Source of the DNA: Bacteroidota bacterium
GTDB taxonomy: Bacteria; Bacteroidota; Bacteroidia; UKL13-3
Assembly (NCBI GenBank): GCA_013298895.1
Contig: JAAFJM010000003.1
Coordinates: 186,001 to 250,000 of the forward strand
DNA length: 64,000 nt
Direction: 5' to 3'
The notes under the pieces were generated by a model, which was not told where the DNA came from, searched no databases, and saw nothing but the letters and a program-made list of their open reading frames with translations. The position numbers were made by a program, and so were the translations under genes. Positions 1 through 64,000 of this stretch are shown one piece after another. The first letter of the stretch is position 1. Each line of letters opens with the position of its first letter.

Positions 1-158
1 TGCAGTATTATCAGTACTTTATATTTTTGTTGTGCAAATAACTTATCCTGAATTTGAATCAATGTTTCGGTCAATGCTATCATTTTCTGTTTAGCTTTTA
101 ACTTGCATATTTTTTCGGTTGGATAGGTGTGTATGTGTAAAAGTATTGGATGTTTCAT
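1..158 (-). CDS. Probable polyphosphate kinase 2 (PPK2), N-terminal part, cut by window edge
   Basis: An open frame starts at an ATG at 158 on the minus strand and runs off the left edge with no stop, giving about 52 residues. The end of the fragment (LFAQQKYKVLIIL) resembles the strand just before the Walker A loop of PPK2 enzymes (usually LYAEGKRSLLIVLQGMDAAGKDG), and the preceding helix spacing also fits. PPK2 enzymes transfer phosphate between polyphosphate and nucleotides in the cytoplasm. The Walker loop itself lies outside the window, so the assignment rests on a short match. It could be another P-loop kinase. Its 5' end faces a gene-free gap of about 285 bases. Confidence 0.45.
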   Translation of the reverse strand, partial: MKHPILLHIHTYPTEKICKLKAKQKMIALTETLIQIQDKLFAQQKYKVLIIL

Positions 159-254
159 TTAATTATATTTATTATCAATCATTTACTTATTTTTAAGTTT
201 AAGCACTTTTTTCTTCTTTCTTTTTCCATAGATGAAAAAGAAACAAAAAATCTA

Positions 255-305
255 GGCAAAAAAATGCTTCCACCCACAAGGCTTTGGCTGGCCCGCTTTT
301 TTGCC
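255..305 (-). repeat. Short dispersed repeat with terminal inverted repeats, copy A
   Basis: About 51 bases bounded by GGCAAAAAAATGC and GCTTTTTTGCC, which pair as inverted ends. On the minus strand the inside reads AGCGGGCC, then a variable segment, then GTGGGTGGAAGC. The same order of blocks is found at 12764-12833, so this is one copy of a dispersed REP-like element. The rest of the gap 159-443 shows nothing else I can support. Confidence 0.5.
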
Positions 306-443
306 AGCCCAACGCGCACTTTATAATGGAAAAATTTAATAATTTTAAAGTTGATTTTAGTTTATTGATTTATTTCTTTTTATAATTCAATCCTAAAACC
401 AAAGATGATTTTAAATTATAACTTCATTTATTATCAAAATATC

Positions 444-2276
444 TTATTTATACAAAACCAACTCGGGTTTGGTTATAAAATAATCACGTGCTTTTATGTT
501 GTAATTACTTATTGGATTAGCTGCAAAACTATTATCGGCAGTTCCTGGCATGAATGGATAAAAACCAATGGAAAGTTCAAAAGTGCTACTTACCAAGTAT
601 TCGTTTCGTATAAGCACGCCAACTGCAAAAGCTTGGTAAAATGTATTGCTAAACATACTTCCAAAATTATTTGCCAATCCTGCTACACTGTAAAATAATA
701 CTGGAGCAAACTGAAAACCAATAAACTTATATGGCATGTATAAAACAAACTCTAAGTTTAAAATGGCTTTGCTTTTTCCGTTTAGGCTATTGCTGCTAAA
801 CCCATACATTTGAGAGCCGTTTAAATTTAAACTTTCATAACTTTCTCTATCAATTCCTTCCACAAATTTAAACCTTACAAACTGACGGTAATACCATTTA
901 TGTAGTTGTTGCAAATCGGTAAAATAGTTTACATCAAAATTTACCACTCCATTTTTTAAATAATTTGAATTATAAAAGGTGCCATAACCTGCACTTAACG
1001 AGAGGTAACCAAAATTGTTAAAATGCTTACCAGTTCCATATTTAATACCTGTGTAATAAACAAGCGTATTCAACTCTTTCTTTAGCGTTCCTGCTACTAT
1101 TTCAAATACATTTCCTTGCGGAATATCTTCATTAGCACCATAACGAAATAAATACCTATCGCGGTAATACTTACGTTGCGAATAACCTAAATTTATTAAA
1201 AACAAAGATTCGTCTCTATTAACCCTATCGGTATCAATGGCAAATGTAGGTCGGTCAAAATATTCGCTTTTAAAGTACCTTGTACCTATTATGTAATTAC
1301 TAATTCGTTTATTGATGGATTCGGTTTTATTTTTAGCCTGACTAAAACTTTTAGCTGCCCAAACATCAAAAGTATTATAATTAATTGGGTAACTTTTAGT
1401 AATCCCTGTTTCGAAATAAGTTTGATTGTAAATCCTTAAATACTTATTGGAACTAATGCCTCCAGCCCATTTAGCTAATGGCGAAAAAAACAATCTTTCA
1501 ATATTTAAACCAAATTGATTATCGTCTTTAACGGTGCTGTAAAATGCAGCTGCGCTTATATATGTTTTTTTGATATTAAATATAGAATACCTTCCTGAAG
1601 TTGATAGATGCTGCCTGTCATTATTCCAAGCAAAACCTTGTTCATACTGATGCCCAAACCCTAAAATATTTTTATCATAAACTACCACATTAGGAGCTGT
1701 TAAATCAAAATTACTGCTAGCAGTGGCAGTCCATCTATCTTGTGTGACTACTAAAATATCAATGCTATCAGATTTTGAATCGGTATTTTTTTGTACATAA
1801 ATACGTGCATCAAAAGTATAGGGCGAAAGCCTTAAAATACGCTCCGTTTCAGAAATTGCAAGTACATCAACATGCTCGTTAGGTTTAAAAAGTAGTAAGT
1901 TTTTGATGATGTGTTCTTTGGTAGTTACATGGAATTTATTTCCTATTTTTTCTAAATAATCTGGTTTTTCACCATAAAAATTATTTACGGAATACCCAAA
2001 AGGATCAAGAACAATTACATGTATATCGCGGATTATTTTTCCTTTGTATTTCAAAAAAGGATTAACTGCATTTTTCTTTAAAAACTTATTAGGTTCAATG
2101 GTTTCTATGGTATCAATACTTTCAAAAATCACATCGTAAACCATACTGGTAAACACATGTTTGTCAGCACGTTTTTCTAATTTGTAGTAAAAATTGCTAG
2201 TATCTTTTACTATTTGCGCGCTGGCATTAAAGCTTAGTAAAATAATAATAACAACAAAAATATATTTAACACCCAA
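444..2276 (-). CDS. Outer-membrane beta-barrel protein with N-terminal POTRA-like region
   Basis: The 610-residue product has a signal peptide (hydrophobic core, cleavage after about ASAQ at residue 21). A periplasmic region of about 130-150 residues includes a segment near 110-165 with the alternating pattern of a POTRA domain (TKEHIIKNLLLFKPNEHVD). The rest is long runs of alternating aromatic and polar residues typical of a barrel. This resembles Omp85/surface-antigen-like proteins of Bacteroidota, with no clear BamA or TamA identity. The start is TTG, one base after the preceding stop, and no in-frame ATG lies near the signal peptide. It is the last gene of the minus-strand envelope/stress run and may act in outer-membrane assembly or transport. 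The role is inferred. Confidence 0.65.
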   Translation of the reverse strand: MGVKYIFVVIIILLSFNASAQIVKDTSNFYYKLEKRADKHVFTSMVYDVIFESIDTIETIEPNKFLKKNAVNPFLKYKGKIIRDIHVIVLDPFGYSVNNFYGEKPDYLEKIGNKFHVTTKEHIIKNLLLFKPNEHVDVLAISETERILRLSPYTFDARIYVQKNTDSKSDSIDILVVTQDRWTATASSNFDLTAPNVVVYDKNILGFGHQYEQGFAWNNDRQHLSTSGRYSIFNIKKTYISAAAFYSTVKDDNQFGLNIERLFFSPLAKWAGGISSNKYLRIYNQTYFETGITKSYPINYNTFDVWAAKSFSQAKNKTESINKRISNYIIGTRYFKSEYFDRPTFAIDTDRVNRDESLFLINLGYSQRKYYRDRYLFRYGANEDIPQGNVFEIVAGTLKKELNTLVYYTGIKYGTGKHFNNFGYLSLSAGYGTFYNSNYLKNGVVNFDVNYFTDLQQLHKWYYRQFVRFKFVEGIDRESYESLNLNGSQMYGFSSNSLNGKSKAILNLEFVLYMPYKFIGFQFAPVLFYSVAGLANNFGSMFSNTFYQAFAVGVLIRNEYLVSSTFELSIGFYPFMPGTADNSFAANPISNYNIKARDYFITKPELVLYK

Positions 2277-2277
2277 A

Positions 2278-2667
2278 TTATTCAGGAGTATCTTTTTTGC
2301 TTGAAAATTTATTGATTAAACCCATCAATGTAGTTTTGATAGCATCTGTATTATTGGTAACTATATTGGTAACTGCCATTTGCAATACCACACCCAATAA
2401 CTGTTTAAAAGGATTATGGCTATTGCCAATAATTACCTTTTTTGATAAATAACCAGTAGCTAAACCAATGGCTGTATCTAAAATATCATCTTTAAACTCA
2501 TCGTTGTGAGTTAAATCTTTAAATGTATTTTTTATTAAATTAGCTGGAGTTAAATTAGCATAAGTAATTTTAAATTGCTCTTGCAATAAAACTTTATCAG
2601 CTGCTTGTTTCAATTCCATTTCTGCAATTGCTAAATTTAGTTTTTCTATTGAGTCCATTTTCGCCAT
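2278..2667 (-). CDS. Hypothetical small protein of the envelope stress cluster
   Basis: A 129-residue product with no signal peptide. The N-terminal third is charged and helical. From about residue 75 there is a glycine-containing, moderately hydrophobic stretch (AIGLATGYLSKKVIIG, then LLGVVLQMAV) that could be one or two amphipathic or membrane-associated helices. I do not recognise the family. It starts two bases after the holin-X-like gene and ends one base before the barrel gene, so it is almost certainly cotranscribed with both. Similar small proteins accompany YtxH and holin-X-like genes in Bacteroidota, which suggests a membrane-stress role. That role is an inference from context only. 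Confidence 0.6.
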   Translation of the reverse strand: MAKMDSIEKLNLAIAEMELKQAADKVLLQEQFKITYANLTPANLIKNTFKDLTHNDEFKDDILDTAIGLATGYLSKKVIIGNSHNPFKQLLGVVLQMAVTNIVTNNTDAIKTTLMGLINKFSSKKDTPE

Positions 2668-2669
2668 AA

Positions 2670-3020
2670 TTACTTAGTAAGTATTTGGTTAATAATAGAC
2701 CTATTTACTTTTTTTTGAATAAATTTATTTAAAAATACACATAAAATACCCACTATAACCAAGTAAAAAGCTGCTACACAAAAAAATCCAAAGTATATAT
2801 TGTTTAATACATTACCAAGCCATAGTGCTACTCCAATATTCAAATTAAGGATAACCAAACCCACGAATAATACTAAAATAATACGTACTGCTAATACTGA
2901 AATTATTGATGCTGATTTTTGCAAAGCATTTAGTTTTAATAACTCAAAACTGCTTTTACCATAGGCCTCTGCTCTTTCAAATAAAGGCTCCATAAATGTT
3001 GATTTCTCTTCCATTTCCAT
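2670..3020 (-). CDS. Phage holin family / holin-X-like (DUF1469-type) membrane protein
   Basis: About 116 residues. A short charged N-terminus (EPLFERAEAYGKSSFELLKL) is followed by two membrane helices at about 45-70 and 78-105, and a basic tail (KKVNRSIINQILTK). This is the layout of the holin superfamily III / Actinobacterial Holin-X family, which is usually chromosomal and not a phage lysis gene. I chose the ATG at 3020. The frame also offers a TTG at 3032. It lies between the YtxH gene and a hypothetical gene in the same run. The likely role is in the membrane, possibly stress linked, but no biochemical function is established. Confidence 0.65.
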   Translation of the reverse strand: MEMEEKSTFMEPLFERAEAYGKSSFELLKLNALQKSASIISVLAVRIILVLFVGLVILNLNIGVALWLGNVLNNIYFGFFCVAAFYLVIVGILCVFLNKFIQKKVNRSIINQILTK

Positions 3021-3079
3021 TGTTATAGTCAAAATAAATTATGTGTATTTAAGTGTTAATTCTTTTATGAATTAATAGC

Positions 3080-3334
3080 TTATTTAGAGGCTTCTACTTT
3101 TTCTTTTCCTTTTTCAAAAAGATCCATTGCATCTTCCTTAACTTCTTCAAACTTGTCGGTTAATGTTTCCATTAATTCATCCAATTTGTCTTTTAAATCG
3201 TCCATGGTGTCAGAACCTTTTTGCGCAATTCTTCTACGCGTTACCGATCCTTTTTCAGGAGCGAATAAAATTCCTAATACTGCACCAGCAGCTAATCCTG
3301 CTAACATTCCTAATACTACTTTACCGTTGTTCAT
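3080..3334 (-). CDS. YtxH domain-containing protein
   Basis: An 84-residue protein. The N-terminal glycine-rich hydrophobic helix (VLGMLAGLAAGAVLGILFAP, residues 7-26) is followed by EKGS, RRRIAQKGSD and a long acidic/basic amphipathic helix with heptad character. This is the classic YtxH pattern: a membrane anchor plus a coiled-coil tail. YtxH proteins are general-stress proteins in Firmicutes and are widespread in Bacteroidota. The biochemical role is unknown. It sits with the CsbD, lmo0937-type and DUF1003 genes, all stress-associated small proteins. Confidence 0.85.
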   Translation of the reverse strand: MNNGKVVLGMLAGLAAGAVLGILFAPEKGSVTRRRIAQKGSDTMDDLKDKLDELMETLTDKFEEVKEDAMDLFEKGKEKVEASK

Positions 3335-3368
3335 TTTGTTTATTTATTAAATTTTTAAAAATTGTTGT

Positions 3369-3521
3369 TTATAATTTGCGGCCTTGTATTACTCTTAAAA
3401 TAATGGCTACTAAAGCAATTACTAAAAGCACATGAATTAAACCGCCAGCGTTATAACTTAAAAATCCTATTGCCCATAATATGATTAATACTACCGCAAA
3501 TGCATATAATATATTTCCCAT
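3369..3521 (-). CDS. lmo0937 family small membrane protein
   Basis: A 50-residue ORF read directly from the minus strand: ATG at 3519-3521 and TAA at 3369-3371. It begins MGNILYAFAVVLIILWAIGF, continues with SYNAGGLIH and a second hydrophobic helix (VLLVIALVAIILRVIQG), and ends in a basic tail. The layout of two short helices joined by a conserved glycine-containing turn matches the lmo0937 family of tiny membrane proteins, often found beside CsbD and YtxH genes. It fills what would otherwise be a 195-base gap between YtxH and the barrel gene at 3530. The function is unknown, with stress response inferred. Confidence 0.8.
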   Translation of the reverse strand: MGNILYAFAVVLIILWAIGFLSYNAGGLIHVLLVIALVAIILRVIQGRKL

Positions 3522-3529
3522 AATCTTAT

Positions 3530-4099
3530 TTATTTACTACCGTGAAAAGCCAAACCTATGGTAGATACACCGCTCGATAAATCTAAGAAAGCACCCACAT
3601 TATTGTTAAAGTGATATTCAGTTCCAATATGTAAATCTAAAAACAAGTTACTTCCACCTTGGTAGTAATTTTTATCACCATTATAGCCATTGTCCCAACT
3701 TTGATTAATGATGGCAAAACCTAGAGAGCCTGCTAAATAAAAATCCCATTTTTTATTGGCTTTAAGTAAATTATCAAAATAATAAGAGCCTTTAACACCA
3801 ACAGGAATAATAGTTTCGCGGTAAGTATAATTCCTGTATGGATTATTGTTATTACCCCAATAGTAATCATTAGTAAACGTTGAAACACTGATAAAAGGTG
3901 CTAGTGTAAAATCTTTAGCTACATCAAACTCATAGTTTAAATGAAACACCGGTAATGAGCGTGCTGCATAACCATAATAACCAGTTCTGCCACCAATACC
4001 TAAACCTAAATTAAGTGTTTTACCAAATTTTTCTTGCGCAGTAATATTTAACTGAAACAGGCTAAATACAATTACTAAAATGCTTGCTAATTTCTTCAT
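3530..4099 (-). CDS. Outer-membrane beta-barrel protein (porin-like)
   Basis: A 189-residue protein with a clear signal peptide (SILVIVFSLFQLNITAQ, cleavage around residue 21). The mature part starts LNLGLGIGGRTGYYGY and alternates short beta strands with turns rich in Asn, Gly and Tyr, ending LGLAFHGSK. This is the size and pattern of the eight-stranded outer-membrane barrels (OmpW/PorT-like) common in Bacteroidota. There are no catalytic residues to see. It lies one base from the lipoprotein gene upstream and belongs to the same run of envelope genes. The ligand or partner is unknown. Confidence 0.7.
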   Translation of the reverse strand: MKKLASILVIVFSLFQLNITAQEKFGKTLNLGLGIGGRTGYYGYAARSLPVFHLNYEFDVAKDFTLAPFISVSTFTNDYYWGNNNNPYRNYTYRETIIPVGVKGSYYFDNLLKANKKWDFYLAGSLGFAIINQSWDNGYNGDKNYYQGGSNLFLDLHIGTEYHFNNNVGAFLDLSSGVSTIGLAFHGSK

Positions 4100-4100
4100 A

Positions 4101-4541
4101 TTACTTCTTATCTTTTATGGTTAATCCTTTTATTGCTTCGCCTAAATCAGTCATTTGTTGGTTAAATTCTGTTTTAAATTTTTCCCAATTTTCTTTCCCG
4201 TCATCTTTGTAATCAGTCAATTTTTTTTCTAAGTCGGTATTTTTAGTTTCTAAATCAGCTATTTTCTTTTGGTAATCTGCCTTAGCTGCGCTTTTTTCTT
4301 TAGCTATGCGTTGGTTGAATTCTGTTATGCTTTTATTGTTAGCATTAATTTTTTCTATTGCTTCTTTGCGGTAAGTATCAACTTCTACCAAGTAAGCTAC
4401 ATTGGCTTCATCTAATTCTTTGTTAGCTTCGTTTACATTGGTTTGGGCATTTTCTACTTTTTTGGAAGGAGAGTTGCATGCGCCTAAAATACTTATTGAT
4501 ACAAAGCCAATTGCAATGGCTTTAATGATTGTTTTTTTCAT
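4101..4541 (-). CDS. Coiled-coil lipoprotein, hypothetical
   Basis: A 146-residue protein beginning with a lipoprotein signal (AIAIGFVSISILGAC, lipobox Leu-Gly-Ala-Cys with Cys near residue 21). The remainder is almost entirely charged and helical, with heptad-like spacing (EANKELDEANVAY, then DLETKNTDLEKKLTDYKDD), so a periplasmic coiled coil anchored in a membrane is expected. The pattern recalls Lpp-like or OmpH-like spacers, but there is no convincing family match by eye. It is cotranscribed with the barrel gene downstream and follows the CsbD gene. Confidence 0.7.
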   Translation of the reverse strand: MKKTIIKAIAIGFVSISILGACNSPSKKVENAQTNVNEANKELDEANVAYLVEVDTYRKEAIEKINANNKSITEFNQRIAKEKSAAKADYQKKIADLETKNTDLEKKLTDYKDDGKENWEKFKTEFNQQMTDLGEAIKGLTIKDKK

Positions 4542-4595
4542 AATGGTAATGTTTTTGTTATTTATTGATGTAGAATATTTTATTAAATACAGATA

Positions 4596-4784
4596 CTATA
4601 AATCTGCTATTAGTTTTTGAATCTCCTCTTTGGTTTTACCTAAACGCGCTTGTATTTTGCCCATCATTTCATCGTGCTTACCTTCTACTAGTAGCAAATC
4701 ATCGTCAGTTAGTAAAGCAAATTTTTGTTTAAGTTTACCTTTGGTTTCGTTCCAGTTGCCTTTTAATTCGGTTAAGTTTGTCAT
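4596..4784 (-). CDS. CsbD family general stress protein
   Basis: A 62-residue cytoplasmic protein with the CsbD signature: [16 protein letters not shown] near the start, a middle [20 protein letters not shown], and the end [11 protein letters not shown]. Family members are 55-70 residues, so this is full length. CsbD was named for sigma-B-controlled expression in Bacillus. Its molecular function is not established. Here it sits inside a block of stress-type small genes, which supports a shared stress regulon in this organism. Confidence 0.9.
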
Positions 4785-4898
4785 TTCCTTTTTGTTTTAA
4801 ATGTGTATTTTAACACTTTCCAAAGGTGAGGTATTGACTAACTAATGCTATTACACATGTATGGAATTAAGTTACATTAATCACACTTATTAAATTGA

Positions 4899-5123
4899 TT
4901 AAGGTTTTGGTACAATTGTGTCATGCCCTTGCTCGTATTTGCTTAAAAGCGTGGTTAGCGAATGCCTGTATGCTTTTAAAGCCTTCAAAGTAATTTCCGG
5001 ATTTTCTTTATTAGGAATAGTAACAGGCATTTCATCTAAATACTTTGAAAGTTCAGGATGATTTTTTACAATATCCATAGTTATGGTTAATATCTCTTTG
5101 TTTAAATCTTCTTCGGTTTGCAT
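4899..5123 (-). CDS. Hypothetical small acidic protein
   Basis: A 74-residue soluble protein with no signal or membrane helix. It has a helical N-terminus (LNKEILTITMDIVKNHPELSK), then a short PVTIPNKENPEITLKAL segment and a second helix with HSLTTLLSKYEQGHD. I do not recognise a family. The spacing (28 bases after the DUF1003 gene, same strand) and sequence quality support a real gene. Similar short proteins occur beside DUF1003 and CsbD genes in Bacteroidota, which is context and not evidence of function. Confidence 0.55.
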   Translation of the reverse strand: MQTEEDLNKEILTITMDIVKNHPELSKYLDEMPVTIPNKENPEITLKALKAYRHSLTTLLSKYEQGHDTIVPKP

Positions 5124-5151
5124 GGTTATGTTGGTTTAAAATCAGTGAACA

Positions 5152-5709
5152 TTAAAAGCCTGCATGTTTTAGTTTATCAAGCTTTAAGTTAATTTCTTTG
5201 AGTAAAACAAATTGTTTTTGTTGGGTTTCAAACAAGGTTTTAATTTGCTCTTCCAGCAATAAATCCATTTTTTGATGAAGGCTTCTTATTTGCATTTCGG
5301 CCTTTAGGTTAATCATGTAATCGTTTTCACCTCGCATTCTGTCTTTTTCTTCTTGCCTATTTTGGCTCATGAGTATAACAGGTGCTTGCAATGCAGCAAT
5401 ACACGATAGAATTAAATTCATTAAAATAAAAGGGTAAGGATCGAATTTAAAAACTCCTAAAGCCAATACATTAAACACAATCCAAACAGTGAATACTAGC
5501 CCGAATAGGATAATAAATTTCCAACTACCTCCAAATTGCGCAACCTTGTCCGAAATGCGTTGTCCTTGGGTAATGGTTTCAATAGGCGGATTTAGTAAAT
5601 TACGAATAATCAGTTCTTCCGACTCTAAAGTATCTTTTACTATTTGATGTAATTTTGATAAATGCTCATTTTCGTCAAAGAGTAATTTATCTATGTTCTC
5701 GTTTTTCAA
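5152..5709 (-). CDS. DUF1003 domain membrane protein
   Basis: A 185-residue protein. An N-terminal helix of about 50 residues precedes QRISDKVAQFGGSWKFIILF, then two membrane helices (about 68-90 and 98-118) with the DUF1003 signature (PYPFILMNLILSCIAALQAPVI split around residue 95-115). The next part has SQNRQEEKDRMRGENDYMINLKAE and a C-terminal coiled coil. This is the standard DUF1003 architecture. The role is unknown. The start is TTG, directly abutting the upstream stop (TAA then TTG), so the two genes are likely translationally coupled. Confidence 0.85.
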   Translation of the reverse strand: MKNENIDKLLFDENEHLSKLHQIVKDTLESEELIIRNLLNPPIETITQGQRISDKVAQFGGSWKFIILFGLVFTVWIVFNVLALGVFKFDPYPFILMNLILSCIAALQAPVILMSQNRQEEKDRMRGENDYMINLKAEMQIRSLHQKMDLLLEEQIKTLFETQQKQFVLLKEINLKLDKLKHAGF

Positions 5710-6027
5710 TTAAATTAAAAATAACAGCACAATGAGTATCACTATTAAAGCTCCAGCCGAAATAAAAATACCCCCATCTACTGCCACCAACTGTGTATTG
5801 ATTACACGCACTTCGGTTAATAAAGTATTCAACTCTTCTTTATTCATTTGGCTTTTATCCATTTCTTTTATTACCTCTAAACGCTTTAAAAGAACATTCG
5901 ATTTTGTATTTTGGATGCTTTGCAATGCCACAGCATTTTTATTGGAGACTGTTTTGTTTTTAGCTTTTACCGAAAAAAAAGTAAATAGTAAAATAACAAC
6001 AGTAAGCGCTACACTTATTTTGTTCAT
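5710..6027 (-). CDS. Hypothetical membrane protein with signal sequence and C-terminal helix
   Basis: A 105-residue product with an N-terminal signal-type segment (VALTVVILLFTFFSVKA), a polar helical middle, and a hydrophobic C-terminal helix (GGIFISAGALIVILIVLLFL). The frame is first in the minus-strand stress/envelope run. Its stop touches the TTG start of the DUF1003 gene. I do not recognise the family. The topology suggests a small protein anchored at its C-terminus with the middle in the periplasm, or a two-helix membrane protein if the signal is not cleaved. Confidence 0.6.
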   Translation of the reverse strand: MNKISVALTVVILLFTFFSVKAKNKTVSNKNAVALQSIQNTKSNVLLKRLEVIKEMDKSQMNKEELNTLLTEVRVINTQLVAVDGGIFISAGALIVILIVLLFLI

Positions 6028-6220
6028 AATTTTAGGGGTTTATAGTGATTTTATAAAAAGTCAAATGTGAGGATAAAACAAAATATCACCATTACACATT
6101 GCCACTAATTTGTTATATAAATTACGGTTTTTTAGTTCATAGTATAAAGTTCGAAGTAGTAAGTTCGGAGTACTAAGTTCGAACTTGGTTCATTATGCGG
6201 AAAACCTTGCGAAATCTGCA

Positions 6221-6334
6221 TAATCTGCGGGAAACTTTTGTGAATAAAACAAGCATTTGAAAACATCCCCCTTACCCCCTTCACACACACACAAACCCAA
6301 TTCACAAGGGGGAATTGTTCCCGAACAATTAAGT
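6221..6334 (+). repeat. Dispersed CCCCCTT/AAGGGGG repeat, copy 1
   Basis: It contains CTGCGGGAAACTTTTG, then AACAAGCATTTGAAAACATC, then two arms, CCCCCTT (6267-6273) and AAGGGGG (6306-6312), able to pair around a CA-rich loop, followed by GAATTGTTCCCGAAC. The same ordered blocks are present at 9041-9155 and 12588-12692, which defines a repeat family. Confidence 0.65.
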
Positions 6335-6491
6335 CAACATTATATCAATCATGTTCAAACAATGCAGTAAGAAGGTACGGTGAGGACACCGACCTTGGAC
6401 AAAAATCTGCTCGCTTGAGATTGCTTCTTCCGTTTGAACGGAATCGCAATGACTTTCCAAAAAGGTTAAGTCAATATTATAGCAATCATGT
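6329..6491. repeat. 26-base direct repeats flanking a hairpin-rich 111-base insert
   Basis: TTAAGTCAACATTATATCAA (start of 6329-6354) recurs at 6466-6491 with two differences over 26 bases. The 111 bases between contain two stem-loops: AAGGTACGGTG with CACCGACCTT (one-base bulge), and ATTGCTTCTTCCGTT with ACGGAATCGCAAT. This looks like a duplicated flank around inserted repeat modules. Confidence 0.55.
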
Positions 6492-6832
6492 AAATCAAAA
6501 AAATAATGGGACATTCATCATTAGTATTTTATAATTAGACTTTGTGTAGATAACTAGGGATTTAAAATGAAAGTAATGTTTGTAACTCCTTAAATTTCAT
6601 TCGCCCAAAGCTCTAGTAAATATCAAATACACAAGGTGAGTGTCACTTCCTAAATTAATAAGCTGTTATTAGTAATAAAACACAAAAACTGGCAATATTA
6701 AGTTTAAAAGCATTTACAAAAACTCCTTATTTTTTTAATATTATTGCCAATTTAAGCCAACTAAAAACAAAAAATAATTGACATAATATTATAATTACTT
6801 TTACGTTATTAACCTTTCAAAACCGTAAAACA

Positions 6833-8824
6833 ATGAAAATACTATTTAAAATAATAACTTTTTCAATTTTTATATCTAATGCTTTTGGACAAGAAAACGA
6901 AAAATTATATCCCATTAAAAAGGGAATTCTTTGGGGTTATATAAACAAATTAGGTGCTACAGTTATTAAACCTCAATTTTTTTCGGTTGGAAAGTTTTCT
7001 GAAGGGTTAGCACCTGTTAGGCTGAAGGGAACTTATGGCTACATTAATAAAACAGGCACTTTTATTATATCCTCAAAATACGATTTGGCTTTTGATTTTG
7101 AAAATGGAATTGCAAGAGTTTTTATAGATGGCAAAACCTTTTTTATTGATAAAACAGGAACTATTTTATTTCATCACGATTATGAAAGTATTACTACTTT
7201 TGGTAGCCGTTCGTTTGCTATTATTATTACTAAAACAGGTAAGTATGGAATCATTAACAGTAGTGGTAAACTAATAGTAGATACTTTATTTAAACGTATT
7301 CATCCTTTTGTAAATGGACTTGCAGTGGTTGAAGGGCTTAATCATTTACCATATACAAATGATACCTTAGAAAAAGTAAAATATGAAGTTGGAGTGATTG
7401 ACTCTATTGGAAATTGGATAGTGCCTTATGGACGCTATTCAAAAATTGAGGATTTTAAAAACCATTACGCAAAAGTTGGTCTCATACTTTCAGAAGAAAC
7501 CAATTATAAAGAGACAAACCATGAGGCCATCATTGATGAAAAAGGAAAGGAACGTTTTGTTATTCCTGTAAAAAAATTTGAATTTGATTACCACAATGAA
7601 GGTTTTTATAATGAGGTGGCTGTAGTAAAAATTTATTCTTTAGTTGAAGTTAATGTTCATGGGTGGACAACAAAGGTTGGAAAGGAACACATGGGTGTGA
7701 TAGACGTAAACGGAAATATATTATGTACCGATCTTAATTGGAAAGAACTTACTCCATTTACTTTTAATAGGGCTTTTGTGCTTGATGGAACAAACAAATG
7801 GAAATTGATTGATAAAAGTGGAACACAAATTGGTGATTCAAGCTTTGAGAAAATATTATTCAAAACATACAAAGGTGATCATGAAAATTTATTTACTGAT
7901 GGAAAAGCCTTAGTTAAATTTGCAAAGGGTTGGGTGGTTATTGATACAACAGGTAAAGTATTGACTGAACCAAAGTCTTTTAATGAAATAAAATATTTTG
8001 ATTTATTTAGAGTTGACAATGTTGTTTTTTTTGAAGATCATATAAGTTTTGATCGTTATAAATCAAACTATCTATATGGATTTTGGAATATAAGCAATGG
8101 CGTAATTATAAATCCCACATATCACGATATTGACGAAAAAAACATGAACAATGATTTGATTTACGTAATGAAAGATGGAAGAAAAGGATACATTTCTCAA
8201 AGTGGAAAAAAAATATGGCAAGAAGGTAAACCCAATAACCTACAAGATTTAAATATTGACCATCTAAATCGTGGTTATTATTATGCTTCTTCAAAAAACA
8301 TAAAAAAACTTGCAGGTTTTGGAGGTTGGGGTAAATCAAATAATCATTCAAAACCAGCATCAAAAAAAATACTCAAGCAAGGAAATCAACTTCAGTTAAT
8401 TATTGCACCTAATAAAAAAACAAAATGGAATGAAACCTATAGAGGAATGAAATTATTGGTGGTAAATGGTGCAAATGACACTATGTATTTTTCAGCACAA
8501 GACAGTAGGCTATATTTAAAAATGCAAGCACTAAACAAATATGGCGAATGGAAAGATATTGAATATTTACCAAATAGTTGGTGCGGGAACAGTTATCACA
8601 AATTATTTTTAGCACCTAACGAATATTGGGAATTTGCAACACCCATTTATCAAGGAGAATTTAAAACAAAACTTCGTGCACAATTATCTTTTGAAAAAGG
8701 TATAAAAGGAGAAAAAGATAATTTTTTATACAGCAATGAAATTGATGGATATATCAATCCAGGTCAGTTTTGGAATAAAAAAGAATATTATCCAAGAGGA
8801 ATAATGGATCCATACTTTGAATAA
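6833..8824 (+). CDS. WG-repeat protein, secreted
   Basis: A 663-residue protein with a signal peptide (IITFSIFISNAFGQ, cleavage near residue 19). From about 25 to 480 it is built of WG (KWG-like) beta repeats: LWGYINKLGATVIKPQF, YGYINKTGTFIISSKYD, FIDKTGTILFHHDY, YGIINSSGKLIVDTLF and others, each with a Gly-(Tyr/Val)-Ile-(Asn/Asp) core followed by a Gly and a hydrophobic strand. The last 180 residues are different and look like a separate beta-rich domain with no match I recognise. WG-repeat proteins are usually extracytoplasmic and of unknown role. No C-terminal T9SS sorting domain is evident. The gene stands alone, flanked by repeat-rich gaps. Confidence 0.75.
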   Translation: MKILFKIITFSIFISNAFGQENEKLYPIKKGILWGYINKLGATVIKPQFFSVGKFSEGLAPVRLKGTYGYINKTGTFIISSKYDLAFDFENGIARVFIDGKTFFIDKTGTILFHHDYESITTFGSRSFAIIITKTGKYGIINSSGKLIVDTLFKRIHPFVNGLAVVEGLNHLPYTNDTLEKVKYEVGVIDSIGNWIVPYGRYSKIEDFKNHYAKVGLILSEETNYKETNHEAIIDEKGKERFVIPVKKFEFDYHNEGFYNEVAVVKIYSLVEVNVHGWTTKVGKEHMGVIDVNGNILCTDLNWKELTPFTFNRAFVLDGTNKWKLIDKSGTQIGDSSFEKILFKTYKGDHENLFTDGKALVKFAKGWVVIDTTGKVLTEPKSFNEIKYFDLFRVDNVVFFEDHISFDRYKSNYLYGFWNISNGVIINPTYHDIDEKNMNNDLIYVMKDGRKGYISQSGKKIWQEGKPNNLQDLNIDHLNRGYYYASSKNIKKLAGFGGWGKSNNHSKPASKKILKQGNQLQLIIAPNKKTKWNETYRGMKLLVVNGANDTMYFSAQDSRLYLKMQALNKYGEWKDIEYLPNSWCGNSYHKLFLAPNEYWEFATPIYQGEFKTKLRAQLSFEKGIKGEKDNFLYSNEIDGYINPGQFWNKKEYYPRGIMDPYFE

Positions 8825-9551
8825 TTAAAAAAAGCAATTTTAACCAATTGGGTTTGGGTAAGGACACATAATAAATACAACGTTATTAATAAACTTTGTT
8901 TATTTAAATGACTTAAGCCTTGTTAGAAAAGCCTTCCCCAAACACTATTAAAAGAATAATTTATTTTTGGTTATACTTCACTTAAATACTCATAATGGCG
9001 TATATGTAAACTTTACAATTAGCGCGAAACTTGAATTTTAACAATAAGCATTTCAAAACATCCCCCTTTGCCGAAAGCTTTCGGCACCCTTCGCCAACAC
9101 ACAAGTCCAAGTCACGCTAAAAGCATAAGGGAATTGTTCCCGAACAGTTAAGTCTGCATCATGGCAAAAATCTTAATCAATCACGCAATGCGCGACATAG
9201 TTCAGACAATAAAAATAAGGAAAAATGAACAATAAATTTTTTAAGGTTAACCACATTATTTGTAACATAAAAATTACGTTAATGTAATTTCCAAGTAAAA
9301 TTATATGATAAAACTTACAAAACTAAAAAACTAAAAAATTGTAAAACCAACACAATTTAATGATAATCAGTTATTTGAAAAATAAGGAGCGAAATATAAA
9401 AATAAATTTCAAATATTTCAATACCACTCATAAAACTATTTAAAAAAAAGCAAGTTGTAATTTTCATTGGAGTCCAGAAACCAAATTTAAAAACGGGGAG
9501 AATCTGAAAATCCATAAGAGTAGGACAAACTTAAAATCTTTAATTTATTAC
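8825..9551. other. Gene-free region upstream of the rhodopsin gene
   Basis: About 727 bases with no credible coding frame. The middle carries a dispersed repeat copy (9041-9155) and a short related stretch (9170-9215) with TTCAGACAATAAA. The 330 bases before the rhodopsin start are AT-rich and must hold its promoter. I could not identify a convincing TTG/TAnnTTTG pair, so none is called. Confidence 0.6.
9041..9155 (+). repeat. Dispersed CCCCCTT/AAGGGGG-type repeat, copy 2 (diverged)
   Basis: It shares ACAATAAGCATTTCAAAACA, TCCCCCTTTG, ACACAAGTCCAAGTCACG and AAGGGAATTGTTCCCGAACA with copies 1 and 3. It carries an extra perfect 16-base palindrome, GCCGAAAGCTTTCGGC, at about 9070-9085 in the loop. 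The left-hand GGGAAACTTTTG block has decayed. Confidence 0.6.
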
Positions 9552-10268
9552 ATGGAGCATTTAAAAATTGCGAGCGATAATTACGTGGCGTTCACGTTTT
9601 TTATCGGAACAATGGCCATGATGGCCGCATCAGTTTTTTTCTTTTTTGAGTTAGGTAATACTTCTCAAAAATGGAGAACATCAGTTTTAGTTTCAGGGCT
9701 AATTACCTTTATTGCAGCAGTACACTACTACTACATGAGAGGTTACAATTTAGCCACAGGAGATTCACCAACATTTTTTAGGTATGTTGATTGGATTTTA
9801 ACAGTGCCTTTGATGTGTGTTGAGTTCTACTTAATTACCAAAAAAGCAGGTGCTAAAGTTTCATTATTATGGAAACTAATTGCAGCCTCACTAGTAATGT
9901 TAGTTACAGGCTATTTTGGTGAAACAATCGACAGAGGAAACAGTGTATTATGGGGTGTTATTTCAGGAGCAGCTTATTTTTACATTGCTTACCTAATTTG
10001 GTTTGGCGAAGTAGCTAACTTAGCACAATCTGCAGGACCACAAGTGGCAAAAGCAACAAGAGTTTTGGCTTGGTTTGTATTAGTTGGATGGGCAATTTAT
10101 CCTTTGGGTTACATTTTAGGAACTCCAGGTGGATTATTCGGAATTCAATTGGTTTCAGATCCTGCTGCAGCTTCGCATGCCATGGATATTGTTTACAATA
10201 TTGCAGATGCCATCAATAAAATTGGATTTGGTTTAGTTATTTACTCTTTAAGTAGAAACGAAGACTAA
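9552..10268 (+). CDS. Proteorhodopsin, light-driven outward proton pump, green-tuned
   Basis: A 238-residue, seven-helix rhodopsin. Helix C reads FRYVDWILTVPLMCVEFYL and gives the proton-pump triad Asp80 (acceptor), Thr84 and Glu91 (donor), equivalent to 97/101/108 of marine proteorhodopsin. Met88 sits at the colour-tuning position 105, which in flavobacterial pumps goes with green absorption. His58 in helix B (AAVHYYYMR) matches the conserved His partnering the acceptor. Helix G has DAINKIGFG with Lys223 as the retinal Schiff-base lysine. Length is normal for the family. The gene is followed by a strong hairpin and then by the retinal-forming CrtY-Blh fusion on the same strand. It should export protons across the inner membrane in light. 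Confidence 0.96.
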   Translation: MEHLKIASDNYVAFTFFIGTMAMMAASVFFFFELGNTSQKWRTSVLVSGLITFIAAVHYYYMRGYNLATGDSPTFFRYVDWILTVPLMCVEFYLITKKAGAKVSLLWKLIAASLVMLVTGYFGETIDRGNSVLWGVISGAAYFYIAYLIWFGEVANLAQSAGPQVAKATRVLAWFVLVGWAIYPLGYILGTPGGLFGIQLVSDPAAASHAMDIVYNIADAINKIGFGLVIYSLSRNED

Positions 10269-10284
10269 ATTTTTACTATCAATC

Positions 10285-10325
10285 AAAAAAAGGGATTCTA
10301 TGATTTTTATAGATTCCCTTTTTTT
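10285..10325 (+). terminator. Rho-independent terminator after the rhodopsin gene
   Basis: Arms of 17 bases (10285-10301 and 10309-10325) pair with one mismatch around a 7-base loop, with GGGA/TCCC in the middle and an A tract opposite a T tract, so it could work in both directions. It lies between the rhodopsin stop and the start of crtY-blh. The second gene may be reached by read-through or have its own promoter. Confidence 0.85.
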
Positions 10326-10340
10326 ATAAAAAAATGCATC

Positions 10341-12359
10341 GTGTTAACAAAATCAAAATTACCTGTTATTGATTATCTGTTTGCTGGTGGCGGTGCTTCT
10401 GCTACGCTATTACTCATGCAAATGGAAAAACAAAATCTGCTAACAGGTAAAAGTATTGTTATTATTGAACCAGATGCAAAAACCCTTAACGATAAAACTT
10501 ATTGCTTTTGGGAAAATGCCAACGACAACCTAGTTAACACTTGTAAGCATTTAATTAGCAAACAATGGCAAAAAGTAAGTGTAAACCAAAATACACCAGA
10601 AGCCTTATTACCAATGGAATATTTCCATATTTCGAGTGTTGATTTATACAACGAATTACAAAAAATAATTGTCCGAAACAACATCAAAAAAATAAGTTCT
10701 TATGTAAAAGAATTACTACCCATTGAAGATAATATAAAGGTAATTACCAACGAGGAAACATTTACCGCAAAAATGGTTTTTGATAGCCGGCCTCCACAGT
10801 TTAGTTTACCTAAAAAAAATGAAGCACATTTATTTCAATCATTTTTAGGATACTTAATTGAATTAGATACACCAATAGCAGACTACAGCTGTGTAGATTT
10901 GATGGATTTTGAAGTAGAACAACTTGGATTCACTCAATTTATGTATGTGCTTCCATTTAGTGATAACAAAATATTAGTTGAACTTACTCGTTTTGGCGAA
11001 AAGGTGATTGACCCAAATGAAGCACAAACCATTTTACAACAATATATTACTAAAAGATTTGGAACTTTTACCATTATAGAAACAGAAAAAGGCTGTATTC
11101 CAATGAGTACAGCAAAAATAGAACCTACTCTTTTAAAAAAAGTTATTCCAATTGGAGCAAAAGCATCTGCCATTAAACCAAGTACAGGTTATGCATTTAA
11201 AAACATGTTTAAGCATGCTTCTCAAATATGTATGTGTTTAAAAAATGGTAAGCACCCAAAGGCATTACCCATTAACTTAAAGTATAAATTTTACGATAGA
11301 TTACTATTACTCATTTTAAGTAAACAACCCGTAAAAGGAAAGCCAATTTTTATGGCATTATTTGAAAAAAATAAAGCGCTTAAAGTGATGAAATTTCTGG
11401 ACGAAAAAACAACGCTTTGGCAAGATATAAAAATACTTTCTACCTTACAGTTTGCTCCATTTTTTAAATCATTAGGTTGGCATATTTCATTTAAGTTAAC
11501 ACAATTGGTACTTCCTTTATTGGTTTTATTTTTTTCAATTCTATTACTATTTGTAAATAACAACAATACTCATTTATTAACTTTAGTTGAACCATTTTTA
11601 CTATTGATTGGATTGTTTTTTATAGGCATACCTCATGGAGCATTAGATTATGTGCTTGAAAGTGGGAATATTAAAAGTAAGGTAAGTATTGCTTTTATTG
11701 TTAAATACCTAGGATTTGCTTTTATCTATTTACTAGTTTGGCTGTTTTTTCCCAATTTAGCTTTATTTATTTTTTTACTCTTTTCAGCATGGCATTTTGG
11801 TCAAGCCGATATGCAACAATGGCAATCAAAAAGTAATAGCACTTATAAAAATATTATTTGGGGTATTACTCTATTAGTTATTCTTTTATTGGGTCATGTC
11901 AGTGAAACCAATCAAATCCTAAGCAATTTAAATGTATATATTTTTAAAATAAGTAATTTACAAGGTAAATACATTTGTTATTTATTAATATCAATTGCAC
12001 TTGCGTGGGCAATATTGGAGAAAAATTTAGCCATGTTAATCAGTATTATTACTATTTCCATTTGTATACAACTTCCATTAATTACCTCATTTGGTTTGTA
12101 TTTTATTGGCCAGCATAGTTTAAATGGTTGGATGCATTTAAAACAAGGATTGAATACAAACAATAAAACATTATTTATAAAAGCATTGCCATTTACATTA
12201 GGTGCATTTTTATTATTTGGTATTTTACAACTACTAAGAAATACGAGCTTAAACCAGCAATTTGATAAAAGTTTGATACCTACTTTTTTTATTTTTATTT
12301 CATGTATCAGCTTTCCACATGTAATTGCAATGAATCATTTTTATAAAAAATATTTGTAG
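10341..12359 (+). CDS. Fused lycopene beta-cyclase (CrtY) and beta-carotene 15,15'-dioxygenase (Brp/Blh)
   Basis: A 672-residue, two-domain protein. Residues 1 to about 300 are a lycopene cyclase of the CrtY type: a dinucleotide-binding start (VIDYLFAGGGASATLLL), DKTYCFWEN, PMEYFHISS and GCIPMSTAK. It closes lycopene to beta-carotene. From about residue 385 the protein is a polytopic Brp/Blh enzyme, with GIPHGALDYV (His432), AWHFGQAD (His485), GQHSLNGWMHL (His592) and a final FPHVIAMNHFY. These histidines bind the iron that cleaves beta-carotene to two retinals. The start is GTG at 10341. The ATG at 10334 is out of frame. The product can supply retinal to the rhodopsin just upstream. No crtE, crtB or crtI is in the window. 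The fusion of two steps usually coded separately is the notable point. Confidence 0.92.
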   Translation: MLTKSKLPVIDYLFAGGGASATLLLMQMEKQNLLTGKSIVIIEPDAKTLNDKTYCFWENANDNLVNTCKHLISKQWQKVSVNQNTPEALLPMEYFHISSVDLYNELQKIIVRNNIKKISSYVKELLPIEDNIKVITNEETFTAKMVFDSRPPQFSLPKKNEAHLFQSFLGYLIELDTPIADYSCVDLMDFEVEQLGFTQFMYVLPFSDNKILVELTRFGEKVIDPNEAQTILQQYITKRFGTFTIIETEKGCIPMSTAKIEPTLLKKVIPIGAKASAIKPSTGYAFKNMFKHASQICMCLKNGKHPKALPINLKYKFYDRLLLLILSKQPVKGKPIFMALFEKNKALKVMKFLDEKTTLWQDIKILSTLQFAPFFKSLGWHISFKLTQLVLPLLVLFFSILLLFVNNNNTHLLTLVEPFLLLIGLFFIGIPHGALDYVLESGNIKSKVSIAFIVKYLGFAFIYLLVWLFFPNLALFIFLLFSAWHFGQADMQQWQSKSNSTYKNIIWGITLLVILLLGHVSETNQILSNLNVYIFKISNLQGKYICYLLISIALAWAILEKNLAMLISIITISICIQLPLITSFGLYFIGQHSLNGWMHLKQGLNTNNKTLFIKALPFTLGAFLLFGILQLLRNTSLNQQFDKSLIPTFFIFISCISFPHVIAMNHFYKKYL

Positions 12360-12384
12360 CGATTTTAGTTCATATTTGTTCGCC

Positions 12385-12418
12385 CTTGTTGGTGTTTTAG
12401 CGAAGCGGCACCAACAAG
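12385..12418. repeat. Hairpin downstream of crtY-blh, possible terminator
   Basis: CTTGTTGGTG (12385-12394) pairs perfectly with CACCAACAAG (12409-12418) around a 14-base loop. It lies 26 bases after the crtY-blh stop. No T run follows, so it may be a repeat or mRNA-stabilising structure instead of a classical terminator. Confidence 0.5.
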
Positions 12419-12587
12419 AAATTAGTGTCGCCCCTATGGGGCTTTGGATTGATGGAGTGCTTGTTTTGTTATAATAGTTTCGCTCCTACGGAGCTTTTGG
12501 TATTTTCACCCTTTGTATTTTAGTACTTAGTTTTTGTAATTTAGTTAACCATCAAAAACAAACAAATAAATAATAGTTCAGACAATG

Positions 12588-12692
12588 TGCGGGAAACTTT
12601 TGTATATATAACAAGCATTTCAGTACATCCCCCTCCCCCCTTCTCTTACGCACAAGTCCAATTCACAAGGGGGAATTGTTCCCGCCCAGTTT
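12588..12692 (+). repeat. Dispersed CCCCCTT/AAGGGGG repeat, copy 3
   Basis: It has GCGGGAAACTTTTG, AACAAGCATTTCAGTACATC, CCCCCTCCCCCCTTC, CACAAGTCCAATTCACAAGG and GGGAATTGTTCCCG in the same order as copies 1 and 2. TAGTTCAGACAAT just before it (12572-12584) is a word shared with the other repeat-rich gaps. Confidence 0.65.
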
Positions 12693-12763
12693 TGAAAAGC
12701 AACAAACTATTTTCAATAGTTTATGATTTACTAAAAATATAAAAAATGTAGCGAGCGTTGGGC

Positions 12764-12833
12764 AGACAATAAAGCGGGCCGTGCTTCTGTCCCGAAAGCT
12801 TTCGGGATGTGGGAGGATAGCTTTTTATTGTCT
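12764..12833 (+). repeat. Short dispersed repeat with terminal inverted repeats, copy B
   Basis: A 70-base element bounded by AGACAATAAAGC and GCTTTTTATTGTCT (inverted). Inside are AGCGGGCC, a perfect palindrome CCCGAAAGCTTTCGGG (12791-12806), and ATGTGGGAGGATAGC. The block order matches the copy at 255-305 on the other strand. A small hairpin, GTCCTGC/GCAGGAC, follows at about 12835-12851. Confidence 0.6.
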
Positions 12834-12849
12834 AGTCCTGCAAGGCAGG

Positions 12850-12903
12850 ACATACTTTGAAGTTTATACTGAGCGCAGCCGAAGTAGCAATGCAAAAAGT
12901 ATG
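12850..12903. repeat. Short inverted-repeat element
   Basis: CATACTTT and AAAGTATG form 8-base inverted ends around ACTGAGCGCAGCCGAAGT, a word of the type often dispersed in Bacteroidota intergenic regions. It is contiguous with the copy B element and no gene overlaps it. Confidence 0.4.
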
Positions 12904-12920
12904 AAGAAAAAAAGTGTACG

Positions 12921-13100
12921 GGAAACTTAGCGTAATCTGCGCTATCTGCGGGAAACTTTTTTAGTGCTTTCACACCTTGCGTGACTTAGTTCAAACCTTA
13001 GAACAACCCACCCCTAACCCCTCCAAGGAGGGGAATTGCTTAGTGGTAAAATCAAAATTATCAATCACGTAAGACGTGACATGGTTCAGACAATAAACAA
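12921..13100 (+). repeat. Composite repeat region, diverged copy 4
   Basis: It repeats CGGGAAACTT twice (with ATCTGCG words as in copy 1), then has ACCCCTAACCCCTCC with AAGGAGGGGAATTG (pairing arms), then TCACGTAAGACGTGA (perfect 6-bp arms), and TGGTTCAGACAATAAAC. The blocks parallel those of copies 1-3 and of 9170-9215. Confidence 0.5.
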
Positions 13101-13102
13101 AA

Positions 13103-13139
13103 AAAACTTTGTCAAAGTTTAGTGCTCTGACAAAGTTTT
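13103..13139. repeat. Perfect 12-bp stem-loop
   Basis: AAAACTTTGTCA (13103-13114) pairs with TGACAAAGTTTT (13128-13139). The A tract and T tract at the outer ends would let it terminate transcription in either direction. It lies about 150 bases downstream of the OmpA-family gene's stop and could end that operon. Confidence 0.5.
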
Positions 13140-13287
13140 GGAAGTTATTACTAATACAATAAAATTTATTTTAGCATTTTATTCTAATTGGTATTCGTTT
13201 CGGCTTCGCTCAACGACCGCGTGCATTGAGGCAAATTTGAAAAATTTCAGATGGAATGTAATTCTATTAAATAAACGAAATTAAATA

Positions 13288-15207
13288 TTAATACCTTAAA
13301 ATGGTAAATACTGTTTTTCGAGCTTCTTGGTATTGAGCTTCGGTACATTCTGTTATGGCATTGTTCTCGCATGGGCAATCAGAAGAGTTTTTAACTTCGC
13401 CATAGCCTTTTCCAAATATGCGCGAAGGTTTGGAAATTCTACTTTTTATATATTTAGCCGATGCTTTGGCTCTGCTATCTGATAGAATTTGATTGTATTT
13501 TTCGCTTGCTCTACAATCAGTAAAACTGCTTAACTCTACCCTCATTTTTGGATATTCGTTCATAATGGCTACAATTTTATCTAACTCTACTTTGGCATCT
13601 TCTCTTATGGTAGATTTATTTAAATCGAAAAAGATTTCGTTTAACTCTAATATTTTAGCTAAATCAGCTTTGGGTTTTATTTGCTCTTTTATTGGTATTT
13701 TAGTTAAAATAATATCCGCTTTTACAATCAATTCAGTGCCTAAAGTGGTAGCAAAAGCATTGCCATCAGCAAAAGTTTCTTTTACAGCTACTAATTTAAA
13801 ATTACTATTATTAGCAGCTTTAAATATAAAGGCTCCATCTTCTTTTGTGATAACAGAATCAATAACGAGGTCTTTATCGTTATACAACTTAACAAACGAT
13901 TTAGGAATGGGATTACCATTTTTTTGTAATACCACACCTTGTATTCTTTTATCTATTTTTTGAATACTGAATGAATACATATCGTCAGTTCCTTTGCCTC
14001 CTGGCCTGTTTGATGAAAAATAACCTGTTGACATTTTATCATTGGCAATAGCCGAAATATCATCAAAACGAGAGTTTAAAGGCGCTCCCACATTTATTAT
14101 TTTACCTATTTTATCATCGCGTATTTCGCAAATAAAAATATCCAATCCACCTAAACCATAACGTCCATCAGAAGTAAAAAATAACATCATGCTATTTTCT
14201 TCGTAAAATGGAAATAACTCATCTCCTTCTGTATTAATTTGATTGCCCAAGTTAACAGGCTTTGACCATATACCACTGCCATCTTTGGTAGTTTTATAAA
14301 TATCCGATCCTCCAAAACCTCCAGGCATATCGCTTATAAAATACATGGTATTAGCGGCAGCATTAAAACAAGGATGTCCAACTGAATAACCAATGCTATT
14401 GTATGCAAAAGGTGTTGGTGTTGACCATTTACCATCGCTATAATCGCTAAAAAATATTTGAAGTTCTACAATTCTATCCTTGCTTTTATCGTGGTAGTTA
14501 TTTCGTGTAAAAGCCATGGTAGTTCCTGTTTTGGAGAAAGTAGCAGGACCATCGTGCATTTTACCATTGATGTTTTTATCAAAATTTACAATATTGGTTA
14601 ATTGGGTTTTATCAATATCTGCCATGTATAAATCCAAGTAAGGTTCATTGTGCCAATTATCTTCTTTGCTAAAAACTTTTTTATTTCTACTTGAAGTGAA
14701 TACAATTTTGTCTTTATAATACGTTGGACCAAAATCTACTTCATTGGTATTCAGGTTAAGCATTTCTATTTTAAAAACCTTACTATCTTGGCTCCAATTA
14801 TTGTATTCATTTTTATTAGCTAAATAATCAATTGCCCTTAAATCAGTTGGTTTTACTTGCGCAAATTTATCCATCCAATAAAGGTTTTCTGCATATTTAT
14901 TATTCATTTTTAAAGTCATGGCATAATTTATATAATCTTCAGGAATTAAACCTGAACCATTGATAATATATGTACTATAAACCGAATCAGCCGCTTGGTT
15001 ATTATCCATTTTATGGTAAGCCATTGCTAATTTACGTTTGCCATCTAAAGTTAAATTTTCTGCTTTACTGTAAGCAATTATAGCATCGGAATACGAATAA
15101 CTAAAAGAGTATTTATCGCCTTGTATTTCCTTGCTCGACTTTTGCTGCGCCAATAATTGAAAACTGAATAAAAGAAAACAGATAATGGGTATAATTTTAT
15201 TTTTCAT
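13288..15207 (-). CDS. OmpA-family protein with PD40 propeller, T9SS-associated (SprE/PorE-like)
   Basis: A 639-residue protein. It has a signal peptide (IIPIICFLLFSFQLLAQ), TPR-like helices at about 25-135, and a WD40-like PD40 beta-propeller at about 160-410 with repeats such as VFTSSRNKK, MYFISDMPGGFGGSDIYK, LFFTSDGRYGLGGLDIF and GYFSSNRPGGKGTDDMYSF. A carboxypeptidase-regulatory-like fold lies at about 420-500 (IQGVVLQKNGNPIPKSFVKL). An OmpA peptidoglycan-binding domain closes it at about 525-639. Proteins of this plan are paired with PorP/SprF in type IX modules and may tether surface cargo or the machine to peptidoglycan. It is third in the adhesin-PorP-OmpA operon, 36 bases after the PorP gene. 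The exact role here is inferred. Confidence 0.85.
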   Translation of the reverse strand: MKNKIIPIICFLLFSFQLLAQQKSSKEIQGDKYSFSYSYSDAIIAYSKAENLTLDGKRKLAMAYHKMDNNQAADSVYSTYIINGSGLIPEDYINYAMTLKMNNKYAENLYWMDKFAQVKPTDLRAIDYLANKNEYNNWSQDSKVFKIEMLNLNTNEVDFGPTYYKDKIVFTSSRNKKVFSKEDNWHNEPYLDLYMADIDKTQLTNIVNFDKNINGKMHDGPATFSKTGTTMAFTRNNYHDKSKDRIVELQIFFSDYSDGKWSTPTPFAYNSIGYSVGHPCFNAAANTMYFISDMPGGFGGSDIYKTTKDGSGIWSKPVNLGNQINTEGDELFPFYEENSMMLFFTSDGRYGLGGLDIFICEIRDDKIGKIINVGAPLNSRFDDISAIANDKMSTGYFSSNRPGGKGTDDMYSFSIQKIDKRIQGVVLQKNGNPIPKSFVKLYNDKDLVIDSVITKEDGAFIFKAANNSNFKLVAVKETFADGNAFATTLGTELIVKADIILTKIPIKEQIKPKADLAKILELNEIFFDLNKSTIREDAKVELDKIVAIMNEYPKMRVELSSFTDCRASEKYNQILSDSRAKASAKYIKSRISKPSRIFGKGYGEVKNSSDCPCENNAITECTEAQYQEARKTVFTILRY

Positions 15208-15243
15208 GATATGTGGAATTAAATTTTTTGTGATTTAAAAATG

Positions 15244-16179
15244 TTAGAAATACCTAGGTGTATGAATTTGTTTTTTATTTTTTAGCATAAAGTCATACCT
15301 TAATAATATTTCATGGCTGCCTTGATTGTATTTGGCAGTGCTCACTCCTACTGACCAGTCGAACGAATAGCCAATATGTAATTGATTGGTTAAATCAAAT
15401 CCAATTAATGCTCCAGCAGCATCGCCCGTGCGGTACATGGCACCTAATAATAATTTATCTAAAATAATAAATGAACCAGTAACATCAGCTTGAATAGGTG
15501 CACCTGCGGTAACTTTAATTAAAGTAGTAGGTTTAAACGATAGAGTATTGCTTATTTTAAGCATGGTTCCAGCTATAAAAAAGTAATGGCGTTGGTCTTT
15601 ACCTGCCAATTTTATACCATCGTTATTATTGGAATAATTTGTTTCCATTAAGTTAGGAATAGATACACCTGCATAAAAACGTTCGCGTGAATAATACACA
15701 CCAAAACCAAAATCGGGAGATACTTTATTATTGATATTATTGGCAAATGCAGGATCGTTTTGTTGATCTAAAGTTAGTTTATTTAAATTGGCTTGAAGCA
15801 TATTGGCTCCAGCACTTAAACCTAACGATAGCTTGGCATTGCGTGAAACACGCATGATATAAGCAAAATTAGCGGTAACCGATGAAAAGTTAACAGGACC
15901 AATTTTGTCGTTCATAACTGCTAGTCCTAAACCTATATGTTCATTGCTTAAAGGTGCATGTAAAGTTAAAGTTTGAGTTGATGGAGCTCCATCAAAACCT
16001 ACCCACTGAGAACGATGCAAAGCTGAAACTGTTAAGGCATCGCGGCTACCGGCATAAGCCGGATTAACCACCATGGTATTGTACATATAATGCGTGTACA
16101 TAGGCGCTTGTTGTGCTTTTATGTGCAATGTTGCTATTGTAAAAACAATTACAACTGCTATTTTATTACTAATTTTCAT
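15244..16179 (-). CDS. PorP/SprF family type IX secretion outer-membrane protein
   Basis: A 311-residue barrel protein with a signal peptide and the diagnostic opening YTHYMYNTMVVNPAYAGSRD followed by SALHRSQWVGFDGAP and TLTLHAPL. The body is beta-rich (HIGLGLAVMNDKIGPV, DFGFGVYYSRERFYAGVS), typical of the PorP/SprF family at 290-330 residues. Members attach or anchor type B-sorted cargo at the cell surface, and the gene is commonly next to its cargo, as here, where the giant adhesin is immediately upstream on the same strand. The expected location is the outer membrane. Confidence 0.93.
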   Translation of the reverse strand: MKISNKIAVVIVFTIATLHIKAQQAPMYTHYMYNTMVVNPAYAGSRDALTVSALHRSQWVGFDGAPSTQTLTLHAPLSNEHIGLGLAVMNDKIGPVNFSSVTANFAYIMRVSRNAKLSLGLSAGANMLQANLNKLTLDQQNDPAFANNINNKVSPDFGFGVYYSRERFYAGVSIPNLMETNYSNNNDGIKLAGKDQRHYFFIAGTMLKISNTLSFKPTTLIKVTAGAPIQADVTGSFIILDKLLLGAMYRTGDAAGALIGFDLTNQLHIGYSFDWSVGVSTAKYNQGSHEILLRYDFMLKNKKQIHTPRYF

Positions 16180-16212
16180 AATGTAATGAATTGATTAAAT
16201 GAATGAATTTGA

Positions 16213-19200
16213 TTATTTATTTAAATAGATGGTTCCTTTTAAAATAGGCGAGCCATTACCTAAATCAATGATGTAGAAATAAGTTCCAATCGGTAAATCA
16301 TCACCACCAACAGTTACACCTGAGTTTGATTTGCCATTCCAATTGTTTAAATATGGACTTGCCTCAAATACCAAGCTACCCCAGCGGTTATAAATATTTA
16401 CCGAAAGTGTTGGATAATTTTCAATTCCTTGGATTACAAATAAATCATTGATTCCATCACTATTTGGTGAAAAGCCTTCAGGTATTGATAATGTAATATC
16501 TACACAAGTTTTTACAATTACATTTAAATTAACCAAAATAGAATTACAACCATTTTGAGTTACAACCAAAGTATAGTTACCTGAGTCGGCTAAAAGTGCA
16601 CTAGTAATATTTGGATTTTGCGCTGAAGAAGTAAATCCATTAGGACCACTCCATGAATAAGTTCCACCTGCTACTGTTTGTGCAACTAAATTGATTGGCT
16701 TACCCTCACATATTGGCGAATTACTGCTAGCAATTGCCAAAGGAATTGGATTTACTTTTAACGAAACTCTTACAGAAGTATCAGTTACACCACAACTATT
16801 AGTTACAACTAAATAATAATTTAAAGAGGTATCAGACAAAGCCACCTGATTAATTGTTAATATATTTGCATTAGCACCAGAAATGTTTACACCATTCACT
16901 AAATCAACACCATCTTTACGCCATTGGTAATTTAGTCCATTACCACTAACACTGGCTGCATAACTAACAGAACTTCCTGCACATGCTATTTGATTAATTG
17001 GTTCTGTTGTAATTATTGGAGCTGTTATGATATTCAATGAAACATTTACTGAAGTATCTCTTAAGGAACAAACGCTAGATATAATTACATTATAATTGGT
17101 AGCAGTATCTAAAATAGTCGTGACGTTAAATCTTAAGGTATCTGTTGTTACACCTGATATGTTTAAACCATTTATTAAGTTTACATTTCCTCTGCGCCAT
17201 TGGTAAGTTAATCCTGAGCCGGTAGCTCTAGTTACAAATCTTGCAGAGCTTCCTAAACAAACTGTTTGGTTGCTTGGGTTGATATTGATTACCAAAGGTA
17301 AATTGATATTCAACGAAACATTTGCAGAAGTGTCTTTTGCAGAACAAATGCTTGAAATGATTACATTATAATTTGTAGCAGTATCTAAAATGGTAGTGCT
17401 ATTAAATCTTAAAGTATCAGTGGTTACACCTGATATATTTAAACCATTCACTAAATTGATATTTCCTCTACGCCATTGGTAAGTTAATCCTGAACCAGTA
17501 GCTCTAGTTACAAATCTTGCCGAACTTCCTAAACAAGCTGTTTGGTTGCTTGTGTTGATGCTTATTGCCAAAGGCAAATTGATATTCAACGAGACATTTG
17601 ATGATGTATCTTTTACAGAACAAACGCTCGATATGATTACATTGTAATTGGTAGCGGTATCTAAAATAGTCGTGGCGTTAAATCTTAGGGTATCGGTTGT
17701 TACACCTGATATATTTAAACCATTTACTAAATTTACATTTCCTCTGCGCCATTGATAAGTTAATCCTGAGCCGGTAGCTTTTGTAATAAATCTTGCCGAG
17801 CTTCCTAAACAAGCTGCTTGGTTGCTTGGGTTGATGCTTATTGCCAAAGGCAAATTGATATTCAAAGAAACATTAGCAGATGTATCTCTTAAAGAACAAG
17901 TACTCGATATAATTACATTGTAATTAGTAGCAGTATCTAAAATGGTAGTATTGTTAAATCGCAAAGTATCAGTGGTTACACCTGATATATTTAAACCATT
18001 CACTAAATTGATATTTCCTCTACGCCATTGGTAAGTTAATCCTGAACTAGTAGCTCTAGTTACAAATCTTGCAGAGCTTCCTAAACAAACTGTTTGGCTA
18101 CTTGGATTGATACTGATTGCCAAAGGTAAATTGATATTCAACGAGACATTTGATGAAGTATCATTTAAAGAACAAGTACTCGATATAATTACATTGTAAT
18201 TGGTAGCAGTATCTAAAATGGTAGTTGCATTAAATCTTAAGGTATCTTTTGTTACACCTGATATATTCAAGCCATTCACTAAATTTACATTTCCTCTGCG
18301 CCATTGGTAAGTTAATCCTGAACCAGTTGCTCTAGTTACAAATCTTGCCGAGCTTCCAAAACAAACTGTTTGGCTACTTGGGTTGATGGTTATGATTCTA
18401 TTGTTTATATACAATGAAACATTATTCGATGTATCTTTTGGTGCACAAATACCTGTAATGATAACATTGTAATTAGCGGCAGTATCATTTATGGTAATAC
18501 CATTAATTTTTAAAGTATCGCTTGTAGCTCCTTGTATGTTTCCTCCATTTATTAAATTAATAGAACCTTTACGCCATTGATAAGTTATTCCACTTCCTGA
18601 GGTAGTTACTGAAAAAGTAATATTACTGCCTAAGCAAGCAGTTTTATTAACAGGTTCAGAAGTAATAATTGGCGAATTGATTTTTAAAGCAACTCCTAAA
18701 GTAGTGTCGTTTGGATTTACATTACCCATAATTACTACATTATAGTTATCAGAAGTATCGGCATAGGTTGCAGGAAAAATGGTTAAAGTATCATTGGTTA
18801 CACCTGAAATGGTTAAACTATTAATCAAATTAACATTGCCTTTACGCCATTGATAGGTTAAATTAGTACCTGAAGCACTTACTATAAATCTGGCAGTATC
18901 TCCCAAGCAAACTAACTTAGCCGTTGGAGGAATAATTACAAAAGGTGCATTGGGAGCATTGGCTGTCATTGCATTTACATTTACAGCTCCAACTGTTGTT
19001 AATGCCCTTCCATCTAATAATGATCCAATAGCAAAATTAATAGCACCATTATTAGCAATGATAGTACCTCTAAAAATAGAATAATCATTAATACTAACAG
19101 CACCATTTACTAACCAATAAACATTGCGTGATTGAGTCCCATTTTTTAACACCACATTAGAATATGTACTTGTAGAAAGTGCTCCAAATATTTTTATTAC

Positions 19201-20268
19201 AAATACAGCATTAGGATTCCCTTCTCCGTTTAGGAATAATGTATCAGTGAGCGCAGTTGCAGCATTTAATAAATAGGTATGAGGTGTAAGTACTAAATTT
19301 TTGCCAAATTGAGCTGGAAAAAGTAATTCAATATCAGCAGGTAAGGCGTTCAAATAAGTATATACTGTGTTTAAATCAGAAGAACATTGTGTAGTTGAAA
19401 GATCTGGAATTGGATGAATTACACCATTTACAAATAAAGGATTAAAACCCGTTGTTAAACCACTATTGGTTCCAACATCTCCAATAATATGTGTTACACC
19501 AGTATTAGTAACAGGTCCAATTGAAGAGAATAATGCATAATTAGCAGTTGTTCCTAATGGTGGAGCCATTGGCCCTGTTAATAATGGACTTCCACAACCA
19601 ATTGGAGTGTAAGCCATAACACCAGTAACAGAAATTGCGCCAGCAGTAGTAAAAGCTCTACCTTCTAAGGTATCGCCTGCACTCATATTAATAGCAGCAT
19701 TATTGGTTATAATAGTACCACGCATGGTAACACCTGTTGCCATATTGGTTAAACCTTCAATTTTCCAAAAAACATTACAAGCCAAAGCACCATTAATTAA
19801 TTTTACTTTAGCATTTGCAGCTGCCGAAAAAGCCCCTTGTAGTTTAAATATAAATACTGCATTGGGGTTTCCTTGTGCATTTAAAGTTAATACATTAGTT
19901 AATGTAGATGCACCTGATACTGAGTAAACACCAGGTAATAATGTATCTCCACCAAGAGACGGTGAAGGAAAAAAGGTAGCAGTTGTTCCTGCTAATTGAT
20001 TATAAGCAGATAACACATCGGTAGAACAAGCGGCAGTAGCCAAATTTTGTGATTGCATGATGCCATTTACATTTCCGAAATTTGTGCTTGCACCTACATT
20101 AGAACCTACATTTCCTGTTACTTGCGAAATGCCATTATTAGTAATTGCACCTACTGAAGTAAATAATACAAAACCTGCGGATGTACCTAAAGTTGGTGCC
20201 TGACCATAATTTATTTTGGGTAAAAATAATAGGGCAATAGCTATTAAATAGAGTAGTTTATTTTTCAT
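16213..20268 (-). CDS. Giant adhesin with two ice-binding (DUF3494) domains, Ig-like repeats and T9SS type B sorting domain
   Basis: A 1351-residue secreted protein. I chose the ATG at 20268, which begins the signal peptide (LLYLIAIALLFLPKINYGQ), over an upstream in-frame ATG at 20325. Two DUF3494 ice-binding-type domains follow at about 25-235 and 237-445, marked by AGFVLFTSVGAITNNG, GNVGSNVG, GVYSVSGA, NPNAVFIFKL and RGTIITNNAAI, and by matching words in the second copy. Eight Ig-like units of about 92 residues (core TYQWRRGN, NISGV, DTATNYNVII) and one shorter PKD/Ig-like unit lead to the gliding-type C-terminal domain (GFSPNSDGINDLFVI, YNRWGSLVF, LPIGTYFYII, LKGTIYLNK). It heads an operon with PorP/SprF and an OmpA protein. 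It probably binds ice or another surface. Confidence 0.9.
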   Translation of the reverse strand: MKNKLLYLIAIALLFLPKINYGQAPTLGTSAGFVLFTSVGAITNNGISQVTGNVGSNVGASTNFGNVNGIMQSQNLATAACSTDVLSAYNQLAGTTATFFPSPSLGGDTLLPGVYSVSGASTLTNVLTLNAQGNPNAVFIFKLQGAFSAAANAKVKLINGALACNVFWKIEGLTNMATGVTMRGTIITNNAAINMSAGDTLEGRAFTTAGAISVTGVMAYTPIGCGSPLLTGPMAPPLGTTANYALFSSIGPVTNTGVTHIIGDVGTNSGLTTGFNPLFVNGVIHPIPDLSTTQCSSDLNTVYTYLNALPADIELLFPAQFGKNLVLTPHTYLLNAATALTDTLFLNGEGNPNAVFVIKIFGALSTSTYSNVVLKNGTQSRNVYWLVNGAVSINDYSIFRGTIIANNGAINFAIGSLLDGRALTTVGAVNVNAMTANAPNAPFVIIPPTAKLVCLGDTARFIVSASGTNLTYQWRKGNVNLINSLTISGVTNDTLTIFPATYADTSDNYNVVIMGNVNPNDTTLGVALKINSPIITSEPVNKTACLGSNITFSVTTSGSGITYQWRKGSINLINGGNIQGATSDTLKINGITINDTAANYNVIITGICAPKDTSNNVSLYINNRIITINPSSQTVCFGSSARFVTRATGSGLTYQWRRGNVNLVNGLNISGVTKDTLRFNATTILDTATNYNVIISSTCSLNDTSSNVSLNINLPLAISINPSSQTVCLGSSARFVTRATSSGLTYQWRRGNINLVNGLNISGVTTDTLRFNNTTILDTATNYNVIISSTCSLRDTSANVSLNINLPLAISINPSNQAACLGSSARFITKATGSGLTYQWRRGNVNLVNGLNISGVTTDTLRFNATTILDTATNYNVIISSVCSVKDTSSNVSLNINLPLAISINTSNQTACLGSSARFVTRATGSGLTYQWRRGNINLVNGLNISGVTTDTLRFNSTTILDTATNYNVIISSICSAKDTSANVSLNINLPLVININPSNQTVCLGSSARFVTRATGSGLTYQWRRGNVNLINGLNISGVTTDTLRFNVTTILDTATNYNVIISSVCSLRDTSVNVSLNIITAPIITTEPINQIACAGSSVSYAASVSGNGLNYQWRKDGVDLVNGVNISGANANILTINQVALSDTSLNYYLVVTNSCGVTDTSVRVSLKVNPIPLAIASSNSPICEGKPINLVAQTVAGGTYSWSGPNGFTSSAQNPNITSALLADSGNYTLVVTQNGCNSILVNLNVIVKTCVDITLSIPEGFSPNSDGINDLFVIQGIENYPTLSVNIYNRWGSLVFEASPYLNNWNGKSNSGVTVGGDDLPIGTYFYIIDLGNGSPILKGTIYLNK
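17030..18409 (-). repeat. Five near-identical 276-base tandem repeats inside the adhesin gene
   Basis: The word CGCCATTGGTAAGTTAATCC (with one or two changes in some copies) recurs near 17197, 17473, 17749, 18025 and 18301, a period of exactly 276 bases. Each unit codes one Ig-like domain. Units outside this block are much more diverged, so these five look recently amplified or homogenised. Confidence 0.9.
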
Positions 20269-20593
20269 TATGAAGTTATTATTTGTGAAAGAATTTTCAC
20301 ACTGTAAAGGTGCTTGAATTAGCATCCTAAAGACTTACATCAATAACTTGTATGTTTATATAAATCACACTTTGATCCTATAAAAGAAAATTTAGTTGTA
20401 CTATTTCTTTATTAAACAAATTAATACACTACAATTGAATACATATAAGATACAATATTTGGTATTTTATCTAATAAAATAAACTTATAAAAAGAAAATT
20501 ATTTATAAGTAAAAATTACTTTTATTAAAAGTTACAAATGTTGAGTACAATTATTATACGGAAATTAAATCAATAAAAGAAGTTTGGAATAAA

Positions 20594-21124
20594 TTATTTT
20601 TTCAATTTAATGAACTTATTTAGTTCATTTTCGACAGCTTCATTAAATATATTTTTGGCAATAATTTTCCCATCGGGATTCAACAAAAAATTAGCTGGAA
20701 TGTTTTCTAATTTAAAACTATCTATTAAAGGGCTATCCCAACCTTTAAAATCGCATATTAAATAATTCCAAGGAACATTTTCGCGGGCTATGGCTATTTT
20801 ATAAGTTTCTGGTTTTTGGTCAATGCTAATTTCAACCACATTGAATTTTTTACCATTCACAAATTTGTAATCCCTAAATTGGTTATAAGTTTTTACCAAT
20901 TTTACATGGCTTTTAAGGGAAGGTATATCCCAACTAGCCCAAAACTGCACCAAAGTATAACTGCCTTTTAAACTGCTTAATTTAAAATCTCTGTTATTGT
21001 ATAACTTGGCCGAAAAATCAGGAGCTTGGCTTCCAATTTTAAGTTCTTTATTATCAACTAAAAAACTGCAAAATAGCAAAACCAAGCTCAGTATAAAGCC
21101 ATATTTTATGCCATGATTAATCAA
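20594..21124 (-). CDS. Thioredoxin-fold (TlpA/AhpC-like) protein lacking the catalytic cysteines
   Basis: About 176 residues. One N-terminal helix (YGFILSLVLLFCSFLV) acts as anchor or signal. A TlpA-like fold follows: KIGSQAPDFSAKLYNNRDFKLSSLKG, LVQFWASWDIPSL, a middle FNVVEISIDQKP and the cis-Pro region LENIPANFLLNPDGKIIAKN. The usual WCxxC is WDIPS here, so both redox cysteines are gone and thiol oxidoreductase activity is not expected. I favour a TTG at 21124, whose bases overlap the murA stop. An in-frame ATG at 21151 would overlap murA by 35 bases. Coupling to murA suggests an envelope role, possibly binding or scaffolding. That is inference. Confidence 0.75.
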   Translation of the reverse strand: MINHGIKYGFILSLVLLFCSFLVDNKELKIGSQAPDFSAKLYNNRDFKLSSLKGSYTLVQFWASWDIPSLKSHVKLVKTYNQFRDYKFVNGKKFNVVEISIDQKPETYKIAIARENVPWNYLICDFKGWDSPLIDSFKLENIPANFLLNPDGKIIAKNIFNEAVENELNKFIKLKK

Positions 21125-22424
21125 TGCGGGTAATATCTGCGCCAATGGCATTTAAACGAGTATCAATGAATTGATAACCTCTATCAATTTGAACAATATT
21201 ATTTATAGTTGAGGTTCCTTCGGCTGCTAAAGCTGCAATTAACATGGCTACACCTGCTCTAATATCAGGACTACTCATGGTAATACCACGTAATTTTTGT
21301 TCGCGGTTACTTCCAATTACCACAGCTCTGTGTGGGTCGCAAAGAATTATTTTGGCGCCCATATCTATCAAATTATCAACGAAAAACAATCGACTTTCAA
21401 ACATCCATTGATGAATTAATACTGAACCTTTAGCTTGTGTAGCAGTAACCAAAGCAATTGAAATTAAGTCAGGAGTAAAGGCAGGCCAAATACCATCTCT
21501 AATGGTTAACATAGAACCATTGATTAAACTTTCAATTTTGTACGAATCTTGTTTAGGAATAAAAATATCATCGCCTCGAAACTCCATTTGAATTCCCATT
21601 CTACCAAATATTTTTGGAATATTTCCTAATGAAGGAATAGAACAGTTTTTAATTGTAATTTCTGAATTAGTAGTAGCAGCTAAACCAATAAAGCTTCCTA
21701 TTTCAATCATATCGGGCAACATGCGGTGCGTGCCTCCTCCTAGGCTATCTACCCCTTCAATGGTTAATAAATTAGAACCCACACCTGTAATTTTTGCTCC
21801 CATGCTGTTTAGCATTTTGCATAATTGTTGCAAATAAGGTTCGCAAGCGGCATTATAAATTACTGTTTTACCTTTAGCTAAAACTGCGGCCATTAAAATA
21901 TTGGCAGTACCTGTAACCGATGCTTCATCAAGCACCATGTAATCACCTTTTAAGTCTTTGGCATCAATGCTATAAAACTTTTCATCGTGGTTATAATCAA
22001 AACGAGCACCCAAAGCCTCAAAACCTCTAAAGTGGGTATCTAAATGACGTCTACCTATTTTATCTCCACCCGGTTCTGGAATAAATGCTTTTCCAAAACG
22101 GCCTAATAGTGGCCCTATTATCATAACTGAACCGCGTAAACTAGCACCTTTCTTTTTAAACTCATCGCTTAATAAATATTCTAGGTTAACGTTATTAGCG
22201 GTAAATGCGTAAGTATCGGTATTGATTTGTTCAACTACTACACCCATATCGGCTAATAGTTCAATTAATTTCATTACATCTCTAATATTTGGAATATTTT
22301 CAATGATTACTTTTTCTGATGTAATGAGCACTGCACTAATAATTTGCAATGCTTCGTTTTTGGCTCCTTGTGGAATTAATTCGCCTTTTAGTTGCTTACC
22401 GCCTTTTACTTTAAATGATGCCAT
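21117..22424 (-). CDS. murA: UDP-N-acetylglucosamine 1-carboxyvinyltransferase, Asp-type active site
   Basis: A 435-residue EPSP-synthase-fold enzyme that transfers enolpyruvate from PEP to UDP-GlcNAc, the first committed peptidoglycan step in the cytoplasm. It has GGKQLKGELIPQGAKNEAL (the Lys-Asn substrate contact) at 8-26, the mobile active-site loop FIPEPGGDKIGRRHLDTHF at about 114-132, and DMIEIGSFIGLAA and GIWPAFTPDLIS later. In the loop Asp121 replaces the usual catalytic Cys (Cys115 in E. coli). The ATG at 22424 gives the normal N-terminus. A TTG-type extension to 22490 is not needed. The downstream thioredoxin-like gene overlaps its stop. Asp-type MurA enzymes are known to be active and fosfomycin-insensitive. 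Confidence 0.95.
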   Translation of the reverse strand: MASFKVKGGKQLKGELIPQGAKNEALQIISAVLITSEKVIIENIPNIRDVMKLIELLADMGVVVEQINTDTYAFTANNVNLEYLLSDEFKKKGASLRGSVMIIGPLLGRFGKAFIPEPGGDKIGRRHLDTHFRGFEALGARFDYNHDEKFYSIDAKDLKGDYMVLDEASVTGTANILMAAVLAKGKTVIYNAACEPYLQQLCKMLNSMGAKITGVGSNLLTIEGVDSLGGGTHRMLPDMIEIGSFIGLAATTNSEITIKNCSIPSLGNIPKIFGRMGIQMEFRGDDIFIPKQDSYKIESLINGSMLTIRDGIWPAFTPDLISIALVTATQAKGSVLIHQWMFESRLFFVDNLIDMGAKIILCDPHRAVVIGSNREQKLRGITMSSPDIRAGVAMLIAALAAEGTSTINNIVQIDRGYQFIDTRLNAIGADITRID

Positions 22425-22559
22425 TTTTATTATTTTGATACGAAAATAGATTTTAAAATGAGTTGTTGTAAAAAATGTTAGCCACAGCAAGCGTTAACTG
22501 AATAAAAAAATGTATAGTTTTATGTGGCTGATTATTTAATTGAAATATACAGCCATTTG

Positions 22560-23630
22560 CTAAAATTCAAATGCTTTGCCTACAGTTAAAACATTTAGCT
22601 TAGCCTTTAAATTGCCATTTTTATTTTCCGTTTCTAGTATTTGTTGAGGTTGGCCAATTGGTTCATCGCTTAAATCGAAAGTTCCAAAATGCATGGGAAC
22701 AAGCATTTGAGCGCCCATTTCGTTTACAGCTTTAATGGCATCTTTTGGCGAAATATGGTTAGCTCCCATAAACCATTCGGGTTTAAATGCACCCACACCA
22801 ATTATACAAACGTCAATTTTTCCAAATATTTCGCCAATTTCTTTTAAATGACTTCCATAACCCGTATCACCACTAAAGAAAATGCGTTTGCCATTTGCTT
22901 CAATTACAAACGAACCCCACAAATGTTTATTGGTATCAGTTAAACCTCGTCTGCTCCAATGACGAGCAGGCATAAAATAAATTTTTATTTTCGTATTATC
23001 TGTGTCGTACTGCTGGTACCAACCTGCTGTTTGGTATTTGGGCTTATTAAGCATTTTATTGAGCCATTCTTCCATTTTCAGCCCCGTTAAAATTGGGGCG
23101 TTTGGATTATTTTTTTGCATTAATTGAATGCTTTTCTCATCCAAATGGTCTCTATGATCGTGGCTTAGTAAAATATAATCTAGTCCTTTTATAATAGCGG
23201 GGTCAAAAGGCATAGCAACTTTACGTTTTAAAAATTTACCTGGACTACCAAATACAGGGTCAGTTATCATACTGATGCCATTTATTCTAATAAAAAAAGT
23301 AGCATGCCCAAGCCAAACTATTACATCATTTTTAGTGTGTAAAAACGAAGTGTCGTTTTGCAATAAAGCCAATTGGAAAGTATCTTTTTTCTTAAATTCT
23401 TTTTGCGGATTGGTTTCGCGTTGCCATTGCCAAAGCTCACTAAATTTGGGGTAAAACGGAAATTCATGGTTCATAAAAAGTCCTTTTTCATCTAAAGGAT
23501 TTCCTTTCCATTTTGTGGTATCAATAATGGTATTTAAATTAGTATTGGTAGTAAAACTGGTAACTTTCATGTGTTGCGCTTGCGCCATAAGCGCTAAATT
23601 AGTTAGTAAAATTAATAGGTTTTTTTTCAA
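22560..23630 (-). CDS. Metallo-beta-lactamase-fold hydrolase (NAPE-PLD/UlaG-like), secreted
   Basis: A 356-residue protein with a signal peptide (LLILLTNLALMAQAQ). Motifs in order are VIVWLGHATFFIRINGISM, TDPVFGSP, the metal motif SHDHRDHLD at about 160-168, PARHWSRRGL, GSFVIEANGKRIFFSGDTGY and VPMHFGTFDLSDEP. This is the pattern of the NAPE-PLD-like branch of the family, whose members act on phospholipid-type or unknown phosphoesters, usually from the cytoplasm. Here export to the periplasm is indicated. The start is TTG at 23630, with no nearby ATG. The substrate is unknown. Confidence 0.8.
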   Translation of the reverse strand: MKKNLLILLTNLALMAQAQHMKVTSFTTNTNLNTIIDTTKWKGNPLDEKGLFMNHEFPFYPKFSELWQWQRETNPQKEFKKKDTFQLALLQNDTSFLHTKNDVIVWLGHATFFIRINGISMITDPVFGSPGKFLKRKVAMPFDPAIIKGLDYILLSHDHRDHLDEKSIQLMQKNNPNAPILTGLKMEEWLNKMLNKPKYQTAGWYQQYDTDNTKIKIYFMPARHWSRRGLTDTNKHLWGSFVIEANGKRIFFSGDTGYGSHLKEIGEIFGKIDVCIIGVGAFKPEWFMGANHISPKDAIKAVNEMGAQMLVPMHFGTFDLSDEPIGQPQQILETENKNGNLKAKLNVLTVGKAFEF

Positions 23631-23710
23631 TTATTTAAAAAATTTGTATAACAAATATCTAAATTTAATTTTTCAAAACAATTAATAAAATATAAACTAA
23701 TGTTAGTGTA

Positions 23711-24142
23711 TTACATCCTATCCATATACCACTTAACTTCATTTTCAGTTTTTTGTTGAGCTAATATTTGAGTAATATTTTTTTCTAATCTCAGAAAAGC
23801 TGTTTCACTTTTTACTACATAATCATACGCTTTATGATGCATGCAATTAACTGCTATCTCAATTTTATCTTGACTAGAAAGCATGATGACAGTTAAGTTT
23901 TTATTGTACTGCTTTATTTTATTGAGTGTCTCAATACCATTGATAGCACCTTTCACAATTCCATCTAAATGATAATCAAGCACAATAATATCAGGATCTA
24001 AAATCAAAGCTTCAATACAAGCTTCTCCAGTATTAAAAGTAATTATTTCATAATTGCCTTTTTCTAAAAACTCTAACTCCAATGATTTTAAAAAAAGAAT
24101 ATCATCATCTACCAAAAAAAGTCTTGTTTTAGTGTTGCTCAT
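23711..24142 (-). CDS. Single-domain response regulator
   Basis: A 143-residue CheY-type receiver with no output domain. It has the acidic pocket FLVDDDILF, phosphoacceptor Asp56 in DPDIIVLDYHLDG, Ser in VIMLSSQDK and Lys in AYDYVVKSE. A short C-terminal tail follows (AQQKTENEVKWYMDRM). Its ATG lies inside the last codons of the hybrid kinase gene (14-base overlap), so translation is coupled and the kinase's phosphotransfer domain is the likely partner. Without an output domain it must act by protein binding or as a phosphate sink. Confidence 0.9.
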   Translation of the reverse strand: MSNTKTRLFLVDDDILFLKSLELEFLEKGNYEIITFNTGEACIEALILDPDIIVLDYHLDGIVKGAINGIETLNKIKQYNKNLTVIMLSSQDKIEIAVNCMHHKAYDYVVKSETAFLRLEKNITQILAQQKTENEVKWYMDRM

Positions 24143-26132
24143 TTATTTCGTGCTTTAAATTAATTAATACTTCTTGCAATTCGTGACATGATTGATTGCA
24201 AACATTTTCAAGTTGAATTACCAACTCGTTTATACCTTCCCACTTTTGCTGGGTATCAGCAAATTCTTGAACTTTTTTTGCCATCATTTCAAACTCCGAA
24301 CTCATACCCATAATTGAAAATGAAGGAATCATTTTATGTACCGATGATTTTAAAGTACCCCAATCTTTATTGGCAAAACTTGTTTTCATAGATGCAATTA
24401 GAGGAGGTGTTTGTTCTAAATAAAGTAGTATCATTTCCTTCATCAATATAGGATTTGACTTAGTTCGGTGCGATAAATAACTTAAATCAACATACTTAAT
24501 ATTTTGTCCTACATTTAAAATGGCAATAGGGCTACTTTTTAAACTATTGCTAGTAGGTTTATTAATTAAACTTATTATTTTGTTATATAATATTTTTTCA
24601 TCAATTGGTTTGGCTACATAATCATTCATCCCTACGGCATTGCATTTAGCTAAATCAACTGTAGTAACATCAGCAGTTAAGGCCATGATGGGAATTTTTA
24701 AATTCATTTTGTTTCTAATATAATCAGTGGCTTCAAAGCCATTCATTTCGGGCATTTGCAAATCCATTAAAATAATATCATACTCTTTAATTTCTAGCCT
24801 TTCAATAGCTAATTTACCATTGGCAGCTATATCGCACTGAAACCCAAAATCATCTAGTAAGGTACGCATCAATAATTGATTCAAAGCAATATCCTCAACT
24901 ACTAAAACTTTAATATCTTTTATTTCGGTATCTATATCCACTATATCTTGCAATTCATCTGCTTTGGAATTGGTTTTAATAAAATCAAGTGTAAAACTAA
25001 ACATAGATCCTCTATCTAATTCACTTTGCATAGTAATTTCACCGCCCTGATTTTCAACTAACTGCTTAACAATAGCCAAACCCAAACCTGTGCCTCCATA
25101 AAGCCTTGAAGTGCCACTAGTAGCCTGCTGAAAGTTTTCAAAAATACTCTCTTTTTTACTTTCAATTATTCCTATACCTGTATCGCTAATGGCAAATAAA
25201 ATGGTCACTTTTATATCATCTTCTTTGATCATTTTAATGCTTACTTTTATATAACCTTTATTGGTAAACTTAACAGCATTACTTACCAAATTTAAAATGA
25301 TTTGGTGCAGCCTAACAGGGTCGCCAATTAATACATCTGGAATATTTTCATCGTATTCTTTTACTAATAACAAATTTTTTTCTTCAATTTTTGATTCAAA
25401 CAAATGCAACATGGCTGCAATAGAAGCTGAAAGTTTAAATGCTGTTTTTTCAAAAACCATTTTACCTGCATCTACCTTGGCTAAATCTAAAATATCATTT
25501 ATGAGCACAATGAGGGCATCACCACTCATTTTGATAGCTGTTAAATACTCCTTCTGCTTAGCAGTTAAATCAGTTTTCAAAACTACTTTGGTAAAGCCAA
25601 TAATGGCGTTCATAGGTGTCCTTATTTCATGACTCATATTACTTAAAAACTGTTGTTTAGCTTTTACCGCATCAATGGCTACTCGTGTTGCATCCTCAGC
25701 TTTTGCTTTTGCTTCCTCAGCTACTAAAGTAGCTAACTCAGCAAATACCTTGGCCTCTGTAAGTTCCTTCTCAATGCGTTTCTGCACTGTAATATCGCGC
25801 GCTACTACTACTGCTCCTAAAATATTTCCATTGGCATCTTTATATACTGAACCATTAAATAATACGTCAGTTAGTTTATGGTCTTTAATGGTTAATGGAT
25901 AATTTTCTACATGCCCACAATCAAATATTTTTTGATAAATTTTCTTTGCCTTTAAAGGCTCCGTAAAATAATCAAAAAAGTTACTTCCAGTTAATTCATC
26001 ACGGGTTTTACCTGTTATATCAGATAATGCATTGTTAAAATCAGTAATTTTACCTTCAGAACTAATAGTAATTAAAGGATCTAAACTAGCTTCAATTAAA
26101 CTTCTGGCATAATTGGCTTCTTCTATCTTCAT
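24129..26132 (-). CDS. Hybrid sensor histidine kinase (PAS, HisKA, HATPase, REC, Hpt)
   Basis: A 667-residue kinase with no membrane helix. It has a PAS domain at about 5-115 (DPLITISSEGKITDFNNAL), a short coiled coil, the H-box FLSNMSHEIRTPMNAIIGF at about 163-181, and an ATPase with NLVSNAVKFTN, DTGIGI and GTGLGLAIVKQL. A receiver at about 405-525 has Asp in DIILMDLQMPEMNG. A C-terminal Hpt domain contains SSVHKMIPSFSIMG. This is a complete four-step phosphorelay in one protein. It starts two bases after the AraC gene and overlaps the response-regulator gene. The signal is unknown; the PAS domain suggests an intracellular ligand. Confidence 0.93.
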   Translation of the reverse strand: MKIEEANYARSLIEASLDPLITISSEGKITDFNNALSDITGKTRDELTGSNFFDYFTEPLKAKKIYQKIFDCGHVENYPLTIKDHKLTDVLFNGSVYKDANGNILGAVVVARDITVQKRIEKELTEAKVFAELATLVAEEAKAKAEDATRVAIDAVKAKQQFLSNMSHEIRTPMNAIIGFTKVVLKTDLTAKQKEYLTAIKMSGDALIVLINDILDLAKVDAGKMVFEKTAFKLSASIAAMLHLFESKIEEKNLLLVKEYDENIPDVLIGDPVRLHQIILNLVSNAVKFTNKGYIKVSIKMIKEDDIKVTILFAISDTGIGIIESKKESIFENFQQATSGTSRLYGGTGLGLAIVKQLVENQGGEITMQSELDRGSMFSFTLDFIKTNSKADELQDIVDIDTEIKDIKVLVVEDIALNQLLMRTLLDDFGFQCDIAANGKLAIERLEIKEYDIILMDLQMPEMNGFEATDYIRNKMNLKIPIMALTADVTTVDLAKCNAVGMNDYVAKPIDEKILYNKIISLINKPTSNSLKSSPIAILNVGQNIKYVDLSYLSHRTKSNPILMKEMILLYLEQTPPLIASMKTSFANKDWGTLKSSVHKMIPSFSIMGMSSEFEMMAKKVQEFADTQQKWEGINELVIQLENVCNQSCHELQEVLINLKHEINEQH

Positions 26133-26134
26133 GT

Positions 26135-26719
26135 TTATTTGATTTTAGTATCGGCATTACCAATTTCTTCAATTGGATTGCGCCTTTTATCTTTTAGTGC
26201 TTTAAAATGCGAAGGTGTTAACCCCGTAACTTTTTTGAATTGATTTGATAAATGAGCCACACTGCTGTAATTAAGTTTATAGCTTATTTCGGTTAAGTTT
26301 AACTCATCGTAAAGCATTAATTCTTTGGCTCGTTCTATTTTATGGATAATGATAAATTGCTGAATAGTTATACCTTTTACTTCCGAAAATACATTGGATA
26401 AATAAGTATAATCGTGGTTCAATTTTTCGCTTATATAATCTGAGTAATTGGTTTTAGGCAACTCATCGGAGTAATGTACCATTTCAATTATCACATTTTT
26501 GATGCGTTCAATTAAAACAGCTTTTTTATCATCCATGAGTTCTAAACCAGATTGCATTAAACCAGCTTTTAACTCCTTGCGTTGCTCAGAAGTTAGGTTT
26601 TCCATGATATCTATTTCGCCCAACTCAACCACAATAAAATGAAGCCCAAGTTTTTTCAACTCTTCCTTAACCATCATTTTGCAACGAAGGCTAACCATGT
26701 ATTTTATATAGAGTTTCAT
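26135..26719 (-). CDS. AraC family regulator with N-terminal HMA-like domain
   Basis: A 194-residue protein. The first 70 residues have the beta-alpha-beta-beta pattern and spacing of a heavy-metal-associated domain (YIKYMVSLRCKMMVKEELKKL, then GLHFIVVELGEIDI), with one Cys kept where metal-binding members have Cys-x-x-Cys. From about 90 on it is an AraC two-helix-turn-helix domain (YTYLSNVFSEVKGITIQQFI, IERAKELMLYDELNLTEISY, SSVAHLSNQFKKVTGLTPS). The stop is two bases before the hybrid kinase start, so regulator, kinase and receiver form one operon. Regulation of nearby envelope or metal genes is possible but not shown. Confidence 0.85.
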   Translation of the reverse strand: MKLYIKYMVSLRCKMMVKEELKKLGLHFIVVELGEIDIMENLTSEQRKELKAGLMQSGLELMDDKKAVLIERIKNVIIEMVHYSDELPKTNYSDYISEKLNHDYTYLSNVFSEVKGITIQQFIIIHKIERAKELMLYDELNLTEISYKLNYSSVAHLSNQFKKVTGLTPSHFKALKDKRRNPIEEIGNADTKIK

Positions 26720-26758
26720 TTAATTGTTTGTTTTTTAGAGTTATTTAATTACTTGTAA

Positions 26759-27112
26759 CTAATCTTCATAACCACTTTTTATTACAGTAGAAATCATTTT
26801 AAACTGTTCATTTGCATTAAAATTATGCCTTGCATGTGCAGGTATGATTATGCCTTCGCCTAACTTTAATTTAAACAATTTTTTATTAATAGTAAGTTCA
26901 GCTGTCCCATCAATTATTTGTATATAAGTATCAAAAGGAGATAGTTTTTCTGCTAACTCTTCTCCTGCGTCAAATGAGGTTACAGTAATATTTCCAGTTG
27001 AACGTTTAATGATTGTTTTAGTAACTACAGCATTAGCCATATATTCAATAATTTCAATAATAATGTGTGCTTTTGACTTTTCTAATTCAACATTATCGTT
27101 TTGCTTTTTCAT
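26759..27112 (-). CDS. Cupin domain protein
   Basis: A 117-residue single-domain cupin. The second cupin motif is visible (GEGIIIPAHARHNFNANEQ), and the first (FDTYIQIIDGTAELTINK) lacks the full His-x-His pair, so metal binding is doubtful. A short N-terminal extension (about 25 residues) precedes the barrel. It ends 39 bases before the AraC gene on the same strand and is the likely first gene of that operon. It could sense a small molecule for the regulator, which is only suggested by position. Confidence 0.75.
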   Translation of the reverse strand: MKKQNDNVELEKSKAHIIIEIIEYMANAVVTKTIIKRSTGNITVTSFDAGEELAEKLSPFDTYIQIIDGTAELTINKKLFKLKLGEGIIIPAHARHNFNANEQFKMISTVIKSGYED

Positions 27113-27294
27113 AAAGATTATTTTTATAATTAAGTGATACAGAAATAAGAAGTAACCTGTATAAGAGGATTAAATAATAGGATACTGAAAGCAAAATATA
27201 GTTGGATATAAATACTATTTTTAGTTTCACTTAAAAATGCAATTTAGTTCGTTTTTACATATAAAATATTACATATTTCACATATTTTAAATAC

Positions 27295-28374
27295 TTATTC
27301 AATATCTTTAATAATATTGCTATCTGTTTCTACAATATCGCCAAGCAATATACCTAAAGGCTTTAGTGTATTGACGTTATCAAAAATGGTTTTACAAATA
27401 GCGGTTAAAGGAATTGATAAAAACATGCCAGTTACTCCCCAAATTTCACCTCCAATTATTACTACAATTACAGAAATAAGCGCATTTACCCGCACCCTAG
27501 ATGCAACTAACTTAGGTAGTACTAAATTATTATCAATAAATTGAATTATGATAAATGCAATTAAAACATACAATGCATAATTAAATGAATCTTTGGTGGC
27601 AAGAACTATAGCCATAGGAATAGCAGTTGATACTATGCCTCCAATATATGGTATCACATTTAAAAGTGCGCCAATAATGCCAACTATAATAGCATATTGT
27701 ACATCTAAAATTAATAATGCAGATACATTGAGAATAGCTATAATAATGGCCTCAAAAATTAAAGCAACCAAATATCTTTGAACGATTTGTTTGGTTGAAT
27801 TTAATATTTTGTTTACTTCGGTTTTATTTCCTTTCCCAAATACATTTTTAATAAAGTCAAGCAATAGTTTTTTGTAGTATAATATCAAAAAAACGTAAAC
27901 AGGAATAAGTAAAAAAGTAAATATTACACCCCCAATTGATGAAATTGTAGGTCCTATTAATGATTTAGTGGTTGTAATCAAATCAACTTTACTATCATCA
28001 ATAAAACTATTGATGGTGGCGGTACTAATGTTAAACCTGCTAGAAACGCTCAAAACAGATTTATTTAATGTTTGATAAAATTTATCAATTAATATGGGTA
28101 ATGAATTGATAAAAGAACTAAACTGATTGGTAAGTAATAATAATAAAAGTATAAATATAGCAGTTACAAAAGTCAATAAAATAGCAATGCTTATTACCCT
28201 ATTGATTTTTATTTTTACCAATAAATTAACTATTGGGTTCAGTAAAATAGCTATCAATAATGAACCTATTAAAGGTACAATAATTCCTTGGCCAATATAC
28301 ATGATGGCTAACAAAGCAATTAGCCCTAATAATATGGCAGTTACTTTTATGTAGAAAGGAATCTGTTTTTGCAT
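27295..28374 (-). CDS. AI-2E family transporter (YdiK/PerM-like permease)
   Basis: A 359-residue membrane protein with 7-8 helices and the family's layout: N-terminal pairs of helices (AILLGLIALLAIMYIGQGIIV, LIGSLLIAILLNPIVNLLV), a soluble loop around 95-130, then helices containing LNVIPYIGGIVSTAIP and the closing FIDNNLVLPKLVASRVRVNAL, GGEIWGVTGMFLSIPLTAICK. Family members export signalling molecules or act as Na+/H+ antiporters; the substrate here cannot be told. It follows the 147-residue gene by three bases. Confidence 0.88.
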   Translation of the reverse strand: MQKQIPFYIKVTAILLGLIALLAIMYIGQGIIVPLIGSLLIAILLNPIVNLLVKIKINRVISIAILLTFVTAIFILLLLLLTNQFSSFINSLPILIDKFYQTLNKSVLSVSSRFNISTATINSFIDDSKVDLITTTKSLIGPTISSIGGVIFTFLLIPVYVFLILYYKKLLLDFIKNVFGKGNKTEVNKILNSTKQIVQRYLVALIFEAIIIAILNVSALLILDVQYAIIVGIIGALLNVIPYIGGIVSTAIPMAIVLATKDSFNYALYVLIAFIIIQFIDNNLVLPKLVASRVRVNALISVIVVIIGGEIWGVTGMFLSIPLTAICKTIFDNVNTLKPLGILLGDIVETDSNIIKDIE

Positions 28375-28377
28375 AGT

Positions 28378-28821
28378 TTATTTACTCGTTAAAATGGCTA
28401 GGTGTTTTAAAAAAATATCAGTAATAAGTTGGTTATTCTCTTCCAATTGTAAATTCAAATTAAGCTTATAATATTGAAATTGGGTAATAGATTCCAGTTT
28501 AAAATTATTCAATGAGATTTCCAATTGGTTATTTTTAAATTCAATACATTCAATTTGTTTTTCTAACTTATCAATTACTACTTTATTTTCCACTTTAATA
28601 GCAGATTTTAAATTAATAATTCTTACCTTATTATCTAAAACATGTTGAAGCATTTTATTCTTATAAATTTTCCATTCTTGAACTGAATCGTAACTTGAAT
28701 TATTATTTTGAAAAGTTACTACTTTGGTCTCATATGAATTAGCCGAGTATAGGTAATCATAACTCCATTTAATGCCTACTAAAAAGGTAATGATGATAAA
28801 AAAGAGGAGCTTTGATTTCAT
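28378..28821 (-). CDS. Hypothetical protein with signal anchor and coiled coil
   Basis: A 147-residue product: one N-terminal hydrophobic helix (LLFFIIITFLVGIKWSYDYLY) then about 115 residues of charged helix (KLEKQIECIEFKNNQLEISL) with heptad spacing. It probably sits in the periplasm, anchored in the inner membrane. I do not recognise the family. Its ATG overlaps the stop of a 51-residue membrane protein gene upstream (ATGA), and it ends three bases before the AI-2E transporter gene, so all three are cotranscribed. Confidence 0.65.
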   Translation of the reverse strand: MKSKLLFFIIITFLVGIKWSYDYLYSANSYETKVVTFQNNNSSYDSVQEWKIYKNKMLQHVLDNKVRIINLKSAIKVENKVVIDKLEKQIECIEFKNNQLEISLNNFKLESITQFQYYKLNLNLQLEENNQLITDIFLKHLAILTSK

Positions 28822-28973
28822 GTATGTAAATCAATTAAAATAAGTGCCAATACTATGATAATAATAATACCATGAATAATAAAAACACTATTGCTAATAC
28901 TACTTACTATTTTATGTTTTTTGTTAAACAATTTACTGTATTTTCTCTCTAAATTATTTTCATTATTATCCAT
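28818..28973 (-). CDS. Small single-pass membrane protein
   Basis: A 51-residue ORF with ATG at 28971-28973 and TGA at 28818-28820. A polar, basic N-terminal half (ERKYSKLFNKKHKIV) precedes one strong membrane helix (SVFIIHGIIIIIIVLALILI, with small differences at the ends). The stop overlaps the next gene's start as ATGA, which is strong evidence that it is translated. Basic residues before the helix predict an N-in orientation. No family is recognised. It may be a small partner of the coiled-coil protein or the AI-2E permease. Confidence 0.65.
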   Translation of the reverse strand: MDNNENNLERKYSKLFNKKHKIVSSISNSVFIIHGIIIIIVLALILIDLHT

Positions 28974-28991
28974 AACAAACAACTAATTAAC

Positions 28992-31370
28992 TTAAACCAA
29001 TTCTAAGTCTTCCGAAAATTGAAAAACACGTTGATTTTGTTTTAAGTAATGAGGGAAATATTTTTCAATAACCAATCGTGCCATCAAATAACTCACCGTT
29101 GATTCAGCACCTTGGTTTAGGTTAACACTATGTTCCTCCAAACCATCGTAACAGCCTCCAGTACAAGGATTATAAACTATTTGATGCAAATGATTTTGAC
29201 CTAAAAACCAGTTAAAAGCTATTTCTATTTTAGATAAATAATCGGAATTTAAAGTGTTTTTAAAAAATATATGCAAGGCAAATATGGTGTAGGCTATATC
29301 AATAGGTTGTTCTCCAAATTCAGCTGCTATACTTCCTTTTTGCAGCCAAGTTCTATTTGAAATCACCTTGATTCCGCTACTATTGAAAGTATTGGTCAAT
29401 AAAAAATCAAATGATTGAATAGCCAATTCATTATAAATAGTATTTTGAGTTACTTCAAAAGCCATTAGCAATGCTTCAGGTAAAATACTGTTTCCATAAG
29501 TTAAATAACTTTCAAACCATTGCCATTCATTAGTTGCTTCGTGTTTGTACATTTGAACTAATCTGTTCGCTAATAATTCCATCAGTTTTATATTTCTATA
29601 GCTACTTTCTGATTTATTATAATAGTATAAACCTTTAATAATAAAAGCCATAGAACGCGTAGAATGGATATTTTCGGCCTGTATAATTGCACTATTAAAA
29701 AGTACTTTAGCTTCTTTAATTAGGGAGTTTGGTAAATTATTTTGTGCTATTAAATACCCTAAAGCCCAGATAGCCCTTCCATTCGAATCAGCTAAATTGG
29801 TTTCAAAATTTTGCTCAGTAAAATCTCCTTGAATATCTACATAGTTTAAAAAACTACCATCCTTTTGAAAGCAATATTTAATAAAATGAAAATAAATCAA
29901 AATTTTATCAATATCACTTTCTTCGTTAGTTTGTTCAAAATGCATACAAATGGCTATTAAAGCCCTGGCATTATCATCAATGGTATAACCTGTTTCTAAA
30001 TCGGGTTCATTAATTTTAGCAAATTGAATCATCCCAAAATGAGTTGTTAATTTATTGATATGATTTAAATTGATAGGAGGTAAACTGTATTTTAAGGAAG
30101 AACTATTGCCAATTATTTCATCAAACAACCTGGCATGCGCAATAGCCGAATTTTCCCAAGCAGAAGAGGCAATGCTATGCAAACCATTCATCTTCATGTC
30201 TTCTCTTAATTGATTATTTTTTAACAATAAAATCAATGCTTCACTTAATTGGGTTGAATTTTCAAAATCTATGATTATTCCAGCTTCATTATTCAACACC
30301 TCACAAGCATGTGGAATTGGAGTTGAAATAATAGGACAACCACAACTTACTGCATACGAAAAAGTACCACTCACAGCTTGATGCCTATCTTTTGAAGTGA
30401 ATAAATACACATCAGTTAATTGTAAATAATCTAATAAAATAGGTAATGGTAAATACTCATTTATAAACAATACATGATTTTGTAAGCCTAAGTCAATTAC
30501 TTTTTGTTCAAGGCTATTTCTATATACTTCGCCTTGTTCTTTTTTTACTATGGGATGAGTTTTACCTATTACCAAAAACAAAGCATCAGCATTTTCTGCA
30601 ATGATTTGCGGCATGGCATTTAAAGTGGTTTCAATGCTTTTGCCCTCGCTTAGCAAACCAAAAGTTGAAAATACTTTTCGGTTTTGTAAATCGTATTTTT
30701 CTTTTAAAAACTGTTTGTCTAAATGCGGCACCAAATGAGTTCCGTGGGGAATTACATTTATTTTAAAGGCTGATATTTGGTATTCATTTTCTAAAATTTT
30801 AGCCGAATGATTGGTCATTACAATTACCTGATGGCAATGTGCTAAAATTTGCTGTACATATGTATTTAAACTTTGGCTTGGTAATGGTAAAACTGTATGA
30901 AATGTAATCAATACAGGTTTTTTAAGCATACTTAAAAAAGTAACAAAAGTTTGTTGTTGCGCCACAAAAAAACCAAATTCGTGTTCAATCACTACCAATT
31001 CAATGTTCTTATTTTTATTTATTTTGTTAGCCAATTCTAAATACTCGTTGCTAGCTGAGGTATTGATAACATAATTAACTTCGTGGTTATAGCTAAACAT
31101 TTCGCTAGGTGTTTCCAAGGCACATACTTTAAGCGAAAATGATTTTTTGAACTTGGAATCAATCGCATTCATCAAATCGTGACTATAAGTAGCAATACCG
31201 CATTCTCTAGGTGTATAAGAGGTTATAAATAAAACTTCAGGAACATGTTCTATAAATACTTTTGCAGAAATGAGTTTTTCCATAAAATGATTATTGTGAA
31301 AAAATGTAAAATTAGGCTGGCCAAATAAAGCCAAACCATTATTTTTATTAAGTAATGGAGGAGTATTCAT
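28992..31370 (-). CDS. GT4 glycosyltransferase with C-terminal alpha-helical (alpha/alpha-barrel-like) domain
   Basis: A 792-residue, two-part protein. The N-terminal 420 residues are a GT-B retaining glycosyltransferase: FITSYTPRECGIATYSHDL at about 47-65, FHTVLPLPSQ, VIPHGTHLVPH, STFGLLSEGKSIETTL and the nucleotide-sugar loop SGTFSYAVSCGCPIISTPIPHACE. From about 440 on it is all helical (GYTIDDNARALIAICMHFE, ADSNGRAIWALGYLIAQNN, AAEFGEQPIDIAYTIFALHIF), as in an alpha/alpha-barrel. Proteins of this type are partners of GH130 enzymes. The GH130 gene is directly upstream with one base between. A beta-mannoside or related glycan is likely, but the sugar is not determined. Confidence 0.8.
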   Translation of the reverse strand: MNTPPLLNKNNGLALFGQPNFTFFHNNHFMEKLISAKVFIEHVPEVLFITSYTPRECGIATYSHDLMNAIDSKFKKSFSLKVCALETPSEMFSYNHEVNYVINTSASNEYLELANKINKNKNIELVVIEHEFGFFVAQQQTFVTFLSMLKKPVLITFHTVLPLPSQSLNTYVQQILAHCHQVIVMTNHSAKILENEYQISAFKINVIPHGTHLVPHLDKQFLKEKYDLQNRKVFSTFGLLSEGKSIETTLNAMPQIIAENADALFLVIGKTHPIVKKEQGEVYRNSLEQKVIDLGLQNHVLFINEYLPLPILLDYLQLTDVYLFTSKDRHQAVSGTFSYAVSCGCPIISTPIPHACEVLNNEAGIIIDFENSTQLSEALILLLKNNQLREDMKMNGLHSIASSAWENSAIAHARLFDEIIGNSSSLKYSLPPINLNHINKLTTHFGMIQFAKINEPDLETGYTIDDNARALIAICMHFEQTNEESDIDKILIYFHFIKYCFQKDGSFLNYVDIQGDFTEQNFETNLADSNGRAIWALGYLIAQNNLPNSLIKEAKVLFNSAIIQAENIHSTRSMAFIIKGLYYYNKSESSYRNIKLMELLANRLVQMYKHEATNEWQWFESYLTYGNSILPEALLMAFEVTQNTIYNELAIQSFDFLLTNTFNSSGIKVISNRTWLQKGSIAAEFGEQPIDIAYTIFALHIFFKNTLNSDYLSKIEIAFNWFLGQNHLHQIVYNPCTGGCYDGLEEHSVNLNQGAESTVSYLMARLVIEKYFPHYLKQNQRVFQFSEDLELV

Positions 31371-31371
31371 A

Positions 31372-32403
31372 TTAAATTTTGTAGTTTTCTAATTCGGTTA
31401 ATAATTCTTTTAAACTTACCGATGCACAAGCAATTCGGCTATCGGCTGCACCATAATAAATATATAATTTATCATCAAAAAGGGCTGTTCCTGTTGGAAA
31501 AACCACATCATTTACATCGCCTATTAACTCCCAATCTAACTCAGGTTTAAACAATGCATAAGGCAATCGTGCAATTTCTTTTTGTGGATTTTCTTTGTCT
31601 AACAAACAAGCACAAGCATTGTAAACATATCCACTTGGCGAATCGTGCACACCATGATAAATGAATAGCCAACCTTTATCGGTTTCAATCGGTGGACATC
31701 CACCTCCAATATAACTTGCTTCGTGTTTGTGTTTAGCAGTTAGTAAAATATTTTCTTCTAAATGTAATAGATAATTTTCCCAGAATGTAGGTGTAATTTC
31801 TTGTAAACTAATAACAGAAGCTATCTGAATATCAGGCCTGATTCTATGAACAAAATAAAACCTGCCATTGATTTTACGAGGAAAAAAAATTACATTTTTG
31901 TCCCATAACAGTAATTTCTTATTGGGGTTATTTAATATATTATTGTGAACATGAAAACGTTCGTATTTAACATTCAGTGGGCCGCTACATTCAGCTAATC
32001 GTTTAAACTCATCGTAACTCAATTGTGGAACCACTACGCCATGTCGGTCAAAATGTTTCAAATCAACCGAAGTACTAACGGAACCTACAGCGTTTACGCC
32101 ATCATACGAGGTAAAACTTAAATAATAAACTTCATCTATTTTTACCAAACGAGGGTCTTCTATTCCATGCGCTTCATAATCAAATAATGGTATTAAAAGT
32201 GGTTCTTTATTTCTTTGAACCATGTTTAGAGGTCCTTCAAATTTACAATATCCAATGGTAGAATAATTGCCTTTACGCACCGCACGATATAACATGTGAA
32301 TGGTATTGCCATCTTGATAAATTGCAGGATTTAATACAGCTTCATCTTCAAATGGCAATGTTGTTTTTGATAAAACAATTCCCTCTTTTTTTACATTTAT
32401 CAT
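31372..32403 (-). CDS. GH130 family glycosidase/phosphorylase
   Basis: A 343-residue five-bladed beta-propeller enzyme of GH130. Motifs are PFEDEAVLNPAIYQDGNTIH, MLYRAVRKGNYSTIGYC, HGIEDPRLVKIDEVYYLSF (the general-acid Asp lies here), IGGGCPPIETDKGWLFIYHG and FPTGTALFDDKLYIYYGAAD. GH130 members phosphorolyse or hydrolyse beta-mannosides in the cytoplasm or periplasm. No signal peptide is present, so a cytoplasmic site is likely. It is first in a two-gene unit with the GT4 fusion protein, so the pair may make and trim the same mannan-type glycan. Phosphorylase or hydrolase cannot be decided by eye. Confidence 0.9.
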   Translation of the reverse strand: MINVKKEGIVLSKTTLPFEDEAVLNPAIYQDGNTIHMLYRAVRKGNYSTIGYCKFEGPLNMVQRNKEPLLIPLFDYEAHGIEDPRLVKIDEVYYLSFTSYDGVNAVGSVSTSVDLKHFDRHGVVVPQLSYDEFKRLAECSGPLNVKYERFHVHNNILNNPNKKLLLWDKNVIFFPRKINGRFYFVHRIRPDIQIASVISLQEITPTFWENYLLHLEENILLTAKHKHEASYIGGGCPPIETDKGWLFIYHGVHDSPSGYVYNACACLLDKENPQKEIARLPYALFKPELDWELIGDVNDVVFPTGTALFDDKLYIYYGAADSRIACASVSLKELLTELENYKI

Positions 32404-32733
32404 GAGTTTTAGGATTAATGAAATAATTTATAGAACCTTTATTTGTTAATTTTTGACTTTACAAAACTGCATCTATCCAATAAATTTTGTTTTATACCTT
32501 AATGGATAATTTTTATATAAATCACAGTTTTAACCAACTGAAAGTACCTATAAAAAAGATATTTAACCATATAGAAAATAGAGACATAGATTACAAACTA
32601 TGTTTCTATGTTCTATGTGGTTTACTAAAAATAGTTCAAAACGTTAATGACCATTGTTACCAATATACAAAACAAAAGAGGCCATCCTTTGGAGACAGCC
32701 TCTTTCATACAAAACTAAAATTGAAATACTTAA
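32404..32733. other. Intergenic region, about 330 bases
   Basis: It is bounded by the GH130 start and the stop of the 85-residue minus-strand gene. It holds the terminator at 32675-32705 and AT-rich sequence that probably carries the GH130 promoter on the minus strand. An 86-codon plus-strand frame here runs through the terminator and is not credible. Confidence 0.6.
32675..32705 (-). terminator. Rho-independent terminator for the 85-residue stress-type gene
   Basis: AAAGAGGC (32675-32682) pairs perfectly with GCCTCTTT (32698-32705) around a 15-base loop. It lies 29 bases past the stop of the minus-strand gene at 32734, and on that strand it is followed by TTTTGTTTTG. Confidence 0.75.
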
Positions 32734-32991
32734 CTATGCTTGTGTAGCATGTAATCTAGCATCTTCTTTTTGCAAATCTCTTGCTAAAGTATGATGACCA
32801 TGAGCAGCAATGGTGCTCACTGCTGCTTTTTCGTGTTCACCATTTTCATGGTGTTTAGCTGCTTCCATATGACTTTTTGAAGCATTGGTTAAATGTTCAG
32901 CCACCTTTTTATGACTATCAACTCTTTTTTGATTGTCGGCTGCTGTAATTGGTTTTTTCTCTGTTTTAGGGAATGTGGTTGTTGTGCTCAT
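32734..32991 (-). CDS. Small His-rich stress-type protein, hypothetical
   Basis: An 85-residue soluble protein. A Lys/Thr-rich start (TTTTFPKTEKKPITAADNQK) is followed by a helical part full of His, Ala and Glu (HKKVAEHLTNASKSHMEAAK, HHENGEHEKAAVSTIAAHGH). Short proteins of this composition occur in Bacteroidota, often near stress genes. The histidines could bind metal, but there is no defined motif. It is a single gene with its own terminator. Confidence 0.7.
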   Translation of the reverse strand: MSTTTTFPKTEKKPITAADNQKRVDSHKKVAEHLTNASKSHMEAAKHHENGEHEKAAVSTIAAHGHHTLARDLQKEDARLHATQA

Positions 32992-33208
32992 TTTATTTAT
33001 TTAATTAATTGTAACAAATTATTACACCACAAACTTGCTAGTTTAACCAAAAGAAATAATTACACATTTAATACAATTAATTATATCAATTACATATTGT
33101 TAAACATGTGATAAATACAATATTTAGCCAAATAGATGTAAGTAATATTGCAATTAAATAAGTGAGTTTTGCACTTATTATTTACAATTAAAAACAAACA
33201 CAAACACA

Positions 33209-34858
33209 ATGAAACGTTTACTAATTTCAACAATGGCCTCACTTTTAATTTTAGGTGCTTCGGCCCAAACAGATGAGCGCAAATGGAATATTGGCCTTTT
33301 GGCTGGTACCAGCGAATATGAAGGCGATTTAGGAAATCGATTTTTATATTTTAATAACAAAACCATTGATAATATTGATAAAACATATACTGTTGGCTTA
33401 AGTTTAACCCGTTATTTAAACTCAACTTTCGATTTTGGAGCAATGGGTACCTTTGGTTCATGGGGATATTACGAACCAGGTCAACCGGGTTTTAGAGCAG
33501 ATATGTTGCAAATTAATGGTCATTTTAAATTTAAATTCAACAATGGCTTTTTGTTAGAGAAAAACACATTATTTCAACCCTACTTATTAGTAGGTGCTGG
33601 AGTTACGCGTTATCAAGGAACTTCTACCATTGAAGGGCAAGATGCAACCGCCATACTTGGTGGTGGATTTAATGTTCGCTTAAGTGGAGTAATTGGCATT
33701 AACTACCAAGCTACTTATGGATATTTATTAACCAGCGATGCTAGAGATTTACAACCTGCAAGTGGCATGAACGATGCATTTTTAATGCATACCATTGGGT
33801 TAAACTTTAATTTAGGTGTGGCCTACGATAAAGATGGTGATGGGGTTCACGATAAAAAAGATAAATGTGAAAATACACCACCAAATGTAAAAGTTGATAA
33901 AACAGGTTGCCCAGTTGATAGCGACAAAGATGGTATAGCAGATTATTTAGATGCTTGCCCTAGTGAATCAGGAACAGCTAATGGCTGCCCCGATAATGAT
34001 AAAGATGGCGTGGCTAATAAAGATGACCAATGTCCAGAAACAGCAGGTTTAATTGCATTAAATGGTTGTCCTGATGCTGATGGTGATGGAATTATTGATA
34101 GCAAAGACAATTGTCCTAATGTAAAAGGTAGTTTAGCCCTAGCAGGTTGTCCTGATAGAGATAATGATGGAGTAGCAGATGAAATTGATGCATGTCCTGA
34201 TGTGTATGGTTTAGCAAGTTTTAAAGGTTGTCCTGATAATGATAACGATGGAATTGAAAACAGCAAAGACCAATGCCCTGATTTAAAAGGAACAATTGCT
34301 ACCAATGGTTGCCCTGATACCGACAATGATGGTGTACATGATGGAATTGATAAATGCCCACGTATAGCAGGAAGTTCAAACCACAGTGGTTGCCCCGATT
34401 CAGATAATGATGGTGTGTATGATGATATGGATAGATGTATAACTATTCCAGGAACAAGTGCTAACCAAGGTTGTCCTGAAGTGAAAAAAGAGGTAAAACA
34501 ATTATTTGAAAAAGCATTACAAGGTATTCAGTTTGAAACTGGTAAAGCTGTTATCAAATCAAGTTCAAACTCTATCTTAAATTCAATTGTAAAAGTAATG
34601 AACCAAAACCTTAGTTATAAATTATTAATTGGTGGCCATACCGATAATGTAGGCGATGATGAAATGAACATGACCCTTTCGCAAGACAGAGCAACAGCAG
34701 TTTCAAATTACTTAATTAGCAATGGTGTTGATCCATTAAGAGTAACAGCTACAGGATATGGAGAATCTACTCCAGTTGATGTAAATACATCAGTAAAAGG
34801 TAGAACCAGAAACCGCAGAGTAGAACTTAAAGTTGAGTTTTTAGAAGTGGTAAAATAA
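33209..34858 (+). CDS. OmpA-family porin with thrombospondin type-3 calcium-binding repeats
   Basis: A 549-residue protein. It has a signal peptide (STMASLLILGASAQ), an eight-stranded outer-membrane barrel at about 20-205 (NIGLLAGTSEYEGDLGNRF, GINYQATYGYLL), then six to eight thrombospondin type-3 repeats at about 208-430 (DKDGDGVHDKKDKC, DNDKDGVANKDDQC, DADGDGIIDSKDNC and so on) whose Asp-rich loops bind calcium and whose Cys pairs link adjacent units. The C-terminal OmpA domain at about 440-549 (FETGKAVIKSSSNSIL, IGGHTDNVGDDEMNMTLSQD) binds peptidoglycan. It is usually among the most abundant outer-membrane proteins. Three hairpins follow the stop. Confidence 0.93.
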   Translation: MKRLLISTMASLLILGASAQTDERKWNIGLLAGTSEYEGDLGNRFLYFNNKTIDNIDKTYTVGLSLTRYLNSTFDFGAMGTFGSWGYYEPGQPGFRADMLQINGHFKFKFNNGFLLEKNTLFQPYLLVGAGVTRYQGTSTIEGQDATAILGGGFNVRLSGVIGINYQATYGYLLTSDARDLQPASGMNDAFLMHTIGLNFNLGVAYDKDGDGVHDKKDKCENTPPNVKVDKTGCPVDSDKDGIADYLDACPSESGTANGCPDNDKDGVANKDDQCPETAGLIALNGCPDADGDGIIDSKDNCPNVKGSLALAGCPDRDNDGVADEIDACPDVYGLASFKGCPDNDNDGIENSKDQCPDLKGTIATNGCPDTDNDGVHDGIDKCPRIAGSSNHSGCPDSDNDGVYDDMDRCITIPGTSANQGCPEVKKEVKQLFEKALQGIQFETGKAVIKSSSNSILNSIVKVMNQNLSYKLLIGGHTDNVGDDEMNMTLSQDRATAVSNYLISNGVDPLRVTATGYGESTPVDVNTSVKGRTRNRRVELKVEFLEVVK

Positions 34859-34873
34859 AATTTAAAACTTACG

Positions 34874-34906
34874 ACACTTCCTCGCTATCAACTTGCGAGT
34901 AAGTGT
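34874..34906 (+). repeat. Stem-loop 1 in the 3' region of the OmpA gene
   Basis: ACACTTCCTCGC (34874-34885) pairs with GCGAGTAAGTGT (34895-34906) with one mismatch. A second hairpin, ACAGCC-TCC-GGCTGT, follows at 34912-34926. No T run follows either one, so they may stabilise the 3' end of this probably abundant mRNA. Confidence 0.5.
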
Positions 34907-34937
34907 ATAAAACAGCCTCCGGCTGTATCATTAAACC

Positions 34938-34972
34938 AAAACCGCTTTAGCCAAAAACTAAAGCGGTTTTTT
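34938..34972 (+). terminator. Rho-independent terminator of the OmpA/TSP3 gene
   Basis: AAAACCGCTTTAG (34938-34950) and CTAAAGCGGTTTT (34958-34970) form a perfect 13-base stem with a 7-base loop, followed by TT. It is the third hairpin in a row after the stop at 34858. Confidence 0.85.
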
Positions 34973-35202
34973 AGTTAATGATAACTTGTATACATGAAGT
35001 AAGAAATAATAATGATAGAAAAATAAAGAGTCTTTTAATTGGTTTGATTATGAAAAAAAATAGGATATTTTTGTTAAATAAAGTTTGACACCAATCAAGT
35101 TCATCTCTCCAAAAATAGTCAGATATACCTGATAAAATCAGGGTTATAAAAGTTAGCAACAATAATCTGTAGACAGTAAAAATCTTAAATGACAGCAAAA
35201 AA

Positions 35203-36003
35203 TTGACAACACCAGAACAACATAAAGAACTGAAACGACTTAGGGATATACTTATTGCAACGCTTGACTATTTTATTGAGAGCTACAATAAGAGCGGACA
35301 AAAATTTGAAGGCTTTAACCCAGTTGACAACTTTCAAGAATTAAAGAAGCAGACTGAAGAATTTTACAAAAAAGGGAAAACAACCAAGTTAAAAAATTGG
35401 CTTCGAGACATGACTGAAATGCCAAGAGAGACAGGCGATCTTAATTATGTTGCTTACATAAAGCGGACAACAGGACACGACTACAACATTTTTACCGCAT
35501 TTAATAAACGTATTTACAACATAATTGCTAAAGGTAAAATCTCAACAGAAAATCAGTTTCGTGATCTTAATTCAATGGTTGATTTTTTGAGTCAAACTGA
35601 ACCTATTGAAGACAATAAAATAGAAGTGCTTAATAATTTGCTTATTGACTTTGAACATAGGTTGAGTTTTAAAAACAGAAAGCCAAAACGCACTAAGAAA
35701 GTAAATAGTAAATTCACTTCTATTGCACTCGTAAACATAAAAGCACCCGACAACAAAAAGACATTTGAAATATGTGAATATTTCACAAACGGTATTTACG
35801 ACCAAACTGGTTCTTCAATTATGTGGGCAGATGGTGGTGGGTCAGTTTTTTATTTCACTTTACAAGGACACTATATTTCCGCCAGGTGGCTTGACGGTCA
35901 AACTTTGGAAGTAACACACGACAAAGCGATTGTATTTACAAAGCAAGAAACAGAGTTTTATTATTGTGGTGACAAGGGAGTAATAATTTATAAACCAAAA
36001 TGA
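35203..36003 (+). CDS. Orphan hypothetical protein
   Basis: A 266-residue cytoplasmic protein starting at TTG. The first 165 residues are charged helices (HKELKRLRDILIATLDYFI, FYKKGKTTKLKNWLRDMTEM). The last 90 residues are a beta-rich domain (CEYFTNGIYDQTGSSIMWAD, FTLQGHYISARWLDGQTLEV). No family recognised. An upstream ATG at 35189 is out of frame and closes at once, so a TTG start or a truncated 5' end is likely. It lies in an accessory-looking patch with other orphans. An immunity-like or regulatory role is possible, but nothing in the sequence proves it. Confidence 0.55.
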   Translation: MTTPEQHKELKRLRDILIATLDYFIESYNKSGQKFEGFNPVDNFQELKKQTEEFYKKGKTTKLKNWLRDMTEMPRETGDLNYVAYIKRTTGHDYNIFTAFNKRIYNIIAKGKISTENQFRDLNSMVDFLSQTEPIEDNKIEVLNNLLIDFEHRLSFKNRKPKRTKKVNSKFTSIALVNIKAPDNKKTFEICEYFTNGIYDQTGSSIMWADGGGSVFYFTLQGHYISARWLDGQTLEVTHDKAIVFTKQETEFYYCGDKGVIIYKPK

Positions 36004-36237
36004 CACCTATACTTTACACGACAACTTTTCTCATGGAGAGTATTACAGCTGCTAACAGCAACTATAAGAAATTGTCGTTTCAAAGGTTAAATTAAGCTTT
36101 GTACTTATTTAAAAGTTTGTGCTTGGTTCATTGTGAAGTGCTATTGAATCTCCACCTTCGCAAAGCTGTTAATTGTAATAGCCAATTATAGGAAGACCGA
36201 TAAAACGAATGACAAAACAGGAAAAATAAATAATTGG

Positions 36238-36645
36238 TTGACGACAGGACTTCAGCAACCTGCCGACAAACTTTCGGAAATTTTTTATTACGACAAAAGA
36301 GACAACGAATTTTTCTCAATTCTTGTAACGGACTATTTTATGTTTGATGAAAACCTAAATTTGGAAAAAGACACAACAACGACTTATTCTAAAGATAATC
36401 TTGAAACCTTGATTGACAGAATACAAAGAATTGAAAACAAGGATATCACAATTATTTCTTTGCCAAGACATGATAATTCAATAAATGCTGACAACATACA
36501 ATTCATTTCTAAACAAGTAGAAAGTTTTTTAAACTTGAATTCTATCAATATCGATACAGCAACAATATGGGAAATTGAAGAGATTGTATCGATAACAATT
36601 GACTTGAAAAATGAAAGAGAACTTGAGATAAAAAAGAATTGGTGA
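36238..36645 (+). CDS. Orphan hypothetical protein, possibly 5'-truncated
   Basis: A 135-residue frame (TTG start) coding a soluble protein with a strand-rich opening (EIFYYDKRDNEFFSILVTDYF), acidic helices and a final VSITIDLKNERELEIKKNW. The reading frame stays open upstream to a stop at 36145 and translates sensibly (IVIANYRKTDKTNDKTGKIN), yet offers no ATG, which suggests a gene that lost its 5' end or uses a rare start. The opening recalls the first domain of small proteins with a bound-ligand or UPF0158-like fold, but I do not trust that match. Upstream bases 36004-36147 hold no gene. Confidence 0.4.
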   Translation: MTTGLQQPADKLSEIFYYDKRDNEFFSILVTDYFMFDENLNLEKDTTTTYSKDNLETLIDRIQRIENKDITIISLPRHDNSINADNIQFISKQVESFLNLNSINIDTATIWEIEEIVSITIDLKNERELEIKKNW

Positions 36646-36910
36646 CAAGTATGGAAATAAAAACTAGCTATTACTGGACGCTTTTACATTATGGGTTGAC
36701 TTGGTTGATTGAACTTTATTTTTTTAAATATTTTAGCTTTCTGATAATGAATTACTAGTAAATCTGTCTCGACACAAGCCTTAAAAACAATATATGCTTT
36801 TATTAGACAAAAATTCTACCACCACAATCTGTAAAGTTTATGGAGGACAGTAGTTCGCTAACTTATGTTGAATAAATATATCAAACTTACAATTATAAAA
36901 AATACCAAAA

Positions 36911-37195
36911 ATGAATTTAAAAACGAAAAGAAGAATAGTTTATTTATCAATTAGTGTATTAACAATTTACTGTTTATTCTCTCTTCTAGAGATTTTTAAT
37001 CTTGCTTCTTTGTATAAAGACCAAGTAGAAATGTCTGCAATGACTTCACATGAAAGTGTTTCAAGTGATTTTATTTGGGACTTACTTCAAAAGGCAAAAG
37101 AATTGACTAATTGGATTAATTTTTTTCAATATTCTGCTTTGACAAGTATATTTATTGTAATTATGCTTATCCGTTGGACAATTAAATCTGAATAA
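36911..37195 (+). CDS. Small two-helix membrane protein, hypothetical
   Basis: A 94-residue ORF with an ATG start, a basic N-terminus (LKTKRRIVY), a first membrane helix (LSISVLTIYCLFSLLEIFNL), a polar loop of about 45 residues with TSHESVSSDFIWDLLQKAKE, and a second helix (SALTSIFIVIMLIRWTI). No family recognised. It is isolated by about 135 bases from the GT39 gene downstream and 265 from the previous ORF. The gap 36646-36910 shows nothing I can name. Confidence 0.5.
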   Translation: MNLKTKRRIVYLSISVLTIYCLFSLLEIFNLASLYKDQVEMSAMTSHESVSSDFIWDLLQKAKELTNWINFFQYSALTSIFIVIMLIRWTIKSE

Positions 37196-37330
37196 ATCAG
37201 AAAATATTAACAGACAAAATGGACAAATGAATAGAAATATTTCAGTTAACAGCACATTTATGGTTAATCAAATTTTGGTTATCGGCAACTATATTCGCTT
37301 AGCCATTAATCATTATAATAAATTACAAGA

Positions 37331-38893
37331 ATGACATTCCACTATTTTACAGACAAACAAATAATACCACTTTACATCAGTGCTGCTCTTATAATAGTTT
37401 CCATTTTATTTTTTAATAATGGTAAGACAAGAACTAGCTTGGTTCTTTTATTTGTTGGTTCTTTAACACTAGGTTTTTTTATGGCAAATCTAGATCCTTT
37501 CCTAATTCTGTGGGATGAACAATACCATGCATTGGTTGCAAAAAACTTACTATTAAATCCATTAAAACCTACACTTTATTCAAATCCATTATTAGAATAT
37601 GATTACAGGAATTGGACTGGAAATTATATTTGGTTACACAAACAACCTCTTTTTTTGTGGCAAATAGCCATTAGTTTGAAATTATTTGGTTTCAACGCGC
37701 TAGCTGTAAGACTCCCAAGCATTATATTACATTCAGCTGCAGTATTATTGATTTATCGTATTGGAAAAATTTCGGCTACCGAGAGAATTGGTTTTTACGG
37801 TGCACTATTTTTTGCTTTAGCCTATTTTCCTCTTGAATTAGTGGCAGGTAGATACTCAACTGATCATAATGACCTTTCGTTTCTATTTTACGTAACAGCT
37901 AGCATTTGGGCATGGTTTGAATACCAACATACAAACAAAAAATACTATTTAATTTTAATAGGATTATTTTCAGGTTGTGCAGTGCTTGTAAAATGGTTGG
38001 TAGGTCTACTAATTTATGCGATTTGGTTTCTCACAATTGGAATCAATGATAAACTGAATTGGCTAAAACCAAAATCATATATACCAATATTGGTGTCGTT
38101 ACTCATAACTCTTTTGGTATTTCTTCCTTGGCAAATTTATATACTATTCAATTACCCTTTTGAATCTAATTATGAATTTGCTTACAATACAAAACATTTT
38201 TTTGAACCTTTAGAAAATCATGGAGGTGATATATGGTTTCATATTAAAGCCTTGAGCGATATATATGGTTCTGGTGACGCTGTTCCCTATTTGTATTTAA
38301 TTGGACTGATAATTTTAGTAAAGAATTTAAATTTTAAAATATATCGTTATGCAATAGTATTAGCCATTGTAATTACTTATGTGTTTTATTCAATTGCATC
38401 AACAAAAATGATATCATTTTGTATTATAGTTTCTCCATTAGCTTTTTTAGGGCTTGGTAGTTTAATAGATTCTTCAGCAACCTTATTAAGTTCCAAAATA
38501 AAGTATGCAAAATTTGAATCAATTTTCAGGCCAATCATTCTAATTACTGTATGTGCATTCCTCATTAATATTACTAAAATTCAAAATTATCATACTAATT
38601 GGAAGCCTCATGATAATTGTAATAGAATGGCTGAATTGAATGAAATGGAATTTATTAAAAAACTAAAGATTCAATTAGGTTCAGAAAATTATGTTGTATT
38701 CAATTCAAACGTAAGAGTAAAGGGACATATACCCATCATGTTTTATACCGATTATATTGCTTATGATATTATTCCAACCGAAAAACAAATCGAACAAATA
38801 GTATCAAAAAAATATAAAATTGCTATCTTGGATAATAAGAAATTGCCGGATTATATAAACAACAACAACGAGATAGTTAAAATCAAATTTTGA
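37331..38893 (+). CDS. GT39-type membrane glycosyltransferase (ArnT/PMT-like)
   Basis: A 520-residue protein with about 10-12 membrane helices. An early luminal loop carries the acidic motif LILWDEQYHALVAKNLL (Asp-Glu at about residues 62-63), then NYIWLHKQPLFLWQIAISLK, FGFNALAVRLPSI, and AGRYSTDHNDLSFLFYVTAS. These are the hallmarks of GT-C family 39 enzymes, which move a sugar from a polyprenyl-phosphate donor onto lipid A or protein. A C-terminal periplasmic domain of about 100 residues ends the protein. It stands alone upstream of the polyketide operon, 260 bases away on the same strand. The acceptor is unknown. Confidence 0.85.
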   Translation: MTFHYFTDKQIIPLYISAALIIVSILFFNNGKTRTSLVLLFVGSLTLGFFMANLDPFLILWDEQYHALVAKNLLLNPLKPTLYSNPLLEYDYRNWTGNYIWLHKQPLFLWQIAISLKLFGFNALAVRLPSIILHSAAVLLIYRIGKISATERIGFYGALFFALAYFPLELVAGRYSTDHNDLSFLFYVTASIWAWFEYQHTNKKYYLILIGLFSGCAVLVKWLVGLLIYAIWFLTIGINDKLNWLKPKSYIPILVSLLITLLVFLPWQIYILFNYPFESNYEFAYNTKHFFEPLENHGGDIWFHIKALSDIYGSGDAVPYLYLIGLIILVKNLNFKIYRYAIVLAIVITYVFYSIASTKMISFCIIVSPLAFLGLGSLIDSSATLLSSKIKYAKFESIFRPIILITVCAFLINITKIQNYHTNWKPHDNCNRMAELNEMEFIKKLKIQLGSENYVVFNSNVRVKGHIPIMFYTDYIAYDIIPTEKQIEQIVSKKYKIAILDNKKLPDYINNNNEIVKIKF

Positions 38894-39153
38894 AGCAACA
38901 AATTCCTATAACATCACAAATAATTAATTTATACTTTCTATAATTACTTACAGGGTTAACCATTTCATAGAAAGTATTGCTACACTTCCTATAACAACTC
39001 CTTCTCCCAATATGTAAAATATATAAAAATTATAAATTCTTGTATAAGTTTTAAACTTCCAATTTCAAGCATATTTGTTGATTAAGAAGCCATTTTAAAT
39101 TATTTTTTTCCATTTCAACCTTTATACATTTACCAATGCATGTATATTGAATT

Positions 39154-40071
39154 ATGATAGAAGTGGTTAAGTTTGTACTCATGAAATCCCAAATAAAAAA
39201 AACGGTGTTTAAAAATACTGTTCAATTACTTCGAATTCCATTTTCATTGTTGTTGATGCCTTTATTTATTCTTGCACTAAGTCAAAATGAAATAAATGGA
39301 TATACAGCTGTTATTAGTTTTATCATTATTCATTTATTGGTTTATCCTGCGAGTAATGGATACAATAGTTATATTGATAAGGACGAGAGCAGTATTGGAG
39401 GAATAGAGAAACCACCATTGCCAACTCTTCATTTGTTTTATGTTACCATAGTTTTAGATTTTTTAGCCATTATTTCAGCATTTTTATTTGTAAATATACT
39501 TTTTTCATGTAGCATTTTCGTTTATATTTTGGCTTCGCGGGCTTATAGTTCCAAACAAATTCGTTTAAAAAAATATCCAATCATTGGATTTTTAATCGTT
39601 GTTATTTTTCAAGGTGGATTTACTTATATGATGAGTGTAATAGGAATTACAAATGAATCGTTTGTTTTTTCAAGTACTAATATTTTATTACTGTTTGCAT
39701 GTAGTTTTCAAATTGCAGGAGCTTATCCATTAACTCAAATTTATCAGCATGAGGCCGATTTAGCCGATGGTGTAAAAACCTTAAGTTATAAATTAGGATA
39801 TAAAGGCACTTTTATTTTTACTGCTATCATGTTTGGTTTGTGTAATGTATTTTATTATTTGTATTTCGAACAAATTGGAAAATCAAATAATTTTTATTTG
39901 ATACAACTTTTTTTTATTCCTATTGTTATATATTTCGTGTGGTGGTTTTTTAAAACCATTAATAACGAAAATGAAGCTAATTTTAAAAACACCATGCGAA
40001 TGAATTTAATAGCCGCCATTTGCATGAATACTTGTTTTATTATTTTATACTTAACCAACCGTTTATTTTGA
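39154..40071 (+). CDS. UbiA-family prenyltransferase
   Basis: A 305-residue membrane protein with about eight helices. The first Asp-rich region reads SNGYNSYIDKDESSIGGIEK (residues about 66-85), close to the NDxxDxxxD site of UbiA enzymes. The second is IYQHEADLADGVKTLSYKLG (about 196-215), matching the DxxxD site. It should join a prenyl diphosphate to an aromatic ring at the inner membrane. The start may be this ATG or one nine codons later at 39181. Its stop TGA overlaps the TTG start of the type III polyketide synthase gene (TTGA), so it heads a coupled four-gene operon. The aromatic acceptor is probably the polyketide made by the next gene. Confidence 0.85.
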   Translation: MIEVVKFVLMKSQIKKTVFKNTVQLLRIPFSLLLMPLFILALSQNEINGYTAVISFIIIHLLVYPASNGYNSYIDKDESSIGGIEKPPLPTLHLFYVTIVLDFLAIISAFLFVNILFSCSIFVYILASRAYSSKQIRLKKYPIIGFLIVVIFQGGFTYMMSVIGITNESFVFSSTNILLLFACSFQIAGAYPLTQIYQHEADLADGVKTLSYKLGYKGTFIFTAIMFGLCNVFYYLYFEQIGKSNNFYLIQLFFIPIVIYFVWWFFKTINNENEANFKNTMRMNLIAAICMNTCFIILYLTNRLF

Positions 40072-41156
40072 GTTACCTATCAGCAATTGAAACTGCAGTT
40101 CCCCAATACCGATATCATCAAAATGATTTGGCTGAATTTTTCCAAAATACGGCAGAGGATATCTCTATTAAACGTAAAATGAAAATGGTAGCGCATAAAT
40201 CAGGAATTCAAACACGTTATTCCGTGTTAGCTGATTTTGGAAACCATCCTTCAGATTTCACCTTCTTTGAAAAAAATTGGGATTTATCTCCAGCTGTTTC
40301 ATTAACCAAACGAATGGAAATTTATAAAACGAATGCTTTGCAACTCTCTATTGCTGCTATTCAAAAGATTGCAAACTTTGAATCTATAAAAAATTCCATT
40401 ACACATATTATAACGGTTACATGCACAGGTCTTTTTGCTCCTGGCATGGATATCGAGTTGATTCAAGCACTGAATTTAAATCCGAAAACCCAACGTAGTA
40501 GTATCAATTTTATGGGTTGCAATGCAGCTATTATTGCCTTGAATCAAGCCAATTCTATTTGCAATAGCCAATCAGATGCAAAGGTATTAATTGTATGTAC
40601 AGAGTTATGTACCATACATATTCAAACTAGTTTTACTGATGATTACTTGCTTTCGAACTCCTTGTTTAGCGATGGAAGTGCAGCAGCAATAGTAAGTTCA
40701 AAGCCACAAAATTTGTCTGAATATCCCGATTTAGAAATTACTTCATTTGATTCTTTAATTATTCATGAAGGCCAAAACGACATGGCTTGGCAACTTTCTG
40801 AATATGGTTTTTTAATGAGTTTATCTGCTTATATTTCTAATTTAATCAATGGAAATATTTCAAAAATGCTAACTGATTTAAACATTCAAAAAGATAAGAT
40901 AAACTTTTGGGCCATACATCCTGGAGGTAAAAAAATATTGGATGATTTTGCAAAGGTGTTTGATTTTAAAAACAATGAATTGGCAACGGCTTATCATGTT
41001 TTAAAGAATTATGGCAATATGTCTTCACCAACGATATTATTTGTGTTAAAAGAATTGATGGAGAATAATAAAAAGAAAAGAAGTGGAGATACCATATTTA
41101 CTGCAGCTTTTGGACCAGGTTTAACAATTGAAACCATGCAGTTGGCCTATGTTTAG
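40068..41156 (+). CDS. Type III polyketide synthase (chalcone/alkylresorcinol synthase-like)
   Basis: About 362 residues. Thiolase-fold synthase with all three catalytic residues: Cys in TVTCTGLFAPGMDIELIQAL (about residue 119), His in WAIHPGGKKILDDF and Asn in NYGNMSSPTILFV. The family extends a fatty acyl- or aryl-CoA starter with malonyl-CoA and cyclises it to a resorcinol or pyrone. I start it at TTG 40068, which gives the normal N-terminus (SYLSAIETAVPQYRYHQ). An upstream ATG at 40020 would overlap ubiA by 52 bases. The methyltransferase gene starts inside its last codons. Alkylresorcinol-type lipid is the likely product, with chain length and cyclisation unknown. Confidence 0.92.
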   Translation: MSYLSAIETAVPQYRYHQNDLAEFFQNTAEDISIKRKMKMVAHKSGIQTRYSVLADFGNHPSDFTFFEKNWDLSPAVSLTKRMEIYKTNALQLSIAAIQKIANFESIKNSITHIITVTCTGLFAPGMDIELIQALNLNPKTQRSSINFMGCNAAIIALNQANSICNSQSDAKVLIVCTELCTIHIQTSFTDDYLLSNSLFSDGSAAAIVSSKPQNLSEYPDLEITSFDSLIIHEGQNDMAWQLSEYGFLMSLSAYISNLINGNISKMLTDLNIQKDKINFWAIHPGGKKILDDFAKVFDFKNNELATAYHVLKNYGNMSSPTILFVLKELMENNKKKRSGDTIFTAAFGPGLTIETMQLAYV

Positions 41157-41835
41157 AATAAGAAGTTCTCAAAAAGAATTATTAGATGCGGAGGTAATTC
41201 CTGATGCTGATTTGTTCCAGAATTTAAAGGAATTGCATGTCATTAATTCGTTATTAGGTGGTTATCAAATTTCACTAAACGCTCTTAAAAAAATTGATTT
41301 TAAAAACCAAACTTATACTTTAGTTGATATAGGAAGTGGCGGAGGAGATACTCTGAAAACTATCTTTAAATGGGCTCAAAAAAACAAAACCAATTTGAAG
41401 TTATATGGCATTGATTTAAAAAGTACTTGCGTAAATTATGCTAATCAAAATGAACCCAATGCATCATTGAGTTTTATATGTGATGATTATAGAAATATTC
41501 ATTTGCATGTAAATGAAGTATCCATTATTCATGCTAGTTTATTTTGTCATCATCTTACATCTTCTCAAATTATTGAATTGATTCAGTTTGCTATAAAACA
41601 TAAAGCCATTCTAATTATAAACGATTTAGAAAGAAATAGATTTGCCTATTATGCTATTAAATACCTTACAAAATTTTTTTCAAAATCGTACCTAGTAAAA
41701 AATGATGCGCCCCTTTCTGTTTTACGCGGCTTCAAAAAAAAGGAGTGGATTGAAATGATTCAATTGGCAGGTGCAAAAAATTATTCAGTTAAAAACAAAT
41801 GGGCATTTAGACACGAAGTAATTGTTTATGAATAA
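41149..41835 (+). CDS. SAM-dependent methyltransferase of the polyketide operon
   Basis: A 228-residue class I methyltransferase. SAM-binding motif I is VDIGSGGGDTL (about residue 59), followed by LYGIDLKSTCVNYANQN as the acidic strand-2 contact, and later IIHASLFCHHLTSSQIIELI and LIINDLERNRFAYY as post-motif strands. It resembles methyltransferases linked to bacterial type III polyketide synthases, which methylate a ring carbon or hydroxyl. The ATG at 41149 overlaps the synthase stop by 8 bases. It also overlaps the FAD gene at its own end, so the operon is tightly coupled. The regiochemistry is unknown. Confidence 0.9.
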   Translation: MFRIRSSQKELLDAEVIPDADLFQNLKELHVINSLLGGYQISLNALKKIDFKNQTYTLVDIGSGGGDTLKTIFKWAQKNKTNLKLYGIDLKSTCVNYANQNEPNASLSFICDDYRNIHLHVNEVSIIHASLFCHHLTSSQIIELIQFAIKHKAILIINDLERNRFAYYAIKYLTKFFSKSYLVKNDAPLSVLRGFKKKEWIEMIQLAGAKNYSVKNKWAFRHEVIVYE

Positions 41836-42952
41836 TCAATCCTCCAAATACGATTGTGCCATTATTGGCGGTGGTTTGGCTGGCCTAACCTTGTCAATTC
41901 AATTGGCTCAAAATGGTCATCAAGTTATATTATTCGAAAAAAATAAATACCCATTCCATAAAGTTTGTGGTGAGTATATTTCATTAGAAAGTTGGGATTT
42001 TTTAAACAGTTTAGGATTGCCAATGGCAGAACTATCATTGCCAATAATTAATACCATTCATGTTTCAGCACCAAACGGATTTATCATTCATTCTCCTTTA
42101 GATTTAGGTGGTTTTGGCATTAGCCGATTTTATTTAGATAATTTATTGTTCAAAAAAGCGAAAGAATTAGGTGTTACTGTTTTGGACAATACCAAGGTTT
42201 TGGATGTTAAACAACATGGTGAACTATATGTAGTTTCTACCAATGATGACAGCTACCAATCAAAATTAGTTTGTGGTAGTTTTGGTAAAATTAACCCACC
42301 ATTTATAGCACAACAAAAAGTAACCGAAAAAGGAAAATACATTGGTGTAAAATACCATATCAAAACAGATTTACCTGCTCATATTATTGAATTGCATAAT
42401 TTTAAAGATGGTTATTGTGGCATTTCAAAAGTTGATAATGATACAAATTGTTTGTGTTATTTAACTACTTCTAAAAATTTACGATTACACCAAAATGACA
42501 TCAAACGTTTGGAAGAAAATGTTTTATATGAAAATCCATATTTAAAAAAGTACTTTACTGAATCAACCTTTTTATATGAAAAACCATTAGTCATAAGTCA
42601 AATAAGTTTTGAAAAAAAGCACACTTACCAACATGGAATAATTATGCTTGGAGATTCAGCAGGGGCTATTGCTCCATTATGCGGAAACGGCATGAGCATT
42701 GCCATGCGTTCCTCCAAAATATTGGCTAAACAAATTGATTCTTTTTTAAAAAATAATATTTCGAAGATCGAATTAATCCAAAATTATACCGATGAATGGA
42801 ACCAAAATTTTTCATCTAGAATTAAAATTGCTTATTACCTGCAACACTTATTTGGAAAAAAAACCACCACATATTGGAGTTTAAAACTATTAAATTATTC
42901 TCCTAAATTATTCAAACGAATAATTTCCTTAACACATGGTAAAAAATTTTAA
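41828..42952 (+). CDS. FAD-dependent oxidoreductase (hydroxylase/geranylgeranyl reductase-like)
   Basis: A 374-residue flavoprotein. The N-terminal dinucleotide fold is DCAIIGGGLAGLTLSIQLAQ, with ILFEKNKYPFHKVCGEYIS as the second contact. The C-terminal FAD motif is IIMLGDSAGAIAPLCGNGMS. This plan fits group A aromatic hydroxylases and geranylgeranyl reductases. The ATG at 41828 overlaps the methyltransferase stop by 8 bases. The frame also has a TTG six bases earlier. Given the operon, ring hydroxylation toward a quinone, as in Streptomyces SrsC with SrsA and SrsB, is the best guess. Prenyl-chain reduction is the alternative. Confidence 0.9.
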   Translation: MNNQSSKYDCAIIGGGLAGLTLSIQLAQNGHQVILFEKNKYPFHKVCGEYISLESWDFLNSLGLPMAELSLPIINTIHVSAPNGFIIHSPLDLGGFGISRFYLDNLLFKKAKELGVTVLDNTKVLDVKQHGELYVVSTNDDSYQSKLVCGSFGKINPPFIAQQKVTEKGKYIGVKYHIKTDLPAHIIELHNFKDGYCGISKVDNDTNCLCYLTTSKNLRLHQNDIKRLEENVLYENPYLKKYFTESTFLYEKPLVISQISFEKKHTYQHGIIMLGDSAGAIAPLCGNGMSIAMRSSKILAKQIDSFLKNNISKIELIQNYTDEWNQNFSSRIKIAYYLQHLFGKKTTTYWSLKLLNYSPKLFKRIISLTHGKKF

Positions 42953-43021
42953 AAAAATCCTGATTACATTATACATGCTTTGAAAGATGACTTTCAATTT
43001 TAGTTAAAAAACAAAATTAAT

Positions 43022-43675
43022 TTAAAAATCTAGCATTTGTTTATTACTAATGATTTGAGTTCCTTTTTTATTATTTGTAATTGCTAGCCAATACATTGCT
43101 TTAGCTACTTGTTGGCTTTCAATTGCAGCAAAGTTTTTCATACTTCCAAACATCAATTTTGATATTGGTTTCATAATAATTTGCATTATTTTTTCACCTA
43201 ACCTAAATTCATTTCTATTGCCTAATAACAAGGAAGGACGAAAGATATAAAAGGAGTTGAAACCAACCTTACTAATGGCTTCTTCCAATTCACGTTTTAC
43301 TTGATTATAAAAAATTTTAGAACTTGAATTAGCTCCTAAAGCTGATACTAAAAAAAAGTTTTTTGATCCATTTTTAAATGTTTCGTTTGCTAAATTTAAA
43401 CAGTAATCATAATCAACTTTTTTAAATGCTGCTTGTGAATCAGCTTTTCTAATGGTGGTTCCTAAACAACAAAATACATCATCGGCTTTTAATTTATCTG
43501 CTATTAATGGTAGGTTATCAAAGTCAACAATTATTTGAATCAATTTTGGTGAATGAAAAGGAATTTCCTTTCTAACCAAAGCAATTGTTTTATCGTATGC
43601 CTCACTTTCTATTAAATTGAATAATAACTGCTTTCCAATTAATCCTGTTGCGCCTGCAATAATTGCCGTTTTCAT
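43022..43675 (-). CDS. NAD(P)-binding short-chain reductase-like protein (TIP30/NmrA-like)
   Basis: A 217-residue Rossmann protein. The opening AIIAGATGLIGKQLLFNL carries the Gly-rich nucleotide loop. Later motifs are DDVFCCLGTTIRKADSQAAF, NFFLVSALGANSSSKIFYNQ with the Tyr-x-x-x-Lys equivalent (FYNQVK), and YIFRPSLLLGNRNEFRLGEK. These are typical of the atypical SDR group containing TIP30. The substrate is unknown. It converges with the polyketide operon, with 69 bases between stops, and its promoter region faces that of the AIM24 gene. Confidence 0.85.
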   Translation of the reverse strand: MKTAIIAGATGLIGKQLLFNLIESEAYDKTIALVRKEIPFHSPKLIQIIVDFDNLPLIADKLKADDVFCCLGTTIRKADSQAAFKKVDYDYCLNLANETFKNGSKNFFLVSALGANSSSKIFYNQVKRELEEAISKVGFNSFYIFRPSLLLGNRNEFRLGEKIMQIIMKPISKLMFGSMKNFAAIESQQVAKAMYWLAITNNKKGTQIISNKQMLDF

Positions 43676-43787
43676 TTTTTTATTTCCGTTTAAAATTATT
43701 TACAAATAAATGTGAAAATATTTAGGAAACACTTTTCTATTTATGAATGTATAAATTTATAATTGCATCAATTAATAAAATAAAACT

Positions 43788-44579
43788 ATGGCAAACAATC
43801 ATGAAATTGACTACCGTTTATTTGGTAGCGAAATGCAATGTGTAGAAATTGAATTAGACCCCAATGAAACTGTTATGGCAGAGCCTGGCAGCTTCATGAT
43901 GATGAATGATGGGGTTCAAATGCAAACTATTTTTGGAGATGGAAGTCAAGATAACGGAGGAATGTTAGGCAAATTATTTAGTGCTGGTAAACGACTACTA
44001 ACTGGTGAAAGTTTATTTATGACTGCTTACACCAATATGGGTCAAGGAAAAAAGCAAGTAACTTTTGCAGCACCATATCCAGGAAAAATTATTCCATTAG
44101 ACCTTATGCGTTTAGGTGGTAGAATAATTTGTCAAAAAGATTCATTTTTATGCGCAGCAAAAGGAGTTGCAGTAGGAATTGAATTTCAAAAAAAATTAGG
44201 TACAGGTTTATTTGGTGGTGAAGGTTTTATCATGCAAAAACTAGAAGGAGATGGAATGTGTTTCGTTCATGCAGGTGGACATGTGGAAGAACGAGAATTA
44301 TTCCCTGGTGAAATGTTGAAAATAGATACCGGATGTATTGTTGCGTTTACAAAAGATGTTGACTATGATATTCAATTTGTAGGTGGAATAAAAAATACAC
44401 TTTTTGGCGGAGAAGGAGTATTTTATGCTACCTTACGTGGTCCTGGTAAAGTTTGGATACAAACATTACCAATAAGTCGTTTAGCAGGAAGAATCCTACA
44501 ATATGGAACTCGTGGTGGTAAAGAACAAGGTAGTATATTAGGTGGACTAGGAAACCTACTTGACGGTGATGGGTTTTAA
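43788..44579 (+). CDS. AIM24 / TIGR00266 family protein
   Basis: A 263-residue soluble protein of beta-rich AIM24 type. It has YRLFGSEMQCVEIELDPNET, AEPGSFMMMNDGVQMQT, GKRLLTGESLFMTAYTN, KQVTFAAPYPGKIIPLDL, a triplet of Gly-rich turns (FGGEGFIMQKLEGDGMC), and a final GPGKVWIQTLPISRLAGRI. The family (also the yeast mitochondrial AIM24) is widespread, its function unclear. A role in membrane or organelle biogenesis has been proposed for relatives. Single gene with a strong terminator at 44650-44686. Confidence 0.93.
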   Translation: MANNHEIDYRLFGSEMQCVEIELDPNETVMAEPGSFMMMNDGVQMQTIFGDGSQDNGGMLGKLFSAGKRLLTGESLFMTAYTNMGQGKKQVTFAAPYPGKIIPLDLMRLGGRIICQKDSFLCAAKGVAVGIEFQKKLGTGLFGGEGFIMQKLEGDGMCFVHAGGHVEERELFPGEMLKIDTGCIVAFTKDVDYDIQFVGGIKNTLFGGEGVFYATLRGPGKVWIQTLPISRLAGRILQYGTRGGKEQGSILGGLGNLLDGDGF

Positions 44580-44649
44580 TTAATACTTTTTTATAAGTTC
44601 ATTCAAAAAAAACAATAAAATAATATAAAAAAAATATTCAACTCCTTTT

Positions 44650-44688
44650 AAAAGCGTAGTTCAAATTCATTTTGGACTTCGCTTTTTT
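44650..44688 (+). terminator. Terminator after the AIM24 gene
   Basis: AAAAGCGTAGTTCAAA (44650-44665) pairs with TTTGGACTTCGCTTTT (44671-44686), with one mismatch and one G-U possible, followed by TTT. It lies 70 bases after the stop. Confidence 0.75.
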
Positions 44689-44764
44689 TATGTTACTTTA
44701 AATTACTATTTTAGCCAATTAAATAATGTGTTTTATTATTATTGCCAAAGGCAAAACAATAAAA

Positions 44765-45124
44765 ATGATAGATAAAATACGAAAGACAGAAAATTTGCAT
44801 GTGGTGTTTTGGCTGTTTAAAGATATGTGTTGGATGATGGAGTATAAAACAGCGGGCGCTTTGCTTATTTTACCTACGTTGGCAATGGCTTTTTATGTGC
44901 TTTATTTATCAAAAAACAAATTAGATTTAATTATAGTAAATGTGGCCATTATTTTTTGGATTTGTGCCAACAGTGCATGGATGCTGAGCGATTTTTACAA
45001 TGATATACCAAAATCGGTTTCACTACTGTTTTTTATAGCAGGTATTTTAACCATGTTTTTTTATGTTTGGATGGCCTTTATAAAACCTAATTATACAAAA
45101 CAAAATACCAATGACAAACTCTGA
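44765..45124 (+). CDS. Small membrane protein, hypothetical
   Basis: A 119-residue protein. I start it at the ATG 44765 (MIDKIRKTENLH), since the longer frame from 44726 adds an atypical tail. It has three membrane helices (ALLILPTLAMAFYVLYL, LIIVNVAIIFWICANSAWML, SVSLLFFIAGILTMFFYVWM) and a basic polar C-terminus. No family recognised. Its last codons overlap the start of polX by 14 bases, so they are probably cotranslated. A link with DNA repair is not implied. Confidence 0.6.
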   Translation: MIDKIRKTENLHVVFWLFKDMCWMMEYKTAGALLILPTLAMAFYVLYLSKNKLDLIIVNVAIIFWICANSAWMLSDFYNDIPKSVSLLFFIAGILTMFFYVWMAFIKPNYTKQNTNDKL

Positions 45125-46781
45125 TATAGCCGATTTATTTAAGCTTTTTGCCGATTTAAGCGAACTGCATGGCGCCAATCCTTTTAAAATTAAACAATTT
45201 AGTAATGCCTATTTTAGGATTGATAAAATGATAAATCCATTGGAAGGTTTAACCATTCCTGAATTAGAAAAAATAGAAGGAATTGGTAAAGGAATAGCTG
45301 CTAAAATAGATGAAATAAACAAAACAGAAAGCTTTACTGAACTGAACGATTTAATAGCTCAAACGCCTGCTGGTGTTATTCAAATGATGCGTATAAAAGG
45401 CATTGGACCTAAAAAAATTGCTGTTATTTGGAAAGAGTTAGAAATAGAAGAAATAGGCGAACTACTTTATGCCTGTAAAGAAAACAGGTTGGCACAGGCC
45501 AAAGGTTTTGGTTTAAAAACACAGCAAAACGTAATCAATCAGATTGAGTTTATGTATGCCAGTGCCAATAAATTTCATTACGCAAAAATTGAAAATGCTG
45601 CTTTAAACTTAGTGAAATTATTGCAGCAAAATAGCAGTTTTAGCCATGTTGCTATTTGCGGAGCCATGCGAAGAAAATTAGAAGTAATTGATGAAATTGA
45701 AATATTAGTAGCAAGCAATGATGTAAATGACATTGAAAACAGCTTAGCTCAAATGGATGCTTTAACTGATTTAACTACTAACGATAAAGGATTCAGTGCA
45801 AAATATGAGCAATTCCCAATTCAAATATATGCTTGTAATTCATCAGCATTTACTTGGGAATTATTTGAAAAAACGGCCAGTCAAGCACATTTACAGTTGT
45901 TAAATTTAAATGCTATTGACAAAAACGCTAATTCGGAACAGGCTATTTATCAAAGTATAAACTTGCAGTATATTGAGCCTGAAATGCGCGAAGGAACTAA
46001 TGAAATTAAGCTGGCCGAACAAAATAAACTTCCAACTTTAATTGAATACAGCGATTTAAAAGGTGCATTGCATAATCATTCAACTTGGAGCGATGGATTA
46101 AATACCATTGCAGAAATGGCCAAAGCTTGTCAAAAAATGGGTTACAGTTATTTTGGAATTGCAGACCATAGTAAGGCAGCATTTTATGCCAATGGTTTAA
46201 GTGAAGAACGCATCATTGCACAGCACGAAGAGGTAGATAAACTGAATGCAAGCAATCCAAAATTTACCGTATTTAAAGGCATTGAATGCGATATTTTATA
46301 CAATGGTCAACTAGATTACGCTAATGATGTTTTAGCGACTTTTGATTATGTAGTGGCTTCGGTTCATAGTATTTTAAAAATGAACGAAGAAAAAGCCATG
46401 AGCAGAATTATAACTGCTATTGAAAATCCTTTTACCACTATTTTAGGGCATCCAACTGGTAGGTTATTACTGTTACGCGAAGGTTACCCAATTAACCACC
46501 ACAAAATAATTGATGCTTGCGCAGCCAATAATGTTGCCATAGAAATTAATGCCAATCCTTACCGATTAGACCTTGATTGGCGTTTTATTGATTATGCTTT
46601 AAATAAGGGAATTAAACTATGTATAAACCCTGATGCACACAGTATTGACGGATTAAAGGACATGTATTATGGAACCTTAATAGGACGTAAAGGTGGCTTA
46701 ACAAAAGAAAATTGTTTAAATGCATTTACTACCGAAGAACTAAAAAATTACTTTAAACAAAAAAATAACACTAATTCATAA
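45111..46781 (+). CDS. PolX-type DNA polymerase/3'-5' exonuclease with altered polymerase site
   Basis: A 556-residue protein. It has an N-terminal helix-hairpin-helix DNA-binding part (IEGIGKGIAAKID, IKGIGPKKIAVIW), a Pol beta-like nucleotidyltransferase at about 160-300 and a C-terminal PHP domain (HNHSTWSDG, ADHSKAAFYANG, GIECDILYNG, VASVHSILK, GHPTGRL, INPDAHS). The PHP metal ligands look complete, so exonuclease or AP-site activity is likely. The polymerase motif reads CGAMRRKLEVIDEIEILVAS with Glu195 and Glu197 where other PolX enzymes have Asp-x-Asp, and the Gly-Ser of the usual GS motif is Gly-Ala. Polymerase activity may be lost or altered. Family length is normal (about 570). Confidence 0.92.
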   Translation: MTNSDIADLFKLFADLSELHGANPFKIKQFSNAYFRIDKMINPLEGLTIPELEKIEGIGKGIAAKIDEINKTESFTELNDLIAQTPAGVIQMMRIKGIGPKKIAVIWKELEIEEIGELLYACKENRLAQAKGFGLKTQQNVINQIEFMYASANKFHYAKIENAALNLVKLLQQNSSFSHVAICGAMRRKLEVIDEIEILVASNDVNDIENSLAQMDALTDLTTNDKGFSAKYEQFPIQIYACNSSAFTWELFEKTASQAHLQLLNLNAIDKNANSEQAIYQSINLQYIEPEMREGTNEIKLAEQNKLPTLIEYSDLKGALHNHSTWSDGLNTIAEMAKACQKMGYSYFGIADHSKAAFYANGLSEERIIAQHEEVDKLNASNPKFTVFKGIECDILYNGQLDYANDVLATFDYVVASVHSILKMNEEKAMSRIITAIENPFTTILGHPTGRLLLLREGYPINHHKIIDACAANNVAIEINANPYRLDLDWRFIDYALNKGIKLCINPDAHSIDGLKDMYYGTLIGRKGGLTKENCLNAFTTEELKNYFKQKNNTNS

Positions 46782-46806
46782 AAAAAATAAATAGTTTCGA
46801 AGCGTT

Positions 46807-47298
46807 ATGATTGAAAATTTAATAAACTTAATAAAAGAAAATGCTGGAGAATTAATTGTTAATAATCAAGCAATTGCAAATGAGCACAACGATGCTGCTA
46901 TATCAGAAACAGGAAATTCGATAATAAATGGATTAAAAGCTGAAGTTTCAAAAGGAAATATTGCTGGTTTATCAGATATTCTAAAAACCAATGGGAATTT
47001 AACCAATAACCCTATTGTAGCTAATATTATCAGTGGTTTAGGCAATAATTTAGTGAGCAAGTTTAATGTTAACCAAACAGATGCAAACCATATTTCTAGT
47101 GAATTGATTCCAAATGTTATGAACCAATTAATTTCTAAAATAAACGACCCTAACGATGATTCATTTAATGTACAAAGTATGTTAAGTAATTTAGGTGGTG
47201 GAGGTTTGAGTGGAATGCTTATAAACATGTTTGGAAATAAAAATAACAACGAAGAAAAAGTTGGTATTAGCGGAATGTTTAAGAATTTTTTAGGATAA
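46807..47298 (+). CDS. Hypothetical protein with C-terminal Gly-rich segment
   Basis: A 163-residue soluble protein of helical repeats with regular Asn, Gly and Ile (GNSIINGLKAEVSKGNIAGL, NPIVANIISGLGNNLVSKF, HISSELIPNVMNQLISKIN) and a Gly-rich segment near the end (LGGGGLSGMLINMFGNKN). The first part resembles YidB/DUF937-type small proteins by composition, but I am not sure of the family. No signal peptide. It follows polX by 25 bases on the same strand, so it may be cotranscribed. Confidence 0.55.
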   Translation: MIENLINLIKENAGELIVNNQAIANEHNDAAISETGNSIINGLKAEVSKGNIAGLSDILKTNGNLTNNPIVANIISGLGNNLVSKFNVNQTDANHISSELIPNVMNQLISKINDPNDDSFNVQSMLSNLGGGGLSGMLINMFGNKNNNEEKVGISGMFKNFLG

Positions 47299-47362
47299 AC
47301 TTTGTAAAGTCAAAGTAAAAATTATATTTGCTCAAGTTCAAAAACAAAAAAATCATTCACTC

Positions 47363-47740
47363 ATGGCTCGTAAACAAGTAATAATTGAATTCCCTATAAA
47401 AGCATCGCCTGCTTTATTATTTAATTATATAAGTACCCCTAGCGGTTTATCTCAATGGTTTTGCAACGATGTAGATATTAGAAATAATACCTATAAATTT
47501 AAATGGGATGGTGAGGAAACTAGTGCTGAATTATTGAAAAAAGTAAATAATAAAAGCATGAAGTTTAAGTGGATGAATACTGAAAAGGATGAGTTTTTAG
47601 AATTTGACATCAATGTGGATGAACTTACTGATGATGTAGCTTTGGTGATAACTGATTATGCAGAAGAGGGCGATGAGAAAAATACTATTCAACTTTGGGA
47701 AAGCCAAGTACACGACTTAAAAAGTTGTATTGGCGCCTAA
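47363..47740 (+). CDS. START-like (SRPBCC/AHSA1-type) domain protein
   Basis: A 125-residue protein of the START-like fold: VIIEFPIKASPALLFNYIST, then GLSQWFCNDVDIR, YKFKWDGEETSAELLKK, SMKFKWMNTEKDEFLEFDIN and a final long helix NTIQLWESQVHDLKSCIG. This matches a small START-like family found in Bacteroidota, shorter than typical AHSA1 proteins. A ligand pocket is expected, with the ligand unknown. A terminator follows at 47757. The 5' end lies 64 bases past the previous gene. Confidence 0.85.
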   Translation: MARKQVIIEFPIKASPALLFNYISTPSGLSQWFCNDVDIRNNTYKFKWDGEETSAELLKKVNNKSMKFKWMNTEKDEFLEFDINVDELTDDVALVITDYAEEGDEKNTIQLWESQVHDLKSCIGA

Positions 47741-47756
47741 ATCAACACTATATTTT

Positions 47757-47785
47757 AAAAAAGCTGCATTTTATGCGGCTTTTTT
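47757..47785 (+). terminator. Terminator after the START-like gene
   Basis: AAAAAAGCTGCAT (47757-47769) pairs with ATGCGGCTTTTTT (47773-47785) with one G-U or mismatch and a T tract at the end. It lies 17 bases after the stop. Confidence 0.85.
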
Positions 47786-47887
47786 GCTTTTTAGCCCTCC
47801 AACTCAACCGAAAAATTTTATAATTATTAGCTTTTTGAATTTTAAATAAAACCTATCTTCGCGCATCAAAAAATAATTCCAATACAC

Positions 47888-49216
47888 ATGTTTGAAAGTT
47901 TAAGTAGTAAGTTAGATAAAGCATTTAAAAACCTAAAAGGACAAGGCAAAATTACAGAAATTAATGTTGCCGAAACGGTTAAAGAAATTCGTAAAGCCTT
48001 AATTGATGCCGATGTTAACTACAAAATTGCTAAACAATTTACCGATACAGTTAAAGAAAAAGCTTTAGGTCAAAATGTGCTTACTGCCATAAGCCCAGGC
48101 CAATTATTGGTAAAAATTGTAAGCGATGAATTAACTGAACTTTTAGGTGGTAAAACCGAAAATATCAATACTAGTGGCAATCCTAGTATCATATTAATGG
48201 CTGGTTTGCAAGGAAGTGGTAAAACCACTCACTCCGCAAAATTGGCTAGCTATTTTAAAAAACAAGGAAAAAGTGTATTACTAGCTGCTGCCGATGTTTA
48301 CCGTCCTGCGGCTATTGAACAATTAAAAGTATTGGGTGAACAAATTGAAGTGCCTGTGTACTTTGAAATGGAAAACAAAAATCCAGTTGAAATTGCTCAA
48401 AATGCAGTAAAAGCTGCAAAAGATGGCAACCACAAAATATTAATTATAGATACTGCAGGTCGATTAAGTATTGACGAAGAAATGATGGCTGAGATTGGCA
48501 ATATTAAAGCCACCGTTCAACCTCAAGAAATTTTATTTGTTGTTGATTCAATGACAGGTCAAGATGCAGTAAATACAGCTAAAGCATTTAACGATGTATT
48601 AGATTTTACTGGTGTAATATTAACCAAATTAGATGGTGATACACGTGGTGGAGCTGCACTTTCAATTAAAACAGTAGTTGAAAAACCTATCAAATTTGTA
48701 GGTATGGGCGAAAAAATGGAAGCCCTTGATGTATTTCACCCGGATAGGATGGCTCAACGTATTTTGGGCATGGGTGATATTGTTACCTTAGTAGAACGTG
48801 CTCAGTCGGTTTTTGATGAAGAAGAAGCAGCTAAAATCCAAAAGAAATTACTAAAAGACCAATTCACCTTTGAAGATTTTTATAGCCAAATTCAGCAAAT
48901 AAAGAAAATGGGTAACCTAAAAGATTTGATGGCTATGATTCCTGGAGTCAGTAAAGCAATCAAAGACATAGATATCAGTGATGATGCATTTAAAGGTATT
49001 GAAGCTATTATTAACTCAATGACACCGGCTGAACGCAGAACACCAGATATACTTAACGGAAGCCGAAGAAAACGAGTAGCCGAAGGAAGTGGAACTGATA
49101 TTCAACAAGTAAATCAATTGCTGAAACAGTTTGAAGAAATGCGCAAAATGATGCGAACCATGAACAAAATGCAAGGCGCTGGTTTAAATATGAAAAACCT
49201 TCCATTTAAAAGATAA
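47888..49216 (+). CDS. ffh: Signal recognition particle GTPase Ffh
   Basis: A 442-residue protein with the N, G and M domains of Ffh. G motifs are GLQGSGKTTHSAKLASYF (P loop), DVYRPAAIEQLKVLGEQ, IDTAGRLSIDEEMMAEI and ILTKLDGDTRGGAALS (specificity loop). The M domain includes QIKKMGNLKDLMAMIPGVSK and a Met-rich end (MRKMMRTMNKMQGAGLNMKN) which binds signal peptides and 4.5S RNA. It guides ribosomes making inner-membrane proteins to FtsY. The 4.5S RNA gene is not in the window. Single gene, with the next 248 bases without a gene. Confidence 0.98.
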   Translation: MFESLSSKLDKAFKNLKGQGKITEINVAETVKEIRKALIDADVNYKIAKQFTDTVKEKALGQNVLTAISPGQLLVKIVSDELTELLGGKTENINTSGNPSIILMAGLQGSGKTTHSAKLASYFKKQGKSVLLAAADVYRPAAIEQLKVLGEQIEVPVYFEMENKNPVEIAQNAVKAAKDGNHKILIIDTAGRLSIDEEMMAEIGNIKATVQPQEILFVVDSMTGQDAVNTAKAFNDVLDFTGVILTKLDGDTRGGAALSIKTVVEKPIKFVGMGEKMEALDVFHPDRMAQRILGMGDIVTLVERAQSVFDEEEAAKIQKKLLKDQFTFEDFYSQIQQIKKMGNLKDLMAMIPGVSKAIKDIDISDDAFKGIEAIINSMTPAERRTPDILNGSRRKRVAEGSGTDIQQVNQLLKQFEEMRKMMRTMNKMQGAGLNMKNLPFKR

Positions 49217-49464
49217 CTAAGGTACTAAAACTAACATTGTTAAAGTTGTAGTGTTTTAATAATGTTAACTTTAGCATCTATGAAACAGTCAGATTAAATT
49301 TTGAATTTCGTTAATAGTATATTGGTTGAAAAACTTAATGAGGTATTTACATCATAACTGAGTAGTTAATTATAAATGTTGAATACCAAATTTTGAATTT
49401 CGAAGTCTTGGAACAATAAAAATCATTCAATCAAAAAATCGCCAAATCAAAAATATCTAAATAC

Positions 49465-50103
49465 TTAAGGTGCTAATCGCTCTATTTTCCAATTATTATC
49501 GGTTTGTAACGTATAGATAAACCTATCATGTAGCCTACTGCTGCGGCCTTGCCAAAATTCAAAACTAATTGGATTTACAACATAACCACCCCAGTTTATT
49601 GGACGTAAAAGTGGCTCTTCGCTGAATAAAGCTTCCATTTTTTTTACACTTTCTTCCAAAAGCACTCTATTATGGATTACCTTGCTTTGTGGCGATGCAT
49701 GAGCACCAATTCTACTGCCCAAAGGACGACTATTGAAGTATAAATCCGATTTTTCGTCAGACATTTTTTGAGCAGTACCAACCACGCGCACTTGGCGTTG
49801 CAATTCAGGCCAAAAAAACACCAAAGCTACTTTATTGTTATGGTCTATATCGTGGCCTTTATTACTTTGGTAATTGGTAAAAAACTCCAATCCATTTGCT
49901 TCAATTCCTTTTAAAAGCACAATACGTGCAGAAGGAAATCCGCTAGGGCTAATGGTTGCTAAAGTCATGGCATTGGGTTCTAAAACCTCTGCTTTGATGG
50001 CTTCATCAAACCAAATTTCAAATTGCTCAAAAGCATTGGCTAGTAAGTCTTTTTCGTCAAAACTTTTTAATGTATAATCAGTTCTAATATCTGCTATATT
50101 CAT
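49465..50103 (-). CDS. pdxH: Pyridoxamine 5'-phosphate oxidase
   Basis: A 212-residue FMN enzyme that oxidises pyridoxine or pyridoxamine phosphate to pyridoxal phosphate. Motifs are MTLATISPSGFPSARIVLLK (FMN and substrate contact), FFTNYQSNKGHDID, VALVFFWPELQRQVRVVGTA, SRPLGSRIGAHASPQS, and the C-terminal EFWQGRSSRLHDRFIY with the Arg and His of the active site, ending WKIERLAP. Length is normal. The start is one base after the double ligase gene stop, so the two are in one operon. No functional link with peptidoglycan is needed, although alanine racemase needs pyridoxal phosphate. Confidence 0.96.
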   Translation of the reverse strand: MNIADIRTDYTLKSFDEKDLLANAFEQFEIWFDEAIKAEVLEPNAMTLATISPSGFPSARIVLLKGIEANGLEFFTNYQSNKGHDIDHNNKVALVFFWPELQRQVRVVGTAQKMSDEKSDLYFNSRPLGSRIGAHASPQSKVIHNRVLLEESVKKMEALFSEEPLLRPINWGGYVVNPISFEFWQGRSSRLHDRFIYTLQTDNNWKIERLAP

Positions 50104-50104
50104 G

Positions 50105-52819
50105 TTATTTCACTCCCATTTTGGCTGCGCCAAATTCTAATATAGTATCAATAAACTCGTAAGGTTTATAATTGTTTAAAGCACATTGATGGAAAATAGC
50201 CGTAGCTGGCGTCATGCCTGGTAATGAGTTAATTTCAATAATTACTACCTCTACCCTATTTTTATCGTAAATTCTTACAAATGCATCAATGCGGCAGTAA
50301 CCTTCCACATTTAGTGCTTTAGCAGTTTTCTTCAACACCTCTTGTACTTTTTTACTTATTTCGGCTTGTGCTTTTGCATTTTTACTAAACCTACTTGGCG
50401 TAATGTTTTGACCTTGTCCGGCTAAAAACTTTTCTTCTAACGACAATATTTCGCCTTCGGCCAATGTTTCGCTAGGTTCAAACATTTCATAAATTAATTT
50501 ACTGCCTTTAAAATGTGTAATTAAGCCTCCGGTAACTTCTAAGAAGTGTTTGGCATTTCCTTTTTCAACAAATTTTTCTACTAAAAAATAAGCTTTCATT
50601 GGAAACTCTTCTTTTGGTTTCAAACCCAATCTTTCTGCTAATTCAGCCTCCATTATTTCTAGTGGACGGAAAACTCCTTCCGCGTAATTAATCAAATCTT
50701 GGCGGGTTTTAATTTTTTTAACAGCACTGCTACAGCCATCATCAGCTGGTTTTGCAATTAAAGGATAGCCAATAGTTTCCACCTTTTTAATAACCTCTTC
50801 TACATTTTTTTTCCAATCTTTTTGCTGAACCAACATATGTTCAGCAACTAGAATTTTGTGCTTTTTAAGCAATTCGTTGGTATCGTATTTGTTAATGGTA
50901 ATTCGGCTGCTTTCAACCCCACTTCCATTGTAAGGAATTTTTAGTTTGTTTAAATACGTTTGAACTGTTCCATCTTCACCCGGACGACCATGCAATGCGA
51001 TAAACACTGCATCGGCCATTTTTTTCAAATCTTTGTATTCAATTTTTTTAGGAGCAAATAATTGACTTTCAGCATTGCCATATTTATCAATAATAGGTTT
51101 GCATTCAGCAATAATTTTTTCCATAATTGGCAAGCGTTTATAACTGCTCAATTTTTCTTTTATATCATCAGCATTGTCTTTTAACATAACATTAACCGGC
51201 AATAACCAAAGTTCGTGTGCGCTGTCATTGCCTGTTACAAAAACCGGAAAAGGTTGGTATTTAGCCGATGAAGCTAGTTTTTCATAAATATTTCTTCCAC
51301 TCTCCACCGAAATATGACGCTCGGTAGAATAACCACCCATAAATACCGCCACACGCTTTTTAGTGCTTTTTTGTTTTTTATTGCTAGCAATTTTTGCATC
51401 TAAATGATTTAACAATTCGATGTGATGAAAATGAACTTGTTGCGAGTAAGCTCTTTCAGCTAATGAAGTACGAATGATATAGGTTAAAAACTGCGATGGA
51501 TTTAAACCAATTTCGGCAGCTTGATGAAAAAAGAAACTCGAAGGCATCATACCACTTGTAGTATTTGGATCGTTTAAAAACAACTCACCTTGGTTGTTTA
51601 TAAATCCATCAATACGAGCATAAACATGAAAATTAAAGAAGGTAAACAACAGCTCACATGCTTTTCTAATTTCATCTATTTTGCTTTCAGCAATATCAAT
51701 TGGGGTAATTTTTCGGCTTAAACCTGGTAAATATTTACTGCGGTAATCATATACTTCTTTGCCTTTAACTATTTCGGTTGGAGGCAATGCTACTGCGGTT
51801 CCATCTTCATTTTTTAATACTATACAACTGAACTCTCTGCCCTCAATAAATCCTTCAATTAAACATTCAGTTTCGGAGTAAATACTTTCTAAACGGATTT
51901 CTGATTTTTGATTTTTGATTTTTGATTTGGTCGCTGAGCTTGTCGAAGAGCCAAATTCTTCGTCAAACAGTGTCCATAAATCGTCAGGGTTATAAGTTAA
52001 TTCTTTTTGTCCATTTACAGTAACTATAGCTGGTAAACCAATTCCTTCTTTTACATCAGTAATTTTTTGAATGAATTGTGTTTTAGCTTTTTGGTCTAAG
52101 TTTATCCATTCACTAGCTGACACCTGTTGTATAAAAAACGATTTTAAAACCGCTTGTTCAAATTGCTCAAAATTATCGGCACTAATTACCGAAACACCCA
52201 CCGAACTACCTTGATTAGCAGGCTTTATTACAAATGGAAAACCAACTTCATTGATTACTTTTTTATAAATATTTTTTAAATCAGGTAATTGGTTTTTGGT
52301 AAACGAAAAGTATTTAGGAACATTCATTCCCGCACTTTTCATTAATTGTTTTTGCAGGCGTTTGTTCATTCCCAAAGCACTGGGCATAATGCCCGAACCA
52401 CTGTACGGAATATCCATAAACTCCAACAAACCTTGTATGGTGCCATCTTCGCCATTGGCGCCATGTAAGGCTAAAAAAGCAAAATCAATCAACCCTTTTA
52501 ACTCTTCAGGTTTAATGGTTTTTCCTAATTTTTTTATTAATGATTTACCATTATCCTCATGAGCAGCGGCCAAATTTTCGGCATACACTTGTACTTCGGT
52601 TTTTTGGTTTTTTAAAGCAGAAACAGGCGGATAAAAATCGCGGATAGAACCTTTGTAAATATACTCCCAATCTAGCAAAACAAAGTTGTTAAAGCTATCC
52701 ACAAAAATGGGAATGGCTTCAAAAAGCGTTTTATCTAAATTATCGTAAACGGTGCGTCCACCTGCAAAACTTACCTCGCGCTCGCGGCTATTGCCACCAA
52801 AAAATATACCTATTTTCAT
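50105..52819 (-). CDS. Tandem D-alanine-D-alanine ligase (two ATP-grasp ligase units in one chain)
   Basis: A 904-residue protein with two complete Ddl-like halves. The first (1 to about 475) has IFFGGNSREREVSFAGGRTV, LHGANGEDGTIQGLLEF, PFVIKPANQGSSVGVSVIS and NDPNTTSGMMPSSFFFHQ. The second (about 483 to 904) begins RVAVFMGGYSTERHISVESG and has IALHGRPGEDGTVQTYLNKL, PLIAKPADDGCSSAVKKIK and EINSLPGMTPATAIFHQ. The second has the usual Glu-x-Asn Mg contacts. The first has Asp-Pro-Asn, so metal binding may differ. Single Ddl enzymes are about 300-370 residues. The dimer may be built in one chain, or one half may be regulatory or act on a different dipeptide. A repeat-like 20-residue linker sits in the first half. 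Confidence 0.88.
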   Translation of the reverse strand: MKIGIFFGGNSREREVSFAGGRTVYDNLDKTLFEAIPIFVDSFNNFVLLDWEYIYKGSIRDFYPPVSALKNQKTEVQVYAENLAAAHEDNGKSLIKKLGKTIKPEELKGLIDFAFLALHGANGEDGTIQGLLEFMDIPYSGSGIMPSALGMNKRLQKQLMKSAGMNVPKYFSFTKNQLPDLKNIYKKVINEVGFPFVIKPANQGSSVGVSVISADNFEQFEQAVLKSFFIQQVSASEWINLDQKAKTQFIQKITDVKEGIGLPAIVTVNGQKELTYNPDDLWTLFDEEFGSSTSSATKSKIKNQKSEIRLESIYSETECLIEGFIEGREFSCIVLKNEDGTAVALPPTEIVKGKEVYDYRSKYLPGLSRKITPIDIAESKIDEIRKACELLFTFFNFHVYARIDGFINNQGELFLNDPNTTSGMMPSSFFFHQAAEIGLNPSQFLTYIIRTSLAERAYSQQVHFHHIELLNHLDAKIASNKKQKSTKKRVAVFMGGYSTERHISVESGRNIYEKLASSAKYQPFPVFVTGNDSAHELWLLPVNVMLKDNADDIKEKLSSYKRLPIMEKIIAECKPIIDKYGNAESQLFAPKKIEYKDLKKMADAVFIALHGRPGEDGTVQTYLNKLKIPYNGSGVESSRITINKYDTNELLKKHKILVAEHMLVQQKDWKKNVEEVIKKVETIGYPLIAKPADDGCSSAVKKIKTRQDLINYAEGVFRPLEIMEAELAERLGLKPKEEFPMKAYFLVEKFVEKGNAKHFLEVTGGLITHFKGSKLIYEMFEPSETLAEGEILSLEEKFLAGQGQNITPSRFSKNAKAQAEISKKVQEVLKKTAKALNVEGYCRIDAFVRIYDKNRVEVVIIEINSLPGMTPATAIFHQCALNNYKPYEFIDTILEFGAAKMGVK
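51894..51953 (-). repeat. In-frame repeat-derived insert within the first ligase unit
   Basis: On the minus strand about 60 bases read GGCTCTTCGACAAGCTCAGC, then GACC, then three to four copies of a seven-base word, AAAAATC. It codes a Ser/Lys-rich segment (GSSTSSATKSKIKNQKSEIR) that breaks the ligase sequence between DEEF and LESIYSETE. TTCGACAAGCTCAG is a word commonly dispersed in intergenic DNA of many bacteria. It looks like a recent insertion that kept the frame. Confidence 0.6.
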
Positions 52820-52950
52820 ACTAATAAAATGCCATTTTTAAATAACATTCAAACGTAAAATAAAATAAATAGATTGACTAATGATTTTTATGTACTATGT
52901 TGATAAGATGATTTAGAGATTTTGGGAGAAATTAACTTTTTAATGATAGT

Positions 52951-53478
52951 CTAACCATTCCACCAACTTAATAATATTTTATATAAAAACTCAAAGAATG
53001 ACAACCCTGCAAACACGGTTGTTGACCAAAAACCATTGCTAATAATTAAACTTAATATAAATAAACGCCAATCACGGGCACTTAAGCCATTATAGGCAAA
53101 ATTACCTTTGCGCTCAAAAGCTACGGCCACAAATGGATCGAAGTAAATAGATAAAAAAACGAATAATAAAGCTCGGCTTTTGCGCAATACCCTTACTAAC
53201 AGCAATTTTAACCCAACACTATCTTCACTTGCTATTATGCTGCTCATTTTTTCTTTCGAAAATTCAATGCCTAAAAAATCACGTTTGAGATAATCGTAAA
53301 TAATAAAATAACCCCAGCAAAATAAAAACGACAATAACATCATGGTAAAAAAACCTACCACAACACCTAATTTGTATAAGGCAAATGGGTACAACACAAA
53401 ATCGAAACTGTAGTTAATTACAGTAAAAGTGGTTGCTCCTGTTAAAAACAACAATAGTCTATTTAGAAGTTGATTCAT
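52951..53478 (-). CDS. Membrane protein, hypothetical
   Basis: A 175-residue protein with four hydrophobic stretches (LLLFLTGATTFTVINYSFDF, VGFFTMMLLSFLFCWGYFII, ALLFVFLSIYFDPFVAVAFE, ARDWRLFILSLIISNGFWST) and a Trp-rich end. No family recognised. Its ATG follows the DUF2156 gene's stop with no gap (TAAATG), so it is coupled to that gene. A role linked to phospholipid or surface modification could be guessed from the neighbour, but nothing in this protein shows it. Confidence 0.65.
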   Translation of the reverse strand: MNQLLNRLLLFLTGATTFTVINYSFDFVLYPFALYKLGVVVGFFTMMLLSFLFCWGYFIIYDYLKRDFLGIEFSKEKMSSIIASEDSVGLKLLLVRVLRKSRALLFVFLSIYFDPFVAVAFERKGNFAYNGLSARDWRLFILSLIISNGFWSTTVFAGLSFFEFLYKILLSWWNG

Positions 53479-54390
53479 TTACAGTGCAATACTATAAGTT
53501 TTTAACTGAAAGGCAGGATTTAGCTGTTGTTTAAAATAACGTAAACTCTCCACTCCTCTATCTTCCTGAAAATTAAAGTATTTAAAACCTTGTTCTGATA
53601 AGGCTACACTCAGTTGATTTAACAAATACATGCCTAAACCCAAAAAAGTTTTAAAAAAATGACCTACTATCCATTCATCATTAAACTCTTCGTAAATAAG
53701 TAAACCGCTTAATTTTTGATTGGCATAAAGTTTTATAATTTTTAAATTTAAGTTACTGCTCAAATCAATACACTTTTGAAAAGCCAACCATTCTCTTTGC
53801 AAATTAGGTTCATCGGAATGGTTTCTATCCGATTTTATTTGCATGCAATCTTTACAAAACTGCTTTAATTCCTCTTTATTTTCAATTTGAGCTAAATTAG
53901 CTATTTCAATCCTAAGTTCACTGTTTTCTTTTATAGCTTTTGCATAAGCATTGCGTTGTTTTTTGTATTTGCTACCTTGTAATTGGGCTAAATCATTTAC
54001 ATTATAAATGTATTCAAACTCATCTGTTTCAGGAATCAAATTACTTATAAAATCTTGCTCACAATCACTTTGAGAATAGCTAATTTTCAACTTTGCTATT
54101 CCTAAATCTTTGGTTTTTTGTTTGGCTATTTTTAACAAATTATCAGTTAAATTATTCGCCAATAAATGAGAAAAAGCATCGCCAAAAGGAGGATTAAACA
54201 ATACTAGCAAAATGGCATTTTCTAATTCAAATAACTGCACGTTATTGGCATTATTCCAAAAATTGATAGTAGTTAGTAAAAAATCGGAAGTAGGTATTAT
54301 ATCCAAACTTTTAAGTAATAATTCATATTCATCACTATTGAAAGTCAAATTATTACTATTATTTATGGTATTTATTTGTTGGATATCCAA
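53479..54390 (-). CDS. DUF2156 / GNAT-like acyl- or aminoacyl-transferase
   Basis: A 303-residue protein with two GNAT-like halves. C-terminal motifs are SGLLIYEEFNDEWIVGHFFK, LGLGMYLLNQLSVALSEQGF and FNFQEDRGVESLRYFKQQLN, which match the LPG-synthase C-terminal (DUF2156) family, whose best known member (MprF) transfers lysine to phosphatidylglycerol. There is no membrane part here, so only the soluble transferase half is present. The start is TTG at 54390, with no ATG near the N-terminus. The donor could be aminoacyl-tRNA, which is unproven. Confidence 0.8.
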   Translation of the reverse strand: MDIQQINTINNSNNLTFNSDEYELLLKSLDIIPTSDFLLTTINFWNNANNVQLFELENAILLVLFNPPFGDAFSHLLANNLTDNLLKIAKQKTKDLGIAKLKISYSQSDCEQDFISNLIPETDEFEYIYNVNDLAQLQGSKYKKQRNAYAKAIKENSELRIEIANLAQIENKEELKQFCKDCMQIKSDRNHSDEPNLQREWLAFQKCIDLSSNLNLKIIKLYANQKLSGLLIYEEFNDEWIVGHFFKTFLGLGMYLLNQLSVALSEQGFKYFNFQEDRGVESLRYFKQQLNPAFQLKTYSIAL

Positions 54391-54486
54391 ACCTGTTTTA
54401 GTGTATTTGTATCATTAATATGGTCAATAATCTTGCCGTTAATTTTTTGAAGATTTATCTGCCAAATAGTAATTATGGAAACAAAA

Positions 54487-54514
54487 AAAACTGCCTCTGG
54501 TTTGAGGCAGTTTT
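54487..54514 (-). terminator. Terminator for the DUF2807/barrel gene
   Basis: AAAACTGCCTC (54487-54497) and GAGGCAGTTTT (54504-54514) form a perfect 11-base stem with a 6-base loop. It lies just past the stop at 54537, and on the minus strand it is followed by an unbroken T run. Confidence 0.85.
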
Positions 54515-54536
54515 AAAATATTTTTTGATGACATTA

Positions 54537-55937
54537 TTAGAAGTTTAATGCTAATCCTGCTTGAGCTGTTCTGGTATCTGCTACTTTATTTGTATCGAAT
54601 AAAGGAACCAAACCGTAATTGGCAAATACGCTTACTGCACCATATCCAATTCTAACTGTAGCATCTGCTCCTAAGCGATTTACAAAATAATCGCCACTTG
54701 CCACTGTTTCGTAATTAACACTGTTTTTATCATATTCTGTTTTTATATGATTAACAGCTGCATATTTTATCATAACCCCAAAGGCGGTATAAAACCTTTT
54801 GTCGTGCTTATTGTAACTAGAATTATACTTAACCAATAATGGCAATGTAAAATTAAATTGATACAAACGATTGGTATTTAATGTAGCTACTGCTGAATCA
54901 AAACTTAATTGTTGGGTATTGGCACTTAAAATCAAATTTTTATTTTTAAAACCATAATGATCAAAACTTAATCCTAAACCTGTAGTTAACGCTAAACGGC
55001 CTTTTACAATGGGTAAATCCCAATCACCAAAGTTTAAAGCAAAGCGCCACGAGCTACCAATATTAGTTTCTAAGTTTTTATTTGATGCTGCAAGTGTTGT
55101 ATTAAAATCAGGAGTTACAAACGAGCTAACACCAATTTCGATACCACCAAAAGCAGTTTCCATTTCAGTACTATGTTTTTTGTGTTTACCTTTTTTACCC
55201 TTTTTAGCTCCAATTGAAATTTCAACTTTTCCATCTTCGCCATCGTCATTTACTTGTTCTACTTTAGAACCTCCAGACACTTGTTTTTCAACATTTTTAG
55301 GATTGCCTGTATATTCTATTTTAGAAAAACCAGTTGCTTCGGCTTTTAAATTGTTTTTTACGGTTACTAGTATTTTTGAAGCGCCACTTGCTTCGGCTAC
55401 TGCGTTTTCAAAAGCTGTTCCCATTGCATCTATTTTTGATGCGCCTGTAGCTTCTAAGTTACCTTCAGTTACTTTACCATCAATACTTAACTTACTAGCT
55501 CCATTAATCTTAGCTTCTAATTTTTCAACATCTAAAAGTAAATCTATTTTTGTAGCACCATCAGCCGAAATTTTCAAACTTTTTGATTTAATAGCACTAT
55601 CGCCACTCATTTTCATAGTAGCATTCGATTCTAATTTAATTTCCTCTAATGAATTTACATAAACGATAACTTCAACCGGAATATTACTTCCAAAAGAAGC
55701 TAAATCAAAATTTAAAGTATTATTACTAACAGATGCTCCTTTTTCTAATGCAGAAATATTGGTATTTTTTGAATCTGCGTTTTGATAAGAAACTTCATTT
55801 TTTTCGCTTTGTTGGAGTTTAACTTCAAAATTAGCTGGTACTACTATTTTGGTAAAACTTGGCAATGTTACTTTGGTTTGAGCATTTGCCATCAATGTTA
55901 AAACGGCTATTGACGCTGCTAAAATTATCTTTTTCAT
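54537..55937 (-). CDS. DUF2807 (GIN-like) domain fused to outer-membrane barrel
   Basis: A 466-residue protein. I use the ATG at 55937 over an earlier in-frame ATG (55979) because it opens the signal peptide (IILAASIAVLTLMANAQ). At about 20-215 a DUF2807 beta-helix-like domain has repeats of Gly-Ala-Ser-Lys-Ile type (LEAKINGASKLSIDGK, NLEATGASKIDAMG, EATGFSKIEYTGNP). A basic linker (GAKKGKKGKHKKHS) leads to a barrel at about 255-466 (FALNFGDWDLPIVKGRLALT, VRIGYGAVSVFANYGLVPLF). The fusion joins a surface-type head to an outer-membrane barrel. The function is unknown. Confidence 0.85.
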   Translation of the reverse strand: MKKIILAASIAVLTLMANAQTKVTLPSFTKIVVPANFEVKLQQSEKNEVSYQNADSKNTNISALEKGASVSNNTLNFDLASFGSNIPVEVIVYVNSLEEIKLESNATMKMSGDSAIKSKSLKISADGATKIDLLLDVEKLEAKINGASKLSIDGKVTEGNLEATGASKIDAMGTAFENAVAEASGASKILVTVKNNLKAEATGFSKIEYTGNPKNVEKQVSGGSKVEQVNDDGEDGKVEISIGAKKGKKGKHKKHSTEMETAFGGIEIGVSSFVTPDFNTTLAASNKNLETNIGSSWRFALNFGDWDLPIVKGRLALTTGLGLSFDHYGFKNKNLILSANTQQLSFDSAVATLNTNRLYQFNFTLPLLVKYNSSYNKHDKRFYTAFGVMIKYAAVNHIKTEYDKNSVNYETVASGDYFVNRLGADATVRIGYGAVSVFANYGLVPLFDTNKVADTRTAQAGLALNF

Positions 55938-56043
55938 ATTGGTATTTTTTATTTTATGTAGCTTAATACGCCCTATCATATTTTTTGTTACAATTTATGG
56001 TAAAAAATATTTTACCAACTGATAACTAATACTTTAAAAATAC

Positions 56044-57099
56044 CTATTCTTCTTCTTTAAAATAAATTTTATAAAACTTTCGTCCATCAGGTTCTACCCC
56101 TTGCTCAATTAATTCACGGTTTCCATGAATGTAAATATGGAAATTCTTATCCAATTTAAGCACGCTTTTAAATATCCTAGCTTGTTTTTTTACTGCTTGG
56201 CTCGATATATCAAAACTATCTGAAATATCCAATTCATTGCTCATTCGGTATGCTTCATCAAAGGTGCGGAACGATTCTATTACGCCTTCATCTTTAAACA
56301 CTGCTTGTTCAAACTCTTGTTTGTCAAAAGTATCGTTGGTTTTAAAATAATCAACTGAGCGGTTCAAGTAATCAATTTGATCTGCTTTGGTAACTTCAAA
56401 TTCTTCGTTCAATTGTTTGGTCACAAAGTTTTTGGCAATATTCATAAACTCTTTAGTGTGGTTATAATTATTGCTGCAAGGCTTTAGTTGTAAAAAAGTA
56501 TCTTTCCAATATTGTGCTTCGCTGCCTTTATTTCCTTTATCAATTATACAAACTTTATAACCTTGGTTGGCATTGGTGTTAAATATTAAGCAACCTTTGT
56601 CTAACTTATCTATGTTAATGCCATCGTTATAACTTACATCAAAAACATTATTTGTTTGGTTCAATTGTATAAAGTCGTATTTGTTTTCCGACTTAAAAAT
56701 TCCAATAGCATCCACATCTTCATCTTCTACCTGAATATTGGGAAAATAAGCAATAAACAAATCACCACTTTTTATTTGAGGATGAACAGAAAGTTCATCT
56801 AAATGCTTTGCAATATTAACGCTATTGATATGAAACGAATTACAGTGTTCGAACATTTGTAAAGCATAATTGTAAATAGGATTTAATTTAAAATCATTAT
56901 TGCTAAAACTGAAATTATAAAATTCCGGATTATTGAAAGAGGTTATAAAAAATTTCATCAATAAATCTTTCAATTTCCCATCGCTTAAATCCAATAAATC
57001 CTGAGAAATAATCAAATCTTCGTTATTGGTTTTATTTCCTACCTGATGCACCGATACCTTGTCTAATTGTATAGTTTCTAATTCGAATTTTTCTGCCAT
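56044..57099 (-). CDS. Nucleoid-associated protein, NdpA/YejK family
   Basis: A 351-residue soluble protein of the NdpA (37-kDa nucleoid-associated) family. It has LDKVSVHQVGNKTNNEDLII at the start, LLMKFFITSFNNPEFYNFSF, SGDLFIAYFPNIQVEDEDVD, GNKGSEAQYWKDTFLQLKPC, and a final HIYIHGNRELIEQGVEPDGR, FYKIYFKEE. E. coli YejK binds DNA. The family is broad and its role is unclear. It follows the DUF2130 gene on the same strand with a 160-base gap. A TTG-started frame of 68 codons in that gap overlaps this gene and is rejected. Confidence 0.88.
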   Translation of the reverse strand: MAEKFELETIQLDKVSVHQVGNKTNNEDLIISQDLLDLSDGKLKDLLMKFFITSFNNPEFYNFSFSNNDFKLNPIYNYALQMFEHCNSFHINSVNIAKHLDELSVHPQIKSGDLFIAYFPNIQVEDEDVDAIGIFKSENKYDFIQLNQTNNVFDVSYNDGINIDKLDKGCLIFNTNANQGYKVCIIDKGNKGSEAQYWKDTFLQLKPCSNNYNHTKEFMNIAKNFVTKQLNEEFEVTKADQIDYLNRSVDYFKTNDTFDKQEFEQAVFKDEGVIESFRTFDEAYRMSNELDISDSFDISSQAVKKQARIFKSVLKLDKNFHIYIHGNRELIEQGVEPDGRKFYKIYFKEEE

Positions 57100-57259
57100 T
57101 AATAATTTTTCTATTTAATACTCTTCTATTTTTTCTGTCTTTTGCTATCGCAATTTCTTCTTTTGTAAGGTCAATAATTAGTTGCCTTAACAAAAAATAA
57201 TTGATGGATAATTTTATGCTTTCAACTATTGAATCCAAACACTTTCAGGTTATTTGGTG

Positions 57260-58711
57260 TTAATCCAATTTTTTATTCAATTCTTCAAATTTTGCGGTCA
57301 TGGTAGGATTTCCTCGAGTCAATTTTTTGATAGTTAAATCTTCCGCTTTGTTATTAGCAAGTCTTAAATTATTAACTGACGATAGAAGGGCATCTTTTGT
57401 TTTTTGTAGATGATCCATGGTTTTATCTATTTCATCAATGGCAGTTTTAAATTGCCTACTTGCCAAATCGTAGTTTTTTGCAAAACCTAACTTAAATGCA
57501 TTTATATTTTCTTCAAAATTTGTAATATCAATATTTTGACTTTTTACAATTGCTAATTCGGCCTTAGCCTTCATAGAATTCATGGCTGCATTTCTCAAAA
57601 GCGTTATAATAGGTATAAAAAACTGCGGTCGAATTATATACATTTTTTCATACTTGTGTGAAACATCAAAAATACCTCCGTTATATAATTCGTTATCGGC
57701 CTCCAAAAGAGAAACAAGTACAGCGTACTCACATTTTTTTTCTATTCTATCCTTATCCAATTCTTTTAAAAAGTCTTCATTTTTTTTCTTAGTGGCAGTT
57801 TCATCACCTTCATTTTTCATTTCAAACATAATTGAAATGATTTCATTTCCTAAATCATCATTTTCTTTGTAAATATAGTCACCTTTACTTCCCGATTTTG
57901 AATCATTATCTTTTTCAAAATATGCCTTTTGAAATGCAGTAGCTCGAAGTTTATTAAATTCAATTTCGCAGTGTTGTTCAAGTGTTTCACCTAACATTTT
58001 TGTCGAAAGTTTTAACTTCATGTCCTTACGAAGTGCTATTTCTTCGTCTTTATGTTTTATGATGTCATCTTTAGCCTTTAGTTCGGCTGTAAATTTTTCA
58101 CTTAATGATTTTTCCAACAGTTGTTTTTCAGTTTCCTTAAGTCTAACGTTATTGGCCAATTCATCTCTTTCTTTTTCTATTTTTTGAATAGCTTCGGTAA
58201 CTAATAATTTTTTTTCAATTTCAGCCTTCGCTAGTTTGGAAACCATTTCAGCAACTAAAGTTTCCTTTTCAGCTAATTTTTCCGATAACTTGAGTTCACT
58301 GTTTGCTTTTAGTTGCAGTATTTCTCGCTCTTTTTCATCTTTTTCTTTTTCTAATTTCTGAATGGCTTCTGCTATTGAATGTTTCTTTTCACTTTCTGCA
58401 TTTTCAAGTTTTACATTCATCAAAATCAGCTGGTTTTCTTTTTCTGAAAGTTGTTCCGACAATAACTTTTCATTGTTGGCTTTGATGAGTGCAATTTCTT
58501 TATCCTTATTAGAAAGTTCAATTTGTAATGAATTTTTTAAATTAGCCTCTACCAGTTTGATAGCACTTTCTTTCTCTTTTTCTGCAAGGTTTAATCTATT
58601 TTGCAACTCTTCATCAAATTTAGAATCCCTAACTTGTTTAACAATATCAGCAAAACCTGCTTCATCTACTTTAAAAGCCTTTTGGCAATTAGGACATATA
58701 ATTTCATTCAT
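57260..58711 (-). CDS. DUF2130 domain protein with long coiled coil
   Basis: A 483-residue cytoplasmic protein. An N-terminal zinc-ribbon-like stub ([10 protein letters not shown]) is followed by about 200 residues of coiled coil, then the DUF2130 domain from about 235: [71 protein letters not shown], with Glu-x-Lys spaced after an Asp as in PD-(D/E)xK nuclease folds. The coiled coil contains internal repeats ([30 protein letters not shown]). Members are widespread, of unknown role, and similar in plan to RmuC. It is encoded next to the NdpA-like gene, so a shared DNA-related role can be proposed. Confidence 0.88.
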
Positions 58712-58999
58712 ATCAATCTTTTTTAGGTTATAATTTCACAATAAAGTCAACAATAACCAACTATTTCTTTCAGTTTTTTTGCATAAAGAACTAGTTGAAA
58801 TCACAGAAAATTATTGGGGTTATTACTTTTACAAATGTATTTATCGTATACACTTTTACAAACTAATAAACTGCACAACTATTCATTTAAGAAGTAAAAA
58901 AATACTTTGCATCTTGGCCATTTTGAGAATTATTTAACACTGATTTGATTAACAAAGCATTATCAAAAAAAATATATCCGAACATAAAATATATTTTTG

Positions 59000-59021
59000 T
59001 TGCAGGCTAGAACGCCTGCAA
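59000..59021 (+). repeat. Stem-loop with following T run
   Basis: An 8-base perfect stem (TTGCAGGC/GCCTGCAA) with a 6-base loop, and GGACTGTTTTTTTTATTG after it. GCAGGC and GCCTGC inverted words are typical of short dispersed repeats. It may act as a plus-strand terminator, although no plus-strand gene ends here. Confidence 0.45.
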
Positions 59022-59166
59022 GGACTGTTTTTTTTTATTGTCGAGGTAAGTTTTCAATTGCACGCGTCTGAGACAATATACATCATTAACCTTCAGTAGA
59101 ATGTTTCACTTACTCTACTGATAATGGGTTAGCTAATAAGTAGTAATCATTTATTATGTAACAAAA

Positions 59167-59192
59167 AAGGCTGTCTTTTGCAAGACAGCCTT
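59167..59192 (-). terminator. Terminator of rpsA
   Basis: AAGGCTGTCTT (59167-59177) and AAGACAGCCTT (59182-59192) form a perfect 11-base stem with a 4-base loop. It lies 30 bases past the rpsA stop, with TTTTTTGT on the minus strand after it. Confidence 0.88.
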
Positions 59193-59221
59193 CTAAATAT
59201 TAGCTAAAAGCTACAATCAGA

Positions 59222-61015
59222 CTATTTATTTTCTAATTGTTCTTTTAAAGCCGCTAAACCTTCTACGTCAGCAAACGTTGATTTTTCGTTGCTATCGTTG
59301 TTTTTCTTAGCTGCTTTAGTAGCTTTTTCTTTTTCTTCGTTTTTCGATTTTCTTTCGTCAACCTGTTTCACTTCTACATCGTTCTTCCAAACGGCAGTGT
59401 GTGATAAAACGATACGTTTGTTTTCTTTGTTAAACTCAGTAACACGGAATTGTAATACTTCGTCTTCTTTAGCAGTTTTCTTGTCTTCTTTGTAAAGTTG
59501 TTTAATTGGAGCATATCCCTCAACCCCGTAAGGTAAAGCAATGGTAGCGCTTTTCTCTTCAACTTTTAAAATAGTACCTTCATGAACTGAACCTAAAGCA
59601 AATAAAGTTTCGAATGCATCCCAAGGATTTTCATCTAACTGTTTGTGGCCTAAACTTAAACGGTGGTTTTCGTTATCAACTTCTAATACCAATACGTCTA
59701 ATTCTTGGTCTTTTTTCACAAACTCGTTTGGATGTTTGATTTTCTTGGTCCAGCTTAAGTCACTTACGTGAACTAAACCATCAACACCTTCTTCTAATTC
59801 TACGAATAAACCGTAGTTAGTCATATTACGAACGATACCTTTGTGTTTGCTACCAACAGGGTATTTGTTAGCAATATCAACCCAAGGATCAGTTTTTAAT
59901 TGTTTAATACCTAAGCTCATTTTACGCTCTTCTTTTTCAAGAGTTAAAATAACAGCTTCCATTTCGTCACCAATCTTCATAAAGTCAGATGGGTTACGTA
60001 AATGTTGGCTCCAGCTCATTTCACTTACGTGAATTAAACCTTCAACACCAGGAGCAATTTCTAAGAAAGCACCGTAATCAGCAATGTTTACAATTTTACC
60101 TGTTACTTTACCACCAACTACTAATTCAGTATTTAAACTATCCCAAGGATGTGCTTGTAATTGTTTTAAGCCTAATGAAATACGTTTTTTCTCATCATCA
60201 AAATCAACAACTACTACGTTAATTTTTTGATCTAATTGTAATACTTCTTCAGGATGATTTACGCGGCCCCAAGAAATATCAGTGATATGTAATAAACCAT
60301 CAACACCACCTAAATCAATAAACACACCAAATGAAGTCATGTTTTTAACAGTACCTTCTAATACTTGGCCTTTTTCTAATCTTGATAAAATGTCAGATTT
60401 TTGTGCTTCAATATCTTCTTCAATTAATACTTTATGTGAGATAACTACATTTTTGAAAATAGAGTTAACTTTTACCACTTTAAATGGCATTGTTTGCCCT
60501 ACATAAACATCATAATCTTTTATTGGTTTAGTATCAATTTGAGAACCAGGTAAGAAAGTATCCATACCTAAAACCTCTACTACTAAACCGCCTTTGGTAC
60601 GAGTTTTAACGTAACCATTAACAATTTCGTCATTTTCGTGTGCTTTCATGATATTATCCCATGCACGCTCACTTACTGCTTTTTTACGACTCAAAATTAA
60701 TTGACCCAAAGCATCTTCTTTTGTTTCTAACAAAACTTCAACCTCGTCACCAACTTTTAAATCTGGTAAATCTCTGAATTCTGTTCTAGCTACTAAACCG
60801 TCAGATTTAAATCCAATGTTTAATACTACTTCTTTGTCTGTAAAACCTACTACTGTACCTTTTACAATTTCTTTTTCTGTGATGGCTGAAAGAGTTTTTT
60901 CGTAAGCAGCAGCCATTTGCTCACGTTCGTTTTGGTTGTAATCACCAAAACCAGCGTTGTCCATTTCCCAGTCAAAATCTGGCAAGTTAGTTGTGTTGTT
61001 TGTGTTTTTTGTCAA
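59222..61015 (-). CDS. rpsA: 30S ribosomal protein S1
   Basis: A 597-residue S1 protein with six S1 OB-fold units between about 50 and 560. Signatures include GTVVGFTDKEVVLNIGFKSD, GTVKNMTSFGVFIDLGGVDG, GKIVNIADYGAFLEIAPGVE and GIVRNMTNYGLFVELEEGVD. The tail is highly charged. It unfolds mRNA at the 30S subunit. I start it at TTG 61013-61015 because a strong Shine-Dalgarno lies eight bases upstream and the resulting N-terminus (TKNTNNTTNLPDFDWEM) contains the conserved FDW of Bacteroidota S1. There is no in-frame ATG before residue 17, and a further TTG at 61051 has no such site. The gene stands alone with its own terminator. Confidence 0.95.
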   Translation of the reverse strand: MTKNTNNTTNLPDFDWEMDNAGFGDYNQNEREQMAAAYEKTLSAITEKEIVKGTVVGFTDKEVVLNIGFKSDGLVARTEFRDLPDLKVGDEVEVLLETKEDALGQLILSRKKAVSERAWDNIMKAHENDEIVNGYVKTRTKGGLVVEVLGMDTFLPGSQIDTKPIKDYDVYVGQTMPFKVVKVNSIFKNVVISHKVLIEEDIEAQKSDILSRLEKGQVLEGTVKNMTSFGVFIDLGGVDGLLHITDISWGRVNHPEEVLQLDQKINVVVVDFDDEKKRISLGLKQLQAHPWDSLNTELVVGGKVTGKIVNIADYGAFLEIAPGVEGLIHVSEMSWSQHLRNPSDFMKIGDEMEAVILTLEKEERKMSLGIKQLKTDPWVDIANKYPVGSKHKGIVRNMTNYGLFVELEEGVDGLVHVSDLSWTKKIKHPNEFVKKDQELDVLVLEVDNENHRLSLGHKQLDENPWDAFETLFALGSVHEGTILKVEEKSATIALPYGVEGYAPIKQLYKEDKKTAKEDEVLQFRVTEFNKENKRIVLSHTAVWKNDVEVKQVDERKSKNEEKEKATKAAKKNNDSNEKSTFADVEGLAALKEQLENK

Positions 61016-61023
61016 TTTATTTG

Positions 61024-61032
61024 ATCTCCTTT
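61024..61032 (-). promoter_or_regulatory. Strong Shine-Dalgarno site of rpsA
   Basis: The minus strand reads AAAGGAGAT with 8 bases between it and the TTG start at 61015. It matches the 3' end of 16S rRNA over seven to eight positions. Such sites are rare in Bacteroidota, whose ribosomes hide the anti-SD. Most genes in this window, including ffh, murA and pdxH, show none. It decides the start codon of rpsA. Confidence 0.8.
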
Positions 61033-61225
61033 CGCTTAAAAAAGCCCGCAATAATAATTGTAATTAATTGAACAACAAAATGTTTTTTGCATTTATTTCA
61101 TTATTTTCTGCCTAGTACTTAGCTTTTTAAGTAATATTTTAAAAAACATAATAAAAGTTTTGAAAAAGCCTGATATTACATTCCATAAAATTAATTTAGT
61201 TTTGAATTCTTAAAATTTTAAAAAC

Positions 61226-61744
61226 ATGAATATTTCAAAACCAGATTTATCTTTATTTCCTGCCTATATAGCTCAATACGTTAACCTTGTAAAAACCGAT
61301 GAATTGTACAACGAATTGTATCAAGAAAGCATGGATACCATTGATTTATTAACCAGTTTAGATGAAGAAACTTTACTTTATAAATACGAAGCTAATAAAT
61401 GGACTGTAAAAGAGGTTTTTCAACATATTATTGATTGTGAGCGTATTTTTCAATACCGAATTTTATCAATTGCGCGTAATCCAGAGGTTGCACTAGCAGG
61501 TTTTGATGAAAATGTTTTTGCCGAAAATAGTATGGCCGATAAACGTAATATTATGGATATGGTGCGAGAATTTTCAATGGTAAGAGGTGCTACAGTTGAA
61601 GTTTTAAAATCAATTTCGAATAAGGCTTGGGATAATATGGGCATGGCTAATAACAATCCTTGCAGCCCGCGAAGCATTGCATATATGCTTTTAGGCCACG
61701 AAATACACCACAGAAACGTAATTGAAAAGAAATATTTGTTGTAA
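61226..61744 (+). CDS. DinB family protein
   Basis: A 172-residue four-helix bundle of DinB/YfiT type. It has YEANKWTVKEVFQHIIDCER, with one His of the metal site, RILSIARNPEVALAGFDENV, and LLGHEIHHRNVIEKKYLL with the two remaining His near the C-terminus. The usual three-His metal site is thus complete. Family members include thiol transferases that use bacillithiol or mycothiol and many of unknown function. The substrate is unknown. It diverges from rpsA, with about 210 bases between starts. Confidence 0.93.
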   Translation: MNISKPDLSLFPAYIAQYVNLVKTDELYNELYQESMDTIDLLTSLDEETLLYKYEANKWTVKEVFQHIIDCERIFQYRILSIARNPEVALAGFDENVFAENSMADKRNIMDMVREFSMVRGATVEVLKSISNKAWDNMGMANNNPCSPRSIAYMLLGHEIHHRNVIEKKYLL

Positions 61745-61789
61745 TTATTATTAAAAGCATTTATTATTTAATAATAAAAAGAACCATCA

Positions 61790-62413
61790 ATGCGTTTTCC
61801 TAAAGTAGCTTTCCTCTTTTTGTTTTCAATAGGTTTTTCTTTTCAAAATTGTAAAGAAGGCTTAAGAGATGACTGTAGTTGCGGTCCTTTTTTAGGCGAC
61901 TATTTTGACGTGAACGGATTGGAAATTATTTCCTATAAAAAGCGCGGAACCTGCTGTGCTGATCCAATTTTGGTTAACGAAACTGTGAGTTTTAGTAATT
62001 TGTCGAGCATTTCCTTAAATTTTAAAGTGGATTATTTAGCTGCTAATAATCATTCAAATAGTACTTCATTTTTCAGCACTTTAAACGCTTGTACTTGCGC
62101 ACAAAGTGGCAGATTAGGAGCTAAAAACGAAAAAATAAGTAACCTCAGTATTATTACTTTAAACGATTTTGATGCTACCCATTTGGCAAACGATACCATT
62201 AACGATTTGTTTGACAATATTACTTATAACAACAAACAAGATTTAAATACCTTTTTGGCTACTGATACCTCATTTATAAAAAATACAGGATTAGAAATTT
62301 CACTCAAAACAACACCTCAAATAAATAAACAACTTAAGTTTAAAGCAATTATAAAATTATCGAATGGTGAAGTTTACACCGCAGAAAACAAACAGTTTAC
62401 CATAGCAGATTAA
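61790..62413 (+). CDS. Hypothetical secreted, Cys-rich lipoprotein-like protein
   Basis: A 207-residue protein with an N-terminal hydrophobic segment (FLFLFSIGFSFQNC) and a Cys near residue 21, which could be a lipobox although the Leu at -3 is missing. Further Cys pairs (DDCSCGPF, GTCCADP, ACTCAQ) suggest disulfides in an exported beta-rich domain. It resembles the DUF5034-type lipoproteins of Bacteroidota, but this is from composition and general layout only. Its stop overlaps the stop of the convergent radical SAM gene by 4 bases. Confidence 0.6.
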   Translation: MRFPKVAFLFLFSIGFSFQNCKEGLRDDCSCGPFLGDYFDVNGLEIISYKKRGTCCADPILVNETVSFSNLSSISLNFKVDYLAANNHSNSTSFFSTLNACTCAQSGRLGAKNEKISNLSIITLNDFDATHLANDTINDLFDNITYNNKQDLNTFLATDTSFIKNTGLEISLKTTPQINKQLKFKAIIKLSNGEVYTAENKQFTIAD

Positions 62414-64000
62414 ACTGCTAATTCCTTTGAACTTTCTATAGTAATTACCTCAGCCTTGGTAACTCCATTGTACTGAAAAATAATTGTACTATTTGTGAAT
62501 GTTATTGTTTCGGTTTGTTGCCAAACATCAAAATCAAAACTAATTGGCACCATTATAAAGCGGTATTTGTGGTGATTTAACTTTAATTGGTTTATGATAG
62601 CCGTTTTTTCTGAACGGTCTATTTCTTCTAAAAACTGAGTTTTAGGTTTAATATTTGGTTGCAAATAATAATCAATAGCTATTAATTCTTGCAGGATTGT
62701 ATCGTTAGCAAAATTGGTTTTTACATATTCATCAATAATTTGGTAAATATCGGTTAACGAATGTTTATGGAAATTACTTTTACTAATAAAAAGAGTTCCT
62801 AAACCCAATAAAAAGTCGAAAATGCTATAATTGAGCGCTACATATTTTAACGTATGTGAAGCACGTTTTTTGTTCCAATAAATTTCTAAGGCTTCTTCTA
62901 AAATGGTTATTTTAGTCAATTCATCCTCGGCTAAATACTTACTTTTTATAATTTGATAAGGTGGAAGTGGGTCAAATTCGTAATCGTGTTCCTTGTATTT
63001 ATGGCGCATGGGTGTACCTTTTAAAAACTTTAAAAAGCCCAATTGCAGTTCAGGCGGAAACAGTTTAAAAACCTCTTCAATGCTGTATTTTATATCGTTC
63101 CAATAGTCTAAAGGCAAGCCAACTATTAAATCCAAATGCATTTCAATTTTGTTATCTAATTTTTTAATAACAGCACTGGTTTTATCAAAATTTTGTTTTC
63201 TACTAACTTGTAAATTAGCTTGTTGGTTTACTGTTTGTATACCAATTTCAAACCTAAATAATCCTTTGGGTACTTTTTCCTGAATAAAAGCCACAATATC
63301 CGGATGAACAATATCGGCAGTAATCTCGAATTGGAATACGTTTTCGGGTCTATGGTTTGCCAAAATAAATTCAAACATATCAATGGTAAAATCCTTTTTA
63401 ACATTGAAAGTTCTGTCTAAAAACTTAATAACTCGGCCATGTTGCATTAAATAAAGCAAATTTGCTTTTATATCGGCTATGGGCAAAGTACGAACTTTAT
63501 TATCTAAACTGGCCAAACAAAACTCGCATTTATACGGGCAACCCCTGCTGGTTTCTACATAACAAACTTTATTGTAAAGGTCTTCGGGCTTATCGTTTAT
63601 GTATGGATTAAAGTTGGTGTAATGAATCAAATCGAACATGGGTGCCGGCAAGTTTTCCTTTACTTTTCCCTCTTTTTCAAACACCAAATTGGGTACATTT
63701 TCTACGTTTGGAAATGCATCTAAAAATGCTTTAAAAGGAGTTTCGCCTTCACCTGTAATGATAAAATCAACCTCAGGAAGTGAAATTAAATCATTGTATT
63801 CATAACTCACCTCGGGTCCGCCAAGTAGTATTTTGGTATTAGGATTAAGCGTTTTGATTAATCGCGCTACCGCCAAAGTTTGTGTAATATTCCAAATATA
63901 ACAGCTAAATGCAACTACATCAAAGTCTTTACAAAAATCAGCCACATCATCTTTAGGTTCTTTAATGGTAAATTCTTTCCAATCAAGTCCTTCGTGCTCT
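62410..64000 (-). CDS. B12-binding-type radical SAM protein (DUF4080-like), 5' end beyond window
   Basis: At least 530 residues. The frame stays open to the right-hand edge (upstream residues read EGLDWKEFTIKEPKDDVADF), so the start is missing. A B12-binding-type fold is first (KILLGGPEVSYEYNDLISL, DFIITGEGETPFKAFLDAFP), then the radical SAM core with CxxxCxxC in SRGCPYKCEFCLASLDNKVR, and ITADIVHPDIVAFIQEKV, RFEIGIQTVNQQANLQVSRK, LDLIVGLPLDYWNDIKYSIE. The C-terminal 180 residues match the DUF4080-type extension. The family is of unknown substrate, with methyl or carbon-chain transfer chemistry possible. An ATG/GTG at 63945 is internal, not the start. Confidence 0.9.
   Translation of the reverse strand, partial: EHEGLDWKEFTIKEPKDDVADFCKDFDVVAFSCYIWNITQTLAVARLIKTLNPNTKILLGGPEVSYEYNDLISLPEVDFIITGEGETPFKAFLDAFPNVENVPNLVFEKEGKVKENLPAPMFDLIHYTNFNPYINDKPEDLYNKVCYVETSRGCPYKCEFCLASLDNKVRTLPIADIKANLLYLMQHGRVIKFLDRTFNVKKDFTIDMFEFILANHRPENVFQFEITADIVHPDIVAFIQEKVPKGLFRFEIGIQTVNQQANLQVSRKQNFDKTSAVIKKLDNKIEMHLDLIVGLPLDYWNDIKYSIEEVFKLFPPELQLGFLKFLKGTPMRHKYKEHDYEFDPLPPYQIIKSKYLAEDELTKITILEEALEIYWNKKRASHTLKYVALNYSIFDFLLGLGTLFISKSNFHKHSLTDIYQIIDEYVKTNFANDTILQELIAIDYYLQPNIKPKTQFLEEIDRSEKTAIINQLKLNHHKYRFIMVPISFDFDVWQQTETITFTNSTIIFQYNGVTKAEVITIESSKELAV

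Follow-up and report, generated by a model that had tools for sequence, protein, structure and literature searches.

A UbiA-led type III polyketide synthase operon in Bacteroidota, probably for a prenylated phenolic membrane lipid

Four genes arranged head to tail on the + strand of a Bacteroidota genome encode a UbiA-superfamily membrane protein, a type III polyketide synthase (PKS), a methyltransferase (MT) and an FAD-dependent enzyme. We hypothesize that this operon makes a membrane phenolic lipid, namely a polyketide phenol that is hydroxylated, methylated and prenylated, and put the probability of this reading at about 0.6. The genes lie at positions 39154-42952 of the window, by which we mean the whole stretch of 64,000 nucleotides that was analysed.

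Operon layout

An earlier note on this DNA had described a four-gene block here, translated as a single coupled unit with overlaps of 4-8 bases. Four open reading frames were indeed found on the + strand, and with starts placed by homology the overlaps between successive genes are 4, 8 and 8 bases. The features, with the evidence for each, are:

38911..39153, + strand: upstream non-coding stretch, presumed promoter or leader of the operon (blastn block shared with locus L001)
39154..40071, + strand: UbiA-superfamily membrane protein of a variant subfamily (Pfam, predicted fold, motif residues)
40068..41156, + strand: type III polyketide synthase with a TTG start and the triad C151-H284-N317 (Pfam, alignment)
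41149..41835, + strand: class I SAM-dependent methyltransferase (Pfam, NCBIfam, identity to relatives)
41828..42952, + strand: FAD-dependent enzyme, most likely a phenol-ring hydroxylase (Pfam, NCBIfam, slot replacements)

All four proteins score above their Pfam family cut-offs. The mechanical ORF starts (TTG 40020 for the PKS, 41128 for the MT and 41822 for the FAD enzyme) are too early judged by homology, which places them at TTG 40068, ATG 41149 and ATG 41828; at the position of TTG 40068, Met is present in at least 90% of aligned relatives of the PKS.

Window positions 38911-42955 align as one block to positions 6788-10888 of L001 at 90% (blastn), and a second blastn match, at 89%, joins positions 33701-35030 to the start of L001; part of the neighbourhood is thus common to the window and this nearest relative. 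A PMT_2 gene at 37331-38893, considered as a fifth member, was rejected: it has no tblastn match in 38 related loci and lies outside the conserved block. In these loci tblastn also matched neither of the two genes that follow the operon, at 43022-43675 and 43788-44579. In Pfam scans of eight flanking proteins from six loci, neither an acyl-CoA ligase nor any other source of starters turned up next to the operon; three of these proteins have no Pfam match, and the others are Band_7, DEAD helicase, CHU_C/SprB, MATE and HD proteins.

Conservation of the block

The four-gene block recurs in 38 related loci, with PKS identities of 39-94%, and dN/dS is 0.07-0.14 for all four genes (window against L001 and L002); its recurrence is therefore more than chance. 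In 37/38 loci the gene immediately upstream of the PKS, on the same strand, is UbiA, the exception (L034) beginning inside the PKS; the MT follows the PKS directly in 36/38. The conservation in related genomes that the earlier note had left to be checked is thus borne out. At one locus, L015 of Dyadobacter arcticus, UbiA and PKS are fused in-frame into a single ORF of 655 residues.

The PKS carries the N and C domains of Chal_sti_synt (102 and 85 bits, Pfam), and its Cys-His-Asn triad, already reported as intact, is invariant (C151, H284, N317) among 37 aligned PKSs, the window's included. A PKS tree of 82 rows was built after L034, L038 and the duplicates L126-L131 had been dropped and the fused L015 had been trimmed to the PKS. 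The tree gives good support to both clade 1, with 27 rows, and clade 2, with 10, but does not resolve how the deeper groups branch under the midpoint root. A PKS encoded on a Psychrobacter plasmid groups among the Bacteroidota sequences of this tree, and no UbiA is annotated among its neighbours.

The association of UbiA with the PKS was surveyed in 395 Bacteroidota genomes, the two surveys being taken as the same genomes from their shared genome labels. Every UbiA-positive genome (60/60, a count uncorrected for phylogeny) also carries a PKS match, scoring 334 bits or more. PKS matches of at least 280 bits occur in 109/395 genomes (23 + 86 in the genome table) and profile matches at E <= 1e-30 in 179/395; some of the weaker ones, at around 200 bits, may belong to other type III PKS lineages. 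Besides the host, 25 genomes have a strong UbiA match; UbiA and PKS are adjacent and co-directional in 7 of these, adjacent and divergent in 12, and far apart or on other contigs in 6. Within one family, f25, UbiA is missing from 17/85 PKS-positive genomes and the PKS from 3/71 UbiA-positive ones, and the association is weak there (Fisher p 0.045) because the PKS is nearly universal. This weak association, together with the UbiA-less genomes, implies that the core can run without UbiA; a PKS-MT-FAD core without a UbiA neighbour is also found within and beyond Bacteroidota, and PKS, MT and FAD genes occur together on Deinococcus and Methylobacterium plasmids. Finally, UbiA and PKS distances correlate at 0.95 over 33 loci (five truncated loci excluded) and at 0.77 within clade 1 (24 loci), where other gene pairs give a similar 0.69-0.81, so the correlation is read as shared descent only.

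The UbiA-fold protein and its altered metal site

The first protein of the operon matches Pfam PF01040 at 75.4 bits (E 5e-21). Searches of PDB sequences gave nothing usable (a single-sequence query matched nothing, and the profile hit just a dynein chain, at a chance-level E of 0.68), and the protein was therefore examined by fold. The best structural matches of its AlphaFold model (mean pLDDT 93) are UbiA structures, headed by 4tq4_A (Z 22.4, rmsd 3.4, 270 aligned); the values for 4od4_A are Z 21.9, rmsd 3.0 and 256 aligned. The fold spans residues 19-305 in the structure search with the predicted model, nearly the whole length. A plasmid sequence search with this UbiA gave no match and so reached no relative outside Bacteroidota.

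The motifs N71-S72-x-x-D75-x-D77 and Q198-x-x-x-D202 are invariant in 66/66 sequences of this subfamily, from which the canonical NDxxDxxxD and DxxxD, the form present in E. coli UbiA, are absent. Two canonical metal-site Asp are thereby lost, position 79 being unconserved and position 198 being Gln in all 66. No earlier description of an NSxxDxD/QxxxD UbiA subfamily was found, in literature searches not aimed at the motif. The host genome has three further UbiA-family genes, which we read as MenA-, COX10- and DGGGP-synthase-like, so those roles do not call for the operon's UbiA; it also has two matches to polyprenyl synthases, which make a supply of prenyl donors probable.

Such a rebuilt metal site may mean that the UbiA-fold protein is no standard prenyltransferase and uses another donor or catalyses another reaction, in which case the product would be an otherwise modified alkylhydroquinone. 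The replacement of both canonical motifs throughout the subfamily points this way, the more so as the host's MenA-like protein retains an Asp aligned with Q198, and the model also matches a UbiA-fold phosphoribosyltransferase, 8j8j_A (Z 17.7, rmsd 3.6, 247 aligned). However, the protein has the UbiA fold over almost its entire length, the canonical Asp motifs vary in other UbiA branches too (the host's COX10-like protein, with N-x-x-x-E-x-D-x-D, is likewise off the canonical form), and D77 could replace a lost Asp. We consider a departure from prenyl transfer rather unlikely, and prenyl transfer by this protein likely, though its altered motifs make that less secure.

Proposed pathway and product

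In the proposed pathway, the PKS would extend a fatty-acyl starter with malonyl-CoA and cyclise the chain, probably to an alkylresorcinol-type phenol, a pyrone being the other candidate ring pattern; the phenol is suggested by the enzyme's family and by characterised clusters that share this core. The ring would be hydroxylated by the FAD enzyme to give a hydroquinone, the MT would add a methyl group on oxygen or carbon, and the UbiA-fold protein would then, at the membrane, attach an isoprenoid chain taken from a prenyl diphosphate. The prenylated, methylated resorcinol or quinone suggested by the earlier note thus stays the most likely product, sharpened by a most likely ring hydroxylation.

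The product might instead be a polyketide quinone that serves as a respiratory or redox carrier, and not a lipid for structure or defence. Polyketide quinones reportedly act as electron carriers in mycobacteria, and hydroxylation, methylation and prenylation together are familiar prenylquinone chemistry; yet the host's MenA-like gene makes menaquinone probable already, and a carrier role seems unlikely to us.

The MT matches Methyltransf_25 (30.1 bits, Pfam), and its nearest NCBIfam model is PRK06202 at 117.7 bits, below that model's cut-off of 243; identity to the window's protein is 94% in L001, 82% in L002 and 58-67% in L003-L026. The FAD enzyme matches FAD_binding_3 (41.1 bits, Pfam) over residues 10-134. 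In clade 2 its slot is filled by FAD_binding_3 proteins, at 8 loci judged by position and length (the three run against Pfam match over the whole length of the family), and in family f25 by other monooxygenase-type FAD proteins (L126 scanned, five others by custom profile). Relatives of the FAD enzyme itself adjoin a PKS and an MT at L141 (372 bits) and L143 (353 bits), in genomes G226 and G316, neither of which gave a hit for this UbiA. Because aromatic-hydroxylase-type proteins fill the slot elsewhere, and because clear relatives stand beside PKS and MT where this UbiA is unmatched, the enzyme is most likely a phenol-ring hydroxylase. The same two observations weigh against a geranylgeranyl reductase saturating the prenyl chain, which we judge very improbable although the best NCBIfam match is to that superfamily (TIGR02032, 92.4 bits, below the cut-off of 158.8) and the agq product discussed below bears, by its name, a dihydrogeranyl group. 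An origin in menaquinone or ubiquinone biosynthesis, suggested by the domain resemblance of UbiA, MT and FAD hydroxylase to ubiquinone genes, is rejected because a separate MenA-like gene exists in the genome; besides, neither pathway includes a type III PKS.

Beyond this operon, we tentatively propose, as a more doubtful extension, that the NSxxDxD/QxxxD subfamily evolved as a dedicated membrane partner of Bacteroidota type III PKSs. This partner would receive the nascent phenol straight from the PKS and modify it with its altered active site, giving rise to widespread hybrid polyketide-isoprenoid membrane lipids. A UbiA subfamily tied to PKSs, unlinked cases included, predicts a concrete and testable lipid class, and an unlinked UbiA is a pathway gene that would escape tools confined to the surroundings of the PKS. 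The subfamily's altered motif is also a natural experiment on the metal ligands that UbiA-superfamily enzymes require.

Comparison with known systems

The srsABC operon of Streptomyces griseus encodes a PKS, an MT and an FAD hydroxylase in that order and yields phenolic lipids. The window has the same PKS-MT-FAD order in one operon, a likeness drawn by gene roles and order; Pfam families and gene order agree with the earlier note's picture of an SrsABC-like core led by UbiA. To our knowledge the srsABC cluster has no UbiA, and in this it differs from the window. S. griseus is reported to oxidise alkylresorcinols.

The hierridin cluster hidABC of Cyanobium and a planctomycete operon hold the same three core functions as the window, but mostly in the order MT-oxidoreductase-PKS, and a prenyltransferase has been reported in only one hierridin-like cluster, from Raphidiopsis. 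In the planctomycete study, four of the six PKSs tested gave alkylresorcinols in C. glutamicum, and a methyl was added when the Gimesia maris MT and oxidoreductase were co-expressed. The mycobacterial polyketide quinone cluster resembles the window by product type, its product being reported as a polyketide-derived quinone. The loseolamycin cluster of Micromonospora endolithica has UbiA and methyltransferase genes near a type III PKS in the part of the published gene list available; unlike in the window, MT and PKS are separated in that list by an acyl-CoA dehydrogenase, and it names no FAD hydroxylase.

Of the characterised systems known to us, the agq pathway of Actinoplanes comes closest. 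The agqABCD genes were reportedly described by Awakawa in 2011; agqB-D encode an MT, a hydroxylase and a UbiA. According to later papers, agqABCD of Actinoplanes missouriensis gives alkyl-O-dihydrogeranyl-methoxyhydroquinones, a type III PKS being encoded with agqB-D and the alkylresorcinol being then prenylated and hydroxylated; one such source, citing the agq paper, has a membrane prenyltransferase O-prenylating a small polyketide. The earlier note's statement that no Bacteroidota product of this gene set is characterised fits our searches of the open-access literature, which turned up none, and two papers listing type III PKS clusters of Bacteroidota give no product for them in the passages covered; the gene set itself, however, does have a characterised counterpart in agqABCD. 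As in the window, PKS, MT, FAD enzyme and UbiA are encoded together there, a likeness at the level of the described gene functions. The window, in contrast, comes from a different phylum; in the Bacteroidota loci the UbiA gene comes first and overlaps that of the PKS, with one fusion of the two in D. arcticus, and the UbiA metal motifs are altered from the canonical form. The gene set is thus of a known kind in Actinobacteria, from which the Bacteroidota version differs by its UbiA lead and altered motifs.

Layout and limits of the operon

The four open reading frames that the earlier note had placed at 39154-42952 are found there on the + strand, and the overlaps of 4-8 bases that it described measure 4 (UbiA/PKS), 8 (PKS/MT) and 8 bases (MT/FAD). 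Domain matches in the four products are, in order, to UbiA, to the N- and C-terminal domains of CHS/STS, to a class I methyltransferase (MT) and to a FAD-binding protein. Homology places the starts of the three downstream genes as follows:

40068, + strand: type III PKS, TTG start
41149, + strand: MT
41828, + strand: FAD enzyme

The catalytic triad of the PKS, said earlier to be intact, is indeed so: C151, H284 and N317 are invariant in 37/37 aligned sequences, counting that of the window. Against the two nearest relatives, dN/dS is 0.07 to 0.14 across all four genes. Because 38911-42955 (4.0 kb) aligns as an unbroken stretch with L001, the nearest relative, at 90%, and because the PMT_2 gene 5' of this block and the two genes 3' of it find no match across 38 related loci, we take this block as the limits of the unit. 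The four-gene operon is real, conserved and coherent.

Conservation of the gene order

The 38 loci were obtained by scanning genome contigs with the window PKS, and without exception they are labeled as Bacteroidota or as lineages within it. UbiA lies immediately 5' of the PKS on the same strand in 37/38, the sole exception (L034) being a record that starts within the PKS; MT lies immediately 3' in 36 of the 38, L034 having none and the L038 record stopping within the PKS; in two of the 36, L006 and L029, the MT gene itself is truncated. The window-type FAD gene comes next in 25 of the 26 clade-1 loci (L001-L026), the missing one, L006, being cut by a contig end. In Dyadobacter arcticus (L015, 7119-9086) UbiA and PKS form a single unbroken in-frame fusion of 655 residues, which is known from one record and could possibly be a sequencing error; in three further Dyadobacter loci (L017, L021 and L025) the two genes are separate but overlapping.

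PKS, MT and FAD genes are also neighbors on Deinococcus, Methylobacterium and Psychrobacter plasmids, where no annotated UbiA occurs within the 11-13 kb around the PKS; UbiA therefore looks like an addition onto a widespread PKS-MT-FAD core. On the Psychrobacter urativorans plasmid (L146) the FAD and MT genes are on the strand opposite the type III PKS, which is placed among Bacteroidota sequences in the PKS tree (support 98/72) and may represent an inter-phylum transfer.

A UbiA subfamily tied to the PKS

The chief point of interest is a UbiA subfamily tied to the PKS across Bacteroidota. The PKS profile finds a match (E <= 1e-30) in 179, and the UbiA profile (E <= 1e-20) in 60, of 395 sampled Bacteroidota genomes; a PKS of at least 334 bits is present in all 60 UbiA-positive genomes, while at least 280 bits is reached in 109/395 (hypergeometric 4e-41 for co-occurrence, ignoring the relatedness of the genomes). 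Strong UbiA matches (at least 230 bits) occur in 26 genomes including the host, and in the other 25 the two genes are adjacent and co-directional in 7, adjacent and divergent in 12, on the same contig but 335-719 kb apart in 3, and on separate contigs in 3, where in a draft assembly they may still be close.

The 34 weaker UbiA genomes all come from one family, f25, and the subfamily motif is shared by 4/4 of the weaker UbiAs checked. At closer look, UbiA is present in 71 and PKS in 85 of the 92 f25 genomes: 68 have both, 17 PKS alone, 4 neither and 3 UbiA alone (Fisher p 0.045 for association). The UbiA-alone genomes are G402 (82% complete), G421 (62% complete) and G423, and stops interrupt the UbiA frame in G402 and G423. 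From these counts, UbiA is a PKS partner that can be lost.

The predicted model of the window UbiA (mean pLDDT 93) fits UbiA crystal structures far better than other folds: its top match is 4tq4_A (Z 22.4, rmsd 3.4, 270 aligned), against Z 14.2, rmsd 3.9 and 235 aligned for the first prenyl diphosphate synthase. The metal-binding motifs of the subfamily read N-S-x-x-D-x-D and Q-x-x-x-D, compared with NDYADRKFD and DRDDD in E. coli UbiA, and N71, S72, D75, D77, Q198 and D202 are identical in 66/66 sequences, made up of 37 contributed by the operon loci together with the window, 25 strong ones from other genomes (of which that of G194 has an in-frame stop) and 4 from f25. The fused L015 UbiA, omitted from this count, has the same residues. 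Since a COX10-like protein of the host likewise departs from the textbook motif, the altered motifs mark a subfamily, short of proving a new reaction. By our reading of sequences and neighbors, the three other UbiA-family genes of the host are MenA-like, COX10-like and DGGGP-synthase-like; its genome has two polyprenyl synthase matches and one chalcone-synthase N-terminal match, the window PKS.

The FAD position

In the clade-2 loci (L027-L038), whose PKSs show 39-45% identity, a different protein of 528-557 residues fills the FAD position in 8 loci, a count that leaves out L029, L034 and L038 (not visible or absent) and L032 (frame reaching the contig end). All three of these eight that were scanned match Pfam FAD_binding_3 across the whole domain, one with an aromatic-ring hydroxylase C-terminus above the cut-off and one with a phenol-hydroxylase C-terminus below it; the matches of one in NCBIfam, to monooxygenase and to MhpA-, RdmE- and phenol-monooxygenase-like models, all fall below cut-offs. 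A third type (381-406 residues) follows MT in six f25 genomes, and for the one copy scanned (L126) the matches are to monooxygenase and UbiH-type models, again below cut-offs. The window-type gene also stands beside MT and PKS in L141 and L143, whose genomes are outside the UbiA-hit set. Given these hydroxylase-type replacements and these two genomes, the target of the FAD enzyme is most likely the aromatic ring rather than the prenyl chain; against this counts the top NCBIfam match of the window protein, the geranylgeranyl-reductase superfamily.

Possible accessory genes and other genes

In six f25 loci (L126-L131) a protein of ~450 residues is encoded immediately 5' of the PKS; Pfam identifies the L126 copy as a MATE transporter, the other five are 55-74% identical, and the gene may serve product export. 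A protein family with a methyltransferase-like motif lies beside UbiA genes unlinked from PKS (L119, 6123-7034; L121, 6024-6818) and, in the three clade-2 loci L027, L030 and L035, 3' of the FAD gene; with no Pfam match and one weak NCBIfam match (19.7 bits), it is a candidate second methyltransferase. Adjoining another unlinked UbiA (L122, 6083-6889, genome G146) is a gene resembling phthiotriol/phenolphthiotriol dimycocerosates methyltransferase (216 bits; cut-off 300).

Elsewhere in the window are:

9552-10268: bacteriorhodopsin-like gene
within 9552-12359, after the preceding gene: lycopene cyclase and beta-carotene 15,15'-dioxygenase (BCD) in a single 672-residue ORF
16213-20325, - strand: large ice-binding-like protein carrying Ig-like domains plus a type IX secretion signal (CHU_C)
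50105-52819, - strand: two tandem D-Ala-D-Ala ligase units in a 904-residue ORF

Together, the genes in 9552-12359 seem to form a rhodopsin and retinal cassette in which one enzyme is a fusion. A PorP/SprF gene adjoins the ice-binding-like gene, and the two ligase halves share ~25% identity.

Proposed pathway and precedents

Most likely, the PKS would make an alkylresorcinol-type phenol, which the FAD enzyme would hydroxylate on the ring, MT methylate and UbiA prenylate. That no Bacteroidota product of this gene set is known to have been characterized, as the earlier note had it, holds as far as the searched open-access literature reaches; two Bacteroidota papers, in the parts available, list type III PKS clusters without a named product. 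Precedents exist. In a planctomycete study, 4/6 tested PKSs expressed in C. glutamicum gave alkylresorcinols, and co-expression of the Gimesia maris MT and oxidoreductase gave an extra methyl group; hierridin is a further precedent. In the agqABCD pathway of Actinoplanes missouriensis, as later papers cite it, alkylresorcinols reportedly undergo prenylation and hydroxylation, as we propose for the window operon.
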